From: Sulfitobacter guttiformis
GTDB taxonomy: Bacteria; Pseudomonadota; Alphaproteobacteria; Rhodobacterales; Rhodobacteraceae
Reading direction: 5' to 3'
DNA length: 64,000 nt
Assembly: GCF_003610455.1 (NCBI RefSeq)
Contig: NZ_RAQK01000001.1
Location: 2,232,001 to 2,296,000, forward strand
Of this stretch, positions 1 through 64,000 are shown one piece after another. Within the stretch, counting starts at the first letter, position 1. Every line of letters begins with the position of its first letter. The notes below the pieces were generated by a model. That model did no database searches. It saw only the letters and a program-made list of their open reading frames with translations, and was not told the origin of the DNA. The position numbers and the translations under genes are program-made.

Positions 1-95
1 TTGTCGTGCTGTGTCGCAAGAAACAACGTTATGAATGTCAAAACGACGAGTGCGATACAAAGCCCGCCAAAAACAAAAATGCTTGCACTGAACAT
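1..95 (-). CDS. Membrane protein, N-terminus only (cut by window edge)
   Basis: Only the first 31 codons are in the window. They read from an ATG at 95 and encode an almost uninterrupted hydrophobic segment (starting MFSASIFVFGG, ending LFLATQHD), so the product starts with a membrane helix. An AAGGAA ribosome-binding site lies 8 bases before the ATG. The start is 12 bases after the stop of the coiled-coil gene on the same strand, so it is very likely the third gene of the helicase / coiled-coil operon. The family cannot be decided from this much; an SPFH/band-7-like protein or a small channel-like protein would both fit. Confidence 0.5.
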   Translation of the reverse strand, partial: MFSASIFVFGGLCIALVVLTFITLFLATQHD

Positions 96-106
96 ATCTA
101 ATTTCC

Positions 107-1681
107 TTATTCGGGCGTAGTTGGTGCGTCGGGCACATCGGGTGGGCCATCAGGCGGCACAGTCAGGTCAGTCTGTGAATCGAGCTTTGCTTGCTGCTCC
201 GCGAGAAGCGCTGTGACTTTGTTGAGTTCAGTTTCGGCGGCTCTCTGTTCATTGCGCGCTATGCTTACCGCACCGGCTGCCACGGATATGTTGGCTCGCA
301 AGCCTGCAAGCTCCTCTCTGAGTGACAAAACCTCAGGGTCGAGAGCTCTCATTTGAGCCTCCAGAGTCAGAAATTCGTTTTGCAAGGTGGCCAGCTCGGA
401 AGCGCTGCGTGTCCTTTGTTGTTCCAGGACAGCCGCCTCCGCCTGTGATGTTGTTACCTGACGCTGTGCATCTTCCGCGTCGGCCCGGAGTGACGACAGC
501 TCATTGCGTGCCATCTGCACGTTCTGCGTGCGGGTGGTCACCTCTTCGTCCAAAGCTAATTTCTGTGCTTCAAGCTCAACGAGCCGCTGTTCGGCGTCTC
601 CGATCGCCGCCAAGCGAGCGGTCTGGGCCGCGACCTCTGCTGCCAGCCGTTCTGCCTCAGCCGCCAGCGTATCGCGATTTGCTGTGGCTGCCGCCATTGC
701 TTGCCGTTCCTCTGCTAGGGCCGAGGTCTGCGCGTTTAGCTGGCTATCCAGTCCAGCAAGACGCGCCTGCGCGCCGTCGGCCTGCGCATTCAAATCACTC
801 AAACTGGCCTCGGTGGTCCCTAGCTCCGCATCTACGCGTGCGCGCTGCTGCCTGAAGTCTGCAAGGGCCTCAGTGATGCTTGTTTGTTGAGCCCGCAGGC
901 TCTCTACCGAAGCATTTAGCTCTGACAGCTCGGACCGGCGCGCATTCACCTCAGTTTCAGCTGCCACGGCGCTTTGCTCGGTTGTCGAAATACGGCTCTC
1001 TATGTCCGCCAGATCAGCCGCCCTCACCTCCAGTCTGGCGAGCGTTGCGCTAACGCGCGCAAATTCTTCTGTCGCAGCCTTAAGCTCGGCGCGCTTGGCA
1101 TCAACGGCAGGATCAAGGCTTGATCGCTCTGTTCTGAGCGCTTGCACCTGATTTTCAAGTATGTCTCGGTCTGCGGAGAGGTCGGCGACGCCACGAGTGA
1201 GCGTATCGCGCTGGGTGGTGAGGTTGCTTATCTCGGTTGCGACGGTGCGCTTGGCATCGTTCAGCTGCCGCGTTTGCATCGCAACCTGCGCAGCTTCCTC
1301 CAGTGTCTCTTCAGCAGTCGCAAGCCTTTCATCGAGCCTGCCGATCTCCGCGTCCAGTGCATCGCGACGCGAAAGGGTTGCATCACGCTCCAAAGCAGCT
1401 GCATCGCGTTCCTCGCGGCTGCGTGCGATTTCGTCTTGCCGTTCGCTCAGCGCGCCTTGCAGGTTGGTCATTTCGGTGAGTAGATCATCGCGGCTTTTCC
1501 TCAAGCGGTCATTCTCGACAGTGAGATAGTCGATGTTACCCGCAATCTCACCAAATCGCTGGTTCAACCCGTTGACATGAAAACCCAAATAGGTGAGCCC
1601 GCCCACAGATATGACAGCAAGCACTGTAACGATTTTGGTATGAATGCGCGATTTACGCGAGGTCTCGTTCGACGATGTCAA
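107..1681 (-). CDS. Membrane-anchored long coiled-coil protein
   Basis: The product is about 524 aa. A short basic N-terminus (SRKSRIHTK) precedes one membrane helix at about residues 17-35. Almost 450 residues of uninterrupted heptad-type sequence follow (rich in E, R, A, L, Q and T, almost no proline), ending in a short proline-rich tail. It is therefore expected to be an inner-membrane protein with a long rod. The start is set at a TTG at 1681 because GGAGG lies six bases upstream, inside the end of the helicase gene; a TTG at 1705 has no such site. The two genes overlap by 29 bases, which implies translational coupling and a shared role. No enzymatic domain is visible. Rods of this type resemble the tails of ZorA-like proteins, but no MotA-type helices are present, so function is open. 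Confidence 0.72.
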   Translation of the reverse strand: MTSSNETSRKSRIHTKIVTVLAVISVGGLTYLGFHVNGLNQRFGEIAGNIDYLTVENDRLRKSRDDLLTEMTNLQGALSERQDEIARSREERDAAALERDATLSRRDALDAEIGRLDERLATAEETLEEAAQVAMQTRQLNDAKRTVATEISNLTTQRDTLTRGVADLSADRDILENQVQALRTERSSLDPAVDAKRAELKAATEEFARVSATLARLEVRAADLADIESRISTTEQSAVAAETEVNARRSELSELNASVESLRAQQTSITEALADFRQQRARVDAELGTTEASLSDLNAQADGAQARLAGLDSQLNAQTSALAEERQAMAAATANRDTLAAEAERLAAEVAAQTARLAAIGDAEQRLVELEAQKLALDEEVTTRTQNVQMARNELSSLRADAEDAQRQVTTSQAEAAVLEQQRTRSASELATLQNEFLTLEAQMRALDPEVLSLREELAGLRANISVAAGAVSIARNEQRAAETELNKVTALLAEQQAKLDSQTDLTVPPDGPPDVPDAPTTPE

Positions 1682-4600
1682 GGCATGCCTCCATATCCTT
1701 GGCAAGTTCGTCCACCCAGAAGCGGCGGACTTTCCAGCCTAGTGATTTCAGTTGATGGTCTCGCCAATGGTCTGATTGCTTTCTCTGACCATCAGTATTT
1801 TCATGGAAAAATCTTCCGTCTACCTCAAGGTCGAGCTTAACCCCGTTCGCACCGAAAAGTGCAAAGTCGAGTCGGCGACCTACGATTTCATATTGAGGTT
1901 GTGGAGTAAGTCCGCGTTTCTGGAGCGCATAGAAAACCCTGCGCTCCCAATCGCTATCAAACACGCCTTCACCGACACGTTTGCGAGGCTCGGTAGCTGC
2001 CGATGCAAGGGCCGCTAAACTGCGCACTTTGCCGCTGCGCGCATACTCAAGATCACCAAAGACGTGCGCAACAGCGCGAGCACGGGAAATCGCAACATTG
2101 AGACGTCTAAAGTCTTTTTGAAGGAAACCCACAGCAGACATCGGACTAGAGGGTCCCAGTGTTGGAGAAAACAGGATCACATCGCGCTCTTGGCCTTGGA
2201 AGCCATCAATGGTTGCGACTCTGAACTCAGCGGCCTCAAGCTTATGGTCAGGGACTTTGGCGCGCACGGCCTGTTCAATCGCATGCACCTGACCGCGGAA
2301 GGGCGAAGTCACTCCGACTGTTCCCTCGTATCCGTCTTTAAGCAACAAATTTTCGAGATGTTTCACGATAGCTGCAACTTCGGCTTTGTTCACATTATTG
2401 CCACTCTGCGCGAGTGGGGCGGCAACATGATCCCAAGCCAATCCCGGTTTTTGTCCCTTTGGCGGCTTGATGCTTTCAGGATTATAGGCTGTTTTTAGCG
2501 CTCCACCGTAAAACTCCCCACTGATATATTCGACAATTGTGCCAAAAGAGCGATACTGTTGGCGCAACATGATGCGTTCGGCACCCTGTGCCCTTTGGGC
2601 AAAATCAAAGAGCGAATTGCGGCTTTGTGCATAGCGGCTCATGGACGCCGCTGGAAGATTTTGCGCTTGCATCAAGTTGCGGTCCTGCGCCTGACTCAAC
2701 CCGGGAATGAAACTCAGTTGTCGATTATCACCCACGACAACTGCTCTGCGTGCTCTGGCGAATAAAGGAAGCGCAGATGCGATATCACACTGGCTGGCTT
2801 CATCAAAAATCACTAGGTCGAATAAGCCATCAATCAAAGGCAAACGCTTTGGGGCGCCTAGAACAGAAACGAGCCAAAGTGGACGAAGCTCGACAATTTC
2901 GTTCGAGGCATCCGGTGGCACTCTGGTTTTTGAGCCTGAAAAATCCATTTCGGATTTTGCATTGTCCAAGAGCTCCCAACTCTCAGCCGAAATAGATGTG
3001 CGATTGCTAAGGATTAGGGGGAGCAGCCGATTCGCAAGTTCTGCGATTTCGTTGGTAAGCTCTACGAGATCAGTATCGGTCTCAATTTCATCCCTCTCAA
3101 AGCGAAGACGGAAGATTTCATGTTCGATCTCTGCAATAGACCAAACTTTGACATTTTTCGGAGTTTCATCCGTTTGAGTCTTTCGGAATAAACTGAATAA
3201 CCAATCCAAAAATCGCGACCATGTGTTAAGTGGCTTCTCCACTGATGGCGGTTTTTCTGTATGGGAGGTCGTATACTTTTTACGGGCGTCCATGCGGTCA
3301 AGAAGCTCTGCTAGCTCACATTCAAATTGTGCGCGAAGGGCTGAACTTGCCATGCCGAGATCACGATCTTGAGACATTTGCTGAAGCTTATCGACGAGTA
3401 ATTGATCAACCGCGCGCCGCTGTCCTTGTCCTCCTGATACCAGTTCATTGAGCACAGTAGAAAATGACCGATCTACGTCTTTTTGTGGGTCCAGAGTCCG
3501 CACGATAAATGGCGCTTCTGCTGCTATGCTATCCAAACGTTCCTGCACCGCGTCCAGAGCCTGATGGTTCTTTGAAGCCACTACGACAGAGCCACCTGCC
3601 GCCAGAACAGACGCAGCCATCGATACAATTGCCTGAGACTTCCCGGTGCCCGGCGGACCGGTCACGACTGTGAGAGGTTTTTGACATGCTTGTTGAACCG
3701 CGCCAATTTGCTCTGCGTTGAGTGGCCCCACGTTGATTGTCGGTGTCGAGCCTTCGCTGGCAGCAGGATTTATCCCCAGTAAAGGTGCAAGCGCAGTGCT
3801 CGATAGCCTCGCCTCAGGCCAAGCAGCAATTTCGTCTAAGTCTCTGATTGCTCCGGCCGTGAAGCTGCTATCATTAGGCAGGAAAAGTGCTGCCGCATCA
3901 AAAATGCCCTCATTGGCAGTGTTCAATTCGCCCGCCAACCAATCACAAGTTATCTTTCCACGTATTTGCTTTGCTGATGAATCTCTTAAGCGCGCCAGAA
4001 ACTCATCTGTTTCCAATCCAACACCGTCAGTCTTTGCAAAGACATCGGCAAGCTCGTTGGCTTTCCAGCCTGTATTTCGCGCAGTGCCACGTAGCCATTC
4101 AGGATTGATCAGCACATCATTCGTCGAGACTTCGATTTCGAGATATCCATCTACTCTTCGCCAATCTGCCGTAATCAACCCTACGGGCCAGATCGCAGGA
4201 ACACCTGATTTGCGCCCGATGGCGATTGGCCAACCGATGGCCAGAGTGTTCTCATTTGCTTCACGCCTCAATAAAGCTGCCCGGAAATTCGGGGCAAGCG
4301 CTTCACTGTCGATCTTCATCACAGTCTTCTGACCATCGGCGGGAACAAACGGCCCTTTGCCAGCAATCAGTTGCCAATTGTCACCGTGTCGATCTGGCGT
4401 CTGTGTTGTGGCCCCACGCGGGTCTGACCGAAGCGCCGATCTCCAATATCGCAGCAGAGCTTGGGGATCGAGTCGGGTAGTATCCGTCGCTAAATCTTCA
4501 TCAAATGCAGGATCAGCATATTCTGCTGTCTGCTGCGAAAAGGGAGCAGCGACCAGTGTTTCTCCCTCCAAGTCTATGGAAGCGGGACTGCTCGTTAATG

Positions 4601-4808
4601 CCTGATCAAGTGACAGCACAGGTGGCGTGGCAGGTATCCATTTTCCATTTGAAAGCCGACGAATTGATCCAGTTGCGCAAAGAGCCTCGAGCTCCGAGAG
4701 AACTGTTAGCCTACCTTGAGCGTCGAAAGATCTGCCCAGAAGCGCATACAGTTCCTCAACTGTGCGGCCGCGTGGGAAAGCTCGAATGGTGTTCAGGACA
4801 ACAGACAT
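1653..4808 (-). CDS. SF1 (UPF1-like) helicase with C-terminal Vsr-like nuclease domain
   Basis: 1051 aa. Residues 1-60 look like a winged-helix domain. A long middle domain of unknown type precedes the ATPase. The Walker A motif GPPGTGKS is at about 384-391 and Walker B (VIFDEASQ) at about 666-673. QYRS, DGFQGQERD and NVAISRAR are helicase motifs IV-VI of the Dna2/UPF1 group (AAA_11/AAA_12). The last 90 residues (from DSDWERR) match the DUF559/MTES_1575 branch of Vsr-like PD-(D/E)xK nucleases; RRLDFALF followed by LDLEVDGRFFH supplies the acidic residues. A coiled and basic insert at about 480-590 splits the ATPase. Helicase-Vsr fusions are known from antiphage systems such as Hhe, but no HEPN domain is seen here. 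The gene heads a minus-strand operon, divergent from the type I restriction operon. The ATG at 4808 has only a weak ribosome-binding site. Confidence 0.85.
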   Translation of the reverse strand: MSVVLNTIRAFPRGRTVEELYALLGRSFDAQGRLTVLSELEALCATGSIRRLSNGKWIPATPPVLSLDQALTSSPASIDLEGETLVAAPFSQQTAEYADPAFDEDLATDTTRLDPQALLRYWRSALRSDPRGATTQTPDRHGDNWQLIAGKGPFVPADGQKTVMKIDSEALAPNFRAALLRREANENTLAIGWPIAIGRKSGVPAIWPVGLITADWRRVDGYLEIEVSTNDVLINPEWLRGTARNTGWKANELADVFAKTDGVGLETDEFLARLRDSSAKQIRGKITCDWLAGELNTANEGIFDAAALFLPNDSSFTAGAIRDLDEIAAWPEARLSSTALAPLLGINPAASEGSTPTINVGPLNAEQIGAVQQACQKPLTVVTGPPGTGKSQAIVSMAASVLAAGGSVVVASKNHQALDAVQERLDSIAAEAPFIVRTLDPQKDVDRSFSTVLNELVSGGQGQRRAVDQLLVDKLQQMSQDRDLGMASSALRAQFECELAELLDRMDARKKYTTSHTEKPPSVEKPLNTWSRFLDWLFSLFRKTQTDETPKNVKVWSIAEIEHEIFRLRFERDEIETDTDLVELTNEIAELANRLLPLILSNRTSISAESWELLDNAKSEMDFSGSKTRVPPDASNEIVELRPLWLVSVLGAPKRLPLIDGLFDLVIFDEASQCDIASALPLFARARRAVVVGDNRQLSFIPGLSQAQDRNLMQAQNLPAASMSRYAQSRNSLFDFAQRAQGAERIMLRQQYRSFGTIVEYISGEFYGGALKTAYNPESIKPPKGQKPGLAWDHVAAPLAQSGNNVNKAEVAAIVKHLENLLLKDGYEGTVGVTSPFRGQVHAIEQAVRAKVPDHKLEAAEFRVATIDGFQGQERDVILFSPTLGPSSPMSAVGFLQKDFRRLNVAISRARAVAHVFGDLEYARSGKVRSLAALASAATEPRKRVGEGVFDSDWERRVFYALQKRGLTPQPQYEIVGRRLDFALFGANGVKLDLEVDGRFFHENTDGQRKQSDHWRDHQLKSLGWKVRRFWVDELAKDMEACLDIVERDLA

Positions 4809-4978
4809 GCAGTAGAAAAGCCTAGTTAAGACAGAGTTTTTGCGACAGCGGGCTTTCTGAATTTCATGATCAGTGTCACCTAATACTCAACTCGTTGCGG
4901 CTTCCATGCACTCTGCCCACACTATGGATTTTTGTGATCGTTGCAACCAGGGGTTCAGGCATTTTTACAGTAGTTTTA

Positions 4979-4995
4979 GAATGTTAGTAATATTC
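4979..4995. promoter_or_regulatory. 17-bp near-palindrome upstream of hsdM
   Basis: GAATGTT-AGT-AATATTC reads as two 7-base arms with six of seven positions complementary. It lies about 78 bases before the hsdM start, in the 236-base AT-rich gap between the divergent helicase and restriction operons. It could be an operator controlling one or both, but no cognate regulator is encoded next to it, so this is inference from symmetry and position only. Confidence 0.25.
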
Positions 4996-5072
4996 CCAAG
5001 ATCTTTGATGTAACTCTTACATTGTAGCCCGCTTTCCTGCTCCCTATGGTCCTCCAAAACAATGAGGTCACC

Positions 5073-6608
5073 ATGCTCACAGGCACCATCCGCTCCCAAG
5101 TTGATCAAATCTGGAACGCTTTCTGGTCGGGTGGCGTCTCCAATCCGCTCTCGGTGATCGAACAACTCACCTTCCTGATGTTCATCAAGCGGCTCGACGA
5201 TCTGCACACGCTGGCGGAGCGGAAGGCCGAAGACCTTGGCACCCCGATGGAGCGGCGGATTTTCCCAGAAGGCAAAGACGACAAGGGTGAGGCCTACAGC
5301 AACATGCGCTGGTCGCAGTTCAAACACTTCGAGGCGCGCGAGATGATGCGCATCGTGGATGAACACGTCTTCCCTTTCCTGCGCCAGCTGGGGGAGGAGG
5401 GCTCTTCCTACGGCACGCACATGAAGGATGCGCGGCTGGGCTTCTCCAACCCCAACCTGCTGGCCAAGGTGGTCCAAATGCTCGACGATATCGCGATGGA
5501 CGACCGCGATACCAAGGGCGACGTCTATGAATACATGCTGGGCAAGATCGCGAGCGCAGGGGCCAACGGCCAGTTCCGCACGCCGCGCCACATCATCCAG
5601 TTAATGGTGCACATCATGGCGCCCACGCCGACGGATACCATTTGCGACCCCGCCGCCGGCACTTCGGGCTTTTTGGTGCAGGCGGGGGAATACCTGCGCC
5701 AGAACCACCCGCAGATGTTGCGCAATGCGGAGCAGCGCGACCACTTCCACAATCACATGTTCCACGGTTTTGACTTCGACAGCACTATGCTGCGCATCGG
5801 GGCGATGAACATGACGCTGCACGGGATCGAGAACCCCGACATCTCCTACCGCGACAGCCTGGCAGAGGAGCATGGCGCGGACGCGGGCGCCTATTCCCTG
5901 ATCCTCGCCAATCCCCCCTTTGCCGGATCGCTGGACTATGACACCACGGCCAAGGATCTGCTCAAGATCGTGAAGACCAAAAAGACCGAGCTGCTGTTTA
6001 TGGGCCTCTTCCTGCGGCTGCTGCGCACGGGCGGGCGTGCGGCGGTGGTCGTCCCTGATGGCGTGCTCTTCGGGTCGTCCAGGGCGCACAAAGACATCCG
6101 CAAGATGCTGGTGGAGGATCACAAGCTCGACGCGATAATCAAACTGCCCTCGGGCGTGTTCCGCCCCTATGCGGGCGTGTCCTGCGCGATTGTCTTGTTT
6201 ACCAAGACGGGCGTGGGTGGCACGGGCGATGTGTGGTTCTACGACATGACCGCCGATGGCTACTCCCTTGATGACAAACGCACGGCCCTGCTCGACGAGG
6301 ACCGCATTGGTGCGACACCTGCCGCCACGCTGAGTGCGGAGGAGCACGCCAAAAACAACCTCCCCGATATTCTGGCCCGTTGGGGTGCGCTGGCGCAGGA
6401 GGGCGCACGCCCCCGCACCGCGCAAAGCTTTACCGTCCCCGCGGCAGAGATCATCGCGACCGGATCATGGGACCTCTCGCTCAACCGCTACAAAGAAATC
6501 GAGCACGCCGACGTCACCCATGCCGCCCCCGCCGACATCATCGCAGAGCTGCGCGCGCTGGAGGCAGAGATCGCCGAGGGGCTGGAGAAGCTGGAGGGGA
6601 TGTTGTGA
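5073..6608 (+). CDS. hsdM: Type I restriction-modification system, DNA methyltransferase subunit
   Basis: 511 aa from the ATG at 5073. GAGGTC just upstream serves as ribosome-binding site, and the N-terminus then matches family starts; an ATG at 5046 would add nine residues without a better site. Residues 1-130 form the HsdM N-terminal helical domain. DPAAGTSGF at 192-200 is the S-adenosylmethionine-binding motif and NPPF at 280-283 is the catalytic motif of adenine-N6 methylases. With HsdS it methylates the recognition site; with HsdR it forms the restriction complex. Its stop overlaps the hsdS start by one base (TGATG). Confidence 0.95.
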   Translation: MLTGTIRSQVDQIWNAFWSGGVSNPLSVIEQLTFLMFIKRLDDLHTLAERKAEDLGTPMERRIFPEGKDDKGEAYSNMRWSQFKHFEAREMMRIVDEHVFPFLRQLGEEGSSYGTHMKDARLGFSNPNLLAKVVQMLDDIAMDDRDTKGDVYEYMLGKIASAGANGQFRTPRHIIQLMVHIMAPTPTDTICDPAAGTSGFLVQAGEYLRQNHPQMLRNAEQRDHFHNHMFHGFDFDSTMLRIGAMNMTLHGIENPDISYRDSLAEEHGADAGAYSLILANPPFAGSLDYDTTAKDLLKIVKTKKTELLFMGLFLRLLRTGGRAAVVVPDGVLFGSSRAHKDIRKMLVEDHKLDAIIKLPSGVFRPYAGVSCAIVLFTKTGVGGTGDVWFYDMTADGYSLDDKRTALLDEDRIGATPAATLSAEEHAKNNLPDILARWGALAQEGARPRTAQSFTVPAAEIIATGSWDLSLNRYKEIEHADVTHAAPADIIAELRALEAEIAEGLEKLEGML

Positions 6609-7783
6609 TGAGCATCTCCGAAGTTAGAGAACTTGGCGATGTTGCTGATTTTTTGTCGGGGTTTGCTTGGAAAGCCAAGCAGTTTTCAGACGAGCCAACC
6701 GGGATGCCGATTATTCGCATACAAAATGTTGGCTCCGATGCATCGACAGCTTTTAAATATTGGCCGGACTCATTTGCGGATCGCTTTGTCATTTCAACAG
6801 GAGATCTTTTACTCACCTTGTCAGGAAGCTTTAGAACGGTCGTCTGGTCAGGACCTGATGCTCTACTTAATCAAAGAATAGTCAAAGTCACTCCACGAGT
6901 GAATACGGATACTCGATGGCTCTTTTACGCATTAGAGGAGGCAATGGCACGTATTGCAAAAATGGGCAGACATGCTTTGGTCAGCAATGTTGCGCTGAGC
7001 GATCTAAGGGAACTAAAGATCAATGTCCCACCACTAGAGGAGCAAAAGCGGATTGCGGGGATACTGGATCAGGCGGACGCGCTCCGCCGCCTGCGCACGC
7101 GCGCCCTCGGCAAACTCAACACCCTCGGCCAAGCGATTTTTCATGAGATGTTTGGGGATCCTGTTTCCAATGTTATTGGCTTCCAGCAGGTCCGATTTCA
7201 TGAGTTGGTGCCCCAAATTGACAGTGGTTGGAGCCCAAAGTGTCTTGACCGACCTGCGGACAGTGACGAGTGGGGCATTTTAAAACTATCAGCAGTCACC
7301 AGCGGAAGGTTCAGTGCATCAGAAAACAAAGCATTGCCTGACCATGAAACGCCAAAGGCGCAGCACGCTGTCAGAAAGGGTGATATCCTTTTTACCCGAA
7401 AGAACACCAAAGATCTGGTCGCGGCCACGGTGTTGGTGGACGCAGATCATAGCCGTCTACTGCTACCCGACCTGATCTTTCGGTTTCGGGTAGGTGACAG
7501 CAATTCCATCGATCCAGTCTATTTTCAGGCACTTTTGTCTTTCCCCACGAAGCGCCGCAGCATTCAAAAGCTTTCGGGCGGATCTGCTGGATCAATGCCT
7601 AATATCTCCAAAGCGAAACTTCGAGAGGTTCAAATCGAGCTTCCTCCGATTGACCAGCAACGGGAGTATTGCCGACGCATGGCTGCCGTTGAACAGGTCA
7701 ACACAATACAAGTCCATGAATTGCGAAAGACTGAAACCCTCTTCGCCTCCCTCCAACACGGCGCCTTTCGCGGGGAACTGTAA
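6608..7783 (+). CDS. hsdS: Type I restriction-modification system, specificity subunit
   Basis: 391 aa, with the ATG overlapping the hsdM stop. There are two target-recognition domains, at about residues 1-150 and 195-340. Each ends in a helical spacer: the first contains LEEQKRIAGILDQADALR, the second IDQQREYCRRMAAVEQV. These are the conserved regions that set the distance between the two half-sites and dock HsdM. The recognition domains have lower GC and more irregular codon use than hsdM, as usual for this fast-exchanging part of the system. The DNA site cannot be predicted from sequence alone. The gene appears intact and full-length. Confidence 0.94.
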   Translation: MSISEVRELGDVADFLSGFAWKAKQFSDEPTGMPIIRIQNVGSDASTAFKYWPDSFADRFVISTGDLLLTLSGSFRTVVWSGPDALLNQRIVKVTPRVNTDTRWLFYALEEAMARIAKMGRHALVSNVALSDLRELKINVPPLEEQKRIAGILDQADALRRLRTRALGKLNTLGQAIFHEMFGDPVSNVIGFQQVRFHELVPQIDSGWSPKCLDRPADSDEWGILKLSAVTSGRFSASENKALPDHETPKAQHAVRKGDILFTRKNTKDLVAATVLVDADHSRLLLPDLIFRFRVGDSNSIDPVYFQALLSFPTKRRSIQKLSGGSAGSMPNISKAKLREVQIELPPIDQQREYCRRMAAVEQVNTIQVHELRKTETLFASLQHGAFRGEL

Positions 7784-7922
7784 CCGCCTCACACTCTACG
7801 GTTGAGCGGACATCAATTCCGCCCTAACGTCTGTCCATGACAGGACTTTCCCCATGACCCAATTTGCCACTCCTGTTTAACTTCATCAGGCCTTGGCCAC
7901 CCCTTGTTCGTAGAGTGCCGCC

Positions 7923-10022
7923 ATGAAAGCCACCCATGCCCATCTTTTGAAGTTCATCAACAGCGCCACGCAATTCGTAATCCCGATTTACCAGCGCACC
8001 TATTCGTGGACCGAAAAGGAATGTCGCCAGCTGTGGAATGACGTGCGCAGGGCGGGCAACACGGATCATATTCCCGTGCATTTCCTTGGCTCGGTCGTCT
8101 ATGTCGAGGAAAGCCTGTCCAACGCCTCGGCTGGTGCGCCGCTGTTGGTTATCGACGGCCAGCAACGCCTGACCTCCGCCACGCTCCTGCTGGCCGCCCT
8201 TGCGCGTAAGGTGGGAGAAGATGAGCCTGTCGACGGCTTTTCCGCCAAAAAGATCCGCAACCGCTATCTCATCGATCCCGACGAGACGGGGGAGCGGCAG
8301 TTCAAGCTGTTGTTGTCAAAGACCGACCGGACAACGCTCAACGCCCTCGTGCGCGGCGACGAGTTGCCAGAGCCAAAATCCAAGCGCATTTCCGAGAATT
8401 TCGATTTGTTCGCCCGCTGGCTGGATCAGGACAAAGATGCTGTCACCGATATCTGCACAGGTCTGTCCAAGCTGATGATCGTCGATGTTGCCCTGAGCCG
8501 CGACCACGACAACCCCCAGCTGATTTTTGAAAGCATGAACTCGACAGGTCGCAAGCTGTCACAGGCAGACCTGATCCGCAACTTTGTGCTGATGGGGTTG
8601 GAGCCTGAACTTCAGACCCGTCTCTATGAGCAATATTGGCGGCGCATGGAGGAAGGCTTTGGCCAGTCCGCTTACGCGTCCCACTTTGACGGCTTCATGC
8701 GTCACTATCTAACGGTGGTCACAGGATCGATCCCGCGTTTGGATGACGTTTACGAGGCCTACAAAGCATATGCGCAGGAACAGCTCGCGACAGGCCGCAA
8801 CATTGAAGATTTGGTGCGCGAGGTATGGGAATATTCGCGCTATTTCGGCGCGATGGTTCTGGGGCAGGAAAAAGACCCCCACCTTTCCTTGGGGTTCAAT
8901 GACCTTCGTGAGCTGAAGGTAGATGTAGCTTATCCGTTCCTGCTCGAAGTCTACGGGGATTTTAAGGCCGAGAAATTGTCTGCCATCGAATTCGTCGAGA
9001 TCATCCGATTGGTCGAAGCCTATGTATTCCGACGCGCTATATGCGCCGTGCCGACCAACTCCATGAACAAGACATTCGCGACGTTCGGACGGTCCATCAA
9101 TAAGGACGCATATCTCGAAAGTGTGAAGGCGCAGTTCTTGATCCTCAAATCCTATCGCCGTTTCCCTGTGAATGACGAGTTCATCGCAAGAATACAGGAT
9201 CGTGACCTCTATAACTTCAGAAGCCGTGGCTACTGGCTCCGGAAGTTCGAGAACTTCGGGCGCAAAGAACGTGTTCATGTGGATGATTACACAATCGAAC
9301 ACATCATGCCGCAGAATGAGAATATGCCGCAGACATGGCGCGATGCGCTTGGAGAGAATTGGGCGGAAATTCAGGCAAAGTGGCTGCACACGCTCGGTAA
9401 CCTCACATTGACCGCCTACAACTCTGAATACAGCGACAAAAGCTTTGAGCACAAACGCGATATGGAAGGTGGATTTAAAGATAGTCCGCTGCGCGTCAGT
9501 CAAGGTCTCGCTCAGGTAGAGGCGTGGGATGAGAGCGCCATCAAGGCAAGGGCCGCAAAGATGGCCAAGCGGGCAGCGGAGGTCTGGTGCATGCCCGCAT
9601 TGCCTGAAGCAATATTGTCGGGCTATCGAAAGCCTGCTTCTATTGCATCTGAATACTCGATTGATGACCATCCTCATCTGGTAAGTGGTGAGATTAGTGG
9701 CTTGTTTGCTGATTTCCGCAGAGAGGTCAAAGCACTCGATCCATGTGTGACCGAACATTTCTTGAAGCTCTATGTCGCATATAAAGCTGAAACAAATTTC
9801 GTAGACGTCATTCCGCAAGCTAAATCGCTATTGGTATCACTGAAGATAGGCGTAGATGAACTAACCGATTCGCGTGAAATGGCCAGAGATGTCTCTGATC
9901 TTGGGCGTTGGGGAAATGGTCGAACAGAGGTCAAGCTGAGCGATCTTGCAGACCTTCCATATGTTCTGGGATTGGTTCGCCAGGCCCTTGATTTACAGTT
10001 GGGCTCGGAGGATGCCGCTTGA
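7923..10022 (+). CDS. DUF262-DUF1524-DUF5655 protein (GmrSD/SspE-like nuclease)
   Basis: 699 aa. The N-terminal DUF262 domain carries PIYQRTYSW at 21-29 and VIDGQQRLTS at about 76-85, the ParB-like nucleotide-binding and hydrolysis signature. A long helical middle follows. The DUF1524 domain at about 455-515 has EHIMPQN followed by LGNLTLT and the downstream lysine, the HNH-type nuclease pattern. The last 110 residues (FADFRREVKALDP, LYVAYKAETNFVDV, DLGRWGNG) match DUF5655. Relatives include GmrSD, which cuts modified DNA, and SspE, which responds to phosphorothioate DNA. The gene sits between hsdS and hsdR, and its TGA overlaps the TTG start of hsdR, so it is produced as part of the restriction operon. 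Whether it senses modified DNA here is inference. Confidence 0.92.
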   Translation: MKATHAHLLKFINSATQFVIPIYQRTYSWTEKECRQLWNDVRRAGNTDHIPVHFLGSVVYVEESLSNASAGAPLLVIDGQQRLTSATLLLAALARKVGEDEPVDGFSAKKIRNRYLIDPDETGERQFKLLLSKTDRTTLNALVRGDELPEPKSKRISENFDLFARWLDQDKDAVTDICTGLSKLMIVDVALSRDHDNPQLIFESMNSTGRKLSQADLIRNFVLMGLEPELQTRLYEQYWRRMEEGFGQSAYASHFDGFMRHYLTVVTGSIPRLDDVYEAYKAYAQEQLATGRNIEDLVREVWEYSRYFGAMVLGQEKDPHLSLGFNDLRELKVDVAYPFLLEVYGDFKAEKLSAIEFVEIIRLVEAYVFRRAICAVPTNSMNKTFATFGRSINKDAYLESVKAQFLILKSYRRFPVNDEFIARIQDRDLYNFRSRGYWLRKFENFGRKERVHVDDYTIEHIMPQNENMPQTWRDALGENWAEIQAKWLHTLGNLTLTAYNSEYSDKSFEHKRDMEGGFKDSPLRVSQGLAQVEAWDESAIKARAAKMAKRAAEVWCMPALPEAILSGYRKPASIASEYSIDDHPHLVSGEISGLFADFRREVKALDPCVTEHFLKLYVAYKAETNFVDVIPQAKSLLVSLKIGVDELTDSREMARDVSDLGRWGNGRTEVKLSDLADLPYVLGLVRQALDLQLGSEDAA

Positions 10023-13000
10023 CCCAATTCGCTTTCCTCGAAGCTGATTTCGCGGATATCGCCGCCTCCGCCCAAAAGGCGGAGAAGCTGGCCCTGTCGG
10101 ACCCGCGTGCCGCCTGTTTCTGGGCGCGCCTTACAGTAGAGACAGCGATGAAATGGCTCTACCGGAATGAGCCAGCCCTGCGCCAACCCTATGGCCGCGA
10201 ATTGGCGGCCCTGATCGCCGAGCCTACGTTCACCGCCCTCACGGGCCCCGCAATCGTCAAAAAGGCAGAGTTCATCAAGAACCACGGCAATCGTGCAGCC
10301 CACGACGACCGACGCCCACCATCCGCCCAGGACGCCGCAGCCACCGTGCGGGAGCTGTTCCATCTATGCTACTGGATCGCGCGCACCTACGCCCGCACAG
10401 CGCGGCCCGATCCTGCGCTTTCGTTTGATCTGACGAAGCTGGAAAAGTCGCTGACCATCAGCGCCAGCACCGTGGCGCAAATCCAAAAGGTCGAAAGCGA
10501 GATCAAGGCAGAGCGACAGCGTGCAGATGCAGCCGAGGCAGCACTCAAAACATCCGAAGAGGCGCACAGGACGGTCGAGGTCGAACGAGACGCCGCCCGC
10601 GCAGAGATCGCGGCCATTCGCAAAGCCAACCAGAAGATCCCAGACGATCACGACTATTCAGAAGCTGCCACACGCGACAGCTTCATCGACCAGTTGCTGA
10701 CCGAGGCGGGTTGGCCGCTCGATCAGGACCGCGACCGCGAATTTCCTGTGGAGGGAATGCCCAACAGCACCGGTCAAGGCTTTGTCGACTATGTGCTGTG
10801 GGGTGACGATGGCAAACCGCTGGCCCTGGTCGAGGCCAAGCGCAGCCGCAAGGACAGTCGCACCGGTCAGCAGCAAGCCAAGCTCTATGCCGATTGCCTT
10901 GAGGCGCGGTATGGGCGACGCCCGGTCATGTTCACCACCAACGGCTATGAACATTGGGTCTGGGACGACGTGATGTATCCCGCGCGGCGCATCTCAGGCT
11001 TTCTCAAGAAGGACGAGCTGCAACTGCTACACCAGCGCCGTGGCAATTTGAAAAAGCTGCGTGATGTGCCACTGGACGAGGATATCGCGGGACGTTTCTA
11101 TCAACAGCGTGCGATCCGCCGTGTGGGCGAGGCCTTCGAGAAGCATGCGCAGCGCAAGGCCTTGCTGGTCATGGCGACGGGCAGCGGCAAGACGCGCACG
11201 GTGATCGCCTTGGTCGATCAGTTGATGCGCGCCAACCGCGTCAAACGCGTGCTGTTTCTCGCGGACCGCATCGCACTGGTCAAACAAGCGCATGGGGCGT
11301 TCAAGGCCCATCTGGGTGCCACGCCTAGTGCTAACCTGATCGAGCGTCACGATCCGAAGAAAAACGACCACTCCGGTGCCCGTGTGTGTCTGTCGACCTA
11401 TCCAACCATGATGGGCTTGATCGAGCAGATGAACGGCGGCGAAAAGCGGTTCGGGCCAGGCCATTTCGACATGATCGTGATCGATGAGGCGCACCGTTCT
11501 GTTTATCGTAAATACCGCGCAATCTTCGAGTATTTCGACTGCCTGCTGGTCGGGCTGACAGCGACGCCCCGCGACGAAATCGACAAGGACACCTATTCCC
11601 TGTTCGATCTAGAAAAAGGGGTGCCAACGGACTCCTATGATTTGGATGACGCGGTTGACGACGGCTACCTGGTGCCGCCCAAGACGATCTCGGTCCCGCT
11701 TAAATTTCAACGCGAGGGCATCGATTACGATCAGCTCACCGACGACGAGAAAGAAGAGTGGGATGCGATCGAGTGGGACGAGGACGGCAGCGTCCCGGAC
11801 CGGGTGGAAAGCGCCGAGCTGAACAAGTGGCTGTTCAACATCGACACGGTCGACAAGGTGCTCGAGCATCTAATGCGGAACGGGATCAAGGTGGCTGGTG
11901 GCGATCGCTTGGGCAAGACGATCATCTTTGCGAAAAGCAGCAAGCATGCGCGGTTCATCGTTGAACGATTCAACATCAACTACCCACACTACAAAGGCCA
12001 GTTCGCCCAGTTGATCGACTACAGCGTCACCTACGCGCAATCCCTGATCGATGACTTTTCCGAACCGGAGAAATCGCCGCAAATCGCCGTATCGGTCGAT
12101 ATGCTGGATACGGGCATCGATGTGCCTGAAGTGGTCAATCTGGTTTTCTTCAAGATCGTCAGATCCAAGACGAAGTTCTGGCAAATGGTGGGTCGCGGCA
12201 CTCGCCTGTCGCCCGATCTGTTTGGGCCGGGTGAGGACAAATCAGAGTTTGTCATCTTCGACTTCTGCCAGAACCTGGAGTTCTTCAAGGAGAACCCGGA
12301 TGTGTCGGACAATTCCGGCGCCCTTCCGATTGGCCAACGGCTCTTTGTGACGCGGGTTGAGCTCATCGATGCACTGTCCGGAGCAGAAACATCTCACGAG
12401 GGCCTGATCGCCGACACCAAGAAGCGGCTGTTTGACGAAGTGAGCGCCATTCCGATGGAGAACTTCATCGTGCGCGCCAAGCGGCGCAATGTGGAGCGGT
12501 TCCAAAATCCGGATGAATGGGCAGACCTTGATCTCGATGCGCGACTCGCACTCACCGACGACGTTGCGGGTCTGCCCACAGCCTTTGATGACGGCTCACT
12601 GCCAGCGAAGCAATTTGATCTTTTGATTTTCAATGCCCAGTTACAGCTGCTCAAGATGGCAGCAGGTTTCACGGGGCTGCAAAAGCGGATCGTTCAGTTT
12701 GCGTCAAATCTGGAAACGCTTTCAAACGTCCCTATGGTTGCAAAAGAACTTGAGCTGATCCTTGAGATACAGACCGAGACGTTCTGGGAAGACATCACGG
12801 TAGAAATCCTTGACGCTGTGCGCCGCAGATTGAGAGACCTTGCGGAGTTGATCGAGCCGAAGGAACGCAAGGACATCATCACCAATTTTGCTGATGAGAT
12901 CGGAGCGGGTGGGGTTCTCGAGATGCCTGACATCGGCAGCGGCGTCGACAAGGCGAAGTTCAAGATGAAGGTGCGCCGCTTCCTGGAGCAGCAGCGCGAT

Positions 13001-13414
13001 CATATCACCCTGATGAAAGTGAAACGAGGCGAGGCCCTGACCAAGCAAGATCTGTCTGAGCTGGAACGCTTCCTGGTCGAGAATGGCGTCGCCGACGAGA
13101 TCTCGATGAATGGCCTAGCCGAGGAGGGCGGCTTGGGCCGCTTTCTGCGATCCCTGACCGGATTGGACCGCGGCGCTGCAAAGGGCGCCTTTAGCGCCTT
13201 CGTTGCACGGCATGAGCTGACGGCAGACCAGACGGAGTTCTTGGATTTAGTCATCGACAGCCTGACCGAGAGTGGCATTGTAGACCCAAAAGTCTTCTAT
13301 GAGAGCCCATACACCGACCTCGATGACATGGGCATCGCCGGAGTGTTTGATCGCGATCAGACGCAGGAGATTATCAAGATCGTCAGGACGCTGAATGATG
13401 CTGTCGCGGCTTGA
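10019..13414 (+). CDS. hsdR: Type I restriction-modification system, restriction/translocase subunit with DUF4145 N-terminus
   Basis: 1131 aa from a TTG at 10019 that overlaps the preceding stop (TTGA). Residues 1-125 form a DUF4145-type helical, HEPN-related domain. A coiled coil follows at about 155-205. The HsdR nuclease domain has D257 in FVDYVL and VEAKR at 271-275. The motor has Walker A ATGSGKT at 386-392 and DEAH at 489-492, then a helicase C domain ending in the GRGTRLSPDL motif. The C-terminal 300 residues match the EcoEI R C-terminal domain. With HsdM and HsdS it translocates DNA and cleaves unmethylated targets. The architecture is the usual one for EcoEI-type enzymes and all key motifs are intact. 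Confidence 0.95.
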   Translation: MTQFAFLEADFADIAASAQKAEKLALSDPRAACFWARLTVETAMKWLYRNEPALRQPYGRELAALIAEPTFTALTGPAIVKKAEFIKNHGNRAAHDDRRPPSAQDAAATVRELFHLCYWIARTYARTARPDPALSFDLTKLEKSLTISASTVAQIQKVESEIKAERQRADAAEAALKTSEEAHRTVEVERDAARAEIAAIRKANQKIPDDHDYSEAATRDSFIDQLLTEAGWPLDQDRDREFPVEGMPNSTGQGFVDYVLWGDDGKPLALVEAKRSRKDSRTGQQQAKLYADCLEARYGRRPVMFTTNGYEHWVWDDVMYPARRISGFLKKDELQLLHQRRGNLKKLRDVPLDEDIAGRFYQQRAIRRVGEAFEKHAQRKALLVMATGSGKTRTVIALVDQLMRANRVKRVLFLADRIALVKQAHGAFKAHLGATPSANLIERHDPKKNDHSGARVCLSTYPTMMGLIEQMNGGEKRFGPGHFDMIVIDEAHRSVYRKYRAIFEYFDCLLVGLTATPRDEIDKDTYSLFDLEKGVPTDSYDLDDAVDDGYLVPPKTISVPLKFQREGIDYDQLTDDEKEEWDAIEWDEDGSVPDRVESAELNKWLFNIDTVDKVLEHLMRNGIKVAGGDRLGKTIIFAKSSKHARFIVERFNINYPHYKGQFAQLIDYSVTYAQSLIDDFSEPEKSPQIAVSVDMLDTGIDVPEVVNLVFFKIVRSKTKFWQMVGRGTRLSPDLFGPGEDKSEFVIFDFCQNLEFFKENPDVSDNSGALPIGQRLFVTRVELIDALSGAETSHEGLIADTKKRLFDEVSAIPMENFIVRAKRRNVERFQNPDEWADLDLDARLALTDDVAGLPTAFDDGSLPAKQFDLLIFNAQLQLLKMAAGFTGLQKRIVQFASNLETLSNVPMVAKELELILEIQTETFWEDITVEILDAVRRRLRDLAELIEPKERKDIITNFADEIGAGGVLEMPDIGSGVDKAKFKMKVRRFLEQQRDHITLMKVKRGEALTKQDLSELERFLVENGVADEISMNGLAEEGGLGRFLRSLTGLDRGAAKGAFSAFVARHELTADQTEFLDLVIDSLTESGIVDPKVFYESPYTDLDDMGIAGVFDRDQTQEIIKIVRTLNDAVAA

Positions 13415-13650
13415 CCGATGTCCACCGCGCTAATGATAATGGAGTAAGTGGGCCACGGTATCGCTTTCCAGCAAACACGGATGGTATCGATGATTAGATA
13501 CGCTTGTTGACACTTGCGCGTGTAAGGCCCTGATATACTTTACGCTATTGGAACGCGGGAAAAACATCAGGATTCTGTAGCTCTCAAAACTGATCTTATG
13601 CCGAGCGCCAATGGCCAGTCTACACCCGAACCTTTATCAGGCTATCCAGC

Positions 13651-14082
13651 ATGCTCATAATCGATGAACAATTTTCGTCCACTGATCCAGTCCGCCGGTG
13701 TCAGGCTCTATGCTTTTCCTCCATGATTCAAGAACTGATCGATGAGGATCGTATAGAGACCGAACTCGCCGGAAATTTGCTCGAGCTCGGCGAGTTCTTT
13801 ATACTCCCAGCATACCAGCGGTTTATCGCAGGTGCGTATGCTTGCGGCTTCGTCTGTAACGACCTTGCTCCGAGTGCTTTTGACATCCATCAGCCCCGCG
13901 TGGCGCAGACCCTGTCGTCGGTAGGCTTTGCGGATATCCGTGCCTTCACGCACGTCCTTTTGCGCGCCGAGCGTTGGGCGGACGGCATGACTAGCCCAGT
14001 CCGCGACGCGCTCGCGTCAGGCGCGCTGGCTGTTGTAGGCCGCCGGATTGCCGATGATTGCGACCTATACGCGCCCTTTTGA
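13651..14082 (+). CDS. Small protein, DUF6508-like
   Basis: 143 aa. The second half follows the DUF6508 pattern as I recall it. An aromatic/hydrophobic helix (YQRFIAGAYACGFVC) comes first. A helix beginning ADIRAF and the charged turn LLRAERWADG follow, and the end is LASGALAVVGRRIAD, which corresponds to the family's R-x-x-R-F-x-x-G and terminal I-L-x-R-L motifs. The family has no known activity and occurs as single genes in mobile regions. It begins 236 bases after hsdR on the same strand and may be read from its own promoter. There is no clear ribosome-binding site. The assignment is by remembered pattern, so moderate confidence. Confidence 0.5.
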   Translation: MLIIDEQFSSTDPVRRCQALCFSSMIQELIDEDRIETELAGNLLELGEFFILPAYQRFIAGAYACGFVCNDLAPSAFDIHQPRVAQTLSSVGFADIRAFTHVLLRAERWADGMTSPVRDALASGALAVVGRRIADDCDLYAPF

Positions 14083-14169
14083 CGCCTTTAGATTGCCAAA
14101 CGAACGCTCAATGATGCAGTTGGTGACTGACCGGAGTTTCATCGCTTTTGATTGTGAGCAACAGTTCGT

Positions 14170-14186
14170 GTGGGGCCATGGGGCCA
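14170..14186. repeat. 17-bp direct repeat, left copy
   Basis: GTGGGGCCATGGGGCCA here is identical to 15066-15082. The two copies bracket the serine recombinase gene, 896 bases apart. The unit is itself almost palindromic around CATG. It could be a recombination site for the enzyme it flanks, or scars of a small insertion. The left copy lies in the gap between the DUF6508-like gene and the recombinase stop. Confidence 0.6.
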
Positions 14187-14239
14187 CCCCGGAGTGCTCT
14201 AACGCCGGAGTGGTTAGACTTATCGCTCGCCTTGCGGAT

Positions 14240-14962
14240 CTATGTGCTCGTCAGAATCCGCATGGCCTTAGAACGCGGTGCCCGGATCGAGCCCTTCGTC
14301 CAGGGGACCATCTCCGAACCATTGATCTGGTTCAAGACACCCATGCTATTCAGCGACTGGCTTAGATCCTTGTGGGTGAGAGAAAGCAGCCTCGGATGGG
14401 TCCGGAGGATTTCGGCCAAGTGTTTCACTTTCCTATCTGCCCGAGCCCTGTTGCGCGCGCACCCATTGTGTTGAGCAATGTGTAGGGTGGAACGGTTGCC
14501 CAGCTTTTGCCCCTTGGCCCGACGTTCGGCTGCGGAAATCCGAGCACCTTCACTGATAGCTTTTGACTCTCTAGCGGCCTCAGTGATCAGTTCCTTCAGA
14601 CGCTCCAGCGTTACCCGTCCCTGATCTAGCGAGTAGATCTTGACGCCTTTCAACAAGGGCAGAACTTCAAGGCTGCGAGACAAACGATCGACGCGCACAA
14701 TAACAAGCGTGCCCTTTGTTGTCTGAGCCTCTTGCACTGCAGCGTGGAGAACAGAACGATGCGCCGACGATTTTGATGCACTTTGGGTCTCAACATGAAG
14801 GCTCAGCGTCGCCTTCGGGGTGTTTTGAACATATGAGCGTATACGTTGTTCCTGAACCTCAAGGCTCAGGTTCTCATCGGCTTGCCTTCTGGTCGATACA
14901 CGTATCAGCCCAATGAAGTGTTTGATGCGAGAACGTTCAGGTGTTTCGATTATAGCGTTCAT
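14240..14962 (-). CDS. Serine recombinase (resolvase/invertase family)
   Basis: 240 aa; AGGAGA precedes the ATG at 14962. Residues 14-115 form the resolvase catalytic domain: the nucleophile is Ser23 in GLIRVSTRRQ, and VRVDRLSRS at about 88-96 gives the catalytic arginines. The remaining 120 residues contain a helical, arginine-rich region (ISAAERRAKGQKLGNRS) leading to a short DNA-binding tail. It is too short to be a large serine integrase. It would cut and rejoin DNA at a nearby site; the identical repeats on both sides are candidates. It may move or invert a small segment inside the island. Confidence 0.85.
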   Translation of the reverse strand: MNAIIETPERSRIKHFIGLIRVSTRRQADENLSLEVQEQRIRSYVQNTPKATLSLHVETQSASKSSAHRSVLHAAVQEAQTTKGTLVIVRVDRLSRSLEVLPLLKGVKIYSLDQGRVTLERLKELITEAARESKAISEGARISAAERRAKGQKLGNRSTLHIAQHNGCARNRARADRKVKHLAEILRTHPRLLSLTHKDLSQSLNSMGVLNQINGSEMVPWTKGSIRAPRSKAMRILTST

Positions 14963-15065
14963 GTTGGTCTCCTGGTGGGCTGTATGGGTGGGGTGCGCAT
15001 GTCTATTGGACCGGTGCTAGGGATGCGCAGCGGGGCCGACGTGAATGAATAATTGTGGTGAATGA

Positions 15066-15082
15066 GTGGGGCCATGGGGCCA
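15066..15082. repeat. 17-bp direct repeat, right copy
   Basis: Identical to 14170-14186. It also serves as the left arm of a strong hairpin with 15097-15112. Looser versions of the same G-rich motif occur at 16918-16935 (upstream of the DUF927 gene) and 25388-25405 (between the XRE regulator and the integrase), all within the island. Confidence 0.6.
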
Positions 15083-15112
15083 GCGAGTTAGTGTATGACC
15101 CCACGGCCCCAC
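15066..15112 (-). terminator. Hairpin downstream of the DUF927 gene
   Basis: A 16-base arm at 15066-15081 pairs with 15097-15112 at 14 of 16 positions around a 15-base loop. It begins four bases after the stop of the minus-strand DUF927 gene and precedes the recombinase gene. The stem is very GC-rich, but no clear T tract follows on the minus strand, so it is a possible terminator and equally a possible recombination-site hairpin. Confidence 0.4.
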
Positions 15113-15116
15113 GGAT

Positions 15117-16874
15117 TTATGTGGTCGTGTGGTGCGTCGAGCTTTCCGTTGCGGTCATCTGGAGCCTCACCTCAGCCCCGAGCAGGCTCATGCGCAGCCG
15201 ATAGAGGCGTTCGCGGTTGCCCAATGTCCGCGGTATCTTGGCCCTGAAGTGCTTGCCGTCTTTTCCCAATATGCCAAGTTCAGCTAGCGCCTTTGCGGCC
15301 TCGGTCTGATGTGTGGGACCAAATGCTTTGCTCCAAGCGAGGTCGTTCAAGAAGACAAATGTGTCAGTCCAGAAGCCGAACTCGTTTTGCATGGCGGATG
15401 CATCTGCGGCAAAGACACCAGAGCCGATAGCGCCTCCAAGAAATACTTCCAATTTTGGCAGCCAAACAAGTTCAGCCGTATTGGTCACGGCAAGATGCCG
15501 ATCAACCCATGCCTTGAACAACTGTCTAGCAGCTTCGATCGCTGCACCTTTGGGCCAGCCTGTAATGCCCCATAGAGAGGCGAGTTCTCCGGCTGTGGCA
15601 ATTAGGGCAAAGTTTGCTGCAACGCGCTGTATGGGCCCGTCGGCTGGCTCTGTGAGCTCGCTGAGAAAGAGTTTGGCTATCCTGTCGACTTTGTCATGCA
15701 GGCCTGACTTCCAGCCCTCAGATTTTTCGAGGTATTTTGTGACAAAAATGGGCCCTGCCAAGCCGTAGGTGTTCTTAGCGCTTGCCTTTAGGTGTTCGGC
15801 GAACTGAGCTGGCGAGATTGCACTGTGAATCTCTTCAAAAGCGCCAAACTTACCGGCATCGGCTGCAACATCTATGATTCTCACCTCTTGGCCAGTCATC
15901 GTCTTCTGACCGGACTCTGCGATTTTCTCTGCGAGAGTGATTTCACCAGAGGAAAGGACCGGCACACGCCATCTCAATGGTGGCGTTCCACGTCCTGCTG
16001 CGTTCGCCCGTCGTTTGCCTTGGCCGTTTCCGAGGGTGTAAGCCGCGTCAAACGCATCCTTGCCGGATACCTGACCCAGCTCGTCTAGCGCCAAAAGCGT
16101 GCTGTTCATGCTTGCAGCAGTGGGTTCGAGCGCGTTTGCAGTCGTCCGCCAGCTGCTCATTCGCTCAGGGCCACCCCAAACGGATATGGCAACGTTCAGA
16201 GCAGTTGATTTTCCGCACGAGGACGAACCACGCAGGTGCAGCCCGAAACTGTCAATGCATAGCATGTCGAGCAATGGGCCGCAGAATGCGAGTGACACGG
16301 ATGCAATCAATACCGGATTCCCGACACACTTCAGTCCGACTTCAGCCTTCCATGCATCAACGTTGCCGCATGATGCTGAGCCTGTGGAGATGTCTGTGGT
16401 GTCGCCCATGAAGTGAACTCTCGGGTTTCCGATGATCCGTGATGCATCCATGATAAAGGCATCGCAGGCTGCAGAGGCCCAGCCAGGCTTGTTGGTGACA
16501 AGAAAACGTTGTTCTGTTGGCCATTCGTTGAGTAGATCAAGGATTCCCTCGCGTGCTGCTTTGCAGCGGTTGAAGCGCAGGCCGTGGTCGCTCAAGCGGC
16601 CAAGAACTTTGTTCGGTGCGCCAGTGAGATCAGCCAGTGTAAGAAAAAGCCTGTGTGAGGCACCACTGCGGTCGGAAAAGTCGATAATGCGGCCCCAATT
16701 CTTTCCGGAGCCATCGCAGGCGTCGCCGACAACCGAGATATCAGCGCAAAGCCAGACCTCAATTTCTTCATTATCTTTGAGAATTTTGGCCAGATAAATG
16801 CCGTCGCTGCGTTTGAAGAAGGGGGAGGGAAGGGCGGAGGTTTGCTGCGGATGTTTAATTGAATCGTCCAGCAT
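15117..16874 (-). CDS. DUF927 domain protein, replicative helicase-like ATPase of mobile elements
   Basis: 585 aa; AAAGGAA stands before the ATG at 16874. The DUF927 fold spans about residues 20-470. Walker A is in LHLRGSSSCGKSTALNVA near residue 220, and STLLALDELGQVSG near residue 265 supplies Walker B. DUF927 proteins are usually joined to or encoded near a primase and are common in integrative elements, phage satellites and plasmids. No primase is encoded beside it here, only a small helical protein upstream on the same strand. This suggests that the island once replicated, or can still replicate, as a separate element. Confidence 0.82.
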   Translation of the reverse strand: MLDDSIKHPQQTSALPSPFFKRSDGIYLAKILKDNEEIEVWLCADISVVGDACDGSGKNWGRIIDFSDRSGASHRLFLTLADLTGAPNKVLGRLSDHGLRFNRCKAAREGILDLLNEWPTEQRFLVTNKPGWASAACDAFIMDASRIIGNPRVHFMGDTTDISTGSASCGNVDAWKAEVGLKCVGNPVLIASVSLAFCGPLLDMLCIDSFGLHLRGSSSCGKSTALNVAISVWGGPERMSSWRTTANALEPTAASMNSTLLALDELGQVSGKDAFDAAYTLGNGQGKRRANAAGRGTPPLRWRVPVLSSGEITLAEKIAESGQKTMTGQEVRIIDVAADAGKFGAFEEIHSAISPAQFAEHLKASAKNTYGLAGPIFVTKYLEKSEGWKSGLHDKVDRIAKLFLSELTEPADGPIQRVAANFALIATAGELASLWGITGWPKGAAIEAARQLFKAWVDRHLAVTNTAELVWLPKLEVFLGGAIGSGVFAADASAMQNEFGFWTDTFVFLNDLAWSKAFGPTHQTEAAKALAELGILGKDGKHFRAKIPRTLGNRERLYRLRMSLLGAEVRLQMTATESSTHHTTT

Positions 16875-17025
16875 GTTTATTTCCTTTTTATGAGGCTGGT
16901 TGCCAGGTGTCGCAAAAGTGGGGTCCGTCAGGCCAAGCCTGCGGATTGCCCTGCGCCAATGCAGCGCAGAGAAGGATTGTGATTTGGTGTTTTAGGCTAG
17001 GTTCAGATCAGTCAAGGCATTGGTT

Positions 17026-17550
17026 TTAGATGCCTTTGACCATCCACTGCGGTAAAGTGCGCCGCACATTCTTGTCCAGGGCCTCTTCAATCCGGGCGAT
17101 GCGGGTGATGGTGTGCAGCGCTTCACGTCGTTTGTCAGGATCGGACAAGTCGGCCGCTTCAATCTCGGCGCGCTTCTTTTTGAGCGCGTGTTTTTTATAG
17201 TGCTTGATCACTCCAGCCAGCTCGATCGCCGCATCCATCAAATGGTCGACCATCACCTCGGCACGGCCAATGCTTCCAGCATAGCCTTGGTATGCCTCGT
17301 CGCGATCTTCATCTGTTAGAAAACAAACATCGGAAGCAAAGGCTGTAGGTCCACGGTCGTCTTCGAAGACTGGCGGCTCTAGTCCCATGAGATCGAACAT
17401 GAGCTCAACATCGCTAAGGCTCATTCCGTCTTCGACGGCCTGATAAAAGGGTGTGTCGAGGAACTCAAAGGTTGAGTCAGGCTGCTTTCGCAGTTCCTCC
17501 TGTTCCCGAGCCAGCTGATTTTGTTTTCGTTCTTTTGCAGTGAGAGCCAT
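17026..17550 (-). CDS. Small charged helical protein of integrative elements
   Basis: 174 aa from the ATG at 17550, chosen because AGGAGAA precedes it by six bases; longer upstream starts lack a site. The product is hydrophilic and mostly helical. It begins MALTAKERKQNQ with a basic/acidic alternating helix, has an acidic middle (DVELMFDLMGLEPP) and a basic, lysine-rich segment near residues 118-128 (HYKKHALKKKRAE). No catalytic motif is seen. It is the first gene of a minus-strand pair with the DUF927 ATPase, 151 bases away, so a replication-accessory or DNA-binding role is plausible but unproven. Confidence 0.65.
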   Translation of the reverse strand: MALTAKERKQNQLAREQEELRKQPDSTFEFLDTPFYQAVEDGMSLSDVELMFDLMGLEPPVFEDDRGPTAFASDVCFLTDEDRDEAYQGYAGSIGRAEVMVDHLMDAAIELAGVIKHYKKHALKKKRAEIEAADLSDPDKRREALHTITRIARIEEALDKNVRRTLPQWMVKGI

Positions 17551-18496
17551 AATTCTTCTCCTTATGTGATAGTGAATATAGATTTCACCATCACGATACA
17601 AGGTGTAAATATCGCTGTGGCGATCAAAGTTGACGGGCGTTACTGCTCTACTATCGAAATGTGGGAGAGGCTGTGTAGCGCCCAAAGATTTGCGTGCGCC
17701 TTTGAGCCCTTCTCAAACATGGGCCCCGCCAGATCTCCGTCACCGCATCTCAAAAGGTAGCGAGCCGTAAATTTTCCCTGATGCCCCGTAGGGTGCTCCA
17801 TTGCAAATTTATTCAAATTTGCGAGGCAGTCTCTCTTTAACGAGACCAATACGTCAAATATGGCCTCGAGGACGCCCAGCACTTCGCCAAGCAGTGGCTA
17901 TAGTCTGACTAATAAAAACGACCGGCCGAAGGTTGGCATCGATGGCATCATCCTGCAATGAGGCTGAAAATAGCTGCGTAAGTTTGACGACAATTTCCCA
18001 CTAAAATCGAGAAGGTAACCGAGAGGCCACAGACCCTTCTTCGTAAGTTTATGCCATCAGGTTAGATCTGCGGCGGGACTTCTTGCTGCACTGCAAAACC
18101 TGCTTCACTACTGGGCGGTAGAGGCACGCATTGCCCCTCCTAGACGCCGAATAATCAGATGGACGACAGCTGTGGGTTTGTGTGCGGGGTCTGCCGTTTC
18201 CAAGATAAGTAATTTTGACTGGATATTTCCGGAATGTGTCAAATGCATTGGAGGGTGGAATTAAGCGAGAGGTTTTCGCGGCGCCGACAGGCATCCCCAT
18301 CGCATCATTATAGATTTTCTAGGACTTCGCTCATATCTCATTAGCCCAACCACCCGTGAGTCCCTGGAAGTCGAGCCATTCCTACCCCCCCGCAAATTAC
18401 ATGAAACAGTGCAGACTTAGGATACAGCGATTTCTATTCGCGTCATTCCAATACTCGGCTGCAATGGCCAGAAATTAGCCGAAAATGCTGGCGCAT
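17551..18496. other. 946-base gene-poor stretch
   Basis: No convincing gene is seen. The first part must hold the promoter of the minus-strand pair ending at 15117. A plus-strand frame is open from 18019 to 18261 (81 codons, with the local sequence LLAALQNLLHYW) but has no ATG or ribosome-binding site and may be a remnant. A minus-strand frame at 17640-17882 also lacks a start signal. The stretch looks like decayed DNA between island modules. Confidence 0.4.
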
Positions 18497-19330
18497 TCAC
18501 GTTCCAGCGTCGCCCTCTGTTTCAATCTTCAATGGCTCGCCACAGTGCTTGCAGTGAATTGCATCTGGCTCATGTCGGTTCAGGCCGCATTCCGGGCATT
18601 TATGCTTGATCTTGGACGGCTGGAAGATGGCGCGTGCCAATTGCACAAAAAGTGCAACGCCAACGACCATAATAAACACTGACAACAGCTTTCCGCCGGG
18701 TGTCGTCATGGTGATATCGCCAAAACCTGTCGTGGTGAGTGTCGCTACCGTGAAATAGAGCGCGTCTACGTAGCCGACGATGCCGGCCCCTTCATCGAAG
18801 GCCAGCACAAAGACGAACGATGTGGTCACGAAAATAAAGACGAATAGGTTTACCGCTGCAAGTATTGCGTCTTCGTGGCGGCGGAAGAATAGGCTCTCGC
18901 GCCGAAGGTCACTCAACAGGTGATATGCGTGGATCAGCCTCAGGCCCCTCAGCACGCGCAGGAAGGCGAGGTTCTCGGTGATCAGTGGCGCCAGCAGCAG
19001 TGACAGCACGACGACCAGATCCGCGAGGGTATAAATGCGCGTCAGTTCCCGGCGCAGGTTCTCTGAGATCCAGAACCGGGCCGCGAGATCCAGAAGTATG
19101 AGCAGGCCGAGCCCTGTGTTTAGAGCCGTCATGACCGGTGTGGCGGGTATTGCAGCTGCTGCGATGAAATAGACTATGGTCATCGCATCGAAGACGATAA
19201 GCCCATAGCGAAACCGTCGGGCACGCTTGCTTTGACCAGTATAGAGCAATCTGATTGTTCGGCGCAGTTCTTCCATTTGTGCAAGATGCCACAGGTTTGC
19301 GCTCGGCACCATCTGCAGAAACCAGGACAT
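18497..19330 (-). CDS. Voltage-gated-like potassium channel with C-terminal zinc ribbon
   Basis: About 277 aa, inner membrane. Six hydrophobic segments can be seen. The fourth contains regularly spaced arginines (VLRGLRLIHAYHLL), as in an S4 voltage sensor. The pore loop TVATLTTTGFGDI has the selectivity filter as GFGD rather than GYGD. The last 40 residues carry CPECGLNRHEPDAIHCKHCG, a four-cysteine zinc ribbon that is unusual on such channels. The start is uncertain: the ATG at 19330 was chosen, but ATGs at 19312 and 19276 are also possible and none has a strong ribosome-binding site. It stands alone on its strand between gene-poor stretches. Confidence 0.85.
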   Translation of the reverse strand: MSWFLQMVPSANLWHLAQMEELRRTIRLLYTGQSKRARRFRYGLIVFDAMTIVYFIAAAAIPATPVMTALNTGLGLLILLDLAARFWISENLRRELTRIYTLADLVVVLSLLLAPLITENLAFLRVLRGLRLIHAYHLLSDLRRESLFFRRHEDAILAAVNLFVFIFVTTSFVFVLAFDEGAGIVGYVDALYFTVATLTTTGFGDITMTTPGGKLLSVFIMVVGVALFVQLARAIFQPSKIKHKCPECGLNRHEPDAIHCKHCGEPLKIETEGDAGT

Positions 19331-19549
19331 TCGTATGAACAAAATCTAGGTGCCCATATTGGGACAAGCTGGCGCCAACAATTTCTTGACCTGAGAGGAA
19401 TGACATTCTTCTGTGGCGACTCAAGTTATAAGGGCGCAACAACCGAGTGCCGCAAACTATTTTCAATTCCGAGGGAAATTGAACGTTCGCTAAGTATGAT
19501 CCCGAACGACCGTTCTGGCCGTTCCTGACACTGGCGCGGACGTGGGATA

Positions 19550-19777
19550 ATGCTGCAGCATATTGCATTTGCGCCCTGGCGAATACCCGAGCTAAAGGTC
19601 GCAGGGATTCTAATTTTTCGAGCTGAAGCGTTTGATATAATATCAAAACTCTTGCCGCGTGCAGATGCAATTGCAAACCAGATTTATGTGGGTCAAACGG
19701 TAACCGGCGGGCTGATATATTCAGCGCTGAGGATGACTTCCTTAGATGCTCTCGTGCATGCCCTGAAGACAGGTTAG
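19550..19777 (+). CDS. Hypothetical small protein, doubtful
   Basis: 75 codons from an ATG at 19550 preceded by a weak GTGGGA. The product has alternating hydrophobic and charged stretches (IPELKVAGILIFRAEAFDII) and no recognised domain. It is the only plausible reading of the 558-base stretch between the channel gene and the small protein gene at 19889. Random open frames of this length are common, so confidence is low. Confidence 0.22.
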   Translation: MLQHIAFAPWRIPELKVAGILIFRAEAFDIISKLLPRADAIANQIYVGQTVTGGLIYSALRMTSLDALVHALKTG

Positions 19778-19888
19778 ACCGGCGGCGATGCAACAGCAGG
19801 TAACTTGTTTGGAGACTTCAACGCGGGTATTCGCCATGCCGATATCGCGTTGATGATCCTCACAGCGCGGACATTTGTGCGCTTGCAG

Positions 19889-20080
19889 TCAAGATTCCGA
19901 CTTTATGTTTGCGTCAGCTTCAATTTTTCGGCGTGCCTCTCGCAGCCGAGTAGTTTTTTCTTCACGCCTTTCGGTCTCGGTCTCTGTGATTTCTTTCGAC
20001 GCGCGTATAGTCTTTTCCAACTTGGTTTCGGATCGCGGTTCCGCAGTGGTAAATACATCAGTCTTGTTCAGCTTGGCCAT
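19889..20080 (-). CDS. Small charged helical protein
   Basis: 63 aa. AAAGGAG lies at ideal spacing before the ATG at 20080, the best ribosome-binding site in this part of the island. The product is rich in K, E, R and T (MAKLNKTDVFTTAEPRSE at the N-terminus, then a charged helix ending in IKSES) with no hydrophobic core, so it is probably a single long helix binding nucleic acid or a protein partner. Similar short genes seem frequent in roseobacter accessory DNA, but function is unknown. Confidence 0.6.
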   Translation of the reverse strand: MAKLNKTDVFTTAEPRSETKLEKTIRASKEITETETERREEKTTRLREARRKIEADANIKSES

Positions 20081-20564
20081 AGATCAATCTCCTTTGGTTT
20101 CCGGTGTGGATTGCATCTTTGCCCCTGAACTTCAATGAAGGCGCCGCCGGCGCTGGCAGGCATTGAGCCGCGTGTCTACGCTGCCCATACGGTGCAAATG
20201 ACGAATACATGCTCGCCGTCACTGCACAAAGTTTCTGAAAATTGACCAAAATCCTTCCCGCACCGCAGCGTGTCCGCCCAGCCTGACGAGAAAGGCATTT
20301 GCGCGCCCATCAGGACATGACTTTTCGCGCGAGCAAACAGTTGTTTTTCAACAGAAGGGCGGGAAACGGACATTTGCTGCTTCAGCGAACAAGTGAGGGC
20401 GGCAAGCTGAATGCAGACATTCAACTGGTGCTGGCTTTGGCCTTATCGGGAAGATAGCGGCTTGGGCTTGAAGCGAGGCAGGTGTCGCACGGATTGCCTT
20501 CACAAGGTAACCAGAATTACATAATAAGCACTAGTCGCAGGATGTTGGCTCAAATACCACGAGT
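20081..20564. other. 484-base gene-poor stretch with a diverged repeat
   Basis: No gene is supported. At 20355-20380 there is a 26-base unit (start AAGGGCGGGAAACGGACATT) that recurs in diverged form at 22290-22315, on the other side of the dioxygenase / HEPN-like pair. The rest shows no start signals or family-like translation. The stretch must also contain the transcription end of the minus-strand pair. Confidence 0.4.
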
Positions 20565-21515
20565 TCACTCATCCATGTATTCGTGTTCGTAATGGTATTC
20601 CCGAACAATTTCTTCAGGGTTGACATACTCCATAACATCGATCCCAAAATGATCTACGGCGTCCACTTCATCACGAGACACGAATTCATGCGGTATCTTG
20701 GCCGCGATCAACTCATCAAGCCCCTTGATTTCTAGGTTACAGATTTTGCACGCAAACACAGATGGGACAATCCTAGTTTCTTGATAAATCCCATCATCAT
20801 CGAGGAGCACCGATGAACGACCGACAGGAGCGCCTCCAAGTATTCCGAGCCCCGCGCAAGATGGGCATTTGTGCGCCCTGATGTGGTGGCCCGTTTTCAT
20901 CGTGGCGGAAGAATAACTAGGCGTATGTTCTTCTCGTTTCTTGGCCTGTTCGGCCTCTGGGAGGCGGTAGAAACGATCTTTTTGAACTTTGATCAGATCA
21001 CGCACCCCCCGCGATCGATCTTTCGCCATTGCCGCGTGCATTTCACGGGCTTGTTTTGCATCCGAGGGCGTCAAAAGCTGTTCTAAATCATTACCAGTTT
21101 GGTCGATAACTCGGGCCAAAAAGGAAAGTAGAGACGGGACAATAGCGTCCAAATCCATTCCCTCAAACGCGGCTTCATCAGAGTGAAGCTCTCGGTTGCG
21201 AACGTCGACAAGCGCTTTTATGGCCTTTGCTTCTTCGTCAGAGATTTCGGGTATCAACCTGTGCAACCTGTTAAACGCAGTTATTAGGTCCACCGATTTC
21301 GGCGATTTGTTTGGCGTAACACCGACCGCGAATAGCAAGCTATCCTCATCAAACGCGGCGTTGAGCGCTGGATTAATGGAGCAGAGAACCCCTCGAATTG
21401 TAAACTCAATACAAAGCGCAACAGCAAGCTTGTGATCATTGCTGCCGCGCTCTCGGTTTGTTCCCCGAAGCCAGTATCCATGAGCTTTGGCGAAATAACT
21501 TTCAGATGACCACAT
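20565..21515 (-). CDS. HEPN-motif protein with C-terminal zinc ribbon
   Basis: 316 aa from the ATG at 21515, which overlaps the upstream stop (TAATG) and is preceded by TGAGGAAA. Residues 25-135 are a helical bundle with RNRELH at 106-111, fitting the R-polar-x3-H signature of HEPN ribonucleases and of the related DUF4145 fold. A charged linker follows. CPSC at 217-220 and CKIC at 256-259 form a zinc-ribbon pair. The acidic C-terminus ends in tyrosine- and glutamate-rich residues. HEPN proteins with intact RxxxxH usually act as RNases in abortive infection or toxin systems; this function is inferred. The gene is translationally coupled to a TauD-like dioxygenase. Confidence 0.62.
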   Translation of the reverse strand: MWSSESYFAKAHGYWLRGTNRERGSNDHKLAVALCIEFTIRGVLCSINPALNAAFDEDSLLFAVGVTPNKSPKSVDLITAFNRLHRLIPEISDEEAKAIKALVDVRNRELHSDEAAFEGMDLDAIVPSLLSFLARVIDQTGNDLEQLLTPSDAKQAREMHAAMAKDRSRGVRDLIKVQKDRFYRLPEAEQAKKREEHTPSYSSATMKTGHHIRAHKCPSCAGLGILGGAPVGRSSVLLDDDGIYQETRIVPSVFACKICNLEIKGLDELIAAKIPHEFVSRDEVDAVDHFGIDVMEYVNPEEIVREYHYEHEYMDE

Positions 21516-22186
21516 TACCGTTTCCTCAGTGTCCAACGCCTTAGGAAGCCCGCATCGTGTTCTTCGCTTCTTCCACGGCCATGTAATACAGTGCGATTGT
21601 CGACCACTAGCAATGATGTCGTTTCCCAATCAATCACGACTGGTGCAATCGTTGGCTCACGTAGCCAAGAATGTATAGTGGCCGCAGATTGGTTTTTCGG
21701 CTTCATGGTGTCGTGATTAAAACGCAGCCTTAGCCCGCCCGCGGCAACAGTGCAAAATCTCGCGCCAAATGTTCGCCCCCCTCTATTGACCGCAAACTCA
21801 GCATTATTCGCTGCTGACCCTAAGGCTTCCAATAACTTGCCAGAAGGCCAAAGTAGTGTCGGTGCTTTGCGGCTTCTAGAGCCCCTCATTATCAGATAGT
21901 CTGGGGGATTGACCAAATGAGCTCCATCACTATGTGCCGGAAATTCTCCAATTCCATACACATTAGAGAGCGAATTCTGTCTCGCCGTGGAAATTCTTGG
22001 TTTCAAAAATGAATAGTGCGTGACATTGCATTCCAAGTAATCTCCGATCTTCCTGATCGACAATGTATCATTTGCGGCCCGTGAGAAGGAGACATATCCA
22101 TTCCGTCGTAAGGGCTCTCCAATCTGCTCCACGATATTGAACTCAGCCATCCACCCAATCCCGCACACCGTAAGTTCAACTATCAT
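21515..22186 (-). CDS. TauD/TfdA-like Fe(II)/2-oxoglutarate dioxygenase, short form
   Basis: 223 aa. The iron-binding facial triad is complete: His85 and Asp87 in EFPAHSDGAHL, and His202 in DNRTVLHGR. RRW at 216-218 supplies the arginine that binds 2-oxoglutarate. The protein is about 60 residues shorter than TauD itself, mainly at the N-terminus. The substrate is unknown. The start could also be the ATG at 22150 (after GGATTGGGTGG); neither start has a strong site. Its stop overlaps the start of the HEPN/zinc-ribbon gene by one base. The two appear to be a two-gene unit within the island, isolated by gene-poor DNA on both sides. Confidence 0.75.
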   Translation of the reverse strand: MIVELTVCGIGWMAEFNIVEQIGEPLRRNGYVSFSRAANDTLSIRKIGDYLECNVTHYSFLKPRISTARQNSLSNVYGIGEFPAHSDGAHLVNPPDYLIMRGSRSRKAPTLLWPSGKLLEALGSAANNAEFAVNRGGRTFGARFCTVAAGGLRLRFNHDTMKPKNQSAATIHSWLREPTIAPVVIDWETTSLLVVDNRTVLHGRGRSEEHDAGFLRRWTLRKR

Positions 22187-22504
22187 TCAATTTTGCATAC
22201 ACGACGCACGGCAGCAATGGCGGACCGCACCGCAGTAGTTTGACAGGCGGCCGAAGGTCTGTTCTGGGCCGGAAGGGGCACTCAACACCAAGGGCGGGAA
22301 GCCGACTTTCGCTGTGGGTGAAGAAAGGGCAAAGTTGAAAGTGCATGCAGGCATACCGGTAAATCAGTCACCGGTGTTTATGCCGTGGTCGGCGGCTTCG
22401 TCTGCGGATTGATCCTTGGCATATTCGCACAGATCACCTTTAGCGGTTGCGTTTGTAAAAGATTTACTTAAAAATTCTTTTCCGCACGACAAGGAAGGCA
22501 CCGC
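22187..22504. other. 318-base intergenic stretch with a diverged repeat
   Basis: Divergent promoter region between the dioxygenase (minus) and the coiled-coil gene (plus). It contains the second copy of the diverged 26-base repeat at 22290-22315. A plus-strand frame near 22365-22450 encodes a hydrophobic run (VVGGFVCGLILGIFAQ) but has no start codon; it may be a remnant of a membrane protein. AAGGAAGGC just before 22505 is the ribosome-binding site of the next gene. Confidence 0.4.
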
Positions 22505-23800
22505 ATGTCCCGTTGGTCTACAGATTATGAAGCTCACGCAATTCATACCACGGTAAGCCAAACATTAGAGTGGGCAAAAACTGAACATTCAGACGGCGAT
22601 GCAGATTTTCAAAATGAGCGGCGACGTCTGGTGAAGGTGCTTGAGAACCTTCAAAGTATACTCGGAGGGATTGATCCTGAATTTGCTCCAAATAGTGTTT
22701 TGGAACAAGTGAACCAAATACTTCGTCACCAACACGTCTGGCAACAGTTAGAAGCACACAGCAGCAACCCAGCGATTCAACAGCTCCAGACGGCAAACAA
22801 CCACATTACCCAACAAGCCCACATTATATACAATCTAGCAGCAATGTCGCGGTCTACAGAATCAGCACAGGTTATTCGCAATTCCGAAAATGCTTTTGAG
22901 TCCTTTGCGGAAGGCATCGAGACTAAGCGGACGGAAGTTGTTGATGAGATTAACAACCGAGCGGCTGAGTTGTCTGCACTGGAAGTAACGGCCCTCGCAG
23001 TGCAGCAACAGCTTGCTAGCTTCGAAACTTCTTTAGATGAAAAGCTGCTAGCTTGGCAAACTGAAACCACGAATACTCAGACAGAACAGCTTAAACAGTT
23101 CACCGACTCTCAGATTGAGAAAAAGAAGCAATATGAGGACCTTGTAACAGCCCTCAAAGAGCGCGCGAATACCGCAACTACCGAACTAACGACAAAATAC
23201 ACCGACCGGATGCAGGCGTTTGAAGACGCGTTTTCTGAAAAGGGTAAGGCCACGCTAGAGGATGTGGATGCCAAGCACAAAAGCGTCTTGAAAATCCATA
23301 ACTTGGTTGCGCGAGATAGTGTGACTGGGGGTTACAAAAGAAATGCTGACGACGAGCAAAAGGCGGCTAATACATGGCGTTTGATCTCTATGGCTACATT
23401 GGTCGCTGCGGTTGCTTGGTTACTTTTGAAGTATCGTGTCGGATTTGAAGAATCCTACACAGGAATCTTGAACTGGCCAGATATCATGACTGCGGGTTCA
23501 ATTACTGCAATCCTACTGGTTGCATCAGGATATGCGTCACGACAATCCAAATTGCACCGCCACAACGAAAGTAAGATGAGGTGGTTTGAGTTAGAAACCG
23601 CTGCGCTAGGGCCGTTCATTGCCGATTTGCCTGTTGAGCAGCAGCAGGAAATTAAGCGTGAATTGATCCGCCGTATGTTTGGTCAGCAACACGGAAAAGC
23701 AGATGGAAAACTTATTGCCGACGATGCAACTGTGAAAACGCTCGTTGAAACCCTGGCAGATGTTGCGAAGACGGCGGTGAACAAAATTTCCGGTAGTTAG
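22505..23800 (+). CDS. Coiled-coil protein with two C-terminal membrane segments
   Basis: 431 aa. Residues 1-110 are helical, with many Q and H residues. About 125-265 form a long coiled coil (for example QLKQFTDSQIEKKKQYEDL). Two membrane helices follow at about 291-309 and 327-345, separated by a short loop, and a soluble C-terminus of about 85 residues ends the protein. Both large domains should therefore face the cytoplasm, held as a hairpin in the inner membrane. No enzymatic motif is visible. Its GC and codon use look more AT-rich than the core genes. Coiled-coil/two-helix proteins occur as membrane effectors in defence islands, but this role is only suggested by the neighbourhood. Confidence 0.7.
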   Translation: MSRWSTDYEAHAIHTTVSQTLEWAKTEHSDGDADFQNERRRLVKVLENLQSILGGIDPEFAPNSVLEQVNQILRHQHVWQQLEAHSSNPAIQQLQTANNHITQQAHIIYNLAAMSRSTESAQVIRNSENAFESFAEGIETKRTEVVDEINNRAAELSALEVTALAVQQQLASFETSLDEKLLAWQTETTNTQTEQLKQFTDSQIEKKKQYEDLVTALKERANTATTELTTKYTDRMQAFEDAFSEKGKATLEDVDAKHKSVLKIHNLVARDSVTGGYKRNADDEQKAANTWRLISMATLVAAVAWLLLKYRVGFEESYTGILNWPDIMTAGSITAILLVASGYASRQSKLHRHNESKMRWFELETAALGPFIADLPVEQQQEIKRELIRRMFGQQHGKADGKLIADDATVKTLVETLADVAKTAVNKISGS

Positions 23801-24858
23801 CCATTCTTGAGGACTGCAAATATTGCGCTCTTATTCTTATGTCCGCTTCGGGGAGGCCGCAGCAGCGTCATGGATTTTCCTAAACGGCAGCTAAGGGCCG
23901 CAAATGAAATTTTATGGATGGCTTTTTCCTTTAACGATGCAGCGCAACACAAGGCAAGGTGGAGTCCCGCAGGCATTCACGACGACCCGTGAGTGCCGAG
24001 CTGACCAAATCTTCCTGCCGCAGCTCATCTCTTAGGTTTCGGCCCAGTCATTAAGCCCGCCCTGATCATCATCGTGTGCCCGCACCCGCGGTAGCGCATA
24101 TTTGTTCTCTCTCTAGCAGCTGGCGCCCGCTTCCGAACCTGTCTATGGAATTTCTTAGGACGGGTGAGCACTGGGACTCGATGTAAGCGTTGTTAGGGCA
24201 CGTCCTCGTATGCTTGTCGCTCTATTTTGCGCATACATGTAAGCCGACGCTCTGAAGCGCTTCGCTTTGGGCTGGCTTAAGCTAGAATCAACGGATCATG
24301 AGTGATGCGCGGGTAAAATTTCGAGCCAATTTTCCGCTTCTTGGGAAAAGTGCCAACTTATACTTGCGTTTTGCCTTTCTTTGTTGAGGTTTGGGTTGTC
24401 AGCTTGGCTCGGCTAAGTTGACACATCGCCCAAATTGGGCCAGCTAAGTTTACGTCCAAGTTGACGTAAGTTGACAACTAGGTTGACGTGAGTTGGCAGG
24501 TTTTAATTCAGATAACCTTACCTTTATTGTGACGGACCGAGAGAGTTCGCCATCATTTAATAGGGGCGCCGATGGCGATCCATTATTGGTTGTTAGCCGC
24601 CTGCAGCTTCTTTGGCTCGACAGCGTTCTTCGTTCAGAGAGCAAATCTCCGCCGCGGAGCCTCAGTATGGGACCTTTCAGACTTTACCTTAGCCGGAAGA
24701 GTGAGAATCCGAAAACACGCAGCGCAGGGCTTGGACGCGAGCAAGCGTCGGTGCTGGATCTGTATCCTCAGTGATCAGCCGCAGAAAGCCAACCCATGCA
24801 CGCTCGTTCTCCGTCAGGTCTTCAAGCTCGGGATGGAAGATCGAAGCTGGGGCGCGGG
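23801..24858. other. 1058-base gene-poor stretch
   Basis: No gene can be supported. Open frames on the plus strand that run into 25018 are antisense to the XRE regulator. A short frame from 24298 has only 29 codons. The one structured element is the cluster of AAGTTGAC-type repeats at 24415-24497, described separately. The stretch may hold the transcription ends of the genes on either side. Confidence 0.4.
24415..24497. repeat. Cluster of AAGTTGAC-type repeats with a central palindrome
   Basis: Units close to AAGTTGAC occur at 24415, 24446 (AAGTTTAC), 24458, 24468, 24480 (AGGTTGAC) and 24490 (GAGTTGGC). The last four are spaced 10-12 bases apart, about one helical turn. Between the first two lies GCCCAAATTGGGC at 24429-24441, a perfect palindrome around its central base. 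Phased repeats of this kind act as operator arrays, iterons or accessory sites for excision. The cluster is about 760 bases from the start of the XRE gene and on the integrase side of the island. Confidence 0.55.
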
Positions 24859-25263
24859 TCATTTTCCAAAGATCCCGAGGATAGAAGACCTTGCACGCGA
24901 TGTAAGCGTTGGGTCAGTTTCGCCTGAAGCTTCGCGTATCGCCTTTATCCAATCGACTTCGTTACGGGTGACGAGCGTCCCGAACACCTCCTCGACCACT
25001 GGGCGTGTCGTCTCATGACCAGACTGGAGCATCGCCATCCGGAACAGCCGCGCCGGGTCGGTATCCAACGCGCGCGCTAGATCAGTAACGCGGTCAAGTG
25101 CCAGCTTGGTCGTGCCGGCCTTGATCATCGACAGCATGTTTGGATTAATGAAACCTGCTTCAGATGCGATCTCGGCCTGGCTTTTGCGGGGCTTGAGTTC
25201 GATAATCCGGTGGGTGATGAATTTTGATAGCTTGGTGCCGCCATAGGGTTTCGTTCTCGCCAT
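24859..25263 (-). CDS. XRE-family transcriptional regulator
   Basis: 134 aa. The helix-turn-helix domain occupies about residues 12-75: KSQAEIASEAGFINPNML is the turn and recognition helix, followed by SMIKAGTTKLALDRV typical of the Cro/CI family. The C-terminal 60 residues are helical and probably serve for dimerisation. It lies downstream of the integrase on the same strand, separated by 330 bases, so it has its own promoter. A role in controlling integrase or excision of the island is the natural guess. No strong ribosome-binding site is seen before the ATG at 25263. Confidence 0.82.
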   Translation of the reverse strand: MARTKPYGGTKLSKFITHRIIELKPRKSQAEIASEAGFINPNMLSMIKAGTTKLALDRVTDLARALDTDPARLFRMAMLQSGHETTRPVVEEVFGTLVTRNEVDWIKAIREASGETDPTLTSRARSSILGIFGK

Positions 25264-25593
25264 TTGTTCTTCTGCTTCTGGTAACCATGCAGCATCATTG
25301 CTGCTTGATTTACTTATAGAAGCGTAAAGCGTGGGACTGTCTTTGTTTGCAAAGCCGATCGCGCGGGTTCATAATTTGTCGCAAACAGTGGGGCCAATGG
25401 GACCAGAGACCTGAGAGATTCAACCGGCCGCTGAAATAGTCGGCGCGCAGTAACGTTATCCTGCATGTTGAGTGAATCTTGCCTTCGCTCGTCAACTAGG
25501 GTCTGAGATATTCGATCCACGCAGTCGCGTCCCGCTTATGTCCACAGCAATCTGGTTTGGGAGGTTGTGCCAAGTTCTTGCGATCAATGCTTC
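25264..25593. other. 330-base intergenic stretch, promoter side of the XRE gene
   Basis: Non-coding between the integrase stop and the XRE start. It contains a G-rich motif at 25388-25405 resembling the 17-bp repeat that brackets the serine recombinase (one inserted A and one G-to-A change). The motif is preceded by GTCGCAAA, as is the similar motif at 16918. No hairpin with a T tract was recognised after the integrase. Confidence 0.4.
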
Positions 25594-27213
25594 CTATTCC
25601 GACCCAACAACATAATCCGGAAGGCTGCCAATTGCGTTGATTTTGGTTAGCAGAGTTACATCTCCGTAGTGATCACCTGCGGTTCTTGATGCGTGTCCGG
25701 TGATCCCATCAATTACCCGATCTTCAATTCGTGCCTCTCTTGCGAATGTCTTGAAATGGTGTCGCCAGCCGTGGTTGGGCAGGACCCCTTTTACTGTGAG
25801 GTTGTTACGCGTCATCCACTTTCTAAGTTTTGCAGCACTTGCCTCTGCCGCCTTAAGTGCGCTTGCACCTGGCCTTGCCACATAAAACAGTGGCCCGACT
25901 GTCTGCCGGACGAAGGTATCAAAGCCCATTTTGATCAGCTGTGGGTGGACCGGCACATCACGGTATTCGCCGGTCTTGACGGTCCCTGCATCCGGTGAAA
26001 TGCGCAGCACCATTGTTTCACCTTCCCACCTGACATCCTCCCGACGCATTTGCGTCATTTCAACAACGCGGGCACCGGTAAATGCGCAAAGCCATGGCAC
26101 CCACCGGCGTGTTGCAATGCTCTGCGCAGGTTCGGCCCCATTTGCTTCAGTTCTTTGCTCGGATGATGCTGCCTTCAGGATGCGAACTGCCTCCTCTCGG
26201 GTATACCCCTTCTCACGGATACGGATATTCTTTGGCAATTCCTGTTTGACAGTTGCCGCTACATTTGTTGGCAAGATGTCATGCTCGACTGCCCAGCTCA
26301 GGACGGCTTGAATGCTACTAAGGTAGACCTTCTTGACTGTGCTTTGCGCCAGAGTATCTAATTTTTCGTCTCGCCAACGAACAATATCAGCTTTTGTGAT
26401 TACCCGTGCATCGTTGTGACCCAAAAAGCGAATGAGATCGGTAATTACTGGCTGCCAGCGTTTTGGCAGACTCTTCCCCTTGCCAAGCTTTTGTCTACCG
26501 TTGAGATATTGGTCGAAGAGCGATTGTAGTGGGACGTTTTTTGCTGGGGCTTCTGGGGCCAGTGGGGCCGGGAGGGCCGTCTCAACCTGCAGAAGCGGCG
26601 GTATCGTTGGCGCAATGATGAAATCAGGTGCTGGCCGCCCCGAAAAGTCGCCCTCATCTCTCTCGGCTGCACGCGCCATAGCTTCGTATTCTGACCTGCA
26701 CAGCGCCATGGCCAGCAGACGCCACTCGCGGGAGCCGAATTGTGCTTTTGTTCGTCCTAGATGCTTGTATCGCTTAACCCGTCCGACAACCAGGACGGCA
26801 AGCTTCCCGTCTTCCAGTAGTCCTGAGTAGCCGCGCTTGAGAAGTGTGGCCAACTGATCATCCACCCCTACCTGCGCATATAGATGCGTTGTTTCCCGAA
26901 GCTCCGTATCAAAGGCGAGCCGGTCCAGATAGTTGTCAGTAGCGATCTGCTGGATACTCCAAGTGTCTACCGGCGCTACTGGCGCGAGTTTTTTCTCAGC
27001 GGCATCCCGACATTGCTGTTCCGCCTCATCGAGTCTCATCTGAAGCACAGCAATCTCGATGGTGTGCTGTGCGATCGCTTTACGACGGTCACCGCCCAGT
27101 GCGGTGCGGAGTTCGGTTTTATTCCCAAGGTAAGGCCGCAGTCTTTCCGGCACAGAAATGCGGGAAAAGTAACGACCTTCGCGATCCAGAAAGTTCTTGA
27201 TCTTACCCGCCAC
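25594..27213 (-). CDS. Tyrosine recombinase (site-specific integrase of the island)
   Basis: 539 aa from a GTG at 27213 with CGGAG eight bases upstream. The N-terminal 45 residues (FLDREGRYFSRISVPERLRPYL) match DUF6538, common on integrases of alphaproteobacterial islands. A SAM-like core-binding domain spans about 226-320. The catalytic domain shows Arg382 (FTGARVVEMT), His481 and Arg484 (HGWRHHF), His507 (ITGH) and nucleophile Tyr516 (DHYGDV). All catalytic residues are present, so the enzyme should be active. It starts 92 bases from the 3' end of tRNA-Thr, the classical position of an island integrase next to its attachment site. Confidence 0.95.
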   Translation of the reverse strand: MAGKIKNFLDREGRYFSRISVPERLRPYLGNKTELRTALGGDRRKAIAQHTIEIAVLQMRLDEAEQQCRDAAEKKLAPVAPVDTWSIQQIATDNYLDRLAFDTELRETTHLYAQVGVDDQLATLLKRGYSGLLEDGKLAVLVVGRVKRYKHLGRTKAQFGSREWRLLAMALCRSEYEAMARAAERDEGDFSGRPAPDFIIAPTIPPLLQVETALPAPLAPEAPAKNVPLQSLFDQYLNGRQKLGKGKSLPKRWQPVITDLIRFLGHNDARVITKADIVRWRDEKLDTLAQSTVKKVYLSSIQAVLSWAVEHDILPTNVAATVKQELPKNIRIREKGYTREEAVRILKAASSEQRTEANGAEPAQSIATRRWVPWLCAFTGARVVEMTQMRREDVRWEGETMVLRISPDAGTVKTGEYRDVPVHPQLIKMGFDTFVRQTVGPLFYVARPGASALKAAEASAAKLRKWMTRNNLTVKGVLPNHGWRHHFKTFAREARIEDRVIDGITGHASRTAGDHYGDVTLLTKINAIGSLPDYVVGSE

Positions 27214-27304
27214 GATTCACTCCGTTCTGTTACGCGTTTTGTAACATCGAGACGGACAAAGCCCCATACGGTCAAGGGGATTAAATGATATCAGGGGGTT
27301 GTCA

Positions 27305-27379
27305 TGGTGCTGTTGGGGAGGATTGAACTCCCGACCTCGTCATTACCAATGACGCGCTCTACCACTGAGCTACAACAGC
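27305..27379 (-). tRNA. tRNA-Thr (GGT anticodon)
   Basis: Reading the minus strand, the acceptor stem GCTGTTG/CAACAGC pairs fully. The D stem is GCTC/GAGC, the anticodon stem CGTCA/TGACG with loop TTGGTAA gives anticodon GGT, and the T stem is GGGAG/CTCCC with loop TTCAATC. The CCA end is encoded. Total length 75 bases. Its 3' end faces the integrase, so the attachment core is probably within the T arm and acceptor stem. Confidence 0.97.
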
Positions 27380-27474
27380 GCCGATAGCGGGCTGAGTAGC
27401 GCCAAACGCCGCGCCGCGCAACCCAAATTCGCAGCTATCTGGACCCCGCCCCACAGCTGGGTTAGACAGGCGCC

Positions 27475-27726
27475 ATGGCAAACAAAGAGCCCCCTCAAAC
27501 ACGCAACCAGACGTGCGATCCAACACCGGCTCAAGCCGCCAAATCCGCACATGCCGCGCGTAAGCAGGCACGCCTGTCCCAAGCGCTCAAGGCGAACATG
27601 GCGCGGCGTAAAGGTCAGGCGCGCGCACGTGCAGGCCAAACCGACGAGAGCGCACAGACAAGCACGGCCGAAACAGACACGCCGCAAACACGCACTGCGC
27701 AAGACACGCAACACAAGGAAACATAA
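27475..27726 (+). CDS. Small basic disordered protein upstream of murA
   Basis: 83 aa, rich in A, Q, T, K and R, with no hydrophobic core. The middle segment ALKANMARRKGQARARAG is strongly basic and looks conserved in type among roseobacters, where a short gene of this sort often precedes murA. It ends three bases before the murA start, so the two are probably co-transcribed. It is likely disordered and may bind nucleic acid; function unknown. It is the first core gene to the right of the tRNA. Confidence 0.65.
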   Translation: MANKEPPQTRNQTCDPTPAQAAKSAHAARKQARLSQALKANMARRKGQARARAGQTDESAQTSTAETDTPQTRTAQDTQHKET

Positions 27727-27729
27727 GGC

Positions 27730-29001
27730 ATGGACGCAATTCTGGTACGGGGCGGTGGACCGCTCAGTGGTACAATCCCGATCGCGGGCGCAAAAAACGC
27801 ATGCCTAACCTTAATGCCTGCCACGCTCCTGAGCGAGGAGCCGTTGACCCTAACAAACGCGCCGCGCCTCAGTGACATCCGCACCATGACGCAATTGCTG
27901 CAGTCACTGGGTGCTGAAATATCTTCGCTACAAGAAGGCCGTGTGATCACCATGTCGAGCCATGGCACGATCAACACGCGCGCTGAATATGACATCGTGC
28001 GCAAGATGCGCGCTTCCAATCTGGTCCTTGGGCCGCTGCTGGCCCGCGAAGGCTATGCCGAAGTTTCCCTGCCGGGGGGGTGTGCTATCGGTGCGCGCCC
28101 TATGGATATCCACACCAACGGGCTGGAGAAAATGGGTGCAACCATCGACCTGCGCGACGGCTACCTGTATGCAAAAGCAGCCGGAGGCCGCCTGAAAGGG
28201 GCAGTGATTGATTTTCCTTTCGCCTCTGTTGGGGCGACCGAGAACATTATGATGGCTGCTACCCTCGCTAAGGGCACTACAGTGATTAACAATGCCGCGC
28301 GCGAACCGGAGATCGTCGATCTCGCTGATTGTCTGCGCCGCATGGGCGCCCAGATCGACGGAGACGGCACCTCGACCATAACCATTCAAGGCGTTGACCG
28401 CCTTGGCGCTGCGACACATCCTGTTGTGACCGACCGGATCGAGCTGGGCACATACATGCTGGCACCCGCCATCTGCGGCGGTGAAGTGGAGCTGTTGGGC
28501 GGCCGCCTCGATCTTGTTGGAGCATTTTGCGAAAAGCTCGACGCCGCAGGTATCGAGGTCACCGAAACGGACAAGGGTCTCAAAGTGAAACGCCGCAGCG
28601 ACGGGGTGAATGCTGTCGATGTCACAACCGAGCCGTTCCCTGGCTTTCCCACCGACCTTCAGGCGCAAATGATGGCGTTGCTGTGCACTGCGACCGGCAC
28701 CTCTACGTTGGAGGAAAAAATATTCGAGAACCGCTTCATGCACGCGCCCGAGCTCATCCGGATGGGCGCAAAAGTTGAGGTACACGGCGGCAAGGCAATC
28801 GTAACGGGCGTTGACAAGCTCAAAGGCGCCCGTGTTATGGCCACCGACTTGCGCGCTTCCGTTTCACTGATCCTCGCCGGTATGGCTGCCGAAGGCGAAA
28901 CAAAAGTGAGCCGCGTCTACCACCTTGATCGGGGCTATGAGCATGTTGTCGCGAAACTGCGCGGTGTAGGCGCAACTATCGAGCGGATTAAAGACGAATG
29001 A
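27730..29001 (+). CDS. murA: UDP-N-acetylglucosamine 1-carboxyvinyltransferase
   Basis: 423 aa, usual length. It transfers enolpyruvate from PEP to UDP-GlcNAc, the first committed step of peptidoglycan synthesis, in the cytoplasm. The substrate-binding KNA motif is present in [11 protein letters not shown] at 21-31. The catalytic cysteine is Cys118 in [14 protein letters not shown], the residue attacked by fosfomycin. FPTDLQAQ and the C-terminal LDRGYE motif are as in the family. Its stop overlaps the start of the DUF2948 gene (ATGA). Confidence 0.97.
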
Positions 29002-29468
29002 GCCAGGATGCAAAATTCGAGGACGGGGCAGAATCCCCGCTAAATCTCGGCGCACTCACCGATGATGACCTCGCGGTGATCTCATCGCTGGTACAAGACG
29101 CGGTTTTCCCCGCTTCAGAAATGAAATGGGACAAGCGCGCAGGGCGCTTTGCGATACTGCTCAACCGCATGCGCTGGGAGGACAAGGGGGCTGACCGTCA
29201 TGCACCCGAGCGCGTTCAATCGCTGCTTGTCTTCAATACAGTTCAGGCTGTTGCATCACAGGGTGTGCCTCAAGGAGACGCGGACACGGTCCTGTCCCTA
29301 CTGCATACAGGCTTCGAGCAAACAGATGCGCCCTCTGGCCACATCACGCTGACCCTCGCCGGTGACGGCGCGATTCGTCTTACCGTCGAAGCACTCGACG
29401 TAGCGCTCAAGGATGTCACGCGCCCTTACACAGCGCCTTCCAAAAAACGTCCCAGCCATCCTGACTGA
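28998..29468 (+). CDS. DUF2948 family protein
   Basis: 156 aa. The sequence [21 protein letters not shown], followed by [12 protein letters not shown] and a C-terminal region with [18 protein letters not shown] and [10 protein letters not shown], is the DUF2948 pattern of alphaproteobacteria. The function is unknown. The start overlaps the murA stop by four bases, and hisD follows after 125 bases, the conserved roseobacter order. No membrane segment or catalytic motif is seen. Confidence 0.88.
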
Positions 29469-29593
29469 CCGACCCTTTTTTCGTTTTGCTGACAAACTCA
29501 AATCTGCCTCAGGTACGGGCGCCAACGTCGCACCCCTCTTGAGGCCCGCACCAATCCCCGCTAACTCCTGACCCAACAACAGGAGCCAAAGCC

Positions 29594-30895
29594 ATGCCCG
29601 TATTCCTTGACGCCACAGCCCCCGAATTCGAGGCGGCCTTCAACACGCTTCTGAATGCCAAACGCGAGGACAGTCCCGATGTCGATTCAGTGGTGGCAGA
29701 TATCATTGCGGATGTGCGCGCGCGCGGGGATCAGGCGGTAATTGACCTGACTGCGAAATTCGATCGCATTACCCTGACACCGCAAACCCTGCGGATTACG
29801 GCGGACGAAATCGCGGCGGCTGTGGCGCAGGTGAGCCCCGAGGACAGAGACGCTCTGGAACTCGCCGCGGCACGTATCCGCGCATATCATACACGCCAAC
29901 TCCCCGATGATGCCGAATGGACCGACGAGACTGGCGCAACGCTAGGCTGGCGCTGGTCCGCAGTCTCGGCCGCAGGTCTTTATGTGCCCGGCGGTTTGGC
30001 CAGCTATCCCAGTTCGGTTTTGATGAACGCAATTCCCGCAAAAGTCGCCGGAGTTCAGCGCCTTGCCATGGTTGTGCCTACGCCTGATGGCATCCTCAAC
30101 CCACTGGTTTTGCTGGCTGCGCATATCTCCGGTGTGGATGAGGTCTACCGCATCGGTGGCGCACAGGCCGTCGCGGCACTTGCTTATGGCACTGATACGA
30201 TCGCGCCCGTTGATAAAATTACCGGCCCCGGCAACGCCTTTGTCGCTGCGGCCAAGCGGCGCGTATTTGGCAAGGTCGGTATAGACATGATCGCAGGTCC
30301 TTCGGAAATCCTTATTGTTGCAGACGGCGATAATGATCCTGACTGGATTGCCCTTGATCTGTTGTCGCAGGCGGAGCATGACGAGAGCGCGCAATCGATC
30401 CTGATCACCACCGATGAAGCATTCGGCAAGGCAGTTGCTGATGCTGTCGATAAACGTCTGGAATCATTGCAGCGTGCTCATATCGCTGGCCCGTCGTGGC
30501 GCGATTATGGTGCGATTATTACTGTTCCTGACCTCGATCTGGCGGCAAAGCTCACTGACCGCATTGCCCCCGAGCATCTTGAGCTCTGCGTGGCCGATCC
30601 TCACAGCCTCAGCGCAAAGATTACCCATGCAGGTGCGATATTCCTCGGTCAGTGGACTCCCGAAGCAATAGGTGACTATGTGGGTGGGCCCAATCACGTT
30701 TTGCCCACGGCCCGGTCTGCCCGCTTTTCCTCCGGCCTTTCAGTACTTGATTTTATGAAGCGCACGACGTTGGCTCATATGACGCCAGCGGCCCTTCGCG
30801 CCATAGGTCCGGCCGCCGAGCGGCTGGCCAGATCCGAAAGCCTTGAGGCGCACGGCCTGTCGGTTACGGCACGTCTGCGCAAACTGAACGACTAG
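29594..30895 (+). CDS. hisD: Histidinol dehydrogenase
   Basis: 433 aa; AGGAG precedes the ATG. It oxidises L-histidinol to L-histidine in two NAD-dependent steps, the last reactions of histidine synthesis. Family motifs are intact: GLYVPGGLASYPSS, DKITGPGNAFVAAAKR, GPSEILIVAD, SQAEHDESAQ (zinc ligands) and GPNHVLPTA. The catalytic Glu/His pair lies in APEHLELC. It sits in the conserved block murA, DUF2948, hisD, UPF0262, phosphatase rather than in a his operon. Confidence 0.97.
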   Translation: MPVFLDATAPEFEAAFNTLLNAKREDSPDVDSVVADIIADVRARGDQAVIDLTAKFDRITLTPQTLRITADEIAAAVAQVSPEDRDALELAAARIRAYHTRQLPDDAEWTDETGATLGWRWSAVSAAGLYVPGGLASYPSSVLMNAIPAKVAGVQRLAMVVPTPDGILNPLVLLAAHISGVDEVYRIGGAQAVAALAYGTDTIAPVDKITGPGNAFVAAAKRRVFGKVGIDMIAGPSEILIVADGDNDPDWIALDLLSQAEHDESAQSILITTDEAFGKAVADAVDKRLESLQRAHIAGPSWRDYGAIITVPDLDLAAKLTDRIAPEHLELCVADPHSLSAKITHAGAIFLGQWTPEAIGDYVGGPNHVLPTARSARFSSGLSVLDFMKRTTLAHMTPAALRAIGPAAERLARSESLEAHGLSVTARLRKLND

Positions 30896-30997
30896 CACGC
30901 TACGTAAGCGGCTAGTTCAAGGGGGGGTGGATTGCCATGTGCGCTGCGCTGTCGTAATCAGCTGTGAAATCAGGCCTTACAAAAGGATGCGCCGCCG

Positions 30998-31477
30998 ATG
31001 TCCCGCATCAGCCATATTAACCTCGATGATTCCGGTCTTCCGGCACCCACCCCCGAGATCGAGCAGGAGCGTCGCGTTGCGGTCTTTGATCTGCTTGAGG
31101 ACAACACATTTGTGCTGCCCACACGCGCTGATAGGCCTGTACCACAAGGGCCGTACCACCTTCACCTCTCGATCCGCGACAAACGTCTTGTGTTTGATGT
31201 CGCCAATGAAAGTGCAGAGAAAGCAGCCGAATTCCACCTCTCGCTCGGACCCTTCCGGCAGGTCGTAAAAGACTATTTCCAGATTTGCGAATCGTACTTT
31301 GACGCGGTCAAAAAACTGCCTCCCGCGCAGATCGAAACGATAGACATGGCGCGCCGTGGTATCCACATGGAAGGATCCCGCGTGTTGCAAGAGCGGCTTG
31401 AGGGTAAGGCAGAGATTGATATTGATACAGCGCGCCGCCTTTTCACCCTTATCTGCGTTCTGCATTTCGGGGGCTGA
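30998..31477 (+). CDS. UPF0262 family protein
   Basis: 159 aa. The N-terminal INLDDSGLPAPTPEIEQERRVAVFDLLE and the middle VPQGPYHLHLSIRD and SLGPFRQVVKDYF segments are characteristic of UPF0262, a family restricted mostly to alphaproteobacteria and of unknown function. It is soluble. It is followed after three bases by the phosphatase gene, so they share a transcript. AAAAGGA lies 11 bases before the start. Confidence 0.9.
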   Translation: MSRISHINLDDSGLPAPTPEIEQERRVAVFDLLEDNTFVLPTRADRPVPQGPYHLHLSIRDKRLVFDVANESAEKAAEFHLSLGPFRQVVKDYFQICESYFDAVKKLPPAQIETIDMARRGIHMEGSRVLQERLEGKAEIDIDTARRLFTLICVLHFGG

Positions 31478-31480
31478 GGG

Positions 31481-31945
31481 GTGACGCAAGAGCTGCCTCA
31501 ATCAGTCCTCTTTTGCTGTGATCACAACGCCGTCCGCTCTCCCATGGCCGAGGGGTTGATGAAGCAGATGTACGGTATGGATGTCTATGTGCAGTCTGTG
31601 GGCGTCAAGAACGACCTCGAGATCGACGGCTATTCCATCGCGGTGTGTCAGGAACTTGGCGTAGAGCTTTCCCGTCACCGCTCACGTAGTTTCGACGAAA
31701 TGGAGAATTGGGGCGATGATCTTAGCTCCTTTGATCTGGTCATTGCCCTCTCGCCAGCCTCACAGCGCCGTGCGCTTGAGCTGACCCGTTTTTTTCACCT
31801 TGATGTTGAATATTGGCCCATACTCGACCCAACTGGATTGGCCGAAGGGCGCGAGGCAACTCTCACGCAATTCCGTGCCGCACGCGACCAGATCGCCGAG
31901 CGTTTACGAAAACGCTTTGGTCCGCCAACTCAGTCACTGCTATAG
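31481..31945 (+). CDS. Low-molecular-weight protein-tyrosine-phosphatase-like protein
   Basis: 154 aa from a GTG that follows the UPF0262 stop by three bases. VLFCCDHNAVRSPMAEGL contains the C-x5-R phosphate loop (Cys13, Arg19), here CDHNAVR in place of the common CxGNICR, followed by S and P as in the family. The acidic region near LDPTGLAEG supplies the general acid. Arsenate reductases share this fold; the context with hisD and UPF0262 favours a phosphatase of unknown substrate. Cytoplasmic. Confidence 0.85.
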   Translation: MTQELPQSVLFCCDHNAVRSPMAEGLMKQMYGMDVYVQSVGVKNDLEIDGYSIAVCQELGVELSRHRSRSFDEMENWGDDLSSFDLVIALSPASQRRALELTRFFHLDVEYWPILDPTGLAEGREATLTQFRAARDQIAERLRKRFGPPTQSLL

Positions 31946-31997
31946 GCGAAGACTGACTGGGCAGACCTGATTATAAGTTATGTTGAACGATCTGAGA

Positions 31998-32357
31998 TCA
32001 CACGCGGGAGCATAGCTGCTCGGCACTCTGTCCGAATGCCTTCCAGCTTGCCCAGAACGCATTGTCTGAGCTGCGGTCCGACTGACGCCATTCCTGAACC
32101 TTATGCGGATCCTTGAATGCTTTGACGCCGCGGCGTTGTTCGGAAGACGAAAGCTGCCGGTCTGCTACGGCCTGAACGCAACCACAGCGCGCTGCACTCG
32201 CTGCTTTGCGACCCTGTGCGACGCAGGCCTTCTGCAATGGGCCGGTCGCATAAAGTTGCACCGGCGTGTACGCCCCGCGCGTGGTATAACTCGATGCACC
32301 GCCGCCACAAGCGGCGAGAGTGGACAGCGCAACCAGCGCGAAAATCGTTGATTTCAT
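31998..32357 (-). CDS. Small lipoprotein
   Basis: 119 aa with a clear lipoprotein signal: MKSTIFALVALSTLAACGGG, with lipobox LAAC and acylated Cys17. The mature part has five further cysteines, including CVAQ, RCGC and a C-terminal LCSRV, which may form disulfides in the periplasm. Roseobacter homologues are common; none has a defined role to my knowledge. It is transcribed convergently with the phosphatase gene, with 52 bases between the stops. Confidence 0.85.
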   Translation of the reverse strand: MKSTIFALVALSTLAACGGGASSYTTRGAYTPVQLYATGPLQKACVAQGRKAASAARCGCVQAVADRQLSSSEQRRGVKAFKDPHKVQEWRQSDRSSDNAFWASWKAFGQSAEQLCSRV

Positions 32358-32912
32358 AGTCTTTGCCTTTGTCTCGGGCCGCAGGTGGGTTTTCCCATTT
32401 TGGTGCGGCTATACCTGCTCTTTGAATATAATAGCACAAATGCAAGGCAGGGGGCAAATGGCGAGTAGGCATTGAAACAATCTGTAAACGCCAGTTCGCA
32501 GATGGACTGTCAGGTCATCGCCCGCTCATCCTGCGGTTCGATCACCATTTTGGCCGTTGCGTAAGAAGGCGAGGCATTGGCGACATTCAAGTCAGACAAA
32601 TGACGTTATCCCCGAAGTCGGGATCGTCATCCGCAACTCCGATGATCGCTCACGAATCGCTGATCAGTGTGATGAAAAAGTATTTTCAGGTGTATGTCGC
32701 GGCTCTGCCTGACACCGTTAATCTGAAACGCCCGCTGCTGGTGTTCTGGCTCTCACTGGAAACATAAATATGGTAAGCTGCGGACAGCCCGTACCACCTT
32801 TTTGCTAGGCGCGGTTATGTGCAAAGACTATTTATGTTTTGATTAAATCTAATCGAAGGAGCCGCTACAAATCAATTGTGTAGCGGCTCCGGATCGCGCT
32901 TGGGTAAAAGCC
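32358..32912. other. 555-base intergenic stretch between lipoprotein and porin genes
   Basis: It holds the promoter of the lipoprotein gene at its left end and the porin terminator hairpin at its right end. In between, a plus-strand frame near 32640-32765 reads as protein-like (VMKKYFQVYVAALPDTVNL) without a usable start, possibly a remnant of an insertion. Nothing else was recognised. Confidence 0.4.
32858..32890 (-). terminator. Terminator of the porin gene
   Basis: A perfect 12-base stem (GGAGCCGCTACA at 32858-32869, complement at 32879-32890) closes a 9-base loop. On the minus strand it lies 23 bases after the porin stop and is followed by a T-rich run (TTCGATTAGATTT), so it is a good intrinsic terminator. 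Confidence 0.8.
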
Positions 32913-33995
32913 TTAGAACTTCCAGCGTGCACCGACAAATGTTACGTCGACGTCATTAAAGGCGCTGCCCGCCGTATCAAGATCATAGGTCCGGTATGTT
33001 GCGTAAAGCTCGACGTTATAGGCATCGACCTTTTGCACCACGGCAATACCCACGGATTCTGAATCACTGCCTGAGAAGGCGAAATCCGACCCGCTGTAGT
33101 AATCGGCGGACAAATACGTGCGGCCAATGGACAGCCAATCGCGTTGTAGGCCCGCTTTTGCATAAACATAGTCTGTATCCGCTTCGCGCGACTGACCGGC
33201 AGCCAGAGCAAAACTCAGTCCGGTTGGTTCGTGCAGGATAGCGGCAGAGCCCAGCGTGAAGGCCTCGGCGCTGTCGCGGATCGAATGGCCGAGACGTGCT
33301 GCGACTTTATAGTTTCCATAGTCTTTGTTGTACGACAGGCCGAAATCATAGAATTCGTCATCATTGCCTCTGGCCAGCACCTCTTCCCCTGCCGAAACGG
33401 AAAAGCCGAAGCCGTTGTATTCCGGAGTGTCATAACGAACGCGGAAGCGGCGCCCTCCGTCAAAGGCTGAAAAGGCATTGCCGATGCGCGTGCCGGAAAT
33501 TGAGCCGTCGGCCAGAGTCAGGGATTGATTAGCGGCAAGGTCACTGATGCCGGAGTAGGCAATAACGCCGGTTCCGGAGAAGTCAGCCTCGGCGGTGCCA
33601 TCCGTTGCAATGCTGCCCTGCCCGAAGGAGAATGTACCGATCGTGGCGGTTTGGTAAACAAACTCCAGTTTGCGCAGTTCACTGCGACGGTAATCCAGAT
33701 CCAGATCATTGTCCTCGCCATTGATGGAGCTGGATCCCGTCAAGCCGATCGCGCTTTCAAAATGAAACCGGAACTGAGCCCCGTTATCAAGATCACGGCG
33801 GAAAATGGCACCAACGCGCGAGTTGGAGTTATCATTATCTGTAACACCCGTCTCGGAACCGGTACCGTTATCCACGCTGATCACGCCAAGGTTCAGCTGA
33901 CCGTAAAAGTCCCACTCGGGTGTGGTATCCTGTGCAGTAGCAAGTGAGGGAAATGCCAAAAGAGCTGGCACGGCAAAGCGTGTGATCGGGTGCAT
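32913..33995 (-). CDS. Outer-membrane porin
   Basis: 360 aa. The signal peptide MHPITRFAVPALLAFPSLATAQ is cleaved after TAQ or just before it. The mature protein begins PEWDFYGQLNLGVISVDNG and shows alternating beta strands with aromatic girdle residues, ending in VTFVGARWKF, the terminal phenylalanine needed for outer-membrane assembly. Motifs such as RVGAIFRRDLDNGAQFRFHFE and RKLEFVY are typical of general (trimeric, 16-strand) porins of Rhodobacterales. It allows diffusion of small solutes. Monocistronic, with its own terminator downstream. Confidence 0.92.
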   Translation of the reverse strand: MHPITRFAVPALLAFPSLATAQDTTPEWDFYGQLNLGVISVDNGTGSETGVTDNDNSNSRVGAIFRRDLDNGAQFRFHFESAIGLTGSSSINGEDNDLDLDYRRSELRKLEFVYQTATIGTFSFGQGSIATDGTAEADFSGTGVIAYSGISDLAANQSLTLADGSISGTRIGNAFSAFDGGRRFRVRYDTPEYNGFGFSVSAGEEVLARGNDDEFYDFGLSYNKDYGNYKVAARLGHSIRDSAEAFTLGSAAILHEPTGLSFALAAGQSREADTDYVYAKAGLQRDWLSIGRTYLSADYYSGSDFAFSGSDSESVGIAVVQKVDAYNVELYATYRTYDLDTAGSAFNDVDVTFVGARWKF

Positions 33996-34270
33996 ATGTC
34001 GTCCTTAATTCAAAGTGATAGGTGGCAGTTTAGTCCGCAGTCCCCCTATCTATTAACCCAGAGGAGTTAAACCGGAATTCACACTTGCGCACATCTGATC
34101 ACCCTGATGTGAAGAGTGGTAATAACTTGCGTCAAAATGAGGTTTTCGTCTGGTCGCAAACCCTGGAATCAGCGGCGCGCGCAGCCGGTCCGGCACCTGC
34201 GCGCATGAGACGCTACCCATGGGCCATCAACCACCTTGACCGCTCCCCTAAACCCCTACATATCAGGTCT

Positions 34271-36070
<1,800 letters not shown>

Positions 36071-36071
36071 G

Positions 36072-36110
36072 CAACAAAACCAGACAGCCGAAAGCTGACT
36101 GGATTTGTTG
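36072..36110 (+). terminator. Hairpin directly after lepA
   Basis: The arms CAACAAA/TTTGTTG (7 bp), CCAG/CTGG (4 bp) and CAGC/GCTG (4 bp) stack with two A-A mismatches around the loop CGAAA. It begins two bases after the lepA stop. No T tract follows, so it may terminate weakly or stabilise the 3' end. Confidence 0.5.
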
Positions 36111-36190
36111 ACGGTGGGAGGCAGCGTATTGCAAAGCAATGCGCATTCCCACTGGATGCGGGTTGAGTGCAGGGGTTTAGGCCGAGACTG

Positions 36191-37193
36191 ATGGGTGATT
36201 CTGAAAGAACCAACGTTATTGTTGTAGGCGCTGGCGCCAGTAAAGAGTTCGAGCTTCCGACGGGAGCCGAACTGACTTCGATTATTCAAAAAGATCTGGA
36301 CTTTGCGATAGACCGCTTTGGACACCTGTCCATAGGAAATGGAGATTGGGAGCTCAAACGTGCAATAGAAATACTTTCGAAGGAAACAAAAGTTCCGATC
36401 AACAGATATTATGGTGTTGCTCAACAGATTAGTCGCAACATGGCGTTGGCTCCTTCGATAGACAACTATTTGGACACCCATAAAGAGAACGAATATTTGG
36501 TGAAAGTGGGTAAGCTTGCGATTGCAAACGCAATAATTAAAGCTGAACGTGGAAGTACACTGACCATTGACGATAGTAATATCTATAATCGATTGGATTT
36601 CTCTAAAACAAAGAATACTTGGGCAGCAGTTTTTTTCAAGATTATTGCTGCAAAAAGAGATTATACAAGTTTTGTTTCAGCCCTCCAGAATATTACCTTC
36701 ATATCGTTCAACTACGACAGATGCATCAAGCAGTTTTTTTTGTAGTGCCGCAGCCAGCTATTTCGAGCTTAATGACCAGCAAATAGAAGATGTTTTGACT
36801 GCGATTGAAGTGGTTCACCCGTATGGTTCAGTTGGTGAACTGCATATTTCACATGGACGAGTTGGAGGTTATGCGTTTGAAAGAAATGGAGCGGGAATCT
36901 ACAGCGCATCGAATCGAATCCGGACTTTTACTGAGGGTGTTGCTGACGCCACTCTTTCAGAAAGAATAAAGGGTCCATTGAGAGATGCTGAGTTGGTAAT
37001 ATTTCTTGGGTTCTCATTTATTGACATCAACATGCAGATACTCATGCCTGAACGTGCTCGTGCAAAGAGAGTATTAGCGACCGCAATGGGTCGTTCCGAA
37101 GATACCAAGAGCGCGTTGAAGCACCAAATTGAACAGGAATTTACTAGATATAACAGAGGAGGAGAATCGGTAGAAATGTTCGAAGGAAAGTGA
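36191..37193 (+). pseudogene. SIR2-like domain protein, frameshifted at an eight-T run
   Basis: Two frames join at TTTTTTTT (36734-36741). The first (from the ATG at 36191) has NVIVVGAGASKEFELPTGAEL, a Rossmann-like NAD-binding start, and FISFNYDRCIKQFF with the N and D of the SIR2 core. The second continues with ASYFELNDQQIED, VVHPYGSVGEL (a candidate catalytic His) and VIFLGFSF. Removing one T joins them into about 333 aa. SIR2-like NADases are common antiphage effectors that deplete NAD. The gene is AT-rich compared with lepA on its left, so it was probably acquired as a single insert. The shift may be a true mutation, a sequencing error, or a site where transcriptional slippage restores the frame. 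Confidence 0.78.
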
Positions 37194-37272
37194 TTTCAAT
37201 TATTCTACGAGTTTGACCGCTATCTGGCCTGGTCTCAAGCTAACTAATGCCAATTCCCCAAGGGATTTGCCA

Positions 37273-37329
37273 GCGCCCGAACCGCCCCTACGGGGCGGGC
37301 GCTTCACACCCACCCCTCGGTTCGGGCGC
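37273..37329. repeat. Long GC-rich inverted repeat
   Basis: A perfect 12-base pair of arms (GCGCCCGAACCG at 37273-37284, complement at 37318-37329) encloses a smaller inverted repeat (CCGCCCC-TA-CGGGGCGG). The double stem resembles a REP-type element or a strong attenuator. It marks the right edge of the AT-rich SIR2 insert and lies 64 bases before the next gene. No T tract follows. Confidence 0.55.
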
Positions 37330-37392
37330 GGTGCTCTTAATTGAAGATTGCTCTAACTGGCCTATCTTTGAAACAACCCAAACAGGCCCCCC

Positions 37393-37623
37393 ATGCTCCA
37401 CTTCGCCTTCGCCATCTACTCCATCGTCTTCTCCACCCTCTCGGGTGCGCTCGCCGTGGCCGTCATCGTCATGGGCTATTTCTCGTGGACCTCCATGATC
37501 GCCTCGCTGATTGTCGGCGCCCTCATCTCCCTCCCCGCCACATACGCCGTCCTCAAACAGATGGACTGGCGCAAACCTGACGAAAAACATGCAGCCAAGA
37601 AAGATTGGTGGTACATCCGGTAA
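37393..37623 (+). CDS. Small inner-membrane protein
   Basis: 76 aa with two membrane helices, at about residues 2-27 and 30-53, and a charged tail (KQMDWRKPDEKHAAKKDWWYIR). Small genes of this type in Rhodobacteraceae are sometimes mislabelled CTP synthetase in databases; nothing in this protein resembles that enzyme. Function unknown. It is 23 bases ahead of phnA on the same strand, so the two may be one transcript. Confidence 0.68.
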   Translation: MLHFAFAIYSIVFSTLSGALAVAVIVMGYFSWTSMIASLIVGALISLPATYAVLKQMDWRKPDEKHAAKKDWWYIR

Positions 37624-37646
37624 AACTCCCCTGACTGGACGCCAAT

Positions 37647-38144
37647 ATGACCTGCCCCCTCTGCACCACGGACGCCCCGCTCATCGACACTCCCGTTACG
37701 GGCGGCCCCGATAACGCCAGCGTCCAGATTTGCACCCTCTGCGCTGATCCCCAAACTCCGCCTGACCACTTCCGCCCCATCGCCTCTACGATGTGGACCG
37801 AAGATGCAGCGCTTCAGGTCTTTGCCGCCCGCACCCTCAAACGCCTCGACACCGACTGGTCCCGCGATCTGCTCGATCAACTTTACCTCGACGAGGAAAC
37901 GCAAGCGTGGGCCGATAACGAAGCCGCGCAAACCAATCACCGCGACAGCAACGGCGTCCCGCTCGCCACAGGCGATACCGTGGTCCTGATCAAAGACCTC
38001 AACGTCAAAGGCGCAGGCTTCACCGCCAAGCGCGGCACGGCTGTGCACCGCATCACCCTCGTCCCCGACAATGACGCCCACATCGAGGGCCGTGTCGAGG
38101 GCCAGCGTATTGTGATCCTGACCGAGTTCGTCAAAAAGCGGTAA
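37647..38144 (+). CDS. phnA: PhnA/YjdM family zinc-ribbon protein
   Basis: 165 aa. The N-terminal zinc ribbon has CPLCTTDAP and ICTLC. The C-terminal PhnA domain reads DSNGVPLATGDTVVLIKDLNVKGAGFTAKRGT and ends VEGQRIVILTEFVKKR, which is the conserved signature. Despite the name, this family is not phosphonoacetate hydrolase and its role is unsettled; in Escherichia coli it is called YjdM. The middle segment is an alphaproteobacterial insertion. Cytoplasmic. Confidence 0.9.
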   Translation: MTCPLCTTDAPLIDTPVTGGPDNASVQICTLCADPQTPPDHFRPIASTMWTEDAALQVFAARTLKRLDTDWSRDLLDQLYLDEETQAWADNEAAQTNHRDSNGVPLATGDTVVLIKDLNVKGAGFTAKRGTAVHRITLVPDNDAHIEGRVEGQRIVILTEFVKKR

Positions 38145-38231
38145 ACACAAATCTGCATCAGGCGGTGTACGAGCGGTGTAGAGAGCGTGTAGAAGAGGGC
38201 ACGCGCCCCATTTGCCAATCCGGAGACCTCT

Positions 38232-39059
38232 ATGACCCCCTGCATCCTTTGCGTCGCCATCACAGGCTCTGTTCCGACAAAAGCGGCCAACCCCGCCGTG
38301 CCGATCACCATCTCCGAGCAGATCGAGAGCACCCACGCGGCCTATGAGGCAGGGGCCAGCATCTGCCACGCCCACGTGCGCAACGACGACGAAACCCCCA
38401 GCTCCGACCCTGATAAATTCGCGGCACTGCAGGAAGGGATCAAGACGCATTGTCCTGATATGATTATGCAGTTCTCGACCGGTGGCCGCTCTGGTGCGGG
38501 GCATGAGCGCGGTGGGATGCTGTCGCTGCGCCCCGACATGGCAAGCCTCTCCGTCGGCTCGAACAACTTCCCCACCCGCGTCTACGAGAACCCGCCGCAG
38601 TTGGTCGATTGGCTCGCCTCCGAGATGCAAGTATATGATGTTAAACCTGAAATTGAATGTTTTGATCTGTCTCATATCCATAAGGCAGCAGAGATGAACC
38701 GTGACGGGCGCATAAAGGGCCAGCTTTACATCCAGTTTGTCATGGGGGTTAAAAACGCGATGCCCGCCGACCGTGAGACCTTTGATTTTTATATCAAAAC
38801 CGTCCAACGCCTCGCCCCCGACGCGCTATGGTGCGCAGCGGGTGTCGGCCCTAACCAGATCATCCTCAACGATTGGGCCATTGCAGCAGGGGGTCACGCC
38901 CGCGCAGGCCTTGAGGATAATGTGCGGTGGGACAAAACCACGCTCGCCCCTTCGAACGCCGCCTTGATACAACGCGCTGCGGATCTGTGTGAGAAATACG
39001 AGCGCGCGGTTGCGACACCCGCCGAGGCCCGTCAGATGCTCGGATTGCGTCCCGTCTGA
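38232..39059 (+). CDS. Beta-keto acid cleavage enzyme (BKACE, DUF849)
   Basis: 275 aa. BKACE enzymes condense a beta-keto acid with acetyl-CoA and cleave it to acetoacetate and a new acyl-CoA; the first known member, Kce, acts on 3-keto-5-aminohexanoate in lysine fermentation. The zinc site is visible as CHAHVR near residue 45 with AITGSVPTK at the start, and the catalytic Glu/Arg region near PEIECFDLSH. VGPNQ is the final conserved loop. No pathway partners lie beside it, so the substrate cannot be told. It overlaps the convergent deacetylase-like gene by 28 bases at the 3' ends. Confidence 0.88.
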   Translation: MTPCILCVAITGSVPTKAANPAVPITISEQIESTHAAYEAGASICHAHVRNDDETPSSDPDKFAALQEGIKTHCPDMIMQFSTGGRSGAGHERGGMLSLRPDMASLSVGSNNFPTRVYENPPQLVDWLASEMQVYDVKPEIECFDLSHIHKAAEMNRDGRIKGQLYIQFVMGVKNAMPADRETFDFYIKTVQRLAPDALWCAAGVGPNQIILNDWAIAAGGHARAGLEDNVRWDKTTLAPSNAALIQRAADLCEKYERAVATPAEARQMLGLRPV

Positions 39060-39805
39060 ACAAGGGCCCCGATATCTGCGGGCACGGCACCTGCATCCAG
39101 TAGGACCCGCAGGACATCAGCGGTAAAATCCCAGACCTCGGCGCTATGAACGAGGTGATGTGTGAGCAAGCCCAATGGCTCGGTGCTGTCTGTCTGTCCC
39201 GTTCGTCGATCGCGCAGGGTGGCGGTGATTTCTGCAACGAGTACTTCAGGATCAACCAGCCCGCGATGCCCGCGCCAGAAAATGGGGTCAATATGCGTAT
39301 TGATCTGCACCAACCCTTTGACGAGCGTCACAGTCGGGCGAGGACCAAAAGTAGACAGACCACAATATTTTGCTGACACGAGCGCCGGATGAAACTCTGC
39401 CGCCATTCTGTTCCAGGGCGGGACAAACAGGGGGACCAGTCGCGCGCCAAACTCATGGTCCAACCTTTTATAGGCCAGCTTGAGTTCGGCAAAAGCACCT
39501 TCACGCTGGTGACCGAATTCTGCATTTTTGGCCCCTTCGGGTGCGTGACTAATGTGTCGCCAGCCGTGAATAACAGGGACAAGCGCAGGACGGGACGCAA
39601 AGGCTGGCGCCAACGAAGGCGCGATCCTTTCAGGTATTACAGCGACATGCACGTTAACGCCTGTGGTGGCCGCCAGATCTGACAACAGGTCGAGCGCGGC
39701 CGTCGCCGCAACCGCATCATCATCACGCCACCACAGCGGAACGGGCAGTCCTGCGCGCCGGCACAAGGCTAGTTCCGCAGTGAGGGGAGACCAGTCAATT
39801 TTCAC
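39032..39805 (-). CDS. Polysaccharide-deacetylase-like protein
   Basis: 257 aa. The NodB-like fold is suggested by WWRDDDAVA (metal aspartates) near residue 27, HGWRH near 80 (the H-x3-H metal ligands), and FVPPWNR near 128, which corresponds to the R-x-P-x-G loop in altered form. No signal peptide is present, so it would act in the cytoplasm, possibly on a lipid- or nucleotide-linked sugar. It is the last gene of the glycan operon and its start overlaps the preceding glycosyltransferase stop by four bases. Confidence 0.75.
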   Translation of the reverse strand: MKIDWSPLTAELALCRRAGLPVPLWWRDDDAVAATAALDLLSDLAATTGVNVHVAVIPERIAPSLAPAFASRPALVPVIHGWRHISHAPEGAKNAEFGHQREGAFAELKLAYKRLDHEFGARLVPLFVPPWNRMAAEFHPALVSAKYCGLSTFGPRPTVTLVKGLVQINTHIDPIFWRGHRGLVDPEVLVAEITATLRDRRTGQTDSTEPLGLLTHHLVHSAEVWDFTADVLRVLLDAGAVPADIGALVQTGRNPSI

Positions 39806-40938
39806 GTCATTTCTCTCCGTCTTGCACGTGTGATGGTAATTGTGCGCGCTGCCCCGTCGAAACGGATATCGCTAAAATTGCGGCGGGGCGCTGCCATCAC
39901 GGCAGCAAGGGAACTGCACAGCGCCTCTCCCGTGAGGTCGGCCCGAGCGAGACAGGCAATACCTTCGCGGCTGGCCAATGCGCGTGCACGCAAACCCTGC
40001 TCGACTTCGCTGCCGTCATCAAAGGGAATGAATACCGCAGGTGTACCAGCCTGCAAAATATCGAGCGCGGTATTGTATCCACACAACGAGACCGAGGCGG
40101 CAGCGTGATGCAGCATCTGGCGAAAATCGGGACGAGTCTCTTCGATAATAACGTTATCGGGAGCTGTGCGCCTTAGATCCCGCATACGTTCTTGCGCGGT
40201 CGTGCCGCCGACGAGCAGGCGCATCGGGTTAGGCATCAACTGCGCAGCAGCAAGGGCCGCTGCATAAACCGGACCACCTACACTCCCGCCGCCGGCACTC
40301 ACGATAATCTCACCTCTTCCTGCGTGGTTCGGGTGCGGCACTGCGACGGGAGGGGCAACAAAGCCGGTATAATGCAGCATGGGGCGCAGCACGTCAGAGA
40401 CCGGCCAGCTCAGACCGAGCGGCATTACAGCCTCGTCGGAATGGACCAGCACCATGTCATAATTCGCGCGGACCATTTCATCGGCAAATATCGCCTTCTT
40501 GGGCTTGGACGGTGGTGCGAGGATATCGCGGATTGAAGCGCAGATCAGGGGGCGTCGCTGCATGGCTTTTGCCGCTTCCAGCAGAGCTGCAAATTCGACG
40601 CGCAGGATTCGGCGGCCAAATGGGAACAACTCGGTGATGAGAATGTCAGGCGCGAAATTATGGAGTGCTTCAAGAAGTTGAACGTGACGCGCTGTCATAT
40701 GTTCTGCGGTCGCCTCCGCGCCGGTTTCGGTCAGCAGTCGCGAGAAATCAATGCCGTCGGATCGGACAGCCGGTAACTGGATTATGTTATCCTGCGGGCG
40801 CAGGAGCAGCGGCGCAGCAGTCCCGCCTGACACAACACAGGTCTCGTCGCCGGCAGCAGTAAAAGCACGCGAAAGGGTCAATGCACGCGCCAGATGCCCT
40901 GTGCCCAAAAGGTGGGTAACGACGATCATGACCTTCAT
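39802..40938 (-). CDS. Glycosyltransferase, GT28/MurG-like fold
   Basis: 378 aa, GT-B fold. The N-terminal MIVVTHLLGTGHLARALTLSRAF has the glycine/histidine loop found in MurG-like enzymes. The C-terminal domain has IIVSAGGGSVGG and the acceptor/donor region VSLCGYNTALDILQAGTPAVFIPF, equivalent to the nucleotide-sugar loop. The related gene at 43802-45010 in the same operon has the same layout (GLGHLRR, GYNTFCEVL), so the two are paralogues. It overlaps its neighbours by four bases on each side. Donor and acceptor are unknown. Confidence 0.82.
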   Translation of the reverse strand: MKVMIVVTHLLGTGHLARALTLSRAFTAAGDETCVVSGGTAAPLLLRPQDNIIQLPAVRSDGIDFSRLLTETGAEATAEHMTARHVQLLEALHNFAPDILITELFPFGRRILRVEFAALLEAAKAMQRRPLICASIRDILAPPSKPKKAIFADEMVRANYDMVLVHSDEAVMPLGLSWPVSDVLRPMLHYTGFVAPPVAVPHPNHAGRGEIIVSAGGGSVGGPVYAAALAAAQLMPNPMRLLVGGTTAQERMRDLRRTAPDNVIIEETRPDFRQMLHHAAASVSLCGYNTALDILQAGTPAVFIPFDDGSEVEQGLRARALASREGIACLARADLTGEALCSSLAAVMAAPRRNFSDIRFDGAARTITITRARRREMT

Positions 40939-41519
40939 GGCAACACGGGCTCCAGCCGGATCTGATCGGGCAGCAGCCGCCAGTCATGCCCGTCAATTTC
41001 GATGATGAAAAGGCGATTGCGTTTTACTGTGAATGGGGCAGGACCATCGAAGTTCCATCCCGTGGCATGTGCCATCAGCACCCGCATAACCCCGATGTGG
41101 CAGACGGCCACGACATCGTGCTTCAACGCCTGTGCCCACGGAAGCAGCCGCGCGCGCAATGCAGCTGGCGCCTCACCATTTGGCGGAGCATATTCCCAGC
41201 CCCAATGCTCGATATCGCGGTGATCGCAGGTATGATCATCGCGCAAATCCTGTGCCAATCGCCCCTCCCAATCGCCCCAGTTCATTTCGATTAGTGCGTC
41301 ATCCTTGCGTGGGTTGCGGCCACTGACCAGTGCTGCAGTATGGCTGGCACGCTCCAGCGGGCTTGACCATAGTTCGGCGTGATCCCAAGGGGCCGGCAGG
41401 CGCTGTGCGCCAAGCTCGACAACGGCGGCGGCGTCCAGCGGTATGTCGCTGCGCCCCTGTACGCGACCGGCACGGTTCCACGATGTATGTCCGTGGCGCA
41501 GAAGGGCAAGGCGGATCAT
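40935..41519 (-). CDS. Histidine phosphatase family protein
   Basis: 194 aa. LALLRHGHTSWN carries the RHG motif with the phospho-accepting His9. LWSSPLERASHTAAL provides the second arginine, and VCHIGVMRVLM the second catalytic histidine. The family includes phosphoglycerate mutases and alpha-ribazole and sugar phosphatases. Embedded with four-base overlaps in a glycosyltransferase operon, it probably dephosphorylates a sugar phosphate or a lipid-linked intermediate of that pathway; this is inference. Confidence 0.88.
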   Translation of the reverse strand: MIRLALLRHGHTSWNRAGRVQGRSDIPLDAAAVVELGAQRLPAPWDHAELWSSPLERASHTAALVSGRNPRKDDALIEMNWGDWEGRLAQDLRDDHTCDHRDIEHWGWEYAPPNGEAPAALRARLLPWAQALKHDVVAVCHIGVMRVLMAHATGWNFDGPAPFTVKRNRLFIIEIDGHDWRLLPDQIRLEPVLP

Positions 41520-42562
41520 GCGGCACCGACCAGTGCCAAGCCTGCGCGCAGAGTATCTGCCGCAGCTGGAAGGAGATGATGCGCAGTAATATGCGTGCGG
41601 ATCCTCTGACGGGATGGCGGCTTTGTCCGCGCAAGCTCAGCAAGCCCTGCAGCCCCGCTTTCAACGCTTGGATAGGCTTGCGGGAAAAGTACATCACGCA
41701 CGCCATCGCGGTCTTGGGCAATGACCGGAAGGCCATGCGCCTGCGCTTCAAGGTAGGTAATGCCGAATGCTTCGTCCACACCGGGCCAGATGAGCGCCCC
41801 CGCGCGGCGGTAGGCTTCGTCGAGTGCGGCGGCCTCCAATTCACCGAGGAACCTGACACGGTCTCCGAAAGGCGCCATTGCTGCGATTACCTGAGGGCGG
41901 GCCGGGCCATCCCCCGCAATTTCGAGCTTTGTTGTGTCGGGCAACAGGGCAAGCGTTTCGGCAATGAGTAGGTAGGAAGGCAGCTTGGCTGCGGCACGCA
42001 TCATTCCCACAGCCAGCAAATGGGTGCCTGTGGACCTCGCGGGCAATTCCATGCGCGGCAAAAAAGGATGCAGGTGCACCAATTGCTGCTCCGCGGGAGC
42101 ATATGCGGACAGGGCTTCAAGGTCACGCTGAGTGACATAGAATATGAGGTCCGCTGCGTCACACGCAGCCTCTGCCGCCTGCGCGAACCTGTCCCAAGGT
42201 CCCCCCAGCCGCTTGCGTGCGCGCGTTGCCTCGATCAGCAGGTACGGGATTCCAAGCGTGCGGGCGACCGAAGGTCCAATCAGGTCGGGCGCTTTGTAAT
42301 AGCTGTGATAGGTGACCCATGCCTGCCATTTCGCGGCGCGGCCCTGTGTCACAATGGTGGGGATTAGAGCATTTGCCTCTTCGACCAGACGCATCTGTCT
42401 CGCATCGTCCCCAACGCCGTCACGGCTGCGTAGGGTCGCTGCCAGATCCACCTCCGCCCCCAGATGCCCGAGGGCAGCTATCAACGCCCGCGCCATCGCA
42501 CGATCTCCTGATGGCACAGGGTCATGCGGCGGTTTCAAGGGCGCGTAAAAGGCCAGCCGCAT
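41516..42562 (-). CDS. Glycosyltransferase, GT4-like
   Basis: 348 aa, GT-B fold. LAFYAPLKPPHDPVPSGDRAMARAL matches the N-terminal donor-independent loop of family 4 enzymes. LEIAGDGPARPQV followed by VRFLGEL and the motif ALIWPGVDEAFGITYLEAQAHGLPVIA gives the E-x7-E nucleotide-sugar signature (first Glu in DEAFG, second in LEAQA). Its ATG overlaps the stop of the upstream glycosyltransferase gene by one base (TGATG). Retaining transferase of unknown sugar, cytoplasmic face of the inner membrane. Confidence 0.88.
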   Translation of the reverse strand: MRLAFYAPLKPPHDPVPSGDRAMARALIAALGHLGAEVDLAATLRSRDGVGDDARQMRLVEEANALIPTIVTQGRAAKWQAWVTYHSYYKAPDLIGPSVARTLGIPYLLIEATRARKRLGGPWDRFAQAAEAACDAADLIFYVTQRDLEALSAYAPAEQQLVHLHPFLPRMELPARSTGTHLLAVGMMRAAAKLPSYLLIAETLALLPDTTKLEIAGDGPARPQVIAAMAPFGDRVRFLGELEAAALDEAYRRAGALIWPGVDEAFGITYLEAQAHGLPVIAQDRDGVRDVLFPQAYPSVESGAAGLAELARTKPPSRQRIRTHITAHHLLPAAADTLRAGLALVGAA

Positions 42563-43800
42563 CAGGCAGGTTTCAAGATGCCGCGCAGGCGTTTTGCCAG
42601 ATGTGCAATGCCGGGCGCCATGGTAAATTCAGCGTGCAGGCGACTGTGCGCTGCCTTTGCCAGACGCGGCCCCAAGGCGGGATCGCCTGCGACCTGCTGC
42701 ATCGCATCCGCAAATGCGCGGGGCGTATCTTCGGCCAGCAGGCCATGCGTACCGGTGGTGATAAATTCTGGTATGGCGGAAACGGGCGTGGACAGGATCG
42801 GCAAAAGCTGACTCGCTGCTTCCATCAGAACATTGGGCAAGCCGTCACGGTCCCCGTCTGCGGCGATTCGCGAGGGCAACACGAACAGATCCGCCTCGCG
42901 CATGGCAGCGATAACATCGGGTTGATCGCAGGCACCGCGCCATGTGATCCGGTCTGCCACGCCAGCCGCCTGCGCGCGGCCGCGCATCACACTGTCCAAC
43001 TCCCCACCGCCGATGTGGGTCCAGTGCCAAGCCAGCCAATCGGGCAGCAGCGCAAGCGCGTCGATCAGCGTATCGAAACCCTTCTTCTCGACCAACCGTC
43101 CCACAGACATCATCCGCAAGGGCGCATCAGTGCTGCGCGGGATACGCTCCGGCGCTGGCGGAAAGCGCGCTAGGTCAAGTCCGTGATAAACCAGATCAAC
43201 GCGGGTGGGTGTGTCGGCCATTGCCTGTAAATGCTCGGCCCCGAAACGCGTACAGGTTGCCCCGAACGCCGCACCGAATGTCGCTCCATCCAGCTTTTCT
43301 TTCAGCTCCCAATCGGGCGAGGTCCAGATGTCCTTTGCATGGGCAGAGAAAGACCACGGCACCCCGCGCAGAATGGCTGCATAGCGCGCCACGGAAGATG
43401 GGGTATGCAGGAAATGGGCGTAAAGTGCCTCGAGTGTGTCTCTTGCCTCATATGCCAGAACGCAGGCCTGCCCCCAACGACGGCGGCGATTGGCAGTATC
43501 ATCGCGCGCCAGATCGCGTGCGTAAATCTCGGCGGCGGCATCGAAACCAGGCAGGTCGGTAACAGCGCCCATAGCTGTATGAACGCGGCGCGGCTCTTCG
43601 TGCAGATATTCGGGGAGGTAGCGCACCCGCGCTTGCAGGCGGTCATGTAAGGGGTGGGTTTTAGTGTCGGTGGGATGGCGCAGCGACCATAAATCGAACC
43701 GCAGTCCGGCCTCCTCCAGCGCCACCAGTTCTTGGGCAATGAATGTTTCGGACAATCGTGGCCACCCTTTTACGACGATGGCAAGAGGGGGAGTGGTCAT
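42562..43800 (-). CDS. Glycosyltransferase, GT4-like
   Basis: 412 aa from the ATG at 43800, which stands eight bases after AAGGA; an ATG at 43809 would add three residues and overlap the upstream gene. KGWPRLSETFIAQEL is a typical start of colanic-acid/exopolysaccharide transferases (WcaL/AmsK type). The C-terminal MMSVGRLVEKKGFDTLIDAL and DLFVLPSRIAADGDRDGLPNVLMEAASQL give the nucleotide-sugar site with both glutamates near the expected places. Part of the overlapping glycan operon; it probably transfers one sugar in an exopolysaccharide or glycolipid. Confidence 0.88.
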   Translation of the reverse strand: MTTPPLAIVVKGWPRLSETFIAQELVALEEAGLRFDLWSLRHPTDTKTHPLHDRLQARVRYLPEYLHEEPRRVHTAMGAVTDLPGFDAAAEIYARDLARDDTANRRRRWGQACVLAYEARDTLEALYAHFLHTPSSVARYAAILRGVPWSFSAHAKDIWTSPDWELKEKLDGATFGAAFGATCTRFGAEHLQAMADTPTRVDLVYHGLDLARFPPAPERIPRSTDAPLRMMSVGRLVEKKGFDTLIDALALLPDWLAWHWTHIGGGELDSVMRGRAQAAGVADRITWRGACDQPDVIAAMREADLFVLPSRIAADGDRDGLPNVLMEAASQLLPILSTPVSAIPEFITTGTHGLLAEDTPRAFADAMQQVAGDPALGPRLAKAAHSRLHAEFTMAPGIAHLAKRLRGILKPA

Positions 43801-43801
43801 A

Positions 43802-45010
43802 TCATTCATCCTTTTGCGCCATGAGAGCGCGGCCCCGTGCCACCACAACATCCAGACCGTCAAGCAGGCCATCGGCGCCTGCGGCCGACGGTTTTTGTTG
43901 GGTTGGTAGATCGCGGATTGCTTTTATCATCGCGGCCACGGTCATTCCATCGCGGCCATCATCAAGCATTCGCACAAGGCCCAGCTCTTCGGCGCGGCTG
44001 GCGCGTATCCATTGCTCCAGACGGGGCACGGTGCGCGGCACGATTACGGCGCGTTGGTCAAAGCTCAGAACTTCGCAGAAAGTGTTATAGCCACCCATAC
44101 ATACAACGCCCTGCGCCTGTGCGAACAGCGCCTCGATCCGGCTGTCAAATCCTGTCGCCGTGACACGCCCGCCTAATGCGGCCACCCGCGCGTCCATCGC
44201 ATCGCGAACGTCCCCCGACAAAAACGGACCGTAAACCAACATCGCATGCGGTCCCAGATCGGGGTCGGCCTCATAGGCATCCAATACCAGTGACACCATC
44301 GCAGCTCCGTCACCGCCACCGCCCGGCGTAATCAGGATATAAGGCTCATTGGGTACGTCCGAGCTGTCGGTCAGGGTGCGGCGCAGATAACCGGTGTAAT
44401 GCATGCGGGCCCGGGTGGCGTCGCTAAATGGCAGGCCCTTTGTCGGGTCATAAATATCCTCGACGCCGTAAACCCAGAATTCGTCATAATAGGCCTCGGC
44501 GGCTTTTACGGCCCCTTTGCGCTCCCATTCGGTTGCAAGGACTTCGGGTTCGTCCAGAACATCGCGCAGGCCCAGCACGACGCGGCATTCGCCCTTTGAC
44601 TGGAGCCATTCCAGCGTCGGCAGCAGCTCCCCGCGAAAGCCTGTAGGCTCCTTGTCGACGATTAGCAGGTCGGGGCGGTATTGCTCGACCGCCGACTGGA
44701 TCAGGCCGGCACGCAGATTGGTTGTCGCATCAATGTTGAGCCCAAGCGTCGAGCTGACATAGGAACCATCGGGCAGTTTCGTTACACCTGGTAGGCGAAT
44801 ATGATCAACACGTTCGGGAAACGTAAACCGCCCTGCCACCGGAGAGCCGGTGAGAATGATCGCAGAAGCGTCTGGGTCGCCGGCCGTGAGGGCGGTGGCC
44901 AACGCGCGGCTGCGGCGCAAATGGCCCAACCCGAAGGTATCGTGACTATAGAGCATGACACGGCGCGAAGGGGCGCGGGCGTTAAGTTTGGCAATGGCCT
45001 CTTGCGACAT
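43802..45010 (-). CDS. Glycosyltransferase, GT28/MurG-like fold
   Basis: 402 aa. VMLYSHDTFGLGHLRRSRALA is the N-terminal glycine-rich loop, and YILITPGGGGDGAAM opens the C-terminal domain. VVCMGGYNTFCEVLSFDQRAVIVPR is the donor loop shared with the paralogue at 39802. Such soluble GT28-like proteins with the G-L-G-H-L-R-R motif often sit with GT4 genes. It is second in the operon, 27 bases after the sugar dehydrogenase. The sugar transferred may be the uronic acid made by that dehydrogenase. Confidence 0.82.
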   Translation of the reverse strand: MSQEAIAKLNARAPSRRVMLYSHDTFGLGHLRRSRALATALTAGDPDASAIILTGSPVAGRFTFPERVDHIRLPGVTKLPDGSYVSSTLGLNIDATTNLRAGLIQSAVEQYRPDLLIVDKEPTGFRGELLPTLEWLQSKGECRVVLGLRDVLDEPEVLATEWERKGAVKAAEAYYDEFWVYGVEDIYDPTKGLPFSDATRARMHYTGYLRRTLTDSSDVPNEPYILITPGGGGDGAAMVSLVLDAYEADPDLGPHAMLVYGPFLSGDVRDAMDARVAALGGRVTATGFDSRIEALFAQAQGVVCMGGYNTFCEVLSFDQRAVIVPRTVPRLEQWIRASRAEELGLVRMLDDGRDGMTVAAMIKAIRDLPTQQKPSAAGADGLLDGLDVVVARGRALMAQKDE

Positions 45011-45037
45011 AGATATTCTTTCCGATCGTCAGCAGGC

Positions 45038-46324
45038 TCAAAGCCTCAGGTCACTGCCTGATTTGCCGAATATTCCCTTGATGTCATACAGCACTGCACC
45101 GTCCTTGCCAAAGGTGCGGATCGCCTCTGATCCGAGCGCTACAAACTCCGCATGGCTCACCGCGACGATGATCGCATCATAGGCGCCTGGTTGCGGATCC
45201 TCGACAGCCGTTACGCCATGCTCGGACCGTAAACGTTCCGCCCCGACCCACGGATCATAGACTTCCGCACTCACGGCATAATCGCCAAGTTCAGCCACAA
45301 TATCGGCCACACGGGTGTTGCGGGTATCTGCGCAATTTTCTTTGAAGGTATAGCCCATCACCAGCACGCGCGCGCCGCGTACACCGATGTTCTTTTTCAG
45401 CATCGCCTTGATCAGGGTTTGCGCCACGTGACTGCCCATGGCGTCATTGATGCGCCTTCCCGCAAGGATCACTTCTGGGTGATAGCCCAACTGCTCGGCG
45501 CGGTAGGTGAGGTAATAAGGATCGACCCCGATGCAGTGCCCGCCCACAAGGCCCGGCTTGAACGGCAGGAAGTTCCATTTTGTCCCCGCCGCTTCCAGCA
45601 CCTCGAGGGTATCGAGGCCAAGACGGGCAAAGATTAGCGAAAATTCGTTGACCAGCGCGATGTTGAGATCCCGCTGTGTGTTCTCGATCACCTTTGCTGC
45701 CTCTGCTGTCGCAATTGAGGAAGCGCGGTGCAGACCCGCCTTGACCACGGGGGCATATATCGCCTCAACGCGGTCCAGTGTTTCGGCGTCCTGCGCCGCG
45801 ATGATCTTGATGACGTTTTCCATTGAGTGTTCGGCATCGCCTGGGTTCACCCGTTCCGGAGAATAGGCCAGCTTGATCTGTGTTCCCGCCAGCAACCCGC
45901 TGCCTGCGGCCAGTGCGGGGCCGCAGATCTCCTCGGTGACGCCGGGGTAGACTGTGCTCTCGAGGATCACGAGTGCACCCGCCCTCAGATGCGGTGCGAT
46001 GCTGGCGCAGGCGCCAAGGACCGGCCCCAGATCGGGTGCTTTTGCATCGGTGATTGGCGTGGGGACTGCAATGATAAACGCCGTGCGTTCCGCCAGATCA
46101 TCAGCATCATGCGAGAACCTTGCCGTGGTCGCGGCTACTTTTTCATCTGAAATCTCGCCGTTCGGGTCATGCCCTGCGCAAAGTGCTTCGATCATTGGGG
46201 GATGAATATCATAGCCCAAAACGTCGAAACCGGCACGCGCCAGCGCCAGAGTCAGCGGCAGTCCCACATAGCCAAGACCCAAAACGGCAATCCGGTCGGT
46301 GCTGGTGGTTGTCGGCATGGTCAT
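45038..46324 (-). CDS. Nucleotide-sugar dehydrogenase (UDP-HexNAc 6-dehydrogenase type)
   Basis: 428 aa. IAVLGLGYVGLPLTLALARAGF is the N-terminal NAD-binding Rossmann motif. AYSPERVNPGD and GGHCIGVDPYYLTYRAEQLG, the latter with the catalytic cysteine, match the WbpA/WbpO/VipA group that oxidises UDP-N-acetyl hexosamines to uronic acids, rather than the UDP-glucose dehydrogenase group. GYTFKENCADTRNTRV is the C-terminal UDP-binding motif. GAGGAAT precedes the start. As first gene of the operon it should supply the activated acidic sugar for the following transferases. Confidence 0.92.
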   Translation of the reverse strand: MTMPTTTSTDRIAVLGLGYVGLPLTLALARAGFDVLGYDIHPPMIEALCAGHDPNGEISDEKVAATTARFSHDADDLAERTAFIIAVPTPITDAKAPDLGPVLGACASIAPHLRAGALVILESTVYPGVTEEICGPALAAGSGLLAGTQIKLAYSPERVNPGDAEHSMENVIKIIAAQDAETLDRVEAIYAPVVKAGLHRASSIATAEAAKVIENTQRDLNIALVNEFSLIFARLGLDTLEVLEAAGTKWNFLPFKPGLVGGHCIGVDPYYLTYRAEQLGYHPEVILAGRRINDAMGSHVAQTLIKAMLKKNIGVRGARVLVMGYTFKENCADTRNTRVADIVAELGDYAVSAEVYDPWVGAERLRSEHGVTAVEDPQPGAYDAIIVAVSHAEFVALGSEAIRTFGKDGAVLYDIKGIFGKSGSDLRL

Positions 46325-46538
46325 ATTCCTCGGGCTGCTGAAAAATCGCTGATGTGCTCAACCCTTATGCCGCTATGGCACAAAAGGCTGGCCTTTGTAA
46401 AACATCATCAGAAAAATGGGCTTGGCAATCTCTCGTTCGAAGTGGGCAATACACGCGCAATTGCAATGGCACAGCCAAAAGCCTAGCGTAACGACTGTGT
46501 GAGGCTCTGTGAACGGGCAGCTGCACAAAGGGGAATTT

Positions 46539-49100
46539 ATGAACGTTTACCGGATGCCAGCCACCTGCCTTAAAATTCTGGCATTGCTTTTGGCGTTGAT
46601 ATTTTCGCCGCTCGGGGGCGCGCAGGCGCAAGGGATCGCGTCATTATTTGCCGATAATGCACCACCTGCCACGGCATTACCCGCCAGCGAAACCCTTGCG
46701 CAGACGTTGCGCGATGCGGCGCGCGACGGCTTGGGAATTGTTGTAATCGATACGGAAGGGCGGGTTTTGTCCCAAGGCGCAGGTACGCCAGCAGTCGATC
46801 CCAACGCCCCGCCGACAGCAGCAGATTATTCGCGGTTGATGAAAGTGCAAGAGAACGCGGACCGCGCGCGCGACGCTCTTCTTGACCGACTCGGAAGTCT
46901 ACCTGATGCCCTGATCGAAGTGCTTTATGTCCTGCGTGCGGCCTCACCCGATGGCACACTGATGCTGTTCGCCAAAATTCTCGGGCTGAGCCTGCTGTTG
47001 TTTGCCATCGGGGTGGTGGTTGAACGGGAGGTGTTTGGAAAGCGCTTTGCCAAGCGGTTTGTCGTGAGCCGCGTGATGGAAAATCCGAAGGGCTATGCCG
47101 AGAAGATGCCGTTTCTGGTGTTCCGGTTTTTCATTGGCGTTTGTGGTATACTCGTCTCTATGGCTGTCGCCTATGTGATTGGCGTGCTGTTCTTCCCTCC
47201 GCTGACCGACAGCGCTGTGCAATTCACAGTCACGCTGATCAATATTGCCTATTTCTGTTGCCGCGTCGCGGCAGGCCTTTGGCGGATGATCCTTTCTCCG
47301 TTTTTGAGCCAGTACCGGATTCCATTCTTCTCTGATCGAGATGCAAAGCGACTACACAGATGGCTCTGGCTGGTCGCGGGCTTTGATATCTGCGCGATCC
47401 TGTTTGGCATCTGGATCGGAGAACTTGGCCTGAATTATGACATTTACGCGCTGGTGGCTGCGATGCTGTCGGCTGTACTCGTTCTGCTCAACATCGTACT
47501 CGTGGCCGTTAACGGCCGTGCCATTTCCAACGCGCTGCGCAGGGGCAAGGAACCTGCCGAAGTCGGTATGTTGCTGCGTATGCTGAGCAAAATATGGGCG
47601 CCCGCTGTGGTGGCCTATGTTCTGTTTGCGTGGTTCGAGCTGACCTACGATCTGGTGCTCGAGAACCCCAGCTCGATCCCGCTGATTGCCGGTGCCTATG
47701 GCATACTGATCTCGATTATTGTGGTCTACGGGGTGGTTAACTACCTGATAGAGCGTGGATTTGCCCGCGCCCGTGTTTTGCGGCTGCTGCGGCACAAACA
47801 GATAGAGCATGAGGCAGCGGAGCAGGCGCGGTTGGAGCGCGAGGCCCATGCGCGCCAGATGCTGCGCGAAGACGGGCCAGATCCCGACCCCGATACAGCG
47901 CTGGAAGGCGGTAGCCCCGCAGGTCCGCTGGCCGCCCGCATCGAAGCGGCGTCAGCTGTGTCGCCAACGCGCTCTGATCTGACCGAAGCTGACCGCGCAT
48001 TACTGTCAGATGCTGCGTATGACGGTGCCCGTCCCGTGCGCGTACTCGACAGCTTTGAGGCGCTGGCACGGCGCGTGGCGGGTATCCTCGCTTTTGTCGC
48101 TGGTGCTTACGCTTTCTTTTATATCTGGGACAACAATGGTGCGCGGATGGTCGAATCCCTGCTGGACCGGCTGTTGGATATCATGGTCATCATCTTCCTT
48201 GGATATGTCGTCTATCACGCATTCCGCATCTGGATTGACACAAAGATCGCAGAGGAGTCAGGCGAGGAGGTCGCGGCAGAACCCGGTGACGAGGGCGGCG
48301 CGTCTTCGGCGTCGCGGTTGGCGACCCTCCTGCCGCTGTTTCGCAATTTCACGCTGATCGTGGTGGTGGTGACGATTATTCTGATCGTGCTGATGGAGAT
48401 AGGCATAAATGTGGGTCCGCTATTTGCCGGTGCGGGTATTGTCGGCGTCGCAGTTGGGTTTGGCTCTCAGGCGCTGGTGCGCGATATCTTTGCCGGCGCA
48501 TTCTTCCTGTTCGATGATGCGTTCCGCAAAGGCGAGTATCTGGACGTGGGTGGGGTCAAAGGCACGGTCGAGAAAATCTCGGTTCGCTCGTTCCAGTTGC
48601 GCCACCATCTGGGTGCACTTCACACGATACCGTTTGGCGAATTGCAGGTGATGACAAACTATTCCCGCGACTGGGTCATCATGAAGCTGCCTTTGCGCGT
48701 GACCTACGACACCGACGTCGAGAAAGTGCGGAAGCTGATTAAACAGCTCGGGAACGAGTTGTTGGAGGATCCGGTGATCGGGCAGAATTTTATCGCCCCC
48801 CTGAAGTCCCAGGGCGTGATAGAGATGCAGGACAGCGCGATGATTATTCGCGTGAAATTCATGACCAAACCCGGCGATCAATGGCTGGTCCGCAAGCGGG
48901 TTTATGAAGATATACGTGCCTTGTTCGAGCGCGAAAGCATTAAATTCGCCCACCGCGAAGTCACGGTACGTCTGGCCGATGGCAAGGTGGAGGACATGAC
49001 GGAAGCGCAAAAGCGCGATGTGGCCGCCGCCGCCCATGCTGCGCTTGAGGAGGAGGGGCAAACCGAGGAGCCGGGTGAGGCAAGCGGGGATGACCGCTAA
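46539..49100 (+). CDS. Large MscS-family mechanosensitive channel
   Basis: 853 aa from the ATG at 46539 (AAAGGGGAATTT upstream; a GTG at 46509 is less likely). A signal peptide ends at about GAQAQ. A periplasmic domain of about 110 residues follows, then many membrane helices up to about residue 410 and a charged cytoplasmic insert at about 415-500. The conserved pore helix and beta domain at about 630-710 contain AGAGIVGVAVGFGSQALVRD and GEYLDVGGVKGTVEKI. The C-terminus is acidic. It releases solutes under hypo-osmotic shock. Size and topology are closer to the MscK/YbdG-like large channels than to MscS. Divergent from the glycan operon. Confidence 0.9.
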   Translation: MNVYRMPATCLKILALLLALIFSPLGGAQAQGIASLFADNAPPATALPASETLAQTLRDAARDGLGIVVIDTEGRVLSQGAGTPAVDPNAPPTAADYSRLMKVQENADRARDALLDRLGSLPDALIEVLYVLRAASPDGTLMLFAKILGLSLLLFAIGVVVEREVFGKRFAKRFVVSRVMENPKGYAEKMPFLVFRFFIGVCGILVSMAVAYVIGVLFFPPLTDSAVQFTVTLINIAYFCCRVAAGLWRMILSPFLSQYRIPFFSDRDAKRLHRWLWLVAGFDICAILFGIWIGELGLNYDIYALVAAMLSAVLVLLNIVLVAVNGRAISNALRRGKEPAEVGMLLRMLSKIWAPAVVAYVLFAWFELTYDLVLENPSSIPLIAGAYGILISIIVVYGVVNYLIERGFARARVLRLLRHKQIEHEAAEQARLEREAHARQMLREDGPDPDPDTALEGGSPAGPLAARIEAASAVSPTRSDLTEADRALLSDAAYDGARPVRVLDSFEALARRVAGILAFVAGAYAFFYIWDNNGARMVESLLDRLLDIMVIIFLGYVVYHAFRIWIDTKIAEESGEEVAAEPGDEGGASSASRLATLLPLFRNFTLIVVVVTIILIVLMEIGINVGPLFAGAGIVGVAVGFGSQALVRDIFAGAFFLFDDAFRKGEYLDVGGVKGTVEKISVRSFQLRHHLGALHTIPFGELQVMTNYSRDWVIMKLPLRVTYDTDVEKVRKLIKQLGNELLEDPVIGQNFIAPLKSQGVIEMQDSAMIIRVKFMTKPGDQWLVRKRVYEDIRALFERESIKFAHREVTVRLADGKVEDMTEAQKRDVAAAAHAALEEEGQTEEPGEASGDDR

Positions 49101-49202
49101 TCCTTGATAAGGTCCATATTCGGGCTAATTTGTCGCACGAGTGCTAATAGTTCAATGGAGAACAAAGTGACAGAATTCAAGATTACCTCCCGCCGCTAAT
49201 TT

Positions 49203-49958
49203 ATGTTGACTACAGCAGCTGCTGCCGGTGCTGTGACCATCCTGCCGTTCGCCGCACGCGCCGCCGGGCACGGCAACGATACATTCGACACGCCAGCAGG
49301 CCCGATTTCGATCGTGCCGGTTTCTCATGCGTCTTTTGTCGCTCAGACACCGCTGGGCGTGATTTATGTCGATCCAGTGGGCGGTGCCGATAAATACGGC
49401 AGCTTTCCCCCTGCGGATCTGATATTGATCACGCATGAGCATGGCGACCACTATGATCAGCCAACCCTTGACGGCATCGTGGTAGAGTCGACACAAATCA
49501 TCGCAAACCCTGCCGTATTCGCGATGCTGCCCGAAGCTATGCGCGCGCAGTCGACCGAAGTAGAAAATGGCGGAATGGCGACATTCAAAGATTTGTGTAT
49601 CGAAGCGATCCCGGCATATAACATCAGTGAAGAGCGGCTGAACTTTCACCCGCAGGGACGTGACAATGGCTATGTGCTGAACTTTGAAGGGTTCCGGATG
49701 TATGTATCCGGCGACACAGAGGACACACCCGAAATGCGCGGCCTGACGAACATCGATCTGGCATTTGTGTGTATGAACCTGCCGTTCACGATGGATGCTC
49801 GTGCTGCCGCCTCAGCGGTAGCCGAATTCAAGCCGACTTATGTCTATCCGTATCATTACCGTGGCCGTGACAATGGCACACAGGATCCAGAAGCTTTTGC
49901 CAAAATGGTAGGCACGGATACAGAGGTGAAAATGGGTGGCTGGTACGACGAGGCCTGA
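49203..49958 (+). CDS. Metallo-beta-lactamase-fold hydrolase; Tat signal interrupted by a stop
   Basis: 251 aa from the ATG at 49203. ITHEHGDHYDQ is the metal-binding H-x-H-x-D-H motif, VSGDTED the later aspartate, and YPYHYRG the last histidine, as in UlaG-like MBL-fold proteins. The first codons (LTTAAAAGAVTILPFAARAAGH) are the hydrophobic part and cleavage site of a signal peptide. Directly upstream, a GTG at 49167 with a good GGAG site opens VTEFKITSRR, then TAA at 49197, then FM into this frame. One base change (CAA to TAA) would turn SRRQFM, a perfect twin-arginine motif, into the present sequence. Translation from 49203 would give a protein without the twin arginines. Confidence 0.85.
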   Translation: MLTTAAAAGAVTILPFAARAAGHGNDTFDTPAGPISIVPVSHASFVAQTPLGVIYVDPVGGADKYGSFPPADLILITHEHGDHYDQPTLDGIVVESTQIIANPAVFAMLPEAMRAQSTEVENGGMATFKDLCIEAIPAYNISEERLNFHPQGRDNGYVLNFEGFRMYVSGDTEDTPEMRGLTNIDLAFVCMNLPFTMDARAAASAVAEFKPTYVYPYHYRGRDNGTQDPEAFAKMVGTDTEVKMGGWYDEA

Positions 49959-50033
49959 CTTCCAAGGGCCGCTTGTCCGTCGGATAAATGCAAAAGGCTC
50001 TCGGTCATTGAATGGTTTTTTGAGAAATAAGAA

Positions 50034-50064
50034 GGGGCGCTGCCGTAAGGTGGCACCTCTTTTT
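50034..50064 (+). terminator. Intrinsic terminator after the MBL-fold gene
   Basis: GGGGCGCTGCC and GGTGGCACCTC pair around a GTAA tetraloop, allowing three G-U pairs and one mismatch, and TTTTT follows. It is 75 bases past the MBL-fold stop and just before the 3' end of the convergent ABC permease gene. Confidence 0.65.
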
Positions 50065-50066
50065 CG

Positions 50067-51221
50067 TTAACTGGTGTATGGATCCAGTGAAGCGCGCAAG
50101 CCATCGCCCAAGAAGTTGAAGGCAAGCACAACCACAATGATGGGTAGCATAGGGATCGCTGTCCACGGATAGATTTCGATGCTTGCGAGGTTTTGTGCAT
50201 CGTTGAGCATGACACCCCAGCTTACCGCAGGTGCCCGCAAACCGAGACCGAGGAAGCTCAGCGCCGTTTCGCCAAGGATCATCGCAGGGATCGAGAGTGT
50301 AGCGCTCGCGATCAGATGGCTCATAAAGTTGGGAAGCAGGTGGCGGCGGATCACGCGGGACGGTTTCGCACCCATCATTTCTGCTGCGCGAACATACTCT
50401 TCTTCCCGTAGGCTCAGAAACTTGGCGCGGACTGCGCGTGCGAGGCCGGGCCAGTCGAGGATGCCGAGGATAATGGAAATGATGAAAAACACCGCTACAG
50501 GCCCCCAATTGGAGGGCACGGCAGCAGAGAGCGCCAGCCACAGTGGTAATTCGGGCAGTGACCGTAAAATTTCGATGGCGCGGTTGATCGTCCAGTCGGT
50601 TTTACCACCAAAATAACCCGCCATTGCACCAAAAAAGATGCCGAGGATGAAGCTTACTGTGATGCCTATGATGCCGACAGTGAGGGACAGTTGCGCGCCA
50701 TAAAGGATGCGGCTGAAAACATCGCGTCCGAGTCGGTCGGAGCCCCAGAGGAACACGGTCGCCCCTTTAGGGGCACAGAATAAATGCGTATCAGACGCAA
50801 TAAGACCAGCTATTTTATAGTCTGCACCTTCACAAAAAAAATGCAGCTTCATGGGCGTGGTTGTGTCGATGTCATAGCGCCAGCGGTAATTTTCGAGATC
50901 TGCTATGGCCGTGGTCGCAAAGACATGCGGACCGATAAACCGACCTTCGTGCCACAGGTTAATTTCTTGCGGCGGATGATAGAGGTAATCTGCGCTCCGC
51001 TCATTGGCGGTATAGGGTGCGACAAACCCCGCCACTGGCAGAATGAGGTAGCAAATCAACAAAAACAGCCCTGAGACCAGTCCAAGTTTATGGCGGCGGA
51101 ATTTACGCCAGATCAGGACATAGCTGGGCGCGTCGAATTCTGCCCGTTCGGGCGCCGAGAGGTCAGCGCCGTCAACCCATGGCTCGGTGTCGACAAAGCG
51201 GTTGTCAGGCTGAATGCTCAT
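50067..51221 (-). CDS. ABC transporter permease, peptide/opine type (DppC/YejE-like)
   Basis: 384 aa, inner membrane. A membrane segment at about 45-65 is followed by a periplasmic domain of roughly 120 residues. Five helices then carry the transport domain. The coupling motif EEYVRAAEMMGAKPSRVIRRHLLPN matches the EAA loop that contacts the ATPase. LSFLGLGLRAPAVSWGVMLNDAQ is the typical DppC-family C-terminal sequence. It is the last gene of a four-gene importer operon and overlaps the preceding permease by four bases. With its partner it forms the pore for a peptide-like or related substrate. Confidence 0.92.
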   Translation of the reverse strand: MSIQPDNRFVDTEPWVDGADLSAPERAEFDAPSYVLIWRKFRRHKLGLVSGLFLLICYLILPVAGFVAPYTANERSADYLYHPPQEINLWHEGRFIGPHVFATTAIADLENYRWRYDIDTTTPMKLHFFCEGADYKIAGLIASDTHLFCAPKGATVFLWGSDRLGRDVFSRILYGAQLSLTVGIIGITVSFILGIFFGAMAGYFGGKTDWTINRAIEILRSLPELPLWLALSAAVPSNWGPVAVFFIISIILGILDWPGLARAVRAKFLSLREEEYVRAAEMMGAKPSRVIRRHLLPNFMSHLIASATLSIPAMILGETALSFLGLGLRAPAVSWGVMLNDAQNLASIEIYPWTAIPMLPIIVVVLAFNFLGDGLRASLDPYTS

Positions 51222-52246
51222 TCGCGGCGCCCGCCCATCCGGATGCGTGGGTCAAGCAGCATGAGAAGCACATCCGATACCATCGTTCCGATCAATGTGA
51301 GCAGTGCCACGAACATCAATACAAAAGCAGCCAGAAATTGGTCCTGCGATTTGAGAGCCGTGAGTAGGGCGGGGCCGATGGTTTGGAGACCTAATACCAC
51401 AGAGACGAGTACCGAGCCCGAAATCATTGCGGGTAGCAGGTTCCCGATGTCGGCCACAAAGGGATTGAACGCCATGCGCAGTGGGTATTTCCGAAGCATC
51501 GACGAGGGCTTCATGCCCTTGGCGATGGCTGTCTCGACGTAGGGCTTGCTCAGCTCGTCGAGCATATTCGCGCGCAGGCGTTGCATCATCGCGGCTGCAC
51601 CCGAAGTTCCAATTACAAAGGTCGGTACGATGAGGTGAACAAGAATGGATTTTGTCTTTTCCCATGACATAGGCTCACCCTCGAAAACGGGGTTCATTAG
51701 TCCGCCTATCGGCAGGTCGAAATACTTGTGACCATAGTAAAACAGGATCAGTGCCAGCAGAAAATTAGGCGTAGCAAGGCCAAGATAACCGATAAACCCT
51801 GCGGAGTAATCCACCCAGGTCTCTGATTTTGCAGCGGCAAGTACGCCAAGCGGAAGCGCCACGACATAGACAAACAAAACGGCGGCGAGATTAACCAACA
51901 CTGTTAACCAAAGAGCGTCACCGACGATTTCGGAAACGGGGCGGTCAAATTCGAACGACCAGCCAAAGTTACCTTGAATGAGGCCAAAGAACCCCTGAGG
52001 ACCTGGCATGAAACCAGCCCAAATCATGTATTGCTCCCAGAGGGGGCGATCGAGGGCATATTCTGTCCTCAAGAACTCCGCCTTTGCGACCCCTTCGGCC
52101 TGACCTGTGGCGCGTAGTTCGGCGATCTGATTGCTGAGGAAATCGCCCGGCGGCAAATTGATGATGACAAAAACAAGGATTGAAACTACCCACAGTGTGA
52201 GCAGCATCGTAATAAACCGACTGATGGCGTAGCGCAGGATAATCAT
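51218..52246 (-). CDS. ABC transporter permease, peptide/opine type (DppB/YejB-like)
   Basis: 342 aa with six membrane helices. The N-terminal ILRYAISRFITMLLTLWVVSILVFVIINLPPGDFL is the standard DppB start, and the periplasmic loop contains the usual NFGWSFEFDRPVSEI. The EAA loop reads SKPYVETAIAKGMKPSSMLRKYPLRMAFNP. Overlaps of four bases to both neighbours show translational coupling with the binding protein and the second permease. Confidence 0.93.
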   Translation of the reverse strand: MIILRYAISRFITMLLTLWVVSILVFVIINLPPGDFLSNQIAELRATGQAEGVAKAEFLRTEYALDRPLWEQYMIWAGFMPGPQGFFGLIQGNFGWSFEFDRPVSEIVGDALWLTVLVNLAAVLFVYVVALPLGVLAAAKSETWVDYSAGFIGYLGLATPNFLLALILFYYGHKYFDLPIGGLMNPVFEGEPMSWEKTKSILVHLIVPTFVIGTSGAAAMMQRLRANMLDELSKPYVETAIAKGMKPSSMLRKYPLRMAFNPFVADIGNLLPAMISGSVLVSVVLGLQTIGPALLTALKSQDQFLAAFVLMFVALLTLIGTMVSDVLLMLLDPRIRMGGRRE

Positions 52247-54195
52247 TGGCTAACCTGCTGGAACGCGTCTTCGAAATAGAATTCGTCGATGCGGTGTATG
52301 CCGAAATGGCCGCCGGGGTCGTAGGCCCAGATGCCTTTTTCGGGCACGTTGCGCAGGCGGCGCGATACAACAACCGGCTGCGGTGCGCCTGAAAGGACGC
52401 CGATGGCAAACTGTTGCTGGGCGTGAATGTCGAGCATTTCGTCCCAAATCGCCGTGCGTTTGGCTAGATCACTGGTCATGTCCCACTCGTATTGGAGATC
52501 CAGCAGGCGCTTAGGTGCCTCCATATCGGGCGCCTCGCCTGCTTGGCCTTTGGTTTGGTAATATTGACCCCATTTGGGCCATGCAAAAAATTCCTGCTGC
52601 GTCGGGGCGAGGTAGCTAGGCGAAGTACTGGCGCTGGGCAGGCCGTTGTCCCAACCGTACCAGACCGCTGCCATACCCGTTCCCGCATAGATCCGGTTGC
52701 GCAGGATGTCACGATCAAGCGGGCGCATAATCAGACGAATGCCCAGATCGCGCCATGTGTCGGTAATAATCGTGAGGGCATTTTCTTCTTCCTGCCGCTC
52801 GCCCGCGGTTTCGATGACAAATTCCATCGGGCGGCCATCCGGCAATTTACGGATCCCGTTCGGCATCCGCTCCGTCAGTCCCATCTCGTCGAGCAGGCGG
52901 TTGCCATGTGCGATATCCATATGCGACCATGCATTCAAATCGTCGGGATCAAACAGCGGGCTTTGTGAAAGTGCGGTCATGCCGCCCTCGTCGGCAATCC
53001 CGAAATAAAGTGCGCGATTGATCATGCGCCGATCAATTCCGAGGCTGAGCGCGCGACGGAAGCGCACGTCACGCATCACTTCGCGCCAGACAGGATCGCG
53101 GAAGTTAAGGTTGGGATAAATCGCGATCTGGCTTGCTGCGCCATTGGCCCAAAGCAATGTCCGGTAGTTCCCGCCTTCCAGCTCGCCCTTTTTCAGAATT
53201 GCCACATCGCGGAAATCAAGGCCGCGTGCCTGAAGATCGACCTCGCCCGCGTTGGCCTTGGCTGCGACCAGACCACCGCCAACAACGGTCATCTCGACCA
53301 CATCGATATAAGGCAGCTGCGTTCCTTTGGTGTCAACGCGGTGGAAATACGGATTGCGGACAAACAGATTGCGCGACGTCGGCCGCCCCGATGCATTCAT
53401 CCATGGCTGCAATGTCGGTTCGTCAGGATTGTCGAATTTGTACATATTATCGCGCTTGTTGTGCAGCGCGGGCCAGCTTTTTACACGCGCGGCCTGAATT
53501 TCCTGAATAAGGGTGTTGGGATCGGCATAATCACCGTGGTATTGTTTGAGGTAATGGGAGGGGCGATAGATGAATGGTGGGCTAGCCTGTGCCAGCAGTG
53601 GTAAAAAACTGGAATTGGGAATTTCCCATTCGAACACGACCGTATGCGCATCGGGGAAGGTCACTGTCCCCATTTTTCCGTCAATGCTCATCCATTCCGG
53701 CGGACCGGACGGGGTAATCAGCGCGTTGTTTGCCACATCATTCCACCAGTACGCAAAATCGGCAGAGGTGAACGGCGCCCCGTCAGACCAGCGATGCCCT
53801 TTGCGCAGATGCAGGGTATAGCGACGGTCATCCAGGACATCGACGGCACGTAACAGATCGGGTTGGAGCGAGTAGTCGGGCGCATAGCCCACAAGCCGCG
53901 CATAGCCGTAAACGACCATCTGGCGGATGTCCTTGCTGCGCGAGACAAGCGTGCGCAATGTCCCGCCCTGAACGCCACTTGTGCGCCCTTTGGCTTCTAG
54001 ATCAACGATTAACGGCTCTTGTGGAATACGCAATGCGGCGGGAGGCAGGATGCCGTCTCGGACCTCGGTCGCCCAAAAGCTGCTTTCGCTCACAGCGGTA
54101 GCCTGAGCAGGGGCTACCTGGACAAGCTCGTTCTGGGCCAGTACGGGCAGGGTCAGCAGCGTAAGTGCGGCGGCAAGATAGATGATTTTATGCAT
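52243..54195 (-). CDS. ABC transporter periplasmic substrate-binding protein (family 5)
   Basis: 650 aa from the ATG at 54195, chosen because it opens a clean signal peptide (MHKIIYLAAALTLLTLPVLAQ) and overlaps the ATPase stop by eight bases. The mature protein is a large extracellular solute-binding protein of family 5: LHLRKGHRWSDGAPFTSADFAYWW is the family's signature region. At about 650 aa it is longer than DppA or OppA (about 530) and closer to YejA-like proteins, which bind larger oligopeptides. It delivers substrate to the two permeases encoded next. Confidence 0.92.
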   Translation of the reverse strand: MHKIIYLAAALTLLTLPVLAQNELVQVAPAQATAVSESSFWATEVRDGILPPAALRIPQEPLIVDLEAKGRTSGVQGGTLRTLVSRSKDIRQMVVYGYARLVGYAPDYSLQPDLLRAVDVLDDRRYTLHLRKGHRWSDGAPFTSADFAYWWNDVANNALITPSGPPEWMSIDGKMGTVTFPDAHTVVFEWEIPNSSFLPLLAQASPPFIYRPSHYLKQYHGDYADPNTLIQEIQAARVKSWPALHNKRDNMYKFDNPDEPTLQPWMNASGRPTSRNLFVRNPYFHRVDTKGTQLPYIDVVEMTVVGGGLVAAKANAGEVDLQARGLDFRDVAILKKGELEGGNYRTLLWANGAASQIAIYPNLNFRDPVWREVMRDVRFRRALSLGIDRRMINRALYFGIADEGGMTALSQSPLFDPDDLNAWSHMDIAHGNRLLDEMGLTERMPNGIRKLPDGRPMEFVIETAGERQEEENALTIITDTWRDLGIRLIMRPLDRDILRNRIYAGTGMAAVWYGWDNGLPSASTSPSYLAPTQQEFFAWPKWGQYYQTKGQAGEAPDMEAPKRLLDLQYEWDMTSDLAKRTAIWDEMLDIHAQQQFAIGVLSGAPQPVVVSRRLRNVPEKGIWAYDPGGHFGIHRIDEFYFEDAFQQVSQ

Positions 54196-55954
54196 GGCAC
54201 CGCACCATATGTCCGGGTTCCACTTCGCGCAAGGCCGGGGTGTTTTGCCCCTCGAACCGGAACAGTTCGTCCCAACTCTCGGAGCTTCCAGCGCCTTTGG
54301 CGACAAGGTCAAGGTCGATAGGGCGCGTGATATCGGGCTCAGGCTGGGCGGCGATCAATGCCTGCGTATAGGGATGCTGCGGGTTGTAGAAGAGCGTGTC
54401 GGGAGAGGCTTGCTCGACGATCACGCCGTCGCGCATAACCGCGACCTCGTCTGCGATCCTCGCAACCACTGCCAGATCGTGACTGATGAAAAGATAGCTA
54501 AGGCCCGCGCGGTCGCGTATCTCTTCAAGCAGGCCGAGGATCTGGTCCTGCACTGAAACATCCAATGCCGAAGTAGGCTCGTCGCAGACCAGCAATTGCG
54601 GGTCGAGCGTGAGAGCGCGGGCGATCGACAAGCGCTGGCGCTGGCCACCAGAAAACGCATGAGGAAAGCGCGGCAGCATATCAGGGCTCAGCCCGACCAT
54701 ACGAATCATCTCTTCCGCTTTATCGCGCCGCTCCGCTTTGGTGCCGATGCCGTGAATTTCTGCCGGTTCGGTGAGTGCCTCCTGCACCCGCATGCGCGGG
54801 GACAAAGAAGAGTACGGATCCTGGAATACCATCTGTGCATCCCGCTGAAAGCTCCGGAGTTGTGCGGGCGTCAGGTTGTGCACGTCCACAGGCAAATCTC
54901 CGCTGCGCGCCGAAAACAACACCTGACCACCCGCATCTGGCGTAATCGCGCCCAAAGCAACGCGGGCGCAAGTGGTCTTTCCCGAGCCGCTCTCTCCTAC
55001 CACCGCGAGCGTTTTACCACGAGGAAGCTGCAAGTTCACATCACGACAGGCGGTGATGACAGTAGGTGCGCGCCATCCACCCGATCGCAGCGTGAAACTT
55101 TTTGTGACGTTGCGGATCTCAAGGATAATGTCCGTCTTGGCCAATGGCCTTGAAGGGGCTGCAACGGCAGGTATGACAGGCGCTGCGGCAAACAGCTTTT
55201 TGGTATAACCATGTGAAGGTGCGCCCAGAACGGCACGGGCGCTACCGGCCTCCATCACACGGCCTTTGTTCATCACCACGACCTGATCGGCCATATTTGC
55301 CACTACGCCCAGATCATGGGTCACAAGGATTACGGCCATGCCCGTCTCGCGTTGCAAATCCTTGATCAGGCCCAAAACCTGCGCTTGGGTGGTTACGTCC
55401 AATGCGGTTGTAGGCTCGTCCGCGATAAGAAGATCGGGCTTGGATATCATTGCCATGGCGATCATGGCGCGCTGTCGCATACCGCCCGACATCTCGAACG
55501 GATAGCTCGCCCATGCCCGTGCCGGATCGGCAAAACCTACCCGTTCGAACTGGGCCAGAACCTGTTTTTTGGCATCTGACCCGCTGATCCTTTGGTGCAG
55601 ATGCAGTACCTCCGCCACCTGATTGCCCAAGCGGTGCAAGGGCGAAAGAGAGCGCATCGGCTCTTGAAAAATCATCGAAATACGATCGCCGCGCAGACTG
55701 CGCATCTGTTTGGCGGGCGCTGTCAGGAGGTCACAAACAGTACCCGCATGGTCATATTTGATTTCGCCGCCGCGTAATTGGGCATTTGCTGGCAAGATGC
55801 GCAGAACGGAGCGACATGTCAGGGTTTTTCCCGATCCACTCTCTCCCACAATCGCAAGCGTCTCACCGCTATCGACAGAGAAGCTCACATCCTGCACAAC
55901 GGGTGGCGCCTTTCCGAAACCGATGTTCAGTGATTTGACGTCCAGCAGCGGCAT
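54188..55954 (-). CDS. ABC transporter ATPase with two fused nucleotide-binding domains
   Basis: 588 aa from the ATG at 55954 (AAGGGA seven bases before it; a GTG at 55975 lies upstream without a site). Two complete ATPase domains are present, each with GESGSGKT as Walker A. The first signature is MSGGMRQRAMIAMAM with LLIADEPTTALD, the second FSGGQRQRLSIARAL with LLVCDEPTSALD. This is the DppD-DppF type fused into one chain, as in YejF. It is the first gene of the importer operon, divergent from the methyltransferase gene. Confidence 0.93.
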   Translation of the reverse strand: MPLLDVKSLNIGFGKAPPVVQDVSFSVDSGETLAIVGESGSGKTLTCRSVLRILPANAQLRGGEIKYDHAGTVCDLLTAPAKQMRSLRGDRISMIFQEPMRSLSPLHRLGNQVAEVLHLHQRISGSDAKKQVLAQFERVGFADPARAWASYPFEMSGGMRQRAMIAMAMISKPDLLIADEPTTALDVTTQAQVLGLIKDLQRETGMAVILVTHDLGVVANMADQVVVMNKGRVMEAGSARAVLGAPSHGYTKKLFAAAPVIPAVAAPSRPLAKTDIILEIRNVTKSFTLRSGGWRAPTVITACRDVNLQLPRGKTLAVVGESGSGKTTCARVALGAITPDAGGQVLFSARSGDLPVDVHNLTPAQLRSFQRDAQMVFQDPYSSLSPRMRVQEALTEPAEIHGIGTKAERRDKAEEMIRMVGLSPDMLPRFPHAFSGGQRQRLSIARALTLDPQLLVCDEPTSALDVSVQDQILGLLEEIRDRAGLSYLFISHDLAVVARIADEVAVMRDGVIVEQASPDTLFYNPQHPYTQALIAAQPEPDITRPIDLDLVAKGAGSSESWDELFRFEGQNTPALREVEPGHMVRCHA

Positions 55955-56142
55955 GTTGGTCCCTTGATTTCCCACGAATACGTGAACACGGATGTCTCCA
56001 ACGCGGAGTGAACCGCATATTGCCTGAGAGGTCCAGCACTGTTACCGCGGTGCCATAGGTCGGCGATGCCGACACAGCAGTGGTGCCCCGGTTGGCTCAA
56101 TAGGCTGGAGGATTACGCAATATAGTAATAAGGAGTTTTCAC

Positions 56143-56634
56143 ATGACCCGACTTGACCTTTTTATCGGCCGCATGGTGTCCCAGCGGGCGTGTATCGACC
56201 GGGCGATCGCCCTGACACAGGGTATGACCGAGCCGGTGTTCGAGCTTGGTTTGGGCAATGGGCGCACTTTCGACCATATTCGTGCGAATGTGCACGACCG
56301 TCCTTTATATGTGTTCGAGCGGACGGTTGCCTCCCACCCCTCCAGCACACCCAGCGATGAACAGCTCGTTCTGGGCGACATTTTCGAGACGCTGCCAGCG
56401 CTGTTGGAACGTACCGGCAAAAAAGCGAGCTTTATTCACGCCGATCTCGGCGGTCATAATCCAGCCAAAAACGATGAGTTCGCCCGCACGATCTCTCCGT
56501 TGATTGAAGGGGCGCTGGCGCCGGGCGGTATAATGGTTGCCAGCGACGCTATGTATTTCGATGGCCTGACAGAACTACCTTTGCCTGAAGGCGCCTTTGT
56601 CGACCGCGCCTTTATTTACCAAAAACCTGCCTGA
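56143..56634 (+). CDS. Small SAM-dependent methyltransferase-like protein
   Basis: 163 aa; AAGGAG precedes the start. PVFELGLGNGRTFDHIR is the glycine-rich S-adenosylmethionine-binding motif I, YVFERTVASH the acidic end of strand 2, and FIHADLGGHNP motif IV; IEGALAPGGIMVASD completes the fold. The short length means it lacks an extra substrate domain. Roseobacter homologues are annotated simply as methyltransferases. The substrate is unknown; it is divergent from the ABC importer with 188 bases between the starts. Confidence 0.82.
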   Translation: MTRLDLFIGRMVSQRACIDRAIALTQGMTEPVFELGLGNGRTFDHIRANVHDRPLYVFERTVASHPSSTPSDEQLVLGDIFETLPALLERTGKKASFIHADLGGHNPAKNDEFARTISPLIEGALAPGGIMVASDAMYFDGLTELPLPEGAFVDRAFIYQKPA

Positions 56635-56852
56635 GCAGGCTGTCACGGGACATCATCGCGCTTGCCGCGTTCTCCCGTGACACACGCACTGTGCCGCCAC
56701 GTCTTTTGCGGGCCGCCGCGCCACGCGCATCTGCGGTCTTTACCTGTGCGATGAATCCTGTTGATCTATACCCCAGATCCGAAATGTTCTGCCTCGCACG
56801 TCTTGAACGGTGCGAAAGGCACGACGCCCGAGAAAAAAGAAAGAACCTGCCC

Positions 56853-58949
56853 ATGTCCGATGTCATTTCCTATAGCACCAGCGGCCCGGTCGCGATCCTG
56901 CGCATTCAGAACCCGCCAGTAAATGCCTTGTCTCAAGCGGTGCGGCAGGGGCTGTCAGAGGCGATGGACCGCGCCGAGGCAGATGTTGAAATTAAAGCTG
57001 TCCTGATCGTGGGGGAGGGGCGGGCATTCATCGCCGGCGCAGATATCACCGAATTCGGCAAGCCGCCGATGGAGCCTAACCTGCCCGATCTTTGTACACG
57101 GATCGAGGCATCGCCGCTGGTGGTGATCGCCTCGATGCATGGAGTGACTTTGGGTGGCGGACTCGAAGTGGCGCTTGGTGCGCACTACCGTATCGCCCAG
57201 CCTACCGCACGGGTGGGCCTGCCGGAGGTGCATCTGGGCCTGTTACCGGGTGCCGGCGGTACCCAACGTTTGCCGCGTCTGACGGGCGCAGAAAAGGCGA
57301 TCGAGGCTGTAACATCCGGCCGCCAGATCAAGGCGGACGAGGCGCGCGAAATGGGCATCATCGACAAGATTGAAGAGGGCGATCCGCAGGAGGTTGGCGT
57401 TGCCTATGCTATGGACCTGATCAGCAGCGGCGCACCACGTCGTGCAATATCGGAGATGGCAGCGCCGTCATCAATCGACTGGGACGCGACATATGATGGC
57501 GTGATGAAAAAGGGCCGTGGCCAGATCAGCGGTGGCGCAGGCGTGCGGGCCGTACAGGCGGCTTCCGAGTTGTCATTCGCTGACGGCATGGCGGCAGAGC
57601 GTAAGCTGTTTACTGAAATGCTGGCCAGTGACCAGAGCAAGGGGATGATCCACGCCTTCTTTAACGAACGTGCCGTGAGCAACCTGCCCGAGCTTAAGGG
57701 CGTAGCACCGCGTGCGCTGCAATCTATAGGCGTGATTGGGGGCGGTACGATGGGCGCGGGCATCGCCACGGCGGCCCTGCTGGCACAGATGGAAGTTGTG
57801 CTGATCGAGACAGGCGAGGCGCAGGCGGCTGCGGCGCGTGGACGGATCGAGGGCAGCCTTTCCGGTGCACTAAAGCGCGGCAAGATCAGCCAGTCGCAAC
57901 ATGACGCGCTCGTGACCTCCGCCCTGACAGTTGCGGTAAACTATGACAGCCTCAGTACTGTGGATCTGGTGATCGAGGCCGTGTTCGAGGATATGGCCGT
58001 CAAGAAAGAAGTATTCGGCAAGCTGGATGCCGTCTGCAAACCCGGCGCGATCCTTGCTTCCAACACCTCCTATCTGGATGTGGATGAAATCGCTGCCGCG
58101 ACTTCGCGCCCTGCGGATGTGATCGGCCTGCACTTCTTCTCGCCCGCGCATATCATGAAGCTGCTGGAAGTTGTCGTTGCCGACAAGACCGCCATTGACG
58201 TGGTCGCGACAGGCTTCGAACTGGGCAAGCGTTTGGGCAAAATTTCGGTGCGGGCGGGGGTCTGTGATGGCTTCATCGGCAACCGTATTCTGGCCCACTA
58301 CAGGACAGCTGCCGATCACATGGTTCTGGATGGCGCATCGCCTTACCAGATCGACCGCGCATTGACCGACTTCGGCTTTGCCATGGGGCCATTTGCAGTT
58401 GCGGATCTGGCCGGCCTCGACATCGGCTGGATGACCCGCAAGCGCAAGGCCGCAGGCCGCCATCCCGACGAGCGTGTACCGACCTATATCGACAAGCTAT
58501 GCGAGGAGGGGCATTTTGGCCGCAAGACTGGCGAAGGCTACTACCTATATGAAGCAGGATCGCATGCCTCTGTTCCGAATCCTAAAATTCCTGTGCTGAT
58601 CGCCGACGAACAGGCAGCATTAGAAATTACGCCACGTGATTTCAGCGATGAAGAGATTGTCACGCGCTACATGTGTGCGATGGTGAACGAAGCTGCGAAA
58701 GTAGTGGAGGAGGGCATCGCCCGCCGCCCTGCCGACGTTGATATGGTGCTGTTGTTCGGTTATGGATTTCCGCGCTTTAGGGGGGGGCCGCTTAAATGGG
58801 CCGATCTGCAAGGGCTGGATAAAGTGTTGGCCAACATCGAGCGCTTTGCACAGGAAGATGCGTGGTTCTGGAAACCGAGTGCCTTGTTGGAACAGCTAGT
58901 GACCAGCGGTCGCAGCTTTGATGATTTGAACCGCGCTCAGGCTAAGTAA
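56853..58949 (+). CDS. Bifunctional enoyl-CoA hydratase / 3-hydroxyacyl-CoA dehydrogenase
   Basis: 698 aa from the ATG at 56853; open frame upstream to 56691 is probably not translated. Residues 1-190 are the crotonase domain: GEGRAFIAGADITEF forms the oxyanion hole, and GLPEVHLGLLPGAGGTQRLPR includes the catalytic glutamates. Residues from about 295 form the dehydrogenase, with the NAD motif IGVIGGGTMGAGIATAALLAQMEVVLIE and LHFFSPAHIMKLLEVV carrying the catalytic histidine. Order and size match FadJ/PimF-type enzymes. It performs the second and third steps of beta-oxidation. First gene of a plus-strand catabolic operon. Confidence 0.94.
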   Translation: MSDVISYSTSGPVAILRIQNPPVNALSQAVRQGLSEAMDRAEADVEIKAVLIVGEGRAFIAGADITEFGKPPMEPNLPDLCTRIEASPLVVIASMHGVTLGGGLEVALGAHYRIAQPTARVGLPEVHLGLLPGAGGTQRLPRLTGAEKAIEAVTSGRQIKADEAREMGIIDKIEEGDPQEVGVAYAMDLISSGAPRRAISEMAAPSSIDWDATYDGVMKKGRGQISGGAGVRAVQAASELSFADGMAAERKLFTEMLASDQSKGMIHAFFNERAVSNLPELKGVAPRALQSIGVIGGGTMGAGIATAALLAQMEVVLIETGEAQAAAARGRIEGSLSGALKRGKISQSQHDALVTSALTVAVNYDSLSTVDLVIEAVFEDMAVKKEVFGKLDAVCKPGAILASNTSYLDVDEIAAATSRPADVIGLHFFSPAHIMKLLEVVVADKTAIDVVATGFELGKRLGKISVRAGVCDGFIGNRILAHYRTAADHMVLDGASPYQIDRALTDFGFAMGPFAVADLAGLDIGWMTRKRKAAGRHPDERVPTYIDKLCEEGHFGRKTGEGYYLYEAGSHASVPNPKIPVLIADEQAALEITPRDFSDEEIVTRYMCAMVNEAAKVVEEGIARRPADVDMVLLFGYGFPRFRGGPLKWADLQGLDKVLANIERFAQEDAWFWKPSALLEQLVTSGRSFDDLNRAQAK

Positions 58950-58990
58950 CGCTTGAACGCAACCGATATGTAGATGGAGAGGAACGTAAA

Positions 58991-60190
58991 ATGGACCTGA
59001 GCTATTCCCCAGAAGAAGAAGCATTCCGCGATGAAGTTCGTGCATTTTTAGCCGAGAAAGTCACGCAGGATATGAAGGATAAGGTGCGCGGCAAAGCCGA
59101 GCTGACCAAAGCCGACATGGAAAACTGGCATGCGATCCTGAACTCGAAAGGCTGGCTCGCACCGAACTGGCCCAAGAAATTCGGCGGTGCCGAATGGAAC
59201 GCTGTACAAAAACACATTTTCGAGGAAGAGGCCGCAGCTGTCTCAGCTCCGCGTATCGTGCCGTTCGGCCTCGGGATGCTGGCACCTGTTTTGCAGAAAT
59301 TTGGATCGCAGGAACAGAATGATTACTGGTTGCCGCGCATCCTGTCCGGTGAGGACTGGTGGTGTCAGGGCTACTCCGAGCCGGGTGCGGGGTCAGACCT
59401 CGCATCGCTCAAGACATCTGCCGTCAAGAACGAGGCGGGCACCCATTACATTGTGAACGGCCAGAAGACATGGACCACACTAGGTCAGCATGCCAACATG
59501 ATTTTCTGTCTGGTGCGCACCGACAAGGACGTGAAGCAGCAAGAGGGCATTTCCTTCCTGCTCATCGACATGGACACGCCGGGCATCGAAGTGCGCCCGA
59601 TCATTCTGCTGGATGGGACGCCCGAAGTTAACGAAGTGTGGTTCACAGATGTCGAAGTGCCTGTTGAAAACCTTGTCGGCAAAGAGAACGAAGGCTGGAC
59701 CTACGCCAAATACCTGCTGACTCATGAGCGGACGAACATCGCGGGTGTTGGGTTTAGCCAAGCTGGTCTTGCTTCCGTGAAGCGTCTGGCACGGGCAGAG
59801 ATGGCAGGTGGTAAACCTCTCCTCGAAAACCCGCATTTTGCTGCACGTGTGGCTAAGGTCGAGATTGATCTGATGGCGATGTCGACCACCAATCTGCGCA
59901 TTGTCTCGAAGGCAGCGGCAGGTCAGGCACCAGGGGTTGAATCCTCGATGCTCAAGGTAAAAGGCACGATCATCCGTCAGGAAATTAACGATCTGGCGCG
60001 CCGTGCGGCAGGTGCCTATGCGATGCCTTTCGCTTCCGAAGCGGTTGAGGGAAGCAATGCGGCACTGCCCGATCCTCTGGATGCAGGCCCTGTTGCGGCC
60101 AAGTATTTCAACAACCGCAAACTGTCGATCTTCGGGGGATCAAACGAGATCCAGCGCGGGATCATCGCAAAAGTAACGATGGGGGGCTAA
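58991..60190 (+). CDS. Acyl-CoA dehydrogenase, large subunit type (PimC-like)
   Basis: 399 aa; GAGAGGAACG is the ribosome-binding site. FAD-binding segments are CQGYSEPGAGSDLASLKTSA and VNGQKTWTTLGQHA. The C-terminal IFGGSNEIQRGIIAKVTMG closes the fold and binds the adenine of FAD. The N-terminal MDLSYSPEEEAFRDEVRAFL matches the large subunit of pimeloyl-CoA dehydrogenase (PimC). A second, divergent dehydrogenase gene follows after three bases, the arrangement of heteromeric dehydrogenases in which only one subunit type binds FAD fully. It introduces a trans-2 double bond into an acyl-CoA. Confidence 0.93.
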   Translation: MDLSYSPEEEAFRDEVRAFLAEKVTQDMKDKVRGKAELTKADMENWHAILNSKGWLAPNWPKKFGGAEWNAVQKHIFEEEAAAVSAPRIVPFGLGMLAPVLQKFGSQEQNDYWLPRILSGEDWWCQGYSEPGAGSDLASLKTSAVKNEAGTHYIVNGQKTWTTLGQHANMIFCLVRTDKDVKQQEGISFLLIDMDTPGIEVRPIILLDGTPEVNEVWFTDVEVPVENLVGKENEGWTYAKYLLTHERTNIAGVGFSQAGLASVKRLARAEMAGGKPLLENPHFAARVAKVEIDLMAMSTTNLRIVSKAAAGQAPGVESSMLKVKGTIIRQEINDLARRAAGAYAMPFASEAVEGSNAALPDPLDAGPVAAKYFNNRKLSIFGGSNEIQRGIIAKVTMGG

Positions 60191-60193
60191 GCC

Positions 60194-61327
60194 ATGAATT
60201 TCGAGCTGACCGAAGAGCGGCAAATGCTGCAAGATACGCTACGCCGCTTTTTACGCGATCGTTATGATACGGCGACGCGCAACAAGATCCTGAATTCCGA
60301 CACTGGAATGTCCTCGGAGATATGGTCGGAGCTGGCGGATTTGGGCGTAATTGGCGCGCTGTTCACCGAAGAGCAGGGCGGTTTTGGCGGCAAGGGCTTT
60401 GACATCGCCGTGGTGTTCGAGGAACTGGGCCGCGCAGGCGTGGTCGAGCCGTTTTTGGATACGGCCGTCCTTGCAGGCGGTCTGATCGCTGATCTGGGCA
60501 ATGAAGACCAGCAGGCGCATATCGAAACGATCATTGAGGGCAAGCTGCAACTTGCCTTTGCTCACGGTGAACCCGCAAGCCGCTATGATCTGACCCGCGT
60601 GAGTACAACAGCTAGCGAGAAGGGCGACGAGATCATTCTCAATGGCCGTAAAGCTGTGGTTGTGAACGCCGAAGCTGCCGATGTGCTGGTCGTTTCAGCA
60701 CGCGAAAGCGGCGAGCAGGGCGATGCTGACGGCATCTCGCTCTTTCTGGTGCCCAGGGATGCAAAGGGTCTGACCATTCAGGGCTACGCCCTTCTAGCCG
60801 GTGGTCGCGCTGCCGAAGTAACGTTGGACGACGTTGTAGTACCTGCTTCTGCACGACTGGGCGCTGCAGGCGACGCATCGAGTGCTATCGAGGCACGGAT
60901 CGCTGCGGCAAATGTTGCCCAAACCGCCGAGACACTCGGAGCGATGGACACGGCATGCAGATTGACCAAGGACTATCTGCTGACGCGCAAACAGTTCGGT
61001 CGCCCTATCGCAACATTTCAGGCGCTTGCACACCGCATGTCCGATCTTCTGATCGAGATGGAACAGGCCCGTTCTGCCGTCATCTTGATCGCAGGGCATC
61101 TCGAGGCGGACCGCGGCACACGCGAACGTCACGTATCGGCGACCAAGAACCTGATTGGCCGCGTGGGCCGTCTGGTCGGTGAGGAAAGCATCCAGCTGCA
61201 TGGCGGTATCGCCATGACGCAGGAGTACGAGCTGGCCCATATCGCCAAACGTATCGTTATGGCCGATCACCGCTTTGGCGACGTAGACCATCATCTGGAG
61301 CGGTTTATTGCCCTTGCCGCAGCCTGA
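60194..61327 (+). CDS. Acyl-CoA dehydrogenase, small subunit type (PimD-like)
   Basis: 377 aa. MNFELTEERQMLQDTLRRFLRDRYD is the usual start of the second subunit of dehydrogenase pairs. The middle FAD-binding stretch is shorter and less conserved than in its neighbour (LAFAHGEPASRYDL in place of SEPGAGSD). The C-terminal LHGGIAMTQEYELAHIAKRI is typical of PimD and of the beta subunits of alpha2-beta2 steroid-type dehydrogenases. The start lies three bases past the previous stop. Expected to form a complex with the upstream subunit. Confidence 0.92.
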   Translation: MNFELTEERQMLQDTLRRFLRDRYDTATRNKILNSDTGMSSEIWSELADLGVIGALFTEEQGGFGGKGFDIAVVFEELGRAGVVEPFLDTAVLAGGLIADLGNEDQQAHIETIIEGKLQLAFAHGEPASRYDLTRVSTTASEKGDEIILNGRKAVVVNAEAADVLVVSARESGEQGDADGISLFLVPRDAKGLTIQGYALLAGGRAAEVTLDDVVVPASARLGAAGDASSAIEARIAAANVAQTAETLGAMDTACRLTKDYLLTRKQFGRPIATFQALAHRMSDLLIEMEQARSAVILIAGHLEADRGTRERHVSATKNLIGRVGRLVGEESIQLHGGIAMTQEYELAHIAKRIVMADHRFGDVDHHLERFIALAAA

Positions 61328-61739
61328 AGAAGAAGCCGGTTTCATCCATGGTGAGACCGGCACGCAGCGCCTTGTCGGGTATGTGGTCGATGTGCGCGAC
61401 CCCGCGCACGGGCGCTGTTATCTTGACGTAACAGATGATCACCTGAACCGGCACGGCGCGTTGCACGGCGGCATCGCGGTCACACTACTGGATAACGCCA
61501 GCGGCAGCACGGGGTCACTGACTGTGGACCCGACAGGAAAAGCACCTTTTCTAACCGTCTCGATGAATACACAATTCATCGGAACAGGAAAACGGGGCCG
61601 GATGACAGCCACGGGCACAGTGACAGGCGGCGGACGCAGCCTGTTGTTTATTACGGCTGAATTGCGCCATGAGGACGGTACATTGGTCGCCACCTCGACG
61701 GGCGTTTTCAAGCGCGTCCCCCAAGACAAACTCAAATAG
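61308..61739 (+). CDS. PaaI-type hotdog-fold thioesterase
   Basis: 143 aa from a TTG at 61308, within the end of the preceding gene; GGAG lies seven bases upstream and no ATG is available until far inside the domain. The hotdog fold shows LNRHGALHGGIAVTLLDNASG, the HGG motif with the catalytic Asp/Asn helix, and TVSMNTQFIGTGKRG. PaaI-type thioesterases release free acids from CoA esters, either dead-end or over-accumulated intermediates. The 20-base overlap with the dehydrogenase gene ties it to the operon. Confidence 0.87.
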   Translation: MPLPQPEEEAGFIHGETGTQRLVGYVVDVRDPAHGRCYLDVTDDHLNRHGALHGGIAVTLLDNASGSTGSLTVDPTGKAPFLTVSMNTQFIGTGKRGRMTATGTVTGGGRSLLFITAELRHEDGTLVATSTGVFKRVPQDKLK

Positions 61740-61754
61740 CGGAGTGATGATGAC

Positions 61755-62525
61755 ATGAGCGCACGGTTGGAAGACGCAGGCGACCGCCTGATCATCTGGA
61801 ACGGCAACACTGAAAAACGCGGCGCGCTTTCGCCGGAGCTTTACGCATGTATCATGCAGGCCTGCGAAATGGCTTCAGAGCGGCGTATCCGCTCGATTAT
61901 CCTTACCGCCGAAGGGCCGTTCTTCTGTGCGGGGGGGGATCTCAATCAGTTGATTAAAAGTCAGGGCATGCCTGCAGAGCAACGCACAGCGCGCATCGAC
62001 GGCCTGCATGATGTGATCCGCGCCATGCGCGCCTGTCCTGTGCCGTTTATCGCAGCGGTTGAGGGCGGCGCAGCGGGTGCGGGCCTCAGCTTTGCACTTG
62101 CTTGTGATATTATCGTGGCGGCCAAGGGTGCGAAATTTGTGGCAGCTTACGTGAAGGCGGGTCTGGTACCGGACGGAGGCCTTACCGCGCATTTGGCGCG
62201 TGCGTTGCCACGTCAACTGTCCATGGAGATGTGCCTCCTGGCGCAGCCGGTTCTGGCTGAGCGGATGCATGATCTGGCCGTTGTAAATATACTCACAGAG
62301 GTGGGTGGCACGATGGAGGTGGCACGCGATTACGCTGACCGCTTTGCCGCAGGTCCCCGCGATGCACAGGCTGCTATCCGCAAAATGGTAGCGGCAGCTT
62401 ATGACACCTCAGAGGCAGCACAGCTGGATCATGAGCGCGATGCGATGGGCCATGCCACAGGCGCGCCTGAGGCCGCCGAGGGTATTGCGGCGTTCTTGGA
62501 AAAGCGTAAACCGAACTACAGTTAA
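61755..62525 (+). CDS. Enoyl-CoA hydratase/isomerase family protein
   Basis: 256 aa. AEGPFFCAGGDLNQL contains the first oxyanion-hole residue, and AAVEGGAAGAGLSFALACDI the second. KAGLVPDGGLTAHLARALP occupies the place of the catalytic glutamates, here with Asp (PDGG) as in many isomerase or PaaG/oxepin-type members; hydratases have E at this site. It may therefore be an isomerase that moves or removes a double bond. It is 15 bases after the thioesterase gene. Confidence 0.88.
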   Translation: MSARLEDAGDRLIIWNGNTEKRGALSPELYACIMQACEMASERRIRSIILTAEGPFFCAGGDLNQLIKSQGMPAEQRTARIDGLHDVIRAMRACPVPFIAAVEGGAAGAGLSFALACDIIVAAKGAKFVAAYVKAGLVPDGGLTAHLARALPRQLSMEMCLLAQPVLAERMHDLAVVNILTEVGGTMEVARDYADRFAAGPRDAQAAIRKMVAAAYDTSEAAQLDHERDAMGHATGAPEAAEGIAAFLEKRKPNYS

Positions 62526-62565
62526 AACTAAGGCTCATTGCAGGGCTGATTTGGGAGGATACAGC

Positions 62566-64000
62566 ATGGCACGGGTAGAAGATTTTTTGAGAGACCGGGT
62601 CGCTGCGGCGCCGGACAGCCCCGCGCTGAGCGATTCTAGCGGGGCTCACTGGAGCTATTCCGCGCTTGACCGTGCCAGCGACGATTTGGCGTCCGAGTTA
62701 CAGGCAGCGGGAGTTCAAGCCAATGACCGCGTCTTGCTGCTGGTAGAGAACTGTGCCGCAGCTGTGGCCGCTTTACATGCCGCATGGAAAACTGGCGCTG
62801 TAATCATTCCGTTCAATGCACGCCAGACAGAGGGTGAAGTAGACAAGGTGCTTGCCCATGCAACCCCTGCTGTTGTTCTGATGACGGCGCATGTTTCTCC
62901 CGATGCCGCAGCGCACGGGGCGCGGATGGGCGCAAAAGAGATCACTGGTGCTTTCGGCACTTTGTTGTTGGCCAAACGCGCCACCGATCCTGACCCGGAC
63001 CTTCATGATGTGGCAGTGCTTTTGTATACCACCGGCACAACCGGCGATCCCAAAGGCGTCATGTTGACCCATAGCGGGGTGCGTTTCGGCGGAAAAGCGT
63101 CAAGTGGTCTGCGCAAAATGGTACCCGAAGACGTAGTTTATGGCGTGCTGCCGATGAGCCATGTGTTCGGATTGATTTCCGTTCTAACGGGTGCCTGCTT
63201 CACCGGAGCGCACGTGAAGATCGATGCCAGATTTTCGGCGCAAAAGCTCTACGAGGCGGCAATGGGTGGCGTGACGATCATTCCCGCAGTGCCGCAGATG
63301 CACGCGATGGTCATGCAATATACAAAGGAGCAGGGGATGGAGCGGCTTGGTGCCCCTGCGCTACGCTATGTCTCGTCGGGTGGTGCGCCACTTGATCCTG
63401 CGTGGAAGCGCAAGGCCGAGGCATTCTACGAGCTGCCATTGCAAAACGGGTTCGGCATGACCGAAACCTCTTCCGGTGCGTCTGCGACCGATAATCCTAT
63501 CGGATCCTCCGATATTTCCGTGGGTCCGGTCACGCCAGGGACCGAGGCGATGATTGATGCCAATGCGCCCGGCGGTAACGGGGTAGACGAGGGCGAGGTG
63601 CTGGTGCGCGGTCCCCATCTGATGAAGGGGTACTACCGCAATGCGGCGGCGACGGCGCAGGCGCTCACTCCGGACGGATGGTTGCGTACAGGTGACCTCG
63701 GCAAGATCGACGAGAACAGCAGATTGCATATTCTGGGCCGCTCCAAAGAGTTGATCATTCATGGGGGGTTCAATGTCTATCCCCCCGAAGTCGAGGCCGC
63801 GCTCAACGATCACCCTCAGGTTATACAATGCGCAGTTGTCGGGCGGACCAAGGACGGCGACGAAGAAGTACTTGCTTTCGTACAGGTCTCTGACACGGAC
63901 AGGCCACAAGTCGAGGAACTGCGTGCTTTTGTCAAAGAGCGTCTGGCCGGATACAAGCGGCCCAAGCATATTATCCTTGCAAGCGCACTGCCTGCGGCGC
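62566..64000 (+). CDS. AMP-dependent acyl-CoA synthetase, cut by window end
   Basis: 478 codons from the ATG at 62566 (GGGAGGA upstream), with no stop before the window ends; about 25-40 residues are missing compared with family members of about 510. LLYTTGTTGDPKGVMLTH is the AMP-binding P-loop signature. QNGFGMTETSSG is motif A5, and TPDGWLRTGDLGKID with LGRSKELIIHGGFNVYPPEVE forms the hinge. The last residues YKRPKH lead to the catalytic lysine region, which lies outside. It activates a carboxylic acid with ATP and CoA, feeding the beta-oxidation enzymes upstream. Confidence 0.93.
   Translation, partial: MARVEDFLRDRVAAAPDSPALSDSSGAHWSYSALDRASDDLASELQAAGVQANDRVLLLVENCAAAVAALHAAWKTGAVIIPFNARQTEGEVDKVLAHATPAVVLMTAHVSPDAAAHGARMGAKEITGAFGTLLLAKRATDPDPDLHDVAVLLYTTGTTGDPKGVMLTHSGVRFGGKASSGLRKMVPEDVVYGVLPMSHVFGLISVLTGACFTGAHVKIDARFSAQKLYEAAMGGVTIIPAVPQMHAMVMQYTKEQGMERLGAPALRYVSSGGAPLDPAWKRKAEAFYELPLQNGFGMTETSSGASATDNPIGSSDISVGPVTPGTEAMIDANAPGGNGVDEGEVLVRGPHLMKGYYRNAAATAQALTPDGWLRTGDLGKIDENSRLHILGRSKELIIHGGFNVYPPEVEAALNDHPQVIQCAVVGRTKDGDEEVLAFVQVSDTDRPQVEELRAFVKERLAGYKRPKHIILASALPAA

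Follow-up and report, generated by a model that had tools for sequence, protein, structure and literature searches.

Introduction

Type III-B CoCoNuT, a predicted antiviral system described by Bell et al. (2024; PMC11090510), combines an NxD GTPase, a Vsr-helicase fusion, a separate CnuA and a separate CnuD with an Hsp70 fold. According to the main text of that paper, CnuA is a coiled coil without other recognizable domain, the N-terminal part of III-B CnuH contains a wHTH and an OB fold, and III-B CnuC has an McrC fold without the conserved D/E-x-K, the PD-(D/E)xK fold being retained but inactivated. The literature searched, the main text of PMC11090510 included, contained no experiments on any Type III-B system. 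Here we analysed a window of 64,000 nucleotides of Sulfitobacter guttiformis DNA, together with sequence to its left. We are highly confident that it contains part of a five-gene Type III-B CoCoNuT, McrBC-derived and Type IV restriction-like, a confidence that applies to the assignment to Type III-B and not to the single steps of the mechanism proposed below.

Results

A five-gene operon crosses the left edge of the window

A sequence-only reading of this DNA had placed a 1051-aa helicase and a 524-aa coiled-coil open reading frame at the left end of the window, followed by a membrane protein, and had proposed that they form an undescribed defence operon. Both coordinates and lengths of the first two genes were confirmed. 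Extension of the window to the left (L002 position = window position + 15000) revealed two more genes beyond its edge, giving the order cnuH-cnuA-cnuB-cnuC-cnuD:

cnuH, 1653-4808, minus strand: 1051 aa, UPF1-like SF1 helicase with a C-terminal Vsr/MTES_1575 nuclease (Pfam, profile search)
cnuA, 107-1681, minus strand: 524 aa, N-terminal transmembrane-like segment followed by a long coiled coil
cnuB, 5′ end at window 1-95, whole gene L002:13080-15095, minus strand: 671 aa, McrB-like NxD GTPase with coiled coil
cnuC, L002:11581-13080, outside the window, 3′ of cnuB: 499 aa, McrC-like DUF2357 protein
cnuD, L002:9206-11596, outside the window: 796 aa, Hsp70-like protein

The helicase-nuclease gene is indeed coupled to that of the coiled-coil protein with its membrane-like N-terminal segment; cnuA starts with a TTG codon and overlaps the end of cnuH by 29 nt. 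The third gene, for whose identification a leftward extension had been suggested, is cnuB, which starts at position 95 (minus strand), 11 nt past the cnuA stop, and has cnuC and cnuD downstream. Its product does have one hydrophobic N-terminal segment but is no plain membrane protein, being an AAA+ McrB-like GTPase with a coiled coil.

Features of the five proteins compared with Type III-B CoCoNuT

Pfam assigned AAA_12 (1e-32), AAA_11 and, at residues 955-1047, an MTES_1575/DUF559 nuclease (7e-13) to CnuH, whose motor spans residues ∼363-919; no listed Pfam family falls within residues 1-359. Direct fusion of a UPF1-like SF1 helicase to a Vsr-like nuclease was found by Pfam in 42/42 sequences, and nuclease residues D981, E995, D997 and H1002 were invariant in all 42. 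CnuA is a separate protein in which Pfam recognized no domain other than a coiled coil, with two prolines in 432 residues. Compared with 40 shuffles, its 3.5-residue hydrophobic periodicity was weak in the S. guttiformis copy (z = 1.8) and ranged from 2.0 to 10.2 in 19 homologues. Coiled-coil models of SMC, Rad50 and LmuB all matched this part of the protein, with scores that stay under the curated cut-off wherever a model has one.

The Walker A, Walker B and NxD motifs of CnuB are intact, the latter (MNEDE) being invariant in 18/18 aligned sequences, and its N-terminal coiled coil matched coiled-coil models. The GTPase domain gave a sub-threshold match to AAA_5 only; a whole-CnuB profile matched PDB entries solely in the coiled-coil part, and a profile of the GTPase domain retrieved two weak shikimate kinase matches and no McrB.

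DUF2357 was present in 35/35 CnuC sequences, which have no conserved [DE]xK. McrC chains matched the predicted CnuC model over model residues 89-496, and CnuC is thus predicted to have an McrC fold that has lost its nuclease centre. The same model has strands at residues 2-4, 26-29, 39-46 and 49-55; III-B CnuC has been described with an N-terminal Ig-like beta-sandwich. CnuD is predicted to be a separate protein with an Hsp70 fold (NBD/SBD), and its model is almost wholly helical from residue ∼500; III-B CnuD has been described with a HEAT-like helical part. Profile searches of PDB sequences gave no credible match for CnuC and none at E 1 for CnuD; in the VIA-align lists for these two proteins, a family that is missing is not thereby excluded.

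The locus thus shares with Type III-B CoCoNuT the gene set, a separate CnuA and CnuD, the Vsr domain on CnuH, an NxD GTPase with N-terminal coiled coil, an McrC without nuclease motif, alphaproteobacterial relatives and, among the proteins scanned, the absence of a TerY-P gene. The claim of novelty therefore fails, the full gene set being that of a named system in PMC11090510 as its main text describes it. The wider claim of a defence-type operon agrees with the CoCoNuT gene set, which suggests a defence function.

Comparison with other systems

Two further CoCoNuT subtypes, assigned by us from the description in the main text of PMC11090510, were compared. An NxD GTPase whose N-terminus bears a hydrophobic segment, and a DUF2357 protein, also occur in the III-C-like system of Synechocystis plasmid pSYSX (NC_005232.1, L130), in which, however, a PLD-family protein replaces Vsr and the gene order differs. 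The III-A-like systems of Phytobacter, Caballeronia and Enterobacter plasmids (L131-L133) share the NxD GTPase, an AAA-domain protein and a DUF2357 protein, which is, however, 1104-1348 aa long; their CnuB has no N-terminal segment and a kinase gene lies upstream. In a CnuB tree of 16 rows (15 different), built without the reference III-B sequences of the paper, III-A-like and III-C-like rows were split from III-B-like rows with 98/98 support, on long branches. CoCoPALM shares a GTPase with a transmembrane and coiled-coil N-terminus, but is linked in the main text of PMC11090510 to signal-peptidase/pilus genes, none of which is among the five operon genes.

PADLOC 2023 and NCBIfam yielded no full-length named system. 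The best PADLOC 2023 matches were partial, to PDC-S37, Mokosh and Hhe for CnuH and to PDC-M26A for CnuB; those of CnuH covered helicase/Vsr parts only. Hhe shares with CnuH a helicase and a Vsr-like region, but CnuH scored 118 bits with the model of the full-length, single Hhe protein (cut-off 2000), with its best stretch at 634-1045. Zorya contains a membrane protein with a long tail; CnuA gave no MotA/ExbB match, and CnuB matched ZorA weakly within its coiled coil (E 0.061). The operon is thus distinct from Hhe and Zorya by the tests run, as had been proposed. Druantia I/II (Type IV CoCoNuT) has a YprA-like helicase and an inactive CnuB homologue, whereas the helicase here is UPF1-like and the CnuB motifs are intact. 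Weak matches were also seen between CnuH and the DpdJ model (E 1.1e-4) and between the CnuA coiled coil and DruC (E 8e-4).

The lack of a full-length named system in PADLOC 2023 and NCBIfam, with only partial best matches in the former, speaks for a new membrane-rod defence system unrelated to described ones. We consider such a system very improbable: the comparison with PADLOC, proposed with the sequence-only reading, left the operon unnamed, but its five genes match the Type III-B set of PMC11090510, as given in the main text, in every decisively tested feature.

Conservation of the operon

Nineteen of the 23 loci preserve the gene order, and four are contig-cut or broken (L098 and L103 cut at a contig end, L101 cut and with CnuB split, L118 broken); a 24th, L097, is a duplicate of L006 and was left out. 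The operon was identified in L006-L012, the loci examined further from a scan of genome contigs that kept 80 of 349 related stretches; the other 73 are mostly Bacteroidota at 27-36% identity.

The coiled-coil gene adjoined close CnuH homologues (at least 48% identity) in 19/19 loci, a biased sample as 11 of them had been found through CnuC; CnuH of L011 is cut at its 5′ end. A class sample of 385 genomes added three genomes with a helicase match at E 1e-60. HMMER aligned these distant helicase-Vsr homologues to CnuH residues 638-1046 (39-41% identity), and for L004/L137 BLAST extended the alignment to residues 230-1046 (30% identity). Among ORFs of at least 150 aa, their surroundings (17.0, 19.9 and 5.5 kb) contained no match to CnuA-CnuD, no coiled-coil gene beside the helicase and no MN.DE GTPase motif. 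The helicase-Vsr architecture is therefore not tied to the rod, and the existence of such proteins without CoCoNuT counts against this architecture as a CoCoNuT mark. The sequence-only reading had made its novelty depend on helicase homologues occurring with the coiled-coil gene; the close homologues do so and the three distant ones do not.

N-terminal segments of CnuA and CnuB

An N-terminal transmembrane-like segment passed the cut-off in 18/19 CnuA proteins, the remaining one scoring just below, and was present in 21/21 CnuB proteins (CnuA of L103 and CnuB of L098, which start at a contig end, are not counted). It was also found in the one III-C-like CnuB and in none of the three III-A-like ones. 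The main text of PMC11090510 does not mention membrane segments in CnuA or CnuB, nor does the other literature searched; relative to that text, the segments survive as new and set this locus apart from Type III-B CoCoNuT as published. Hydropathy of the CnuA segment is middling (1.54-2.43), and a segment near the P-loop of CnuH reaches 1.61-2.21 in the seven loci with a whole CnuH, so that hydropathy alone is no proof of a CnuA span. We nevertheless consider it likely that CnuA and CnuB are both membrane anchored. If so, this narrows the possible working of III-B to an McrB-type ring acting where phage or plasmid enters, and the segment may separate III-B and III-C from III-A by a simple trait.

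With 20 residues counted on each side, the stretch preceding the CnuA segment carried a more positive net charge than the one following it in 19/19 proteins; for K+R only, an excess before the segment was seen in 15/19, with L009, L105, L116 and L117 against. CnuB had no K/R before and at least one after its segment in 21/21. This charge pattern has led us to a speculative and on balance doubtful reading, in which the system would span the envelope: CnuA would have its N-terminus inside and its rod in the periplasm, CnuB would be reversed with a cytosolic GTPase, and the rod would sense the attachment of a phage, the injection of its DNA or stress on the envelope and, by way of paired helices in the membrane, pass the signal on to CnuH and the CnuB/CnuC ring.

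A possible mechanism

Our best reading is of a membrane-tethered McrBC-type helicase-nuclease system that presumably serves defence, with RNA as its putative target and phages as its putative opponents. CnuC, its own nuclease centre probably lost, would activate the CnuB GTPase ring. RNA that is foreign or aberrant, or DNA coupled to RNA, may be recognised by CnuD, with its Hsp70 fold, and by the N-terminus of CnuH. CnuH would advance on the strand by means of its UPF1-like motor and cut with its Vsr-like domain; of the two nuclease folds seen in the operon, this is the only one whose conserved acidic residues are still in place. The five proteins may form a complex, and the assembly would probably be kept at the inner membrane through the N-terminal helices of CnuA and CnuB.

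The same operon might instead target DNA only, the CnuB/CnuC ring and the helicase-Vsr protein degrading invading DNA at its point of entry through the membrane. Operon identity is common to both readings, which differ in the target alone. At the thresholds applied, none of the five proteins showed a HEPN domain, and membrane anchoring would suit DNA entry. The CnuH motor profile matched a 5′-3′ RNA helicase-like protein, SEN1, UPF1/NAM7, SMUBP-2 and DNA2; the matches to DNA2 and SMUBP-2 are compatible with a DNA target, but the best ones were RNA helicases, SEN1 and UPF1 included. In addition, the main text of PMC11090510 argues that an Hsp70-like CnuD favours RNA binding and states that nucleases of the types concerned are able to degrade RNA. 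We regard a DNA target as a real but less favoured possibility and retain RNA as the preferred one.

The operon lies within a mobile element

The operon is located inside an element of ∼34 kb; a 30-bp sequence from the 3′ end of tRNA-Thr is perfectly repeated at its two ends:

Right repeat, 27304-27333: 30 bp, located at the 3′ end of the minus-strand tRNA-Thr gene (27305-27379)
Left repeat, L002:8220-8249: identical, ∼6.8 kb left of the window and 34 kb from the right copy
Tyrosine integrase-like protein, 25594-27213, minus strand: adjoins tRNA-Thr; PF00589 at 25.2 bits (cut-off 27.1) and NF040815 at 32.4 bits (cut-off 220), both below
Type I restriction operon HsdM-HsdS-GmrSD/DUF5655-HsdR, 5046-13414, plus strand: divergent from cnuH

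A complete Type III-B CoCoNuT is hereby placed within a mobile element of defined ends, and both the tRNA island and the divergent restriction operon noticed in the sequence-only reading are borne out. By protein matches, both flanking genes occurred without the element in 3/7 congener loci (L120, L121, L122); the other four (L123-L126) are ∼3-kb loci without the left-flank gene, and hence an empty site is not shown there. With the empty site as a DNA query, only the right part matched in relatives.

The operon is present on rhizobial plasmids as well, which, like its location in an element, is consistent with a function for the element itself, such as maintenance or exclusion of rival elements, in place of phage defence. 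We consider this improbable, as defence-type genes often adjoin the operon: type I RM and GmrSD in S. guttiformis and L114, GmrSD in L006, a methylase and ResIII in L008, BrxL in L012, ResIII in L115 and Shedu in L128. Among 20 of the 82 flanking ORFs of at least 200 aa, a sample and not a census, five had a defence-type Pfam name, five had no match at 1e-6 and ten had other names. Some of these neighbours are plainly metabolic, as are a proline dehydrogenase in L007 and a sulfatase and TctA in L012.

The operon is very probably a Type III-B CoCoNuT

In agreement with the sequence-only reading, the helicase and the coiled-coil ORF were both confirmed as described on the minus strand of the window (G000:C1:2232001-2296000). 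DNA to its left completes the operon (locus L002, whose positions equal window positions plus 15000):

window 1653-4808, minus strand: cnuH, helicase-Vsr
window 107-1681, minus strand: cnuA, coiled-coil ORF
L002:13080-15095: cnuB, NxD GTPase, 671 aa
L002:11581-13080: cnuC, 499 aa
L002:9206-11596: cnuD, Hsp70-like, 796-aa ORF

An internal ATG of cnuD, overlapping the previous stop as ATGA, would give 792 aa. The junctions, taken in the order H-A-B-C-D, are a 29-nt overlap, an 11-nt gap, a 1-nt overlap and a 4-nt overlap, and because of this tight spacing throughout the five genes are likely to share one transcript.

In Bell et al. 2024 (PMC11090510), Type III-B CoCoNuTs have a Vsr effector fused directly to CnuH, a separate CnuA consisting of a coiled coil and nothing else, CnuB, a CnuC with inactivated nuclease and a separately encoded CnuD containing Hsp70-like and HEAT-like parts; they are without TerY-P and occur chiefly in Alphaproteobacteria. 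The S. guttiformis operon shows those features that can be tested decisively, and very probably is a Type III-B CoCoNuT. Thus, the operon previously proposed to be undescribed belongs to a described subtype and is no new system. Type III-B function is a prediction in the same source, and no experimental study of III-B was found in the literature searched.

Since CnuC is without a nuclease motif, the Vsr domain of CnuH is likely the cutting part. We lean towards RNA or RNA-coupled DNA as its target; DNA is the less favored, if still plausible, target.

Conservation of the gene set

CnuC homologues were detected in 11 of 394 (family), 10 of 390 (order), 1 of 385 (class) and 2 of 398 (phylum) sampled genomes, the samples overlapping and each including the S. 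guttiformis genome. The order H-A-B-C-D was kept in 19 of 23 non-duplicate loci, counting L011 (CnuH cut by the contig end) and L012 (CnuB as two ORFs), and with CnuA of L104-L106 assigned by position and length, without sequence match. Of the remaining four, L098 and L103 are truncated at contig ends, L101 is both truncated and split, and L118 is broken. R. leguminosarum plasmid p2, where the operon adjoins a Shedu gene, and IMG/VR contig L127 show the H-A-B-C-D order as well.

The association of helicase and coiled-coil gene noted earlier holds in these 19 loci but not for three distant homologues of helicase-Vsr from the class sample, near which the other operon genes were absent (17.0, 19.9 and 5.5 kb examined); this counts against a tight tie between helicase-Vsr and the rod.

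Several loci deserve separate mention. One distant helicase-Vsr protein (L137:7310-11394, 1105 aa) overlaps at its 3' end a 275-aa ORF that runs in the same direction and is poor in proline; other CoCoNuT genes were unmatched around it. Upstream of the L105 CoCoNuT lies a second SF1 helicase-like protein (L105:13845-17288, 1147 aa; 27% identity across residues 663-958). CnuC and CnuD of L101 form a single 1292-aa frame (L101:3190-7068; a sequencing indel is possible), resembling the fused CnuCD reported for Type III-A. L118:11734-15078 is a degraded remnant retaining only CnuC and CnuD, both broken; CnuH, CnuA and CnuB were unmatched with 11.7 kb upstream covered. On R. tropici pRtrCIAT899b (L129:942-5583) the annotated CnuH, of only 732 aa and directly following an IS21 pair, thereby appears disrupted.

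Predicted membrane segments

Using a 19-residue window with mean hydropathy of at least 1.6 within the first 120 residues, 18 of 19 complete CnuA N-termini passed (the exception, L113, scored 1.54), and all 21 CnuB N-termini scored 2.29-3.44. No such N-terminal segment was found in CnuC, CnuD or CnuH at the eight loci compared. A CnuH segment near the P-loop (1.61-2.21) and internal windows of single CnuC and CnuD copies also reach the cut-off, so that for CnuA hydropathy alone is not proof. Its segment sits past the part overlapping cnuH, and its conservation is therefore no by-product of that overlap. Two rhizobial systems likewise carry such a segment in both CnuA and CnuB.

Few other systems were compared (one III-C, three III-A): the segment is present in CnuB from Synechocystis pSYSX (2.39), a system fitting Type III-C, and absent from CnuB of three systems fitting Type III-A (-0.24, -0.45, -0.24), two with identical GTPase domains. 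A Lactococcus AAA protein had no segment (0.77), nor an NxD motif by the pattern used. The main text of PMC11090510 contains "transmembrane" six times (once in the reference list), never for III-B CnuA or CnuB, and "membrane" at word start not at all.

CnuA and CnuB are probably both membrane-anchored. Flanking charge, with counter-cases, weakly suggests that they may insert in opposite directions. That a Type III-B CoCoNuT forms an envelope-spanning sensor seems unlikely.

Mobile element and neighboring genes

A mobile element of ~34 kb contains the operon. Its ends are marked by a 30-bp repeat, identical at L002:8220-8249 and at window 27304-27333, that matches the tRNA-Thr 3' end and adjoins an integrase-like gene. 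The element is missing from three of seven same-genus loci (L120, L121, L122), where ~1.5 kb or less separates the left-flank gene from aroA, on either side of the tRNA-Thr match; in the other four (~3 kb each) only aroA is visible. In the same genus, at least 15 further genomes lacked a CnuC match.

Of 22 further loci whose genes were compared with those of the window, many having a flank of only a few kb, one (L114) has HsdM-HsdS-GmrSD after the CoCoNuT in the same order. In the window the type I restriction operon includes, between HsdS and HsdR:

window 7923-10022: GmrSD/DUF5655 gene

Of 82 listed flanking ORFs, 20 were scanned: five had a defense-type Pfam name, ten another name and five none at 1e-6. 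The element also encodes a resolvase-type recombinase (window 14240-14962), a DUF927 protein (15117-16874) weakly matching the SCCmec Cch1 helicase model, and an ion-channel protein (18497-19342) with a possible, below cut-off, C-terminal zinc ribbon.
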